In this document: piece after piece, positions 1-32,152 of the stretch | Numbering within the stretch: position 1 is the stretch's first letter | How the letters are laid out: every line of letters starts with the position of its first letter | From: Sneathiellales bacterium | GTDB taxonomy: Bacteria > Pseudomonadota > Alphaproteobacteria > Minwuiales > Minwuiaceae | Direction: 5' to 3' | Assembly: GCA_026992315.1 (NCBI GenBank) | Contig: JALXAG010000283.1 | Location: forward strand, 1-32,152 | DNA length: 32,152 bases | Program-made: the position numbers and the translations under genes | The notes under the pieces: generated by a model | The model's input: the letters and a program-made list of their open reading frames with translations, nothing else | Database searches by the model: none | Told to the model about the DNA's origin: nothing

Positions 1-2
1 TC

Positions 3-527
3 GATGTGGTGCAGCTTCGCGCCCGCGTCGGCATGGTGTTTCAGAAACCGAACCCCTTTCCGAAATCGATTTTCGACAATATCGCCTACGGGCCGCGCAT
101 TCACGGTATCGCCGAAAATGCCGACGAGCTCGAGCACATCGTCATCACCTCCTTGCAGAAGGCGGGGTTGTACGATGAAGTCAGGGACCGGCTGAACGAA
201 CCCGGCACCGGGCTTTCCGGCGGTCAGCAGCAGCGCCTGTGCATTGCCCGCGCCATCGCCGTGCAGCCGGAAGTGATTCTGATGGACGAGCCCTGTTCGG
301 CCCTCGATCCGATCGCCACCGCCAGGATCGAGGAACTGATCGACGAGCTGCGCGAGAATTATACCATCGTCATCGTCACCCATTCGATGCAGCAGGCGGC
401 GCGGGTTTCCCAGCGCACGGCGTTCTTTCATCTCGGCCATCTGGTGGAACTGGGGCCGACGGAGCAGATTTTCACCAACCCCAGGGACGAACGGACGCTG
501 GGCTATATCACCGGACGGTTCGGCTAG
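3..527 (+). CDS. pstB: Phosphate ABC transporter ATP-binding protein PstB (5' end cut by window)
   Basis: ATPase of the PstSCAB high-affinity phosphate importer; it works on the cytoplasmic face of the inner membrane with the PstA/PstC permeases. The visible 174 residues start just before the Q-loop segment ([11 protein letters not shown]). They contain the ABC signature [16 protein letters not shown], the Walker B stretch [13 protein letters not shown] and the switch histidine in [11 protein letters not shown], and they end in YITGRFG, close to the YITGRYG end of E. coli PstB. The Walker A part lies outside the window, so the gene is incomplete only because of the edge. phoU follows 38 bases downstream, the usual pstB-phoU order, so this is probably the end of a pstSCAB-phoU-phoB operon under PhoB control; any Pho box would be upstream of the window. 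Confidence 0.97.
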
Positions 528-565
528 AAGCGGTCCATGGCAGGGTTATCGACAAGGAGGACGGC

Positions 566-1315
566 ATGGAGCGGCTGAAACACACGGTTAAATCCTATGA
601 CGAGGAATTGCAGCGGCTCTCCAGCATCATACTGGAAATGGGCGGCATGGCCGAAAGCCAGATCGATGCCGCCCTGCAGGCAATGATCGAACGCGATGGC
701 GAACTGGCCGCCCGCACCATCGAGGCGGACAAGCGCATCGATCATCTGGAAAAGCAGATCAACGAATTTGCGATCCGTCTGCTGGCGCTGCGCCAGCCCA
801 TGGCCACGGATCTGCGCGAGATCGTTGCGGCGCTGAAGATCGCCGCCGATATCGAACGTATCGGCGATTATGCGAAAAATCTGGCCAAACGCTCGCTGGC
901 GATGAATCAGGCCGCGCCGGTGCGTCCGATGTATCAGGTGCCGCGCATGGCCAGGCTGGTGCAGAAGATGATCAAGGATACGCTGGATGCCTATGTCACC
1001 CGCGATGCCGAAGCGGCGCTGGCCGTGCGCAGCGCCGATGAGGAAGTCGATGAAACCTATAACAGCCTGTTCCGGGAACTGCTGACCTACATGATGGAGG
1101 ATCCGCGCTCCATCACCGCCTGCACCCATCTGCTGTTCATTGCCAAGAATATCGAGCGCATGGGCGATCTGGCCACCAATATCGCGGAAACGATTCATTT
1201 CCTGGTCTATGGCGACGAGCCGGAAGAGGAACGCCCGAAACAGGATCAGACCCCCTATACGCGGCCCGATGAAATCACACCCGGCGGCGGTTCGGGAGGG
1301 GGAGAACCCCGATGA
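566..1315 (+). CDS. phoU: Phosphate signalling complex protein PhoU
   Basis: Negative regulator of the Pho response; in the known system PhoU joins the Pst transporter to the PhoR kinase and restrains phosphate uptake. The 249-residue product has the two tandem three-helix PhoU repeats. Each carries a family-typical helix: LKIAADIERIGDYAKNLAKR in the first half and LLFIAKNIERMGDLATNIAE in the second. The open frame extends further upstream, but the ATG at 566 has a consensus AAGGAGG five bases ahead (554-560) and gives the normal family start. The last roughly 35 residues are a proline/glycine/acid-rich tail, probably disordered. The stop overlaps the phoB start (ATGA), indicating translational coupling. 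No phoR is visible next to it. Confidence 0.96.
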   Translation: MERLKHTVKSYDEELQRLSSIILEMGGMAESQIDAALQAMIERDGELAARTIEADKRIDHLEKQINEFAIRLLALRQPMATDLREIVAALKIAADIERIGDYAKNLAKRSLAMNQAAPVRPMYQVPRMARLVQKMIKDTLDAYVTRDAEAALAVRSADEEVDETYNSLFRELLTYMMEDPRSITACTHLLFIAKNIERMGDLATNIAETIHFLVYGDEPEEERPKQDQTPYTRPDEITPGGGSGGGEPR

Positions 1316-2010
1316 GGGAACAGGCGCGCATCCTCATTGTCGAGGACGAGCCGGCGTTGCTGGAAATGCTGCGTTACAATCTCGAAGCGGCCGGTTATGG
1401 CGTCGATGCCGTCACGGACGGCCAGGAGGCCCTGTACCGGATCGAGGAGGCAGCCCCGGATCTGGTGCTGCTCGACTGGATGCTGCCCTCCCTTTCGGGA
1501 CTGGAAGTCTGCCGTCATATCCGCCGCAGGGCGGGGACGAGCGATCTGCCGGTGATCATGCTGACGGCCCGCGGGGAAGAATACGACAAGGTTCGCGGTC
1601 TCGATGCCGGGGCAGACGATTACATTCCCAAACCGTTTTCACCCAAGGAGCTGAACGCCCGCATCCGGGCGCTGCTGCGCCGCTCCCGCCCCGCCTTGGG
1701 GGCGGAGGCGCTGAGCGTCGGATCGATCTCGATGAATCTGGTTACACACACGGTCAGCCGCAATGGCCGCGATATTCACCTGGGGCCGACGGAATTTCGT
1801 CTTCTGCGTCATTTTCTCGAAAACCCGAAACGGGTATTCACCCGCGATCAGCTACTCGATGCCGTGTGGGGGCGGGATGTCTATGTCGAACAGCGCACGG
1901 TCGATGTGCATATCCGCCGCCTGCGCAAGGCCCTCAACGGCGAAGGGGAAAAGGACGCGATCCGCACCGTGCGTTCCACCGGTTATGCGCTCGAGGCGGA
2001 AGAGGACTGA
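1312..2010 (+). CDS. phoB: Phosphate regulon response regulator PhoB (OmpR family)
   Basis: Two-component response regulator that, when phosphorylated by PhoR, binds Pho boxes and activates phosphate-starvation genes. The 232 residues comprise a receiver domain (about 1-120) with acidic pocket E11/D12, phospho-acceptor D55 (LVLLDWMLP), T85 and K107, then a winged-helix DNA-binding domain (about 135-230). The second domain includes LGPTEFRLLRHFLENPKRVF and VDVHIRRLRKAL. Length and both motifs fit PhoB. It overlaps phoU by four bases and has GGAG at 1301-1304, seven bases before its ATG. Placement behind pstB-phoU supports PhoB over another OmpR-family regulator. Confidence 0.95.
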   Translation: MREQARILIVEDEPALLEMLRYNLEAAGYGVDAVTDGQEALYRIEEAAPDLVLLDWMLPSLSGLEVCRHIRRRAGTSDLPVIMLTARGEEYDKVRGLDAGADDYIPKPFSPKELNARIRALLRRSRPALGAEALSVGSISMNLVTHTVSRNGRDIHLGPTEFRLLRHFLENPKRVFTRDQLLDAVWGRDVYVEQRTVDVHIRRLRKALNGEGEKDAIRTVRSTGYALEAEED

Positions 2011-2137
2011 CGCGCCGCCGGTTTCTTCCGCCTGCTTTTACCCCGGGCTTGCCCCGCCGGGCCTGTCCCTTATGCTGTGCTGCATGGGTGAGCGGAAAGC
2101 AGACAGATCGAAGGTGAGCGAGGCAGCTGAGGCGCAT

Positions 2138-2749
2138 ATGCCGGGCGGTGGCGGCCCGTACGATCTGGAGACATTGCGCCAGAGGGCCCTGTCCTGCCGC
2201 CTGTGCCGGGACCGCTTCGGTTTCGAGCCGCGCCCGGTGCTGCGGGTGTCAACAACCGCCCGCATTCTGATCGCCGGGCAGGCGCCCGGCGTGCGGGTGC
2301 ATAACAGCGGCATCCCCTGGAACGATCCTTCGGGCAAGCGGCTGCGTGCCTGGCTCGGCCTCGACGATGAAACCTTCTATGACGAAGGGCGCATTGCCAT
2401 TCTGCCGCAGGGGCTGTGCTATCCGGGCGACGATGGCAAGGGGGGCGACAGGCCGCCGCCTGCCATCTGTGCGCGCACCTGGCATAACGACATCATCGCC
2501 GCGATGAAGAATGTGGAGCTGAAGATCCTCGCCGGCGCTCATGCCCATGCCTTCCATCTCGGCCCCCGGCGGCGGGAGAACATGACCGAAACGGTGCGCC
2601 ATTGGCGCGATTACGCCCCGGACATCTTTCCGCTGCCCCATCCTTCCTGGCGTAACAATGCCTGGCTGAAGCGCAATCCGTTTTTCGAGGCCGAACTGCT
2701 GCCGGCGTTGCGGGCCCGAATTGATGAGATTCTGGACGGGGGGCGCTGA
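2138..2749 (+). CDS. Uracil-DNA glycosylase family protein (family 4-like)
   Basis: Probable base-excision repair enzyme of the UDG superfamily (COG1573 type). With the start at 2138 it has 203 residues. It shows the nucleotide-pocket motif GQAPGVRVHNSGIPWND (about 47-63), and near the C terminus a PHPSWRNN segment that corresponds to the second UDG motif. Four cysteines at C20, C23, C94 and C111 (CxxC, then two spaced by 17) match the layout of the 4Fe-4S ligands in family 4 UDGs. The acidic residue usual in GE(A/G)PG is glutamine here, so activity should not be assumed. Start choice is uncertain: in-frame ATGs at 2072 and 2084 and GTG at 2114 also exist. I prefer 2138 because GAGG lies five bases ahead. 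The stop shares a base with the next ATG (TGATG). Confidence 0.83.
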   Translation: MPGGGGPYDLETLRQRALSCRLCRDRFGFEPRPVLRVSTTARILIAGQAPGVRVHNSGIPWNDPSGKRLRAWLGLDDETFYDEGRIAILPQGLCYPGDDGKGGDRPPPAICARTWHNDIIAAMKNVELKILAGAHAHAFHLGPRRRENMTETVRHWRDYAPDIFPLPHPSWRNNAWLKRNPFFEAELLPALRARIDEILDGGR

Positions 2750-3690
2750 TGCGGCTTCTGCTGGTGCTGGCGCTGCTTGGCTGGGGGCTGGGCGGTTGTG
2801 CCGCCCCGGAACAACAGCAGATGCGCCCGCCGCTGCGTTCTCCGGCGATCGAAGACGAGGCATTCATCGCTTCCGATGGCGCACGCCTGCCGCTGGCTGC
2901 CTGGCTGCCGGAGAAAGACGTGCGGGCCGTCATCGTCGCCCTGCACGGTTTCAACGATTCACGGCATGGCTTTGCCATGCCGGGGCCTTACTGGGCCGGG
3001 CGGGGGATTGCCGTTTATGCCTATGACCAGCGCGGTTTCGGGGCGGCGCCGGGCCGGGGCATCTGGGCGGGAAACGATCTTCTGGCGCGCGATTTTCGCG
3101 AGCTGGCCGTTCTTCTGCGCCGTCGCTATCCGCAAAGACCCATTGCCGTGGTCGGGCAGAGCATGGGGGCGGCGGTGGCCCTTTATGCGCTGGGCTGCGG
3201 CAAGAAGGGCTGCCGGGATACGGTCGACGGCGTCGTGCTCAGCGGTCCCGGCGTCTGGGGGCGGGAAAGCATGCCCGCCCTCTATCGCGCCAGCCTGTGG
3301 CTGACGGTGCACACATTCCCTGCCTTGCGGGCGAGCGGGCGCGGCCTCGGCATTCTGCCCTCGGACAATATCCCGATGCTGCGCGAACGGGCCCGCGACC
3401 CCCTGACCATCATCGAAACCCGCTTCGATGCCACTTATGGCCTGCTTGGCCTGATGGATGCGGCCCTGGAGCGCGCGCCGCGCCTGAACGCGCCGGTGCT
3501 GCTGTTGTATGGCAAGCGGGATCAGCTCATTCCGCGTACGGCAATCGATCTGCTGCGCCGCCGCCTGCCGCCCGGCTATCGTTATATCGAATATGAAAAG
3601 GGCTGGCATATGCTGCTGCGCGATCTGCAGGCGCCGCGCGTCTGGCGGGATATTGCCGATTGGGTTCTGCAGCTTGGGCCCCGGTCATGA
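2749..3690 (+). CDS. Alpha/beta hydrolase, lysophospholipase-like predicted lipoprotein
   Basis: Probable membrane-anchored serine hydrolase of the monoglyceride lipase/lysophospholipase (Hydrolase_4) group; the substrate is not deducible. The N terminus is a short hydrophobic signal ending in the lipobox LGGC (C17), predicting export and lipidation. The catalytic layout is complete: oxyanion segment ALHGFND (64-70), nucleophile S138 in GQSMG, acid D258 in YGKRDQLIP and base H287 in KGWHML. The 313-residue length is normal for the family plus a lipoprotein signal. Its ATG overlaps the stop of the glycosylase gene, and its own stop overlaps the next start (ATGA), so three genes appear translationally coupled. 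Confidence 0.88.
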   Translation: MRLLLVLALLGWGLGGCAAPEQQQMRPPLRSPAIEDEAFIASDGARLPLAAWLPEKDVRAVIVALHGFNDSRHGFAMPGPYWAGRGIAVYAYDQRGFGAAPGRGIWAGNDLLARDFRELAVLLRRRYPQRPIAVVGQSMGAAVALYALGCGKKGCRDTVDGVVLSGPGVWGRESMPALYRASLWLTVHTFPALRASGRGLGILPSDNIPMLRERARDPLTIIETRFDATYGLLGLMDAALERAPRLNAPVLLLYGKRDQLIPRTAIDLLRRRLPPGYRYIEYEKGWHMLLRDLQAPRVWRDIADWVLQLGPRS

Positions 3691-4469
3691 TCGCCGAGGC
3701 TTTGCGCTATCTGCTGACGCCGGCGGGACGGTTGCCGCGCCGTTCCGGGGCATTGTCGGAACTGATTGCCATGCAGGCCCGTGCCCGGCGCTGCGCCGAT
3801 GCCTGGGCGGAGCACCGGCAAAACACGCAGGCGGCCATTCTCGCCCATCTGCCGGCCGGCCGGGGCGGGCGGGCGGTGGTGCTGGGATCCGGCCTGCTGC
3901 TGGATATTCCCCTGAAGGCGCTGGCGGCGCATTTCGATGAAGTGGTCCTGGTGGATATTCTGCATATGCCCTCCGTCCGCCGCATCTGCCGGGGATATGC
4001 GGGGCTGCGTCTGGTGGGCATGGATGTGACCGGGCTGCTGGAACAGGTGCTGGCAGGGGGGCTGAGGCCGGATGCGGAAATTCCCCCTCTGCCGGGGCGG
4101 CTGCGGGAGCTGGCCGCCACGGCCGATTATGTGATCTCGGCCAATCTGCTGTCGCAGCTGCCCTTGCTGCCGTTACGTCATCTGGCCCGCCAGCCGGGAT
4201 GGAACGATGCCGAGCTGGCGCGGCTGGGGGCGGATATCGTTGCCCGTCATATCGGTTTGCTCGCCTCCTGCCGCCATTGGCTGATCGTGGCCGATCTGCA
4301 GCGGCGATATTTCGTGCGGGGGCGTTTGGAGGAAAGCGAGGACGCCCTGTTCGGCCAAACCCTGCCGGAGATACGGGAACGCTGGGAATGGCCGGTCGCC
4401 CCGCCCGGCGAATTGCCGGGCGGCAGGCATGTCATCCATGTGGTCGGTCTTGCTGCCGGGGGCGGGTGA
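3687..4469 (+). CDS. Methyltransferase-like protein of unknown function
   Basis: A 260-residue product I cannot assign to a known reaction. The central region looks like the N-terminal half of a Rossmann SAM-binding fold: RAVVLGSGLLLDIPL resembles motif I and DEVVLVDILHM resembles the end of strand 2 with an acidic residue. ADYVISANLLSQLPLLPL would fit strand 4 and the motif following it. The rest has no recognised signature. The start at 3687 overlaps the lipoprotein hydrolase stop (ATGA); an in-frame ATG at 3660 would intrude 31 bases into that gene and is less likely. The stop ends exactly where the convergent gene at 4470 ends, with no spacer and no hairpin between them. SAM binding is inference from pattern only. 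Confidence 0.72.
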   Translation: MIAEALRYLLTPAGRLPRRSGALSELIAMQARARRCADAWAEHRQNTQAAILAHLPAGRGGRAVVLGSGLLLDIPLKALAAHFDEVVLVDILHMPSVRRICRGYAGLRLVGMDVTGLLEQVLAGGLRPDAEIPPLPGRLRELAATADYVISANLLSQLPLLPLRHLARQPGWNDAELARLGADIVARHIGLLASCRHWLIVADLQRRYFVRGRLEESEDALFGQTLPEIRERWEWPVAPPGELPGGRHVIHVVGLAAGGG

Positions 4470-5015
4470 TCAGCGCCGGCTTTCGTGTTTCCAGACGTCG
4501 ATCTCGATCGCGGCCAGCGCCCGGCGCACATCGTGCAGGCGCGCCTTTACTTCCGCCAGCTCCCTGGCGCTGTTGCCGGCATTCTCAACCGTTTCGCAGC
4601 AGGCGGCCGCGGCGGCGGCAAGCCGCTTCACCGCTTCCTTGGTGTAACGGCCGGTGGCGATGGCCGGTGCGGGGGCGGGCGCCGGCTTTTCCTCCGGCGT
4701 CGTGTCGGCGGTTGCGGGTGCTTCCGTTTCCGATCCGCTGTCGGCGGCTGCGGCGGGGGATGTGGTTTCGGCCGTGTTTTCGGCGCCGGCGGCAGGTATG
4801 GGCTGTTCGCCGCTGCTCTTGCGGGCCTTGTTGACGATGTAGCGGATAGCCGGGCCGGTCACGCCGTAATCGCGGGCGATGGCATTGATGCTTTCGCCAT
4901 TGGCGTGACGCTCCAGAATGGTCGGCCACTCCTTCTGGGAAATACGGCGCTCACGGGTGCCACGGGGTTTTTCGTTGCTTTTATCCTGGCGCAGGACAAG
5001 TGTTTCGGTGCTCAT
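4470..5015 (-). CDS. Helix-turn-helix protein with Ala/Pro-rich linker, function unknown
   Basis: A 181-residue protein in three parts. A basic N terminus leads into a helix-turn-helix at about residues 26-65 (WPTILERHANGESINAIARD then YGVTGPAIRYIVNKAR), of the kind that recognises DNA in resolvase- or GcrA-like proteins. A low-complexity linker rich in Ala, Pro, Glu and Thr follows (about 70-122). The last 55 residues form a predicted helical segment (TKEAVKRLAAAAAACCETVE onward) likely to coil. It is not GcrA: the N-terminal sequence and length do not match. A sigma70-like promoter is visible at 5067-5094. It is transcribed divergently from pepN and convergently with 3687-4469. A DNA-binding role is inference from the helix-turn-helix alone. 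Confidence 0.75.
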   Translation of the reverse strand: MSTETLVLRQDKSNEKPRGTRERRISQKEWPTILERHANGESINAIARDYGVTGPAIRYIVNKARKSSGEQPIPAAGAENTAETTSPAAAADSGSETEAPATADTTPEEKPAPAPAPAIATGRYTKEAVKRLAAAAAACCETVENAGNSARELAEVKARLHDVRRALAAIEIDVWKHESRR

Positions 5016-5066
5016 GATATCCGCTTGGTTTGCTATGATGTCGGAAGAAAAAAGATCGCGTGCCCT

Positions 5067-5094
5067 TTCATAGGGTTTTTTTCGCCAAAATCAA
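5067..5094 (-). promoter_or_regulatory. Putative sigma70-type promoter for the helix-turn-helix gene
   Basis: On the minus strand TTGATT (5094-5089) and TATGAA (5072-5067) are separated by 16 bases; each matches four of six consensus bases. Transcription would begin near 5060, about 45 bases before the ATG at 5015. The spacer carries a run of seven A. This is a pattern match only. Confidence 0.35.
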
Positions 5095-5230
5095 GGTTGG
5101 AAGCTTATCGTAGCTTGGGGTACGGTCGCGATGCATATGGGCATGGCAACCGCCTTCGGCAATGCCTTGCGCCGTTCTTTTCCGCAATGCCGCCTGGCCG
5201 CGGCCGATTCTGTATCCGGAATGCCAAGAG

Positions 5231-7912
5231 ATGGAAAAAACAGAGAAAAAAAACGCGAATATAAAATATCGGCGCGATTACAGGCCGCCTGATTTCACAA
5301 TATCGCGTGTTTCACTGACCTTCGATTTGCACGATGAACGCACGATTGTGAAATCCCGCCTCGAAATCCACCGGCTAAATCCGGCGGCGGTCGAGCTTTG
5401 CCTGAATGCCGAGGCGATGAAGATTCGTTCGCTCAGCCTTGACGAACGGGCATTGGGCGCGGATGAATATCATTTCGCGGATGACCTGCTGCGCTTTCCC
5501 TGTGACAGGGACAGGGCCGTGATCAGGACCGAGGTGGAAATCGATCCTGCCGGCAACACCGCCCTGCAGGGGTTGTACATGTCCAACGGCATGTTCTGCA
5601 CCCAGTGCGAGGCCGAGGGCTTCCGCCGCATCACCCCCTTTATCGACCGGCCCGATGTGCTGGCCGTCTATGAGGTTACCGTAATTGCCGCCCGGGACCG
5701 TTTTCCGGTGCTGCTGTCCAACGGCAATCTGATCGAAACCGGGCGGGATGAGGAAGGGCGCCACTGGGCGCGCTGGCAGGATCCGTTTCCCAAGCCGTCC
5801 TATCTGTTCGCGCTGGTGGCGGGGGACCTGCGGGCCTATGAGGACAGTTTCACCACCGCTTCGGGGCGGGAGGTGGCGCTGAGGATTTATGTCGAGGAAA
5901 AGGACCTGCCCCGCTGCGCCTTCGCCATGGAAACCCTGAAGCGGGCGATGCGCTGGGACGAGGAACGCTTCGGGCGGGAATACGATCTGGACGTCTTCAT
6001 GATCGTGGCGGTGGAGCATTTCAATTTCGGCGCCATGGAAAACAAGGGCCTGAACATCTTCAATTCCAAATATATTCTTGCCGATCCGGCGACGGCCACG
6101 GATATGGATTACGCCCATATCGAGAGCATCGTCGCCCATGAATATTTTCACAACTGGACCGGCAACCGCATCACCTGCCGCGACTGGTTTCAGCTCAGCC
6201 TCAAGGAGGGGCTGACGGTTTTCCGCGATCAGGAATTTTCCGCCGATCAGGGAGAGCGGGACATCTGCCGGGTGCGCGACGTGCGCCAGCTTCGCGCGGC
6301 CCAGTTCCCCGAGGATGCCGGGCCGACCGCCCATCCCGTCCGCCCCGACAGCTATATGGAAATCGATAATTTCTATACCGCCACCGTTTACGAGAAGGGG
6401 GCGGAGGTCATCCGCATGATCCAGGAGATTGTGGGGGCGGAGGGGTTCCGCAAGGGCATGGATCTGTATTTCGACCGCCATGACGGGCAGGCGGTGACCT
6501 GCGATGACTTCGTGCAGGCGATGGAGGATGCGACAGGGGCGGATCTGTCCGTTTTCCGCCGCTGGTACGACCAGGCGGGCACGCCGGTGCTCGAAGCCTC
6601 CCTCGATTACGATGAGGATGCCGGACAGGCGCGGCTGCAGCTGCGCCAGTCCTGCCCGCCGACGCCGGGCCAGCCGGTGAAAAAGCCGCTGCATATTCCC
6701 GTGCGTCTCGGCCTGCTGGACGGGGAAGGGCGGGAACTGCCGCTGCGCATCGCCGGGGAAGAGGAGCAGGCGCCGGCGCATGAGCGCATCCTGCATCTGC
6801 GTGAGGAAAGCATGGAGGTCGTCTTCACCGATATTCCCGAACGCCCCCGGCCTTCATTGCTGCGGGGGTTCAGCGCGCCGGTGATTCTGAAGACGGCGCG
6901 CGACAGCGAAGACGATGCTTTTTTCCTCTCCCATGACAGCGATTTCTTCAACCGGTGGGAGGCCGCGCAAAATCTGGGCATCGCGGCGGTGTTCGATCAT
7001 TTGCGCGGGCGCAATGTCGCGGCGGCGGAACAGCTTCTGGAGGCAGCGGAAAAAGTGCTGGACGATGCCGCCCTGTCGCCGGCGCATCGGGCCCTGCTTC
7101 TGACCCTGCCGGGAGAAACCTATCTGGCGCAGAAGATGCAGGTGATCGAGGCAGAGCGTCTTCACGATGCCCGTGAAGCGATCCGCCGCAGCATCGGCGC
7201 CGGGCTGAAGGACGCCTGGGCCGGCTGCTATGAACGGCTGCGGTCCTCTGGCCCCTATCGCTATACGGCGGCGGATGCCGGGCAGCGGTCGCTGCGCAAC
7301 CTGTCGCTCGACTATCTTTATGCGGCCGAACCGGATGATGGCGCATTCCGGGCGCTGGAACAATATCACGGCGCCGGAAACATGACCGACCGGATGGCGG
7401 CGCTGTCGGTACTGGCCGATGCGGCGGGACGGGCGGATGTCGCGCAAAACGCCCAATGCCGGGCGGCGCTCGAGGATTTCTACGACCGCTGGCGCCACGA
7501 TGCCAATGTCATCGACAAATGGTTCGCGGTGCAGGCGACTGTGCCCTCCGCCGATACCCTGCAACGGGTGGAGGAACTGCAGAAACATCCGGCGTTCGAT
7601 CCGCGCAGCCCCAACAAGGTGCGGGCGCTGATCGGGGCGTTTGCCATGGCCAATCCGGTCGGTTTTCATCGCGCGGACGGACGGGGCTATGTGTTTCTTG
7701 CCGATTGGATTCTCAGGATGGATGCCATCAACGCCCAGGTGGCGGCGCGGCTGGCGGCGGCGTTTCGCGAATGGCGCCGTCACGATGAGCGGCACCAGGC
7801 GCTGATGGCCCGTGAAATGCGCCGTATCCTCGCCAGGGAGGATCTCTCGCGCGGTACCTATGAAATTGTTTCCCGCAGCCTGCAGGCTGCGGATGCAGAG
7901 GAAAAGCCATGA
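5231..7912 (+). CDS. pepN: Aminopeptidase N (M1 family zinc metallopeptidase)
   Basis: Cytoplasmic aminopeptidase that removes N-terminal residues from peptides in the last steps of protein breakdown. Of 893 residues from the ATG at 5231, the M1 exopeptidase motif GAMEN is at 267-271 and the zinc motif HEYFH at 303-307. The third zinc ligand is E326 in LKEGLTVFRDQEF, and the catalytic-tyrosine region is TATVYEKGAEVIRM. The C-terminal DUF3458 and helical domains run to the end, as in E. coli PepN (870 aa). An in-frame ATG at 5162 would add 23 non-conserved residues. I prefer 5231 because family homology begins just after it (YRRDYRPPDF), although its ribosome site is weak. Its stop overlaps the next start (ATGA). 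Confidence 0.95.
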   Translation: MEKTEKKNANIKYRRDYRPPDFTISRVSLTFDLHDERTIVKSRLEIHRLNPAAVELCLNAEAMKIRSLSLDERALGADEYHFADDLLRFPCDRDRAVIRTEVEIDPAGNTALQGLYMSNGMFCTQCEAEGFRRITPFIDRPDVLAVYEVTVIAARDRFPVLLSNGNLIETGRDEEGRHWARWQDPFPKPSYLFALVAGDLRAYEDSFTTASGREVALRIYVEEKDLPRCAFAMETLKRAMRWDEERFGREYDLDVFMIVAVEHFNFGAMENKGLNIFNSKYILADPATATDMDYAHIESIVAHEYFHNWTGNRITCRDWFQLSLKEGLTVFRDQEFSADQGERDICRVRDVRQLRAAQFPEDAGPTAHPVRPDSYMEIDNFYTATVYEKGAEVIRMIQEIVGAEGFRKGMDLYFDRHDGQAVTCDDFVQAMEDATGADLSVFRRWYDQAGTPVLEASLDYDEDAGQARLQLRQSCPPTPGQPVKKPLHIPVRLGLLDGEGRELPLRIAGEEEQAPAHERILHLREESMEVVFTDIPERPRPSLLRGFSAPVILKTARDSEDDAFFLSHDSDFFNRWEAAQNLGIAAVFDHLRGRNVAAAEQLLEAAEKVLDDAALSPAHRALLLTLPGETYLAQKMQVIEAERLHDAREAIRRSIGAGLKDAWAGCYERLRSSGPYRYTAADAGQRSLRNLSLDYLYAAEPDDGAFRALEQYHGAGNMTDRMAALSVLADAAGRADVAQNAQCRAALEDFYDRWRHDANVIDKWFAVQATVPSADTLQRVEELQKHPAFDPRSPNKVRALIGAFAMANPVGFHRADGRGYVFLADWILRMDAINAQVAARLAAAFREWRRHDERHQALMAREMRRILAREDLSRGTYEIVSRSLQAADAEEKP

Positions 7913-9150
7913 GTGGAAATGAAACGATGGGCGCGGCCATCATGGCCATGACCGATGCGCTGGCCCGCTGCAGCGAGGCGGGGCCGGGCGTCAGCCGCCA
8001 TTTCCTGACGCCCGAACACAAGCAGGCGGCGGCCCTGATCCGCGGCTGGATGGACGATGCGGGGATGGAAACCCATATGGATGCCATCGGCAATGTCGTT
8101 GGCCGTTATCGCGGCGACGGCAGTATCGGCCGCTGCCTGATCACCGGATCGCATCAGGATACGGTGCGTCAGGGGGGGCGCTATGACGGCATGCTCGGCA
8201 TCGTGACGCCGATTGTCTGTATTGCCGCCCTGAACAGGCAGGGGCGGCGCCTGCCTTTCGATATCGAGGTCATCGCCTTCGGTGACGAGGAAGGGGTGCG
8301 CTTCGGCACCACCCTGCTGGGCAGCCATGCCGTTGCCGGCAATTTCGATCCGGGCGTGCTGGATAAATGCGATCGGGCGGGTGTTTCGATTGCCGGGGCG
8401 CTGGAACGTTTCGGCCTCGATCCGGCCGGCATTCCCGCGGCCGCGCGCCGGGCGGAGGATGTGCTGGCCTATGTGGAACTGCATATCGAACAGGGTCCGG
8501 TGCTGGAGGCCGAAGGGCTGCCTGTCGGCGTGGTAACGGCGATTGCCGGTGCCACCCGTTCGCTTGTGCGCTTCACGGGCGTGGCGGGGCATGCGGGGAC
8601 GGTGCCGATGACGGCGCGGCGCGATGCCCTTGCCGGCGCGGCCGAAGCCATTCTGGCGGTGGAGCGCCTCTGCGCCGAGGGCAGGGATCTGGTCGGCACC
8701 GTCGGTATCGTCGAGGCCAGCCCGGGGGCCGCCAATGTCATTCCCGGCGGGGCCTCGTTCTCTTTGGACGTGCGCGCGCCCGGGGATGCAGACAGGGACA
8801 GGGTATTGGCGGCGATACGCGAAGAATTCGAAACTGTTTGCGCGCGCCGGGGGCTTTCGCTGGAAATCGAGGATGTCTATGACGAACCGGCGGTGACCTG
8901 CGCGCCCTGGCTGGTGGAGGCGGGCAGGGATGCCATCGCCGGTGAGGGGATTCGCCCGCTGGCCCTGTTCAGCGGTGCCGGTCACGATGCGGTGGCATTA
9001 TCCGCCATATGCGATGTCGGCATGTTGTTCGTGCGCTGCAAGGGCGGGATCAGCCACAATCCGGCGGAGGCGATCACGGAAGCGGATGCGGATACGGGGG
9101 CGCGGGTGTTTCTGCGCTATCTTGAGCGCATTGCGGAAAGAAGCGCCTGA
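7909..9150 (+). CDS. M20 family Zn-dependent hydrolase (allantoate amidohydrolase / N-carbamoyl-L-amino-acid hydrolase type)
   Basis: Binuclear metal amidohydrolase of the AllC/HyuC/beta-ureidopropionase branch of M20, cleaving N-carbamoyl or ureido compounds and releasing ammonia and CO2. The 413 residues show the expected metal ligands: H82 (GSHQDTV), D93 (GRYDGMLG), the acidic pair E127/E128 (GDEEGVRF), H192 (ELHIEQGPVLE) and H383 (GGISHNPAE). The lid/dimer domain contains VAGHAGTVPM (225-234). Sequence alone does not decide between allantoate and N-carbamoyl amino acids, so no symbol is given; no purine or hydantoin genes are adjacent. It overlaps pepN by four bases and has AGGAAAA just upstream, so the two peptidase-fold enzymes are likely co-translated, perhaps for nitrogen scavenging (inference). 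Confidence 0.9.
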   Translation: MSGNETMGAAIMAMTDALARCSEAGPGVSRHFLTPEHKQAAALIRGWMDDAGMETHMDAIGNVVGRYRGDGSIGRCLITGSHQDTVRQGGRYDGMLGIVTPIVCIAALNRQGRRLPFDIEVIAFGDEEGVRFGTTLLGSHAVAGNFDPGVLDKCDRAGVSIAGALERFGLDPAGIPAAARRAEDVLAYVELHIEQGPVLEAEGLPVGVVTAIAGATRSLVRFTGVAGHAGTVPMTARRDALAGAAEAILAVERLCAEGRDLVGTVGIVEASPGAANVIPGGASFSLDVRAPGDADRDRVLAAIREEFETVCARRGLSLEIEDVYDEPAVTCAPWLVEAGRDAIAGEGIRPLALFSGAGHDAVALSAICDVGMLFVRCKGGISHNPAEAITEADADTGARVFLRYLERIAERSA

Positions 9151-9225
9151 GTTCAGCCCTGTTGTCAGATCCTGTCAGGATCCGGACCTAATTCATATGA
9201 TTCCGTTTGACGGCGGCGGGCGGTA

Positions 9226-9432
9226 TCATTGCCCGGCGGCGGGCATGATGACATTCATGCGCGCGGCCTCGCCGTCATTTTGGTCATGCACGGCGGTATC
9301 GTTTCCTGCCGTAATGATCTGTCCCGCTATTTCCGGTGCATAGCGGGCAATGGCGTAGAGGCCGAGCCAGCTCAGCGAAGCCGTCACGACCAGCAGCAGG
9401 AATGATTTACGTGCCGAATATCGTGTGCTCAT
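9226..9432 (-). CDS. Small predicted membrane protein, unknown function
   Basis: A 68-residue open frame. The basic start (MSTRYSARK) is followed by one hydrophobic segment at about 10-28 (SFLLLVVTASLSWLGLYAIA) and a short polar tail, giving a single-pass topology or an uncleaved signal anchor. GGAAAC lies a few bases ahead of the ATG. I recognise no family. It is the only open frame of sensible composition between the amidohydrolase and the sugar transferase, and it is convergent with the former. It may be real but could be chance. Confidence 0.45.
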   Translation of the reverse strand: MSTRYSARKSFLLLVVTASLSWLGLYAIARYAPEIAGQIITAGNDTAVHDQNDGEAARMNVIMPAAGQ

Positions 9433-9518
9433 TGTCTGTTTCCATTCGTGCCGCAGCTATCGGCCGGCTTTTGCATCCGGGTTCAAGCGCCCCCTCCATG
9501 GTGTGTTTTGTATAAAGC

Positions 9519-9539
9519 AAGAATTAGGCCAGAATTCTT
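9519..9539. repeat. 21-base dyad, possible operator
   Basis: AAGAATT and AATTCTT are exact reverse complements separated by seven bases (AGGCCAG). The half-site spacing of about 14 bases suits a dimeric regulator more than a terminator, and no T run follows. It lies between the small membrane gene and the sugar transferase and could serve either. Confidence 0.35.
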
Positions 9540-9821
9540 AAGTGAGAGTTTTTCGCAGAAAACAGCGCATTCGATATTTCGGATATGTCTTGCTTCTTTT
9601 CGATTGTAAAGAAATCCGACAATTTTTTGTTAACCCTATTGGGTTATTGAGGAGGGGGACGAACAGGCAGGATCTGTGTCGGGCGGGCAGAAATCTGGCT
9701 TTATTTCGGAGAAATGCTTATGAAGATTTGTTCTGTAGTCGATTTTATTGCCCGGAAAATATTAATGGGTTGAACAGAGCAAAAATTTTCGTAGTTTTCC
9801 CTGCGTAATATGGTTAAATCA

Positions 9822-9837
9822 TGTGATGAAAATCACG
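9822..9837. promoter_or_regulatory. Crp/Fnr-family-like binding site
   Basis: TGTGATGAAAATCACG matches TGTGA-N6-TCACA at nine of ten conserved positions. A candidate -10 (TATACC, 9862-9867) lies about 43 bases downstream of the site centre when measured to the implied start, close to a class II Crp arrangement. The gene it would serve begins at 10084, leaving a leader of about 210 bases. The regulator is not in the window. Confidence 0.45.
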
Positions 9838-10083
9838 GCGGGGCATGGTGTTTCATGCCAGTATACCGGCAGATATTCCGGGGGCTTCTCCATCGGGACG
9901 AGTTGTTTATGGTTAAGTTTAACCTGCCGAATTACTGACGGGCAGGGCGGTAGTTTGCCGCTTGCCGATAGGGCCGGCGCAGGGCTGGCCGGATCATGTT
10001 CCGCCAGGGCAGGGGTCGAGGGCCTGCCGTGTAGCGTCGGCGACTGATTCGGTCATTGGCCGGATCGCCACAGGAAGGTTTTT

Positions 10084-11475
10084 ATGATCAGGTTGTTCGG
10101 ACATTACATTCAGCGCACGTTCGTGTTGTTGGGTTTAATCGAACTGCTGCTGCTGGGCTTCAGCATGCTGGCGGCGCAGGTTCTGCGCCTGGCGATCGAG
10201 GGGAAGTTCGATCTGCCGGCGCTGGGGCAGAACTTTCTGCCGGAGGCGCTGATCTATGCCGGCATCTTCTGGCTGTCCATGGTGTCTTTGGGCCTGTATC
10301 AGCGGGAGACGGCCAACGATCTGTGGATGACCTTCATTCGCCTGCTGGCGAGCTTTGCCCTCGGCTTCGTCCTGCTGACCATCCTGATATATGTTTTCCG
10401 CGATATCGGCATCTGGCGCAGTGCCCTGGCGATTGCCATTCCCTTATCGTTGCTGCTGTTGCTGGCTTCACGCTGGATTTTTCTGCGCATCAGCCATCTG
10501 GATACCTTCAAGCGCCGCATATTGGTAATCGGCATTGGCAAGAACGCAGCCAAAATCGCCGAATTGGCCAAGCGTGAAACCCCTTCCTTCATTTGTGTGG
10601 GTTTCGTCGCGCTGACCGATATCGACCCGGAAGTGCCGGAGGATCAGGTATATCGCGGTGTCAACAGCATCCTTGATCTTGCCCAGAACGAGAAGGTCGA
10701 CGAGATTGTCGTCGCCCCCGCCGACCGGCGCGCCGGGCTGCCCATGCGGGATTTGCTGAACTGCAAATCCGCAGGGATCCGCATTGTCGAATATGCGACC
10801 TTCTTCGAACGGGAAACCGGCAAGGTCGATCTCGATGCCCTGCATCCGAGCTGGCTGATTTTCTCGGAGAATTTCGCGGCCAGCCGCCCGCAGCAGGTGC
10901 TGAAAAGGATCTTCGACATCACCGCCAGCCTGCTGTTGCTGATATTCAGCCTGCCGGTTCTCATCCTGACCGCCATCGGCATCAAACTGACCAGCCCGGG
11001 ACCGGTCTTCTACCGGCAGGAGCGGGTCGGGCGCGACGGCAAGACCTTCATGCTGCTGAAGTTCCGCTCCATGCGTACCGATGCCGAAAGCGACGGCGTG
11101 CCGCGCTGGGCGGCGGAGAAGGATTCACGCATCACCCCCATCGGTTCCTTTATCCGCACCACGCGTATCGACGAGATTCCCCAGATATTCAATGTGCTCA
11201 AGGGGGATATGAGCTTTATCGGCCCGCGGCCGGAGCGCCCCTTTTTCGTTGAAAGCCTGAGCATGGAAATTCCCTATTATACGGAACGTCATCAGGTGAA
11301 ACCGGGCATCAGCGGTTGGGCGCAGCTTAATTATCCTTATGGCGCTTCGGTTGCCGATGCCCGTGAAAAACTTTCCTACGATCTGTATTACATCAAGAAT
11401 TACAGCATCTTCCTCGACCTGATCGTGCTGATGCAGACCGTGCGTGTGGTGATCTGGCCCCAAGGCGTGCGCTGA
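10084..11475 (+). CDS. Polyprenyl-phosphate sugar-1-phosphate transferase (EpsB_2 type, PEP-CTERM/exopolysaccharide associated)
   Basis: Inner-membrane enzyme that moves a hexose-1-phosphate from a nucleotide sugar to undecaprenyl phosphate, the first step of a repeat-unit exopolysaccharide. Of 463 residues, the N-terminal part has membrane segments at about 13-33, 56-74, 86-104 and 115-135. A CoA_binding_3-like soluble domain follows (145-245), then a fifth hydrophobic segment (278-300). The catalytic bacterial sugar transferase domain (275-463) shows SPGPVFYRQERVGRDGK, FKFRSM-like LKFRSMRTDAES, DEIPQIFNVLKGDMSFIGPR and KPGISGWAQ. The start MIRLFGHYI and the full layout resemble TIGR03013 proteins linked to PEP-CTERM/exosortase loci. 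AGGAAGG at 10072-10078 supports the ATG. It stands alone here, without other polysaccharide genes. Confidence 0.9.
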   Translation: MIRLFGHYIQRTFVLLGLIELLLLGFSMLAAQVLRLAIEGKFDLPALGQNFLPEALIYAGIFWLSMVSLGLYQRETANDLWMTFIRLLASFALGFVLLTILIYVFRDIGIWRSALAIAIPLSLLLLLASRWIFLRISHLDTFKRRILVIGIGKNAAKIAELAKRETPSFICVGFVALTDIDPEVPEDQVYRGVNSILDLAQNEKVDEIVVAPADRRAGLPMRDLLNCKSAGIRIVEYATFFERETGKVDLDALHPSWLIFSENFAASRPQQVLKRIFDITASLLLLIFSLPVLILTAIGIKLTSPGPVFYRQERVGRDGKTFMLLKFRSMRTDAESDGVPRWAAEKDSRITPIGSFIRTTRIDEIPQIFNVLKGDMSFIGPRPERPFFVESLSMEIPYYTERHQVKPGISGWAQLNYPYGASVADAREKLSYDLYYIKNYSIFLDLIVLMQTVRVVIWPQGVR

Positions 11476-11613
11476 CAGCCGCTTTCGGTTTCGCCCTCCG
11501 CGGGTTTCTTCCCCTGCTCCTGGCGGTGCTTCGCTCCTCTCCTGCCGGTTGCCGGCCTTTCCCTTCCGCTTGTTCGTCTGCCTGTTGTTGTCCGGTTTTT
11601 TCGTTGCTGCTAG

Positions 11614-11635
11614 TTGACGTTTACGTAAACGTTAA
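11614..11635. promoter_or_regulatory. Palindromic operator overlapping a putative promoter of the lipid gene cluster
   Basis: ACGTTTACGTAAACGT (11617-11632) is a perfect 16-base palindrome. Including flanking TT and AA it extends to 22 bases with one mismatched pair. TTGACG at 11614-11619 could be a -35 element, with GATAGG 16 bases further as a poor -10, so a bound protein would sit on the spacer as MerR-family regulators do. From memory, LiuR-type MerR regulators of fatty-acid and branched-chain amino-acid catabolism recognise sites of this kind. That assignment is inference; the palindrome itself is directly visible. Confidence 0.6.
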
Positions 11636-11654
11636 GATAGGGTGGGAATGAAAC

Positions 11655-12689
11655 ATGAAGGCCGGGGGTGTTATGGATTATTGGGAGGGGCAAGCCCCTG
11701 CTGCCGGCACGGCGCAAGAGGTTCTGCCCGGTATTTTCTGGATACGGATGCCTCTGCCGATCAGGGGGCTGGAAACGATCAATCTGTGGCTGTTGCGCGA
11801 TGGCGATGGCTGGACCCTGATCGATACCGGGCTGGGCACGGGAGAAATTCACCGTCTGTGGCAGCAGATCTTCGCCACGGTTCTGGCGGGCGCACCGATC
11901 AAACGGGTGATTTGTACGCATTTTCATCCCGATCACACGGGACAGGCCGGATGGATCGTGGAGCGTTTCGGTGCCGCCTTTCACATGAGTGCCGGCGAAT
12001 GGTCGTTCGGGCGGATGTTGTGGCTCGACAGCCAGCCGGAGGTACCGGCCTATGTTCTCGGTTTTCTGCGGCGGCAGGGATGGGACGAGGCTGCGCTCGC
12101 CCATCAGGAGAGCCGCGGTTACAACATGCTGGCCAGAAGCATCCGCCAATATCCCCATTCCTTCACCCGGCTGGCGGATGGGCAGCGGATGAATATCGGC
12201 GGGCGTTACTGGCGGGTGATGGTGGGGCGCGGGCATTCGCCGGAACATTGCTGCCTGTATGACGAGGTCGATAACATTCTCATATCCGGCGACCAGATCC
12301 TGCCGGCCATCAGTCCGCATATCGGCGTTTATCCAAGCGAACCGGATGCCGACCCGCTGGGCGATTACCTGTCTTCGCTGAAGGATTTCGCCCGTCTGCC
12401 CGACGATTGCCTGGTCCTGCCGGCTCATGGCCATGTCTTTCGCGGGCTCGGCCGTCGCATCAGGGCATTGCAGGCCCATCATCGGGAGCGGGTCGATGCC
12501 ATCTGTGCCTTTTTTGCAAGACCTGCACCGGCGGTGGCCTGTTTTCCCGCCCTGTTCGCACGCCCGATAACCGATGAAAACCGCATGTTGGCGACGGCCG
12601 AGGCGCTGGCCCATATCAACCGCGCCTTGCGGGAAGGACGGCTGCAGCGCCGCCCCGAAGGCGATGTGACGATGTATGAAGCCGCCTGA
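11655..12689 (+). CDS. MBL-fold metallo-hydrolase (LACTB2-like)
   Basis: Metallo-beta-lactamase-fold hydrolase, probably acting on a thioester or other ester; the exact substrate is unknown. Of 344 residues, strand-helix features NLWLLRDGDGWTLIDTGLGTGE (43-64) lead to the metal motif THFHPDHTG with H89, H91, D93 and H94. GRGHSPEHCCL supplies the next histidine, SGDQIL the bridging aspartate and PAHGH the last histidine, so the dinuclear site is complete. A winged C-terminal domain follows, as in LACTB2-like proteins. GGTGGGA stands about eight bases ahead of the ATG at 11655; an in-frame ATG at 11673 is an alternative start. Directly downstream of the palindromic operator and first of three co-directional lipid-type genes. 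Confidence 0.88.
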   Translation: MKAGGVMDYWEGQAPAAGTAQEVLPGIFWIRMPLPIRGLETINLWLLRDGDGWTLIDTGLGTGEIHRLWQQIFATVLAGAPIKRVICTHFHPDHTGQAGWIVERFGAAFHMSAGEWSFGRMLWLDSQPEVPAYVLGFLRRQGWDEAALAHQESRGYNMLARSIRQYPHSFTRLADGQRMNIGGRYWRVMVGRGHSPEHCCLYDEVDNILISGDQILPAISPHIGVYPSEPDADPLGDYLSSLKDFARLPDDCLVLPAHGHVFRGLGRRIRALQAHHRERVDAICAFFARPAPAVACFPALFARPITDENRMLATAEALAHINRALREGRLQRRPEGDVTMYEAA

Positions 12690-12740
12690 GGGAAAGGCGG
12701 ATTTTTCCCATTCCGGCGGAAGAAAAACGGAGGCAAGACA

Positions 12741-13565
12741 ATGAGTGATCTGGGTGGCAAGGTACTTTTCATCACCGGCGCCAGCCGGGGAATCGGCAAG
12801 GCCATCGCCCTGCGTGCAGCCCGCGACGGTGCGGCGGTCGTCATCGCCGCCAAGACCGACAAGCCGCACCGCAAGCTGCCGGGAACCATATACACGGCGG
12901 CCGAAGAGATCGAGCAGGCCGGCGGACGGGCCCTGCCGCTGGTGGTCGATGTCCGCGACGAAGAAGCCGTCGGCAATGCCGTGAAGGCGGCCGTGCAGCA
13001 TTTTGGCGGCATCGATATTCTGATCAACAATGCCAGCGCGATCAGCCTGACGGGAACGCTGGAAACGCCGATGCGCCGCTACGATCTGATGCATCAGGTC
13101 AATGCCCGGGGCACGTTCCTTTGTTCGCAGAAATGTCTGCCGGCGCTGCTGGAGGCGGAAAACCCGCATATTCTGAATATCTCGCCGCCGCTGAACATGG
13201 AGGAACGCTGGTTTGCCCCGCATGTTGCCTATACCATGGCCAAATACGGGATGAGCATGTGTGTTCTCGGCATGGCAGGCGAGTTCCGCGCCAAAGGCGT
13301 GGCGGTCAATGCCCTCTGGCCGAAAACCGCCATCGATACGGCCGCGATGGCCATGCTTGGCGGGCCGGATGCAGCCCGTAACTGCCGTAAGCCCGAGATC
13401 ATGGCCGATGCCGCGCACCGGATCCTGACCCGCCCGTCGCGGGAGGCCACGGGGAATTTCTACATAGACGAAGACGTGCTGCGCGAAGCCGGTGTGGAGG
13501 ATTTCAGCATCTATCTCAATGAGGGCGGTCGGGAGGACCGGCTATTGCCCGATTTCTTCCTTTAG
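12741..13565 (+). CDS. Short-chain dehydrogenase/reductase, HSDL2-like
   Basis: NAD(P)-dependent oxidoreductase of the classical SDR type, closest in pattern to bacterial HSDL2-like proteins found with fatty-acid genes; substrate not known. The 274 residues contain the cofactor motif TGASRGIGKA (12-21), NNAS (96-99), catalytic S148 within NISPPLN, and Y164/K168 in YTMAKYG. The ISPPLN stretch in place of the usual ISS is a mark of this subgroup. GGAGG at 12729-12733 is seven bases before the ATG. It lies 51 bases behind the MBL hydrolase and 167 before the acyl-CoA ligase, supporting a shared lipid-catabolic role (inference). Confidence 0.9.
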   Translation: MSDLGGKVLFITGASRGIGKAIALRAARDGAAVVIAAKTDKPHRKLPGTIYTAAEEIEQAGGRALPLVVDVRDEEAVGNAVKAAVQHFGGIDILINNASAISLTGTLETPMRRYDLMHQVNARGTFLCSQKCLPALLEAENPHILNISPPLNMEERWFAPHVAYTMAKYGMSMCVLGMAGEFRAKGVAVNALWPKTAIDTAAMAMLGGPDAARNCRKPEIMADAAHRILTRPSREATGNFYIDEDVLREAGVEDFSIYLNEGGREDRLLPDFFL

Positions 13566-13705
13566 GTAGGCTCCGGGCTCCGGACCCTAAAAGCAGGAGA
13601 TGCCGGGAAGGTGAGGCGGCACGTCGGCAGGGGAAGGCAAAATCCTGTAGGCGGGTCGGTTTTCCGTGACTATGGTAATAAAAATGATAAATTGCCATAT
13701 CTACC

Positions 13706-13713
13706 GAACGTTC
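13706..13713. promoter_or_regulatory. GAACGTTC palindrome upstream of the acyl-CoA ligase
   Basis: The perfect eight-base palindrome lies 19 bases before the ATG at 13733 and just ahead of the ribosome site AGGGAGGG (13717-13724). TetR-family regulators of fatty-acid genes often use sites with an ACGTTC-like core, so it may be an operator. At eight bases it could also be chance. Confidence 0.25.
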
Positions 13714-13732
13714 ATTAGGGAGGGTTGGACGC

Positions 13733-15415
13733 ATGAACGCCCCATGGGTTAAGAAATATCCCCCGGGTCTGGATCCCGAAGCCACTTTTACCCCGCGGCC
13801 CTTGTATTCGCTGCTCGATGATGCGGTGGCCCGCTTTCCCAAACATCCGGCAATGGATTTCCTGGGCAAGCGTTACGATTACGCCACATTGGGCGATCTG
13901 GTCGATCGTGCGGCGAAAGGCTTTCGGGCCCTGGGGGTCAGGCGCGGGGTCAAGGTCGGGTTGTTCCTGCCCAATTGTCCGCAATTCGTGATCAGCTATT
14001 ACGGCATTCTCAAGGCCGGGGGTACGGTAGTCAATTTCAGCCCGCTGTATTCGGCGCCGGAACTGCTGCATCAGATCGAGGATTCACACACCGATATCAT
14101 GGTGACGCTGAATCTGCAGGCCCTGTATCCGAACATGGCGAAGATGCTGCAGGAAAGCAGGTTGCAGAAGCTGGTGATCGGCACCATGTCCGAGGTGCTG
14201 CCGTTTCCGAAAAATCTGCTCTTCCCGCTGGTCAAGCGTGCCGATATCGCCGCTGTTCCGCGTGATGAGCGCCACATTTCCTTCAAACAGCTACTCGCCA
14301 ATGACGGGCGCATGGAGCCGGCCGAGGTCGATCCAAAGGAGGACATCGCCGTGCTCCAGTATACGGGCGGGACCACCGGAGTTGCCAAGGGGGCGATGCT
14401 GACCCATGCCAATCTGAGCGCCAATACCGAACAGGCGGTGATGTGGTTCACCAACTGCGAGGAAGGCCAGGAGCGCATGCTGGGCGTGCTGCCGTTCTTT
14501 CACGTTTTCGCCATGACGTCGGTGATGAATTTTTCGATCCGCATCGGTGCGGAAATCATCATGATGCCGCGTTTCGAACTTGAAGGGGCGCTGGAGCTGA
14601 TCGACAAGCGCAAACCGACCCTCATGCCCGGCGTGCCGACCATGTATACGGCGATGATGAACCATCCCGACATCGGCAAATACGATCTCAGCTCGATCAA
14701 GGGCTGTATATCCGGCGGGGCGCCGCTGCCGATAGAGGTCAAGCAGGGTTTCGAGAAACTTTCGGGCTGCAAGCTGGTCGAAGGCTACGGGCTGACGGAA
14801 ACGTCGCCGGTCGTTGCCTGTAACCCGCTGGAAGGGGAAAGCAAGGAAGGGTCGATCGGCCTGCCGGTGCCGGGAACGCGGATCGCCATTCTCGACCGCG
14901 AGGATCCGACAAAAGAAATGCCGATCGGCGAACCGGGCGAGATCTGCGTTGCCGGGCCGCAGGTGATGAAAGGCTACTGGAACCGCCCCGAGGCGACGGA
15001 GGCCACCATCATCGACGGCCTGCTGCACACGGGCGATATCGCCTATATGGACGAGGACGGCTATTGTTTCATCATTGACCGGATCAAGGATCTGATCCTG
15101 TGCAGCGGCTTCAACGTCTACCCCCGCGTTGTCGAGGAGGCGATCTATCAGCACCCGGCGGTCGAGGAGGTGACGGTGATCGGCATTCCCGACAAATATC
15201 GTGGCGAGGCCCCGAAAGCCTTCATCAAGCTGCGCGAAGGCATGACGGCGACCGAAGAGGAGATCATCGCTTTCTGCCGCGAGCGGCTGGGCAAGCATGA
15301 GATCCCCCAGGAAGTGGAATTCCGCGACGAACTGCCCAAGACCATGATCGGCAAATTGTCGAAAAAGGAACTGGTGGCCGAGGAACGCGCCCGCCGCGAG
15401 GCGGCCGGGGACTGA
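13733..15415 (+). CDS. Long-chain fatty acid--CoA ligase (AMP-forming)
   Basis: Activates fatty acids to acyl-CoA through an acyl-adenylate, the entry step to beta-oxidation; peripheral on the inner membrane. The 560 residues fit the FadD group. The ATP loop YTGGTTGVAKGAMLTH lies near 207-222 and GYGLTETSPV in the second adenylate motif. HTGDIAYMDEDGYCFIIDR is followed by the acyl-CoA synthetase signature IKDLILCSGFNVYPRVVEE, and the C-terminal catalytic lysine is in LPKTMIGKLSKKEL. AGGGAGGG ends eight bases before the ATG. It closes the 11655-15415 lipid-type set, and a strong hairpin terminator follows 40 bases after its stop. Chain-length preference cannot be read from sequence. Confidence 0.94.
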   Translation: MNAPWVKKYPPGLDPEATFTPRPLYSLLDDAVARFPKHPAMDFLGKRYDYATLGDLVDRAAKGFRALGVRRGVKVGLFLPNCPQFVISYYGILKAGGTVVNFSPLYSAPELLHQIEDSHTDIMVTLNLQALYPNMAKMLQESRLQKLVIGTMSEVLPFPKNLLFPLVKRADIAAVPRDERHISFKQLLANDGRMEPAEVDPKEDIAVLQYTGGTTGVAKGAMLTHANLSANTEQAVMWFTNCEEGQERMLGVLPFFHVFAMTSVMNFSIRIGAEIIMMPRFELEGALELIDKRKPTLMPGVPTMYTAMMNHPDIGKYDLSSIKGCISGGAPLPIEVKQGFEKLSGCKLVEGYGLTETSPVVACNPLEGESKEGSIGLPVPGTRIAILDREDPTKEMPIGEPGEICVAGPQVMKGYWNRPEATEATIIDGLLHTGDIAYMDEDGYCFIIDRIKDLILCSGFNVYPRVVEEAIYQHPAVEEVTVIGIPDKYRGEAPKAFIKLREGMTATEEEIIAFCRERLGKHEIPQEVEFRDELPKTMIGKLSKKELVAEERARREAAGD

Positions 15416-15455
15416 AGGGTAGCCGTCCCGTACGGCAGGAGCCGTTTCAGGCAAC

Positions 15456-15490
15456 AAAAAAACCGGGGATGGCGCATCCCCGGTTTTTTT
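15456..15490. terminator. Strong bidirectional intrinsic terminator
   Basis: A perfect 16-base-pair stem with a three-base loop (GCG, 15472-15474). Seven A, then CCGGGGATG, pair with CATCCCCGG followed by seven T. The A and T runs flank the GC stem symmetrically, so it ends transcripts from either side: the acyl-CoA ligase (+, stop at 15415) and the chemoreceptor (-, stop at 15512). Confidence 0.95.
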
Positions 15491-15511
15491 CATGTCACCC
15501 TTGCGCTGCCG

Positions 15512-17791
15512 TTACATGGCGCGGATTTCATTGAGGAAGCGATCGACCTCCTGGCGCAGGGTATCCGATGTCTGGTTCAGATGCTCTGCCGCTTTCAGGA
15601 CGTCACTGGATACGCGCCCGGTTTCCGCCGCCGCCGCCTGAACGGCGGAGATGTTCTGATTGACCTCCTGGGTGCCGCTGGCCGCCTGATTGACGCTTTG
15701 GCTGATTTCGGTGGTGGCGGCACTCTGTTCCTCCACGGCGCCGGCGATGGCCGTGGCAATACCGTTGATCTGGGCGATGGTTTCCCCGATCGACTGGATC
15801 GCGCCGGCGGCGCCGGTAGTGGCATTCTGAATGCCGGAGATCTGGGTGGAGATTTCCTCGGTTGCCTTGGCGGTCTGACTGGCGAGATTCTTCACCTCGC
15901 TGGCCACGACGGCAAAGCCCTTGCCCGCTTCGCCGGCCCGTGCCGCTTCGATGGTGGCGTTCAGGGCCAGCAGATTGGTCTGATTGGCAATATCGGAAAT
16001 AAGCTGCACCACTTCCCCGACCTTATTGGCGGCATCGACCAGGCTGCGTACCTCCGCATTGGTCTTTTCGGCATCGCGCACTGCCTTGTTGGAGATATCC
16101 GCGGCCTGCGTCACCTGACCGGAGATTTCGGTGATGGAGGCCGATAGCTGTTCCGTGGCCCCGGCAACCGCCTGAACATTGCTGGATGCCACATCCGATG
16201 CGCGCGAGGCTGCCGATGTCTGCGATGCGGTTTCATCGGCGGTGCGCACCATCTGGGTGGCATTCTGCTGGATGCCGGTGGCGGCTTCGCCGACGGTATC
16301 GACCACGCCCTTGACCGTGCTCTCGAAGCGCTGGGCCAGTTCATGCAGCAGCTTGCGCCGCTGTTCGTTGGCTTCCTGCTGCTGACGTTCCTCCAGGCGA
16401 TGGCGCTCTTCCTCGGCCCGGCGTTCGGCGGCTTCGCGTTCCAGACGTTCCTTTTCCTGTTGGGCGCGCAGTTCCTCCTGCTCTTCCTGCAGGCGCTTGT
16501 TTTCACGCATATTGTCGCGGAAAATACTGATGGTGCGGGCCATTTGACCGATCTCGTCCATGCGGTCGGTGAAGGGCACCTTGACGTTCAGATCGCCACT
16601 GCGCAGATCGACCAGGGTCTTGGTGATAACGGTGATCGGATTACTGAACTTGCGCCCGACGATCAGGCCGAGAATGCCCAGCAATACCAGCCCCGCCAAC
16701 GTGCCGAGAATCATCTGATTACGCATGGCATCGACCGGGGCGAGCACTTCGGCCTTGTCGAATTCGGCCACCACCGCCCAGGTGGTCTCTGGCATTTCCA
16801 GGGGTTCGTAGGCAGCCAGGGCTTCACGGCCGCGATAGCTTGTAACCTCGGCGCTGCCGGTTTCCCCCTTCAGGGCGCGGGTGACCGCCGGGCTGTCCAC
16901 CTTTTGCTTCAGGATGGTTTCGGTTTTGCTGAAGCGCGAATCGCTGCGCATCAGCCCGTCCGGCCCGACGATATAGACCTCGCCGCTTTCGCCCAGCCCG
17001 GTGGGGTTGTTCAGAATGACATTGATCTGGCTATCGTCGATGCGGAAGGCGACGGCGCCCTTAAGCTCGTTTTCCGAATTGAACAGCGGCGCGGCGAAAA
17101 AGGCCGACGGTTCGTCGCTGGCGGGATATTCGGAAAAATCGACGAAGGTCACCTTACCGGGTTTGGGATCGGTCATGGCCTGTGCGAAGGCGCGGCCCAG
17201 GCCGCTGTCCTTCAGCGGACCGTTTTTCAGATCGGCGGCAAAATCGTCGTTCTTGGCGGCTGAATAGATGACCATGCCCTTGGGATCGATCAGATAGAGA
17301 TCGGCATATTTGCGCGCGATGCGGAAATCGTTGAACCAGGGATGATACATGCCGTGCATGATGCTGTACATCTGATCGTCATCGGCTTCGATCAGCTTGT
17401 CGCGTTCACCGGCCGGATTGGGGTTTTTCTCGATATAGGAGGTGCGGAGAATCTTCTGCGCATCGGCTCCCATCATTTCAACGGCACCGCTCAGTTCGCT
17501 GGCATTGCCGGAAAAGGCCGGGCTGCGGCTCTGAATGGCGATTTCCTGACGGATCGCATCCAGATAACCCGCCACCTGATTCTTGCGGGAATCGCGCAGG
17601 GCTTCCAGCCGGTCATCGGCAAGATTGCTGACATCATCCTCGGCACTCAGATAGCTGACGACTCCGGTGATCAGGGAGGACAGCAGGGCAAAGGCAAGAA
17701 TCAGCAACGGCAGCTTCACCTTGAGGTTCAGATGAAACCCGTTTTTTTCCTTCGTGCCGGTCGGTTTGGTTGCGGTACTGGTGGCGGCCAT
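15512..17791 (-). CDS. Methyl-accepting chemotaxis protein (dCache-HAMP-MA)
   Basis: Transmembrane chemoreceptor that passes ligand signals to CheA/CheW. The start at 17791 gives 759 residues: TM1 at about 26-48, a periplasmic double-Cache-like sensor (50-355; [19 protein letters not shown] and [13 protein letters not shown] mark the two halves) and TM2 at about 360-378. HAMP is at 380-430, then a long Glu/Arg/Gln-rich coiled coil (430-490), then the signalling domain with tip [20 protein letters not shown] and GFAVVASEV. No C-terminal CheR-docking pentapeptide is present. Upstream in-frame ATGs at 17821 and 17854 exist, but CGGGGA lies eight bases ahead of 17791 only. No chemotaxis genes are adjacent, so it is an orphan receptor. 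Confidence 0.93.
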
Positions 17792-17828
17792 CGATGTATC
17801 CCCGTCGCAAACTGATTTCATGGGTTGC

Positions 17829-17868
17829 GGAGGGCGCATGCCGAACACGGCCATGAGGCATGCCCTCC
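17829..17868. repeat. Inverted repeat in the chemoreceptor leader
   Basis: GGAGGGCGCATGCC (17829-17842) pairs with GGCATGCCCTCC (17857-17868), giving 12 base pairs interrupted by a two-base bulge with a 14-base loop. It lies 38 bases ahead of the chemoreceptor start at 17791, on the transcript if the promoter is further up. No T run follows. It might be a leader hairpin affecting translation or stability, which is inference. Confidence 0.45.
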
Positions 17869-17913
17869 GGAATTGAAGCCATCATGCAATGGGGAGTTTA
17901 AATTTTCGTAAAA

Positions 17914-18065
17914 CGGCCGTTTGAAGACAGAATTATTCTTTTCCGGACAGAAAAACGTATTTGAGACAATTGATTAGACATGCAAGAAATTCAGTACCGG
18001 CTAACGGTTTTGTCTCTGTCCGGTTACCGGCTCTTTATGATTCCGTTCTGTCTTCATAACGGCCG
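17914..18065. repeat. Long imperfect inverted repeat between hemA and the chemoreceptor gene
   Basis: CGGCCGTTTGAAGACAGAA (17914-17932) is matched in reverse complement by 18046-18065 with one inserted base and otherwise the same sequence. Inside it CCGGACAG (17943-17950) pairs with CTGTCCGG (18016-18023). The octamer TACCGGCT occurs twice (17995-18002, 18025-18032), and the left arm begins within the perfect palindrome AAACGGCCGTTT (17911-17922). The 305-base gap 17792-18096 has no open frame of note. The repeat could be the hemA terminator structure, a small RNA or the trace of a short palindromic element. I see no target duplication at its ends. Confidence 0.55.
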
Positions 18066-18096
18066 GGGGCCCGTTTCTTTCCAAAAGACGTTCTTT

Positions 18097-19308
18097 TCAG
18101 GCGGCCTGTTTCAGCCCCAGACGGTTCCAGACTTCCTTCAGCGATGCGACCAGGTGATTCATGGCATCGTCATCATGCAGCGGCGTCGGGGTGATGCGCA
18201 GCCGTTCCAGCCCCTTGGGCACGGTCGGGAAATTGATCGGCTGAATATAGATATTGTAATCGTTCAGCAGCAGATCGCTGGCCTGTTTGCACAGTTCGGG
18301 GTCGCCCACCAGCACCGGGACCACATGGGTTTCGCTCGGCATGACCGGCAGGTTGGCTTCACGCAGCATGCGCTTGAGGGTGGCGGCACGTTCCTGATGG
18401 CGTTCGCGTTCGGCATTGCTGTGGCGCAGGTGACGGATGCTGGCCAGCGCCCCGGCGGCCACGGCCGGCGGCAGGGCGGTGGTGAAAATGAACCCGGAGG
18501 CATAGGAGCGCACCATATCGCAAAGAGCCGCCGATCCGGCTATATAACCGCCAAGGGCGCCGAAAGCCTTGCCGAGCGTGCCGTTGATCACGGTGATGCG
18601 GTCCGAAAGCCCGTCGCGCTGGGCGATGCCGCCGCCCTGATGTCCGTACATGCCGACGGCATGAACCTCGTCCAGATAGGTGATGGCATTGTATTTATCG
18701 GCCAGATCGCAGAAAGCCTCGATCGGGGCGACATCGCCATCCATGGAGTAGACGGATTCGAAGGCAATCAGCTTTGCCCGTCCCGGCTCGATCTGACGGA
18801 GCAGTTCTTCGAGATGTTCGGGATCGTTGTGGCGGAAGATCTTCTTTTCGCAGCCGGAGTGGCGGATGCCCTCGATCATCGAGGCATGGTTGAGCGAATC
18901 GGAAAGAATGACACAGTCGGGAAGCTTTCTGGCGATGGTGCTGATGGCTGCCTCATTGGCGACATAGCCGGAGGTGAAGACCAGGGCCGCTTCCTTTTCG
19001 TGCAGTTCCGCCAGTTCGCGCTCCAGTTCGCACAGGGGATGGTGCGATCCGGAAATGTTCCGCGTGCCTCCGGCGCCGGAACCGTACAGATCGATGGCAT
19101 CCTTCATCGCCTGCAGCACCTTGGGGTGCTGGCCCATGCCGAGATAGTCGTTCGAGCACCAGACCATGACATCGCATTCCTCCCCGGCGGAGAAGTTGCG
19201 GGCATTGGGGAAGTTCCCCGCATAACGCCCGAGTTCCGTGAATACGCGGTACCGTTTCTCCCTGCGAATGGCTTCGATCGCATCGGCGAATACCTGTTCG
19301 TAATTCAC
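18097..19308 (-). CDS. hemA: 5-aminolevulinate synthase (ALAS)
   Basis: PLP enzyme that condenses glycine and succinyl-CoA to 5-aminolevulinate, the first step of tetrapyrrole synthesis by the C4 route used in alphaproteobacteria. From the GTG at 19308 it has 403 residues, matching family length. Signposts are [10 protein letters not shown] at the start, [16 protein letters not shown] (75-90), [12 protein letters not shown] (211-222) and the PLP lysine K247 in [13 protein letters not shown] (19316-19320 on the other strand) is seven bases from the GTG. A longer ATG frame to 19437 would add 43 residues of non-family sequence and is rejected. The same-strand chemoreceptor follows after 305 bases. 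The leader has hairpins at 19353-19372 and 19451-19467. Confidence 0.96.
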
Positions 19309-19352
19309 GATAGGGCTCCTTGTCTTCTGGTGCCGGGGCGGCCGGTACATTC

Positions 19353-19372
19353 CCGTGCCGTTGCCGGCACGG
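19353..19372. repeat. Perfect hairpin 44 bases upstream of hemA
   Basis: CCGTGCCG (19353-19360) and CGGCACGG (19365-19372) form eight GC-rich pairs around TTGC. It would fall in the hemA leader on the minus strand. There is no U run on that strand, so it is not a normal terminator for the upstream efflux genes. No FnrL-like TTGAT-N4-ATCAA box is seen nearby. Confidence 0.45.
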
Positions 19373-19450
19373 CATTTTCCGCCGTCTCCCATGCGCGCCG
19401 CCTGTGCGGCTCTGCCTTGCGAAATGCGCAAATCCACTTCTTTTTCTACT

Positions 19451-19467
19451 CCTGCCCGGGGGGCAGG
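19451..19467. repeat. Short perfect hairpin between the efflux permease and hemA
   Basis: CCTGCCC and GGGCAGG pair exactly around GGG. It lies 64 bases beyond the permease stop on the minus strand. The stem is strong, but an AGTAGAAAAAG stretch and not a U run follows on that strand, so it could only act as a weak or Rho-assisted stop, or protect the 3' end (inference). Confidence 0.35.
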
Positions 19468-19530
19468 TCCAGACCGCAGAAACGAAAAACCGCATGAATT
19501 TCTCGTATTATCTCCATCCTCTGCGCGGTG

Positions 19531-22500
19531 TTATGGCGTTTCTGTGGCGTTTTGTTCTTTTGTGGTTTTGGAGCGGGGAATCCGGTCGGCGCCGGCGGCG
19601 GAAGGCGCGGCACCGGACAGCAGAACATGGATCACCGGCACGACGAACAGGCTGAGCAGGGTCGAAAAACCGATGCCGCCGATCAGCACGGTTCCCAGTG
19701 CGATGCGGGCTTCGGCCCCGGCGCCGCTGGCCAGCGCCAGGGGAAGGGCGCCGAGCGCGGTGGACAGGGTGGTCATGATGATCGGGCGCAGGCGGATGCG
19801 CGCCGCCAGGGTCGCCGCTTCGGTTTTTCCGTATCCCTGCATGGCGAGCTGGTTGGCGAATTCAACGATGAGAATGGCGTTTTTGGCGGTCAGGCCGATC
19901 AGCATGATCAGGCCGATCTGGCTGTAGATGTTCAGGCTCAGCCCCGTGATTTTCAGCGTCGCCAGCGCTCCGGTGATCGCCAGCGGGACGGCGATCAGGA
20001 TGGAGGCGGGGTGCAGAAAGCTTTCGAACTGTGCCGCCAGGGCCAGATAGACCAGCAGAAGGGCGAAGCCGAAGGTGAGGAACAAGGCCTGGCTGCTGTC
20101 GCGGAATTCCCGGCTTTGGCCTGACAGGATCAGGCGAGCTTCCTCCGGCAGCTGGGCGCGCGCCGCCTCTTCGACGAAGGCCAGGGCCTGCGACAGGGAA
20201 ACGCCTTCGGCCGGTGTGGCGGTAAAGGTGATGGTGCGCAATTTGTCCACATGGGCCAGGCGGCCGGAACCGACTGCTTCTTCGATACGGATCAGGTTGG
20301 ATAAGGGGATAAGTTGTCCCGAATCCCGCGAACGGACGCGGATATTGTACATATCGGCCGGGTCGCTGCGGTCCTGGGGACGGGCGCGCAGCATGATGTC
20401 GCGGTCTTCGCCGCCCTGTTCGAAGCGGCCGATGCGCCGTCCGCCAAGCACGGTTTCCAGCGTACGCCCGATATCCTCGACCGAAACGCCGAGCGTGGCG
20501 GCACGGTCGCGGTCGATGGCAACCTTCAGCTCCGGCCGTCCGGCGCGGTAGCCGGAGGCAGGGTTGATCAGCAGCGGGCTGTCCTCTGCCGCCTGTACCA
20601 GCCGGTCCACCCAATCGGCGATGCGGCCGTAATCGGAGCCGCCGATGCTGATATTGACCGCGGCCCCGGCGGAACGCTGGCCCAGGCTGGCCGGGGGAAA
20701 GGCGAAGGCCCTGAGCCCCGGTACCGCTGCCAGGCGGGGATACAGGGCGCCGATATAGGCTTTCAGGGATATGTTGCGTTCTTCCCACGGGCGCAGCCTG
20801 ACGATGAAGAAGGCGCGGTTCGATTCGCCCGGGCGGCCGAAGGCGGGGGCGATGATGGTGATGATCCGCTGCAGCGGGCCGTTTTCCAGATCGGGCAGCA
20901 GCAGATTTTCGATTTCGAGGGCATAGCGGCGGGTATAGGCGAAGCCCGATCCCTCCGGCGCGCTGGCCGAGATGTAGAAGACGCCGCGATCCTCCGCCGG
21001 GGCCAGTTCGCCCGGCAATTGGCGGAACAGGATGAAGGCGGCCAGGGATATGACGATGACGGCGGCCAGAACGATCAGCGGAATGCGGCACAGGGATGCG
21101 AGAATGCCCTGATACAGATCGCCGAAACGCCCCAGCGGGCGGTTGCGGCCGTTTTTTCCGGCATTGCGGTGCGGGCGCAGCAGGCGGGCGCACATCACCG
21201 GGGTCAGCGTCAGGGCGACGAAGCTGGAGATGATGACGGCGGCGGCGATGGAGACGCCGAACTCGGAAAACAGCCTGCCGGTATTGCCCTGAAGAAAGGA
21301 CAGGGGAACGAAGGTAACGGCCAGCACCACCGTGGTGGCGATGACGGCGAAGCCGATCTGGCGGGTGCCGTTGCGCGCGGCATCGATTGCCGTTTCGCCC
21401 TGATCGAGGCGGCGGTGATTGTTTTCCAGAACGACGATGGCATCGTCGACCACCAGCCCGATGGCCAGCACCAGCGCCAGCAGGGTCAGCACATTGACCG
21501 AATAATCGAGCATCAGCAGCACCGCCAGCGTGGCGACAATGGAAACCGGGATGGCGACAACCGGGATCAGCGTGGCGCCGAAGCGGCGCAGGAACAGGAA
21601 GATCACGCCGGTAACCAATGCCATGGCGATGGCCAGCGCCTTGAACACTTCGCTCATGGAACGGCTGATGAAGACGCTCTGATCGTAGGATATCTCCAGT
21701 TTCATATCGGCGGGTAGGTCGGCGCGAATGCGTTGCAGCACCTCCTTGACGCCCCGGGCCACCTGCAGGGTGTTGGCCCTGGCCTGACGGATGATGCCGA
21801 TGCCGATGCCGGGGCTGCCATTGGCGCGCAGCTCGGTCTGTTCATTGTCCGCCGCCAGGGCGATATCGGCCACTTCGCCCAGGCGGATAGGGTAATCGCT
21901 GCGCCGGGCGATGATGATATCGGCGAATTGTTCCGGTGTTTTCAGCGCCGTCGAGGGCTTGACGGTGAACTCGCGCAAGCCCGTTTCGATCCGCCCGGCC
22001 GGCAGGGAGAGATTCTGAGCCCGGATCGCAGCCTCGACATCGGCGACCGTCAGCCGCCTTGCGGCCAGGGCATCGAGGTCCAGATGAATGCGCATGGCCA
22101 GCCGCCGCCCGCCGCCGACGAAAGCACGGGCGACGCCGTCAACGGCGGCGAAGCGGTCGAGCAGGAAACGTTCGGCATATTCGGTCAGGGCGATGTTGCC
22201 GCGTTCATCGCTGGTCAGACCCAGCCAGATCATGGCATTGGCATCGGCATCCGCCTTGGCGATGCGCGGTGCGTCGATGCCTTCGGGCAGACGGCGGATC
22301 GCCCGGGATACGGCATCGCGGATATCGTTGGCGGCACTTTCGATATCGCGGGAAAGGTTGAATTCCACGGAAATGGAGGAGGATCCCTCGCGGCTGGTCG
22401 AACTCAGGCGCCGGATGCCGGGAATGCCGCCCAGGGCATCTTCCAGCACCCGGGTGATCTGGCGTTCGACCACCTCGGCCGAGGCGCCGGGGTAATTGGT

Positions 22501-22647
22501 GGAAACGGAAATGACGGGCGCATCGATATCCGGATATTCCCGTACCGAAAGCCGTGTCAGCGCGAACAGTCCGGCCAGAAGCAGCACCAGATTGACGACG
22601 ATGGTCAGAACCGGGCGGCGAAGGGCGATATCGGAGAGCAGAAACAT
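19531..22647 (-). CDS. RND efflux transporter permease subunit (HAE-1 type)
   Basis: Proton-driven inner-membrane pump of the AcrB/MexF class exporting hydrophobic or amphiphilic compounds through an adaptor and an outer-membrane channel. From the ATG at 22647 it has 1038 residues, normal for the family. It has TM1 at about 10-32 (RRPVLTIVVNLVLLLAGLFA) and porter-domain sequence such as NYPGASAEVVERQITRVLED. The proton-relay aspartates D401/D402 are in AIGLVVDDAIVVLEN, and the TM10 lysine is in GLTAKNAILIVEFAN. The longer frame from 22692 overlaps the adaptor gene. The preferred start lies one base after the adaptor stop, so the two are coupled. No TolC-like gene is in the window; substrates are unknown. 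Confidence 0.94.
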   Translation of the reverse strand: MFLLSDIALRRPVLTIVVNLVLLLAGLFALTRLSVREYPDIDAPVISVSTNYPGASAEVVERQITRVLEDALGGIPGIRRLSSTSREGSSSISVEFNLSRDIESAANDIRDAVSRAIRRLPEGIDAPRIAKADADANAMIWLGLTSDERGNIALTEYAERFLLDRFAAVDGVARAFVGGGRRLAMRIHLDLDALAARRLTVADVEAAIRAQNLSLPAGRIETGLREFTVKPSTALKTPEQFADIIIARRSDYPIRLGEVADIALAADNEQTELRANGSPGIGIGIIRQARANTLQVARGVKEVLQRIRADLPADMKLEISYDQSVFISRSMSEVFKALAIAMALVTGVIFLFLRRFGATLIPVVAIPVSIVATLAVLLMLDYSVNVLTLLALVLAIGLVVDDAIVVLENNHRRLDQGETAIDAARNGTRQIGFAVIATTVVLAVTFVPLSFLQGNTGRLFSEFGVSIAAAVIISSFVALTLTPVMCARLLRPHRNAGKNGRNRPLGRFGDLYQGILASLCRIPLIVLAAVIVISLAAFILFRQLPGELAPAEDRGVFYISASAPEGSGFAYTRRYALEIENLLLPDLENGPLQRIITIIAPAFGRPGESNRAFFIVRLRPWEERNISLKAYIGALYPRLAAVPGLRAFAFPPASLGQRSAGAAVNISIGGSDYGRIADWVDRLVQAAEDSPLLINPASGYRAGRPELKVAIDRDRAATLGVSVEDIGRTLETVLGGRRIGRFEQGGEDRDIMLRARPQDRSDPADMYNIRVRSRDSGQLIPLSNLIRIEEAVGSGRLAHVDKLRTITFTATPAEGVSLSQALAFVEEAARAQLPEEARLILSGQSREFRDSSQALFLTFGFALLLVYLALAAQFESFLHPASILIAVPLAITGALATLKITGLSLNIYSQIGLIMLIGLTAKNAILIVEFANQLAMQGYGKTEAATLAARIRLRPIIMTTLSTALGALPLALASGAGAEARIALGTVLIGGIGFSTLLSLFVVPVIHVLLSGAAPSAAGADRIPRSKTTKEQNATETP

Positions 22648-22648
22648 G

Positions 22649-23767
22649 CTACTGCCCGGATTTTCCGTTCGGGGCCGCGGTTGTGGCGGCATCCCCTTCG
22701 GGTCTTCTGATCGTGACCGGGCGGCCGTCGCGCAGGCGGTCGCCGCCGGCGGTGACGACCATTTCCCCTTCCTTCGGTCCCGGACTTACCTCCACCAGAT
22801 GACCGCGTCGTCGTCCGGTGCGCACGGCGATGCGCCGGGCCCTGCCGTCGCGGATGACGAACAGGTAGGTGCCGCCGGTCGATAACAGCACGGCGGTTTC
22901 GGGCACGAATATGCCGGGGCGTTTTTCACCCAGCGTCATTTCCACGGACATGAACATGCCCGGGCGCAGCACGCCGTCGCGGTTGTCGATTTCACCGAGC
23001 ACGGCGATGGCGCGGGTGACGGGGTCGATGCGCGAATCGATGGCCGCGATCGTACCGCTGAAGCGTTTGTCCGGATAGGCGACGGAACGCGCCGTGAAAT
23101 TCAGACCGGTGCGCAGCCCGGCCAGAAGGGTTTCCGGCACGTCGAAGCGCAGCTTGACGGTACCGGCGTCATCAAGCGTGGTGATGGCATCGCCCGGGCG
23201 CAGCAGGGCGCCGTGACCGATTTCCGACAGGCCGAGCCTGCCGGCAAAGGGCGCCCGGATGGTGTAATCGCGCAGACGGGTGCGGATCCGTTCCATCGCC
23301 GCTTTTTCGATGGCTTCCTGGGCGGCGAGTTCATCGACGCGGGCCTGGGGAATGTTGCGGCTGCGTTTCAGTTTCAGGGCCCGCTCCAGAAGCTGGCGGG
23401 CATTGCGCAGGCGGGCTTCGGCCTCGGCCAGTTCGCTCAACACTTCGCGGTCGTCGAGTTTCAGCAGAATCTTGCCTGCGGGGACCTTTTCACCTTCCCT
23501 GAAGAGAATATCCGTAACGATGCCCGTGACCTTGGCGCGCAGGATCACCGCCTGGCGGGCCGCGGTGGTGCCGATGGCCGATACCCGTTCGGCAAAAGCC
23601 AGGCGTCGTGCCGGTGCGGCATCGACAACGACGGGGCGGGACTGGCGCGTTTTATCCGCCACCTTCGGGGCGGCGCCGTCGTCCAGGCGTGTCTGCAGCA
23701 TGTACCAGCCGCCGCCGGCGATCGCCAGCAGCAGCAGGGCCAGTATCATCTGTTTGGCCGAATTCAC
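22649..23767 (-). CDS. RND efflux periplasmic adaptor subunit (membrane fusion protein)
   Basis: Periplasmic adaptor linking the RND pump to an outer-membrane channel. The 372 residues show an N-terminal membrane anchor (about 7-24, no lipobox cysteine) and a biotinyl-lipoyl half-motif with VTGIVTDILFREGEKVPAGK. A short alpha-hairpin rich in Ala/Arg/Glu (about 110-165) follows, then the second lipoyl half (IRAPFAGRLGLSEIGHGALL), a beta-barrel and a membrane-proximal domain. The start codon is GTG at 23767, preceded by GGGTGG; the first in-frame ATG is six codons later. It is transcribed with the permease (one-base gap). A 207-base divergent spacer separates it from the deacetylase-family gene. 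Confidence 0.93.
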   Translation of the reverse strand: MNSAKQMILALLLLAIAGGGWYMLQTRLDDGAAPKVADKTRQSRPVVVDAAPARRLAFAERVSAIGTTAARQAVILRAKVTGIVTDILFREGEKVPAGKILLKLDDREVLSELAEAEARLRNARQLLERALKLKRSRNIPQARVDELAAQEAIEKAAMERIRTRLRDYTIRAPFAGRLGLSEIGHGALLRPGDAITTLDDAGTVKLRFDVPETLLAGLRTGLNFTARSVAYPDKRFSGTIAAIDSRIDPVTRAIAVLGEIDNRDGVLRPGMFMSVEMTLGEKRPGIFVPETAVLLSTGGTYLFVIRDGRARRIAVRTGRRRGHLVEVSPGPKEGEMVVTAGGDRLRDGRPVTIRRPEGDAATTAAPNGKSGQ

Positions 23768-23974
23768 CTGCCACCCATCGGTTGTTTTCCCCTTGTCTCC
23801 CCCTCTCCGCGCAACGGCAATGCATGGGTCCGCTCCGCTGCCCGCCCTGCCCGTTCAGGATCAGGCACCTAATGATAGGGCAGGGCCGCGGCTTGGGGTA
23901 TAGTAATCGCGAAAATGTCATTTTGAAGGGCGGGCGGCCCGGTCTTTCGTGCCATTGCCGTGCTGGAGCGACGG

Positions 23975-24913
23975 ATGAGTGTATCCATTTATTATCATGA
24001 GGATTTTCTCGGCCACGATCCCGGACCCGGCCATCCGGAACGCATTGCGCGGTTGCAGAGCGTGCGCGATGCGCTGAAGGGCGAAGCCTTCGCCGGGCTG
24101 CGATGGCCCGATGTGCCGCTGGCCGGCCCCGATCGGGCGATGCTGGCTCATCGCCGCGATTACGTGGACAGGGTTCTGGCCTCGATCCCTGAAACCGGCC
24201 ATGTGCGGCTGGATCCGGATACGGTGGTTTCACCGGGCAGCGGGCAGGCGGCGCTCAGGGCCGTGGGCGCCGTCTGTGCCGCCGTCGATGCCCGGATGGC
24301 GGGGGAGAAGGGATATGCCTTCTGTGCCCTTCGCCCGCCGGGGCATCATGCCGAGCCGGACAGGGCCATGGGGTTCTGTCTGTTCAACAATGTCGCCATC
24401 GCCGCCCTGCATGCCCGCGAGGCCCACGGGCTGGAGCGCATTGCCGTCGTTGATTTCGACGTGCATCACGGCAACGGTACCGAGGCGATTTTCAAGAACG
24501 ATCCCGGGCTGTTTTACGCATCGACCCATGAATGGCCACTCTATCCCGGCACCGGGGCGGAAGAGGAAACCGGCATCGCCGGCAATATCGTCAATATCTG
24601 CCTGCCGCATGGCAGCGGTTCGGATATCTTCCGCCGCCGCTGCGAGGAACGGCTGTTGCCGGCGCTTGAGGCGTTCGATCCGCAGCTGCTGCTGATCTCG
24701 GCGGGTTTCGATGCCCATCGCGACGATCCGCTGGCCGGGCTGATGCTGGTGGAGGAGGATTATATCTGGATCACGCGCCGCCTGACGGCCATTGCCGAAA
24801 ACCGTGCCGGCGGGCGGCTTGTATCCTGTCTTGAAGGGGGGTATGACCTACAGGCCCTGGCGGCATCGGTGGCGGCGCATGTCGGGGCGCTGATGCAGGG
24901 CGGGCAAGGCTGA
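23975..24913 (+). CDS. Histone deacetylase family protein
   Basis: Zinc amidohydrolase of the arginase-deacetylase fold, related to acetylpolyamine amidohydrolases and AcuC. It may remove acyl groups from protein lysines or polyamines. The 312 residues carry GHPERIARL (19-27), the charge-relay pair H124/H125 in RPPGHHAEPDRAMGFCLFNN, zinc ligands D162 and H164 in DFDVHHGNGTE and D246 in SAGFDAHRDDPL, and the transition-state tyrosine Y290 in LEGGYDL. All catalytic residues are present. The ATG at 23975 has GGAG about seven bases ahead; an in-frame ATG at 23960 is less likely. xseB starts nine bases after its stop, so it heads the isoprenoid/RNA-modification run. Confidence 0.93.
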   Translation: MSVSIYYHEDFLGHDPGPGHPERIARLQSVRDALKGEAFAGLRWPDVPLAGPDRAMLAHRRDYVDRVLASIPETGHVRLDPDTVVSPGSGQAALRAVGAVCAAVDARMAGEKGYAFCALRPPGHHAEPDRAMGFCLFNNVAIAALHAREAHGLERIAVVDFDVHHGNGTEAIFKNDPGLFYASTHEWPLYPGTGAEEETGIAGNIVNICLPHGSGSDIFRRRCEERLLPALEAFDPQLLLISAGFDAHRDDPLAGLMLVEEDYIWITRRLTAIAENRAGGRLVSCLEGGYDLQALAASVAAHVGALMQGGQG

Positions 24914-24921
24914 AGAAGGGG

Positions 24922-25203
24922 ATGGCCATGGCGGAAGGAAAAACAGCGGCGCAAGGTGCGGAAATTCCCGAAGACATTGCGAAAATGAGCTTCGAGGAAG
25001 CGCTGGAGGAGCTTGAGAATATCGTCACGCTGCTGGAGCGTGGCGAGGCACCGCTGGAACAGTCGATAGAGATTTACGCCCGCGGCATTCAGCTCAAGGC
25101 CCATTGTGCGAACAAGCTGAAGGCAGCGGAAATGCGCATCGAAAAGATCGTTGCCGGTCCGGATGGCGAAGCCGAAGGGACGGAACCCTTCGATATCGGC
25201 TGA
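24922..25203 (+). CDS. xseB: Exodeoxyribonuclease VII small subunit
   Basis: Small subunit of ExoVII, which degrades single-stranded DNA to oligonucleotides in repair. The 93 residues have the family core MSFEEALEELENIVTLLERG followed by LEQSIEIYARGIQLKAHC and KLKAAEMRIEKIV, forming the two antiparallel helices. The N-terminal 20 residues and acidic tail are variable. Two ATGs are possible, 24922 and 24928; AAGAAGGGG ahead fits the second slightly better by spacing. The xseB-ispA-dxs order is common in proteobacteria. The stop shares a base with the ispA start (TGATG). Confidence 0.95.
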   Translation: MAMAEGKTAAQGAEIPEDIAKMSFEEALEELENIVTLLERGEAPLEQSIEIYARGIQLKAHCANKLKAAEMRIEKIVAGPDGEAEGTEPFDIG

Positions 25204-26147
25204 TGACGGTGACGAAAATGCAAGGACCGGGCGCGCCGGTGGCGGCTGAGGCGGTGGCGCCGGATTCGGCGCTGACGGATGGGGCGCTGAAACGTTTCGC
25301 GGCGGAATTCGAACCGGTGCTGGCCGGGCTTCTGCAGCCGTTGCAGGGCATTCCCCGCCTGGGCGAGGCGATGGCCTATTCCCTGCTCGATGGCGGCAAG
25401 CGGCTGCGGCCGTTTCTGCTGGTTACCGCGGCCGGTCTTTACGGTGTCGCGCGGCCATCGGCAATGCGGGCGGCGGCTGCGATCGAGATGGTGCACAGCT
25501 ATTCGCTGATCCATGACGATCTGCCCTGCATGGATGACGATGTATTGCGCCGGGGGCGGGCCACCTGCCATGTCCGCTATGACGAGGCGACGGCGGTTCT
25601 GGCCGGGGATGCGCTGCTGACGGCGGCGTTTGCGCTGCTGGCCGATCCGCGCACCGATGCGGATCCGGCCTGCCGCATCGAACTGGTGCGTCTGCTGTCC
25701 GGGGCCGCCGGGGCACAGGGCATGGTCGGCGGGCAGATGCTGGATCTGCTTGCCGAGGGCGAGGCTTTGGCGCAGGATGCGCTGGAAAGGCTGCACGGGC
25801 TGAAAACGGGTGCGATGATCGTCTGCGCCGTCGAATGCGGGGCGGTTCTGGGCCGGGCCCCGGCAGAGGAACGGGCGGCGCTGTGCGAATATGCGCGCCT
25901 TCTCGGTCTGGCCTTTCAGGTGATGGACGATGTGCTGGATGTTTCCGGCACGGCGGAGGAGCTGGGCAAGACACCGGGCAAGGACGCCGTGGCGGAAAAA
26001 TCCACCTTCGTTTCCCTGCTGGGGGTGGACGGTGCCCGCGCCTATGCCGGGGAACTGGCGGCCCGTGCCGCCGCTGCCATAGAGACCATCGGGGGGACGG
26101 AACAGTTGCGCGCGGTGGCGGATTACATCGTCCGTCGCCGGGCATGA
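25203..26147 (+). CDS. ispA: Polyprenyl synthetase, farnesyl diphosphate synthase
   Basis: Condenses IPP with DMAPP and GPP to farnesyl diphosphate, the branch point to undecaprenyl phosphate, ubiquinone and hopanoids. The 314 residues show GGKRLRP (64-70), the first aspartate-rich motif D105-D113 (DDLPCMDDD), [12 protein letters not shown], the KTG motif at 201-203 and the second aspartate-rich motif DDVLD (242-246). The two-residue insertion in the first motif (DDxxxxD) marks the bacterial type II FPP synthase. The start at 25203 overlaps the xseB stop; a longer frame to 25104 would lie within xseB and is rejected. It overlaps dxs by four bases. Confidence 0.95.
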
Positions 26148-28072
26148 AATCGGGTGAAGATGTGTCAGAACTGAAAACGCCGTTACTGGACAGGGTGAAA
26201 CTGCCGCGGGACCTGCGGGCGCTGGACGAGGATCTGCTGCCCCAGCTTGCCGACGAGCTGCGCCGCGAGATGATCGATGCCGTTTCGGTGACCGGCGGTC
26301 ATCTGGGCGCCGGGCTCGGCGTGGTCGAACTGACGGTGGCCCTGCATTATGTCTTCGACACCCCGGCCGACCGCCTGATCTGGGATGTCGGCCATCAATG
26401 CTATCCGCACAAGATTCTGACCGGGCGGCGGGACCGCATCCGCACGCTGCGTCAGGGCGGCGGGCTGTCGGGCTTCACCAAGCGCAGCGAAAGCGAATAC
26501 GATCCCTTCGGCACGGCGCATTCCTCGACCTCGATTTCCGCCGGGCTCGGCATGGCCGTGGCCCGGGACATTCTGGGCGGGAACAACCGGGTGGTGGCGG
26601 TGATCGGCGATGGCGCCATGAGTGCGGGCATGGCCTATGAGGCGATGAACAATGCCGGGGCGCTGAAGACGCCGATGGTCGTCGTCCTGAACGATAACGA
26701 CATGTCGATCGCCCCGCCGGTGGGGGCGATGAGCGCCTATCTGTCGCGCCTGCTGTCGGGCCAGCCCTACCGCAACCTGCGCGAAGTGGCCAAGCATCTG
26801 GCCCGCCATCTGCCCGAAGGGCTGGAACGGACCGCCCGGCGCGCCGAGGAATATGCCCGGGGGCTGATCACCGGCGGCACCCTGTTCGAAGAGCTCGGCT
26901 TTTACTATGTCGGGCCGGTGGACGGGCATAATATCGCCCATCTTCTGCCGGTGCTGCGCAATGTCCGCGATTATGCCGACGGGCCGGTGCTGCTGCATGT
27001 GGTGACCCAGAAGGGCAAGGGCTACCCGCCGGCGGAAGCGGCGGCGGACAAGTATCACGGCGTTTCCCGTTTCGATGTGGTGACGGGCAAGCAGGCCAAG
27101 CCCAAGGCCAATGCCCCCTCCTATACCGGGGTGTTCGCGGAACAGCTGGTGCGCCAGGCGGAACGGGACGAGCGCATTGTCGCCATCACCGCCGCCATGC
27201 CCGACGGCACCGGGCTGAGCCGTTTCGCCGAAAAATTCCCCGCCCGCTGTTTCGATGTCGGCATTGCCGAACAGCATGCGGTAACCTTTGCCGCCGGGCT
27301 GGCCTGCGAGGGGCTGAAACCCTTTGCCGCCCTGTATTCGACCTTTCTGCAGCGCGGTTACGATCAGGTGGTGCACGATGTGGCGATTCAGCGCCTGCCG
27401 GTGCGCTTTGCCATCGACCGGGCCGGGCTGGTCGGCGCGGACGGACCGACCCATGCCGGATCCTACGATATCGCCTATCTGGCCAACCTTCCCGATTTTG
27501 TCGTCATGGCTGCCGCCGATGAGGCGGAGCTGGCGCGGATGATCGCCACGGCGGTCGCCATCGATGATCGGCCTTGCTCCTTCCGCTATCCGCGTGGCGA
27601 AGGGGTGGGGGTTGAAATCCCCGAGGATCCGGCGCCGCTGGAAATCGGCAGGGGGCGCATGGTTCAGGAGGGCAATGCCGTCGCCATTCTCTCCTTCGGG
27701 GCCAGGCTGAAGACCTGCCTGCTGGCGGCGGAGGAACTGGCCGCGCGCGGGCTGAGGCCGACGATTGCCGATGCCCGCTTCTGCAAGCCGCTGGATACGG
27801 AACTGGTGGATCGGCTGGCGCGCGAACATGAGGTGCTGATCACCGTCGAGGAAGGCGCCATCGGCGGCTTTGCCAGCCATGTGCTGGACCATCTGGTGCG
27901 TCAGGATCTGCATGCCTCGCTGAAGCTGCGTCCGATGATGCTGCCGGATCGCTTCATCGATCAGGATTCGCCCGAAAAAATGTATGAAGCCGCCGGTCTG
28001 GGGGTGCGCGACATCGTCGATACGGCGCTGCTGGCGCTGGGCCGCGCCGATCTGATGGCCCATGGCGCGTGA
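26144..28072 (+). CDS. dxs: 1-deoxy-D-xylulose-5-phosphate synthase
   Basis: Thiamine-diphosphate enzyme joining pyruvate and glyceraldehyde 3-phosphate to DXP, the entry of the MEP isoprenoid pathway (DXP also feeds thiamine and pyridoxal synthesis). The 642 residues include [19 protein letters not shown] (53-71), [15 protein letters not shown] (81-95), the ThDP motif [17 protein letters not shown] through NDN (156-185) and [18 protein letters not shown] with the cofactor glutamate. The transketolase C-terminal domain closes it. Length is close to E. coli Dxs (620 aa). The start overlaps the ispA stop (ATGA). Upstream extension of the frame lies inside ispA and is not coding. The end overlaps tlyA by 11 bases. 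Confidence 0.97.
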
Positions 28073-28865
28073 GGCGCCGGTGACGGCGGGCGGAAGCGAA
28101 AACAAGAAGGCGAAAAAGGCGAAAAAGAAGCGCGCCGATGTGCTGCTGGTCGAACGCGGGCTGGCGGAAAGCCGTAGCCGCGCCCAGGCATTATGTCTGG
28201 CGGGGGTGGTGTTCAGCGGTGAAAAACGTATCGACAAGGCAGGGCAGCCGCTGGCGGAGGATGCGCCCTTGCAGGTGCGCGGGCGCGATCATTCCTGGGT
28301 ATCACGCGGCGGGCTGAAGCTCGATCATGCGCTGGGGCAGTTTCCCGTTCCGGTGCGCGATGCCGTGGCCATCGATATCGGTGCCTCGACCGGCGGATTT
28401 ACCGATGTGCTGCTGCATCACGGGGCAAGGCGGATCTATGCGGTCGATGTCGGTCACGGCCAGCTTCACTGGAAGCTGCGCAACGACGAGCGGGTGGTGG
28501 TGCTGGAAAAATGCAATGCCCGTCATCTGAGCGCGGCCGAGGTGCCGGAGGCCGTCGATCTGGTGGTCTGCGATGCCAGTTTCATCGGCCTGCGCACGGT
28601 TCTGCCGGCGCCGCTGGCGCTTCTGCGCCCGGGGGGCTGGCTGGTGGCGCTGATCAAGCCGCAATTCGAGGTGGGGCGCGAACAGGTCGGCAAGGGCGGG
28701 GTGGTGCGCGATCCGGCCCTGCACGAGGCTGCCTGTGCCACGATCCGCGACTGGCTCGGGCAACAGCCCGGCTGGATTGTTCATGGCGTCAGCGAAAGCC
28801 CGATCACCGGGCCGGAGGGCAATAAGGAGTTTCTGATTGTTGCAGAAAAAGGCACGTCGACGTAA
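28062..28865 (+). CDS. tlyA: TlyA family rRNA (cytidine-2'-O)-methyltransferase
   Basis: Predicted 2'-O-methyltransferase of 16S/23S rRNA cytidines, by analogy with mycobacterial TlyA; some homologues are called hemolysins. The 267 residues begin with a lysine-rich tail (about 14-24), then an S4 RNA-binding domain (25-75; [19 protein letters not shown]). The linker [11 protein letters not shown] (81-91) is typical of TlyA. The FtsJ-like SAM domain has [15 protein letters not shown] (104-118), [10 protein letters not shown] and LIKPQFE with the catalytic lysine. It starts inside the end of dxs and its stop lies 26 bases past the next start, so it is embedded in a coupled operon. The dxs-tlyA linkage is frequent in alphaproteobacteria. 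Confidence 0.93.
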
Positions 28866-30153
28866 ACGTCCTGCCCCTTGCCGCAGTATCGAGATAATTA
28901 TTGAAGGCCTGGGCGCCCGGGGCGATGGGGTGGCGCGGGATGACGACGGTCGCCCGGTCCATGTGCCCGGGGCCCTGCCGGGTGAAAAATGGCGCGCCGA
29001 CCTTGCCGGCGGCAAGGTGCTGCGGGCGGAAATGCTGCGGTCCTCGCCCCTGAGACGGGCGCCCTTCTGCCCGCATTATCAGGGATGCGGCGGTTGCCGC
29101 GCCCAGCATTTGGCCGAAGATTTTTATGGCGAATGGAAACGGGACATGGTCCGCCAGGCGCTGAGCCGGGCGGGTCTGGCCATGGTCGATGTGGCGCCTT
29201 TATACCGTCTCCGGGGCGAGGGGGCCGGGCGGCGGCGGGTCGAATGGGCGCTGCTGCGCGATCGTGCGGGACAGGTGAAGCTGGGCTATCGCCAGCGGGG
29301 CAGCCACCATGTCGTCGATATCGGCGAATGCGCCATCGTCGAGGCGGATATCGCCGCCCTGATCGCGCCGCTGAAGGGGCTGGCGGCGGCATTGCTGCAG
29401 CCTGGGGAACAGGGCGGCTGCCGCATAACCCTGAGCGATAGCGGCACGGACCTGCTGCTGAAACTGCCGCGGCTGCCGGATCTCGAGGAACGGGAACGGC
29501 TTACCGCCTTTGCCCGGGCGCGGGACTGCGCGCGGCTTTGCGTGCAAACGGGGGCGGAGATGCCGGAAACGGTGCTGCAGCAGCGCCAGCCGCTGGTGCG
29601 TTTTTGCGGCGTTGCCGTGCCCATACCGCCGGATTGCTTTCTGCAGGCCAGCCGGGCCGCCGATCGGGTATTGGCCGAGCTGGCGGGCCTGTCATCCGCG
29701 GGCGGCCGTGAAGGAACCATGGCGGCCGATCTGTTCAGCGGGGTGGGTACTTTTTCCTTCGCCCTGCATCGGGCAGGGGCCAGGGTCCTTGCCTGTGAAG
29801 CGGATGAGGCGGCGGTTGCGGCCATGCAGGCGGGGATCAACCGCGCTCAGCTCGGCAATATCGCCGTTTCCCGCCGCGATCTGTTCCGCCAGCCTCTTCT
29901 GGTCGATGAACTGAACCGGTTTTCCTGCGTTCTGTTCGATCCGCCGCGTGCCGGTGCCCGCGAACAGGTCGAAACCCTGGCCGCAAGCAAGGTCGCGGAG
30001 GTGATCGCCATTTCCTGCAATCCGGCCAGTTTCGCCCGCGATATGGCGATTTTGGTCGGCGGCGGTTACCGGCTGGAACGGGTGGTGCCGGTGGATCAGT
30101 TTCCCTATTCCCGCCATGTGGAGGTGGTCGCCCGCCTCAGCCGCGGGGCGTGA
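28837..30153 (+). CDS. Class I SAM-dependent RNA methyltransferase (RlmD/TrmA family, 4Fe-4S type)
   Basis: Predicted m5U methyltransferase of rRNA or tRNA. From the TTG at 28837 it has 438 residues: a TRAM domain at about 15-70 (IEIIIEGLGARGDGVARDDD), then cysteines C78, C84, C87 and C165 that match the 4Fe-4S cluster of RlmD-type enzymes. The SAM domain has ADLFSGVGTFSFALHRAG, FDPPRAGAREQ (D368) and catalytic C394 in ISCNPASFARD. The rare TTG start is supported by AAGGAG at 28824-28829, seven bases upstream, and by homology starting shortly after. It overlaps tlyA by 29 bases. Whether it modifies 23S rRNA or tRNA cannot be told. It ends seven bases from the convergent sppA. Confidence 0.9.
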   Translation: MLQKKARRRKRPAPCRSIEIIIEGLGARGDGVARDDDGRPVHVPGALPGEKWRADLAGGKVLRAEMLRSSPLRRAPFCPHYQGCGGCRAQHLAEDFYGEWKRDMVRQALSRAGLAMVDVAPLYRLRGEGAGRRRVEWALLRDRAGQVKLGYRQRGSHHVVDIGECAIVEADIAALIAPLKGLAAALLQPGEQGGCRITLSDSGTDLLLKLPRLPDLEERERLTAFARARDCARLCVQTGAEMPETVLQQRQPLVRFCGVAVPIPPDCFLQASRAADRVLAELAGLSSAGGREGTMAADLFSGVGTFSFALHRAGARVLACEADEAAVAAMQAGINRAQLGNIAVSRRDLFRQPLLVDELNRFSCVLFDPPRAGAREQVETLAASKVAEVIAISCNPASFARDMAILVGGGYRLERVVPVDQFPYSRHVEVVARLSRGA

Positions 30154-30160
30154 GGGCCGG

Positions 30161-31861
30161 TTAGGGCAGGCGCAAGGCGGTGCCGGGGGTCATGCTGCCC
30201 AGCATCGTGTCGATCCGGGCCAGCAGCGTGACCAGCCGCAGCGACAGCAGGCTTTCCGCCCGCAGCGACAGCCGCGCCAGGCGGCGCAGAATGTCTTTCG
30301 GATCCTCGCGCGGCAGCAGCAGGATGTCGCCGGTTTCGACCGTCTTAAGCCCTGCTTTTTGCGCCGCCCAGGCAATCGCTGTCTCCAGCCCGCCGATGCG
30401 GTCGGTCAGGTTGCGTTGTCGGGCCTGGCGTCCGCTCCATACCCGACCCTTGGCCAGGGCGAGGGCTTCGTCATTGTTCATGCCCCGCGATTTGGCGACG
30501 GCGGCAACGAAATCGCGATAGACGCGGTCGGCGGCCTTTTCCATCCTTTGGCGTTGTTCGGGGGTGAAGGGGCGGTTGAGGCTGAAGATCGTGGCATTCG
30601 GGTTTGTGGCGACCGTATCCCAGTTGATGCCGAGATCGGCCCATAGTTTTTCGGCATTCGGCTTGGCGACGATGACCCCGATCGAGCCGGTGACCGTGGC
30701 AGGCAGGGAAACGATGCCATCGCCGCCGATGGCCATCAGATAGCCGCCGGAGGCGGCATAGCTGCCCATGGAAACGATCACCGGCTTGCCGGTTCTGGCA
30801 ATGGTTTCGCGCAGCCGGTCGGCGGCCGGATAGGTGCCGCCCGGGGAATTGATGCGCAGGACGATGGCCGCGATGTCCTCGCGCCTGGCCAGTTTCCTCA
30901 GCAGCGGTGCGAGAGAGGCCGCGCCGATGCCCTCGTTTATGCCGCCGGGTCCCGATGCCATGGCGATGGCGCCATCGGCCAGCACCACGGCGATCTTGCG
31001 CCCGTCGCCTTCATCGATTGCCCGGGCATAATCGTAAAAATCGACCCGCTGCAGCAGCGGCATTTTCCCGGCGGTGGCGGCGATGAAGTTTTCCCAGTAA
31101 TCGAGACTGTCGACCAGATTGCGGGCCAGGGCCTCGCTGGCGCTCAGCGGTGTTCTGGCCATCGTTTCGCCGATCAGCGCCGGTTTCAGGCTGCGGTCGG
31201 CGGCGATGTCGCCGGTCATCTGTTCCTGCAGATCGGCGAGCAGGCTTTCCATCGCCTGGCGCTGGGCGGCGCTCATGCGGGAATTGACGGCGCTGTCGAA
31301 GGCGTTCTTGAATTCCTCGCGGCGGATGACCTCGACGCCGATGCCGATGCGCTCCAGCAGATCGCGGATGAAAGGCACCTCCGTACCCAGCCCGGTGAGG
31401 AAGAAATCCCCGCTCGGCTGCATGGCGATGTGGCTGAAGGCGGTGGCGAGATAATAATTGCCGTTATCGAAACTGCTGGCATGGGCATAGGCCGGCTTGC
31501 CCGCGCCACGGAAGGATTTGACGGCGGCGCGCAGCTCCTGCGCCTGGGCCAGGTTCAGCCGGGCGCCGTCGAGATCGACGATCAGCCCCTGCACCCGTTC
31601 GTCGGAACGGGCCTGGCGCAAGGCGAGAAGGATCTCGGCAAGATTGTTGCCGGCCGGCCCGGTGAGCCGCGCCAGCGGGTTGGTGTCGGCCGCTTCGCTG
31701 ACCGTGCCGTTCAGATGCAGGGTCAGCAGCATCCGTTCCGGCAGGGAGGGTTTCGGTTCGAACAGGATCGCGGCGGTGATCCCCACTCCGAGCAGCAGCA
31801 GCGTGAGGAGGCCGAGGCCGATGCAGATGCCGATGAAGATGCGCCAGAGCCTGCGGAACAT
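30161..31861 (-). CDS. sppA: Signal peptide peptidase SppA, 67K type
   Basis: Inner-membrane serine protease that degrades cleaved signal peptides; active site on the periplasmic side. The 566-residue protein has one N-terminal membrane segment (about 8-33) and two tandem Clp/crotonase-like protease domains, the long form as in E. coli. The dyad is visible: general-base lysine K185 in RREEFKNAF of the first repeat and nucleophile S371 in GSYAASGGY of the second. NSPGGT (338-343) and TVTGSIGVI are further family marks. The start codon lies one base after the stop of the upstream peroxidase-related gene, so they are probably co-transcribed. It converges with the RNA methyltransferase. Confidence 0.95.
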   Translation of the reverse strand: MFRRLWRIFIGICIGLGLLTLLLLGVGITAAILFEPKPSLPERMLLTLHLNGTVSEAADTNPLARLTGPAGNNLAEILLALRQARSDERVQGLIVDLDGARLNLAQAQELRAAVKSFRGAGKPAYAHASSFDNGNYYLATAFSHIAMQPSGDFFLTGLGTEVPFIRDLLERIGIGVEVIRREEFKNAFDSAVNSRMSAAQRQAMESLLADLQEQMTGDIAADRSLKPALIGETMARTPLSASEALARNLVDSLDYWENFIAATAGKMPLLQRVDFYDYARAIDEGDGRKIAVVLADGAIAMASGPGGINEGIGAASLAPLLRKLARREDIAAIVLRINSPGGTYPAADRLRETIARTGKPVIVSMGSYAASGGYLMAIGGDGIVSLPATVTGSIGVIVAKPNAEKLWADLGINWDTVATNPNATIFSLNRPFTPEQRQRMEKAADRVYRDFVAAVAKSRGMNNDEALALAKGRVWSGRQARQRNLTDRIGGLETAIAWAAQKAGLKTVETGDILLLPREDPKDILRRLARLSLRAESLLSLRLVTLLARIDTMLGSMTPGTALRLP

Positions 31862-31862
31862 C

Positions 31863-32152
31863 TCAGCGTGCCTGGCCGTGATATTCGGGGTTCGGCATCA
31901 TGTCGATGGCAGCGGCCATGCGGTTGGTCATGTTGAAGAATGAGGCGACGGCGGCAATGTCCCAGATGTCGCGGTCGCTGAAACCGGCATCGCGCAGCGC
32001 CTGGCGGTCCTCCTCGGTAATGGCGTCGGGGCTGTCGGTCAGCTTGACGGCGAAATCCAGCATGGCCCGCTGGCGTTCGGACAGATCGGCGGCGCGGTAG
32101 TTCATCACCAGAAGTTCGCCCAGCGCCGGATCCCCGGACAGGGCCCTGACGG
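31863..32152 (-). CDS. Carboxymuconolactone decarboxylase-family, peroxidase-related protein (5' end cut by window)
   Basis: The visible C-terminal 96 residues read from the window edge without a stop. They fit the AhpD-like uncharacterised peroxidase-related family: LSERQRAMLDFAVKLTDSPD, then EEDRQALRDAGFSDRDIWDI and VASFFNMTNRMAAAIDM. The redox CxxC of AhpD-like proteins would lie upstream of the edge, so activity cannot be judged. An internal ATG at 32108 gives an 81-residue frame, but the reading frame continues through LSGDPALGELLV before it, so the real start is outside the window. One base separates its stop from sppA. Confidence 0.85.
   Translation of the reverse strand, partial: VRALSGDPALGELLVMNYRAADLSERQRAMLDFAVKLTDSPDAITEEDRQALRDAGFSDRDIWDIAAVASFFNMTNRMAAAIDMMPNPEYHGQAR

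Follow-up and report, generated by a model that had tools for sequence, protein, structure and literature searches.

A predicted LiuR-type operator before an MBL-fold hydrolase gene recurs at acyl-CoA catabolic loci of Proteobacteria

Described regulators of acyl-CoA catabolism

The closest described counterpart of the site reported here belongs to LiuR, which is presented as a regulator of the MerR family that governs the breakdown of branched-chain amino acids in Proteobacteria (PMC5343134, PMC3223726). In the account of Rhodospirillum rubrum, an alphaproteobacterium like the source of our sequence, a MerR-like LiuR has an ILV box upstream of its own gene and its regulon proteins rise on butyrate; unlike in our system the box precedes ivd and liu clusters, the generality of this regulon layout across Alphaproteobacteria is called unknown, and the main text of that account holds no mention of "lactamase" (PMC7238569). 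Fatty-acid degradation regulons are described for PsrA (TetR), FadR (GntR) and FadP (TetR) (PMC5343134), these are alike in their control of beta-oxidation but belong to protein families other than that of the MerR-family regulator found here. The literature searched yielded neither the letters of our operator nor an account of a MerR-family beta-oxidation regulon in Alphaproteobacteria. Among the titles listed, no apt link between LiuR and metallo-beta-lactamases was found in that literature either, and PMC9023270 contributed nothing to the question, the scope of the literature stopping short of RegPrecise and of the founding paper on the LiuR regulon, reportedly that of Kazakov et al. (2009).

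We analysed a 32,152 nucleotide stretch of a Sneathiellales bacterium (hereafter the window), in which a palindrome lies ahead of genes for a metallo-beta-lactamase (MBL) fold hydrolase, a short-chain dehydrogenase (SDR) and an acyl-CoA ligase. As in the LiuR regulon, the MerR-family gene of this genome has its own site and the predicted targets are acyl-CoA catabolic; what differs is that, of the two sites of the genome, one precedes a fatty-acid beta-oxidation operon and the other the MBL gene. With considerable confidence, resting on sequence comparison, we interpret the palindrome as the operator of a LiuR-type MerR repressor encoded on contig C139 of the same genome, with the MBL gene induced together with beta-oxidation. 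Systems of this kind have been described before; what is useful here is the repeated MBL target.

The predicted operator and its twin in the source genome

The window contains a perfect 16 bp dyad, ACGTTTACGTAAACGT (11617-11632), which extends to a predicted 22 bp LiuR-type operator, TTGACGTTTACGTAAACGTTAA (11614-11635, unstranded), one mismatch away from a perfect dyad, the broken pair being G at position 3 and T at position 20. A sequence-only reading had pointed out this symmetry, its 22-base extension and its overlap with TTGACG, all of which were borne out by inspection, the hexamer forming a probable -35 within the operator (11614-11619, plus strand). A possible -10 hexamer, TAGGGT, follows after an 18-base spacer (11638-11643, plus strand), this is a weak match and was left unflagged by a consensus scan. 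The MBL-fold hydrolase gene (11655-12689, plus strand) encodes the motifs HFHPDH, GHSPEH, SGDQ and PAHGH, which we take to be the zinc ligands typical of active MBL-fold enzymes. Its ATG at 11655 lies 19 bases past the 22-mer and 22 bases past the 16-mer; however, because homology begins at residue 7 or beyond in 52 of 58 relatives and residue 7 is a methionine, the ATG at 11673, 37 bases past the 22-mer, is the likelier start.

We scanned the source genome (3.15 Mb, 284 contigs) with the 16-mer and with a reversed control pattern. The perfect 16-mer has two copies in the whole genome, neither of them inside a gene, and the sole other copy (C139:32754-32769) has TTGACGTTTACGTAAACGT in common with the window site and lies just upstream of a MerR-family gene and an operon containing acyl-CoA dehydrogenases. 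Allowing three or fewer mismatches gave 8 places in the whole genome against 7 for the control, matches below the perfect copies therefore look like background; the 22-base pattern with three mismatches matched just the two sites across the genome (control 1). No match to the 16-mer at three or fewer mismatches appeared in 100 shuffles of the window, and no second copy better than two mismatches was found in the window itself. A two-mismatch match at 28854-28869 is asymmetric, overlaps the end of tlyA and most likely arose by chance, and a match at C3:19963, inside an ORF that is presumably parB-like, was set aside as background. The site could have proved unique to the window or scattered at random positions inside genes, either of which had been named beforehand as speaking against a regulatory role, and neither is the case; we hold it very likely that the palindrome is a genuine regulatory element.

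The MerR-family gene beside the second copy (positions 7790-8323 of locus L009, start uncertain) owes its family assignment to MerR_1 and MerR-DNA-bind profile matches, both over their cut-offs. Behind it, on one strand, follow a thiolase, a FadB-type enzyme, two acyl-CoA dehydrogenases, a second thiolase and a second FadB-type enzyme, and judging by this gene content the regulator heads a predicted fatty-acid beta-oxidation operon. An Mpo1-like gene (PF06127, L009 7235-7588) lies on the far side of the second operator, is oriented away from the MerR gene and could come under the same control. Orthology of the regulator was probed by best-match searches between the C139 MerR and regulators adjoining perfect sites, in one forward and four reverse genomes. 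A Hydrogenophaga MerR found the C139 MerR as first match in the source genome (47%, next 33%), and in the reverse direction the MerR adjoining a perfect site ranked first in two of the four genomes, those of Diaphorobacter and a betaproteobacterial MAG. Sphingosinicella returned a 55% match, and the genome with the Sneathiella site-MBL locus described below gave no match to the C139 MerR at 1e-6.

For carboxyltransferase genes, no site was found near the four of six PF01039 matches of the source genome that were checked, one of these four beginning 261 bases into its contig. Control of branched-chain amino-acid degradation genes was likewise not seen in this genome, which has two strong sites only. 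With these two sites, and none near the four PF01039 matches, we therefore file the site as LiuR-type and do not class the whole regulon with the canonical LiuR ones. The original suggestion of a LiuR-type (MerR family) operator thus gains support from the MerR-headed twin operon and from the co-occurrence across 143 genomes reported below; its link to both fatty-acid and branched-chain catabolism holds for the former, as a beta-oxidation operon carries the site, but finds no counterpart for the latter at the carboxylase genes checked.

Site, regulator and targets in other genomes

We compared 143 genomes (the source genome and 142 others), with MBL matches in 59 and MerR matches in 52. An 18-base core of the site, at two or fewer mismatches, occurred in 39 of the 143 genomes at 69 places, against 24 places for the reversed control. 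It was present in 36/52 genomes with MerR vs. 3/91 without (p = 7e-18), whilst the reversed control had no link with MerR (7/52 vs. 14/91, p = 0.81). Sixteen of the 52 MerR genomes had no site at two or fewer mismatches, and the three genomes with a site and no MerR were one of 68% completeness (G072) and two with the site inside an ORF. By location, 31 of the 69 sites fall in the 400 bp ahead of a MerR match, another 6 are upstream of an MBL match, and the other 32 lie elsewhere. A site before the regulator's own gene, as in autoregulation, was found in 30 MerR upstream regions, the source genome included, among the best 41 of 58 MerR matches (five or fewer mismatches of 22).

For the 32 sites elsewhere, genes were called with a simple ORF picker, as they were in the 80 named loci described next, so that some gene calls are wrong in both sets, and 20 neighbouring proteins were profile-scanned. 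Some of these sites precede enoyl-CoA hydratases, a CoA-transferase, a FadL-type porin or an FMN/pyridine-nucleotide oxidoreductase, which we take to be a 2,4-dienoyl-CoA reductase, further ones precede a thiolase/FadB pair or SDR/acyl-CoA dehydrogenase sets. Others lie inside ORFs or by genes for a glucokinase and an RTX-repeat protein, a PIN domain, a histidine kinase, an amidohydrolase and luciferase-like proteins; sites in or beside such unrelated genes are expected in part as chance matches at two-mismatch stringency.

At least 119 stretches contain the perfect 22-mer, and 80 named ones among them come mostly from Comamonadaceae and other Burkholderiales, with some from Alpha- and Gammaproteobacteria. 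In these 80 stretches a MerR cluster was found in 30, an MBL cluster in 28 and an acyl-CoA dehydrogenase cluster in 33, and in 15 the 22-mer has the MBL gene as its immediate neighbour on one flank. Also in the neighbourhood are a 4HBT thioesterase, carbonic anhydrase, AceK, thiolase, carboxyltransferase, biotin carboxylase, a carboxygeranoyl-CoA-hydratase-like crotonase, the fused isobutyryl-CoA mutase IcmF and ETF. We read this gene set as LiuR-type, the company of MerR, acyl-CoA dehydrogenase, carboxyltransferase, biotin carboxylase and IcmF, mostly in Burkholderiales, being its point of likeness to the LiuR regulon, and the operator sequence of the window is identical to that at these liu-type genes, where liu-type is defined by the gene set and not by the published LiuR motif. 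The perfect 22-mer is recurrent in the promoter region of IcmF itself (L190 1375-4704 and others), again mostly in Burkholderiales.

The MBL upstream regions were scored with a matrix built from 23 distinct sites at MerR promoters of other genomes, on which the window operator reaches 38.9 bits. Seven of the 59 regions score at least 27 bits (6/58 without the source genome), and 3540 shuffles of these regions gave no strong site and a maximum of 11.8 bits. The seven strong-site genomes (the source genome, G001, G009, G052, G100, G128 and G130) come from six families. One additional region scores 13.7 bits, and the matrix scan found no convincing site in the remaining 51 of 59. Conservation at orthologous genes, the absence of which had been proposed as a third point against the site, is thus present in a minority of relatives. 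Genus g3, of the same family, has no strong site at any of its five MBL copies, and g3 MerR promoters carry the site. Three plus-strand g3 loci (L017, L018 and L019) share a conserved stretch, TTGACSTTTGCCGAG, ~100 bases upstream of the MBL match and at about the place of the operator, possibly the remnant of a degenerated site in which the -35 has been retained.

A tblastn search of the 119 loci (1e-25) matched MerR in 61 and MBL in 44, and 43 of these 44 MBL copies are preceded, within 400 bp, by a site scoring no less than 20 bits (26/27 in the first 80 loci), a biased rate given that the loci were picked by site and many are close kin. The site is the perfect 22-mer in 19 of the 43 and another site in 24; the sole copy without one is in L237. 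A tree of 57 MBL proteins has the site on 33 rows, 27 rows having been picked by site, and requires at least seven state changes, with which a single old gain followed by losses and several gains are indistinguishable. The MBL hydrolase gene is, by these comparisons, a recurrent predicted target of a LiuR-type site in Alpha- and Betaproteobacteria, and the recurrence at MBL promoters (7/59, against 0/3540 shuffles) supports the earlier placing of the MBL hydrolase in a MerR regulon.

Reach, direction and meaning of the proposed control

Between the MBL and SDR genes, at the end of the former, a hairpin carrying a T-run (12682-12700, plus strand) could act as terminator or attenuator; 11400-15600 holds 8 such hairpin/T-run sites on both strands against a shuffle mean of 3.2 (sd 2.5). 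The SDR gene follows at 12741-13565 (plus strand), its product matching the PRK08278 subfamily above the curated cut-off and presumably being the "HSDL2-like" SDR of the sequence-only reading, and after a 167-base gap comes the gene for an AMP-binding acyl-CoA ligase (13733-15415, plus strand), whose best NCBIfam matches are long-chain ligases under their cut-offs. The MerR-bound operator may control the MBL gene alone, with the SDR and ligase genes under promoters and regulation of their own, a quite plausible alternative towards which we do not lean. The hairpin and the gap before the ligase would fit it, as would the lack of any second operator ahead of the SDR or ligase gene in the window, and the MBL and SDR matches lie apart in 7 of the 13 genomes that have both (6 more genomes have an SDR without an MBL match). 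In the other 6, the source genome included, the two lie within 2.5 kb on one strand, which speaks for joint control, as do three individual loci: G127 keeps the MBL-SDR-ligase order (neither a MerR gene nor a site was found in that genome), a Sneathiella MAG has an acyl-CoA dehydrogenase, the site, MBL, an enoyl-CoA hydratase and an SDR (69% identical) in a row, and in G059 one of the sites lying elsewhere stands ahead of a ligase gene and then a MerR gene, this ligase being 57% identical to its window counterpart. From their position the SDR and ligase genes are perhaps under the operator, and would belong to the regulon only if cotranscribed with the MBL gene, which the hairpin may prevent by stopping transcripts ahead of the SDR gene.

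The direction of control is suggested by promoter geometry. Among 31 distinct sites at MerR promoters, the two positions that come 17 bases after TTGACG are mostly T (28/31) and A (27/31); these promoters have normal -35/-10 spacing and the dyad spans the -35 and nearly all of the spacer. MerR activators work on -35/-10 spacers of 19-20 bases, and activation by twisting an over-long spacer, in the way of MerR and CueR, is an improbable account here: the regulator does belong to the MerR superfamily, with CueR and MerR among its nearest solved structures by sequence, but the spacer is 17 bases and the dyad covers the -35 itself, an arrangement that suits a repressor and not a MerR-type activator. 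LiuR of Shewanella is likewise described as a repressor (PMC3223726). That the palindrome is a chance one or the site of an unrelated factor is very remote, for although most MBL orthologues (52/59) are without a strong site, the shuffle, genome, matrix, co-occurrence and 119-locus results oppose it.

Under the repressor interpretation, the LiuR-type regulator encoded on C139 would recognise the 22-mer, which has a single strong counterpart elsewhere in the genome. Its dimer would most likely cover the -35 hexamer and the spacer ahead of the MBL gene and so repress that promoter. Probably it also represses the gene that encodes it, together with the thiolase, FadB and acyl-CoA dehydrogenase genes that follow. 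When an acyl-CoA or related catabolite appears, which is the ligand we infer, the regulator would be released, and the MBL hydrolase, and perhaps the SDR and ligase, would be induced alongside beta-oxidation.

As to the activity of the hydrolase, a sequence search gave as nearest solved structures 6ao1, 5u8o and 5i0p, which carry generic names only, and a distant match to PqsE chains (about 1e-8 to 4e-7). PqsE, by its PDB name a 2-aminobenzoylacetyl-CoA thioesterase, has the MBL fold in common with the window hydrolase, as does human MBLAC2, presented as an MBL-fold acyl-CoA thioesterase (PMC7949124) and likened here by fold. From the genomic context and this distant similarity our guess is that the hydrolase may be an acyl-CoA thioesterase. 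More tentatively still, and in this full form rather doubtful, the MBL hydrolase may belong to the LiuR-type regulon across Alpha- and Betaproteobacteria as a widespread member that has been overlooked, a thioesterase freeing CoA from stalled or branched acyl-CoAs whilst the SDR and ligase handle and re-charge the acids, the regulator having shifted from leucine to fatty-acid breakdown in this lineage. The recurrent operator would in any case tie a hydrolase family with generically named nearest structures to acyl-CoA catabolism, making its substrate, and likewise the role of the adjoining SDR, testable, and it points to a LiuR-type operator in use at fatty-acid genes.

Elsewhere in the window, an N-terminal extension of Dxs (25835-28072) was judged from the translation to be a start-codon artefact. 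A 505-aa ORF (17980-19497) lies between chemotaxis receptor and RND pump genes and has no Pfam or NCBIfam match at 0.001.
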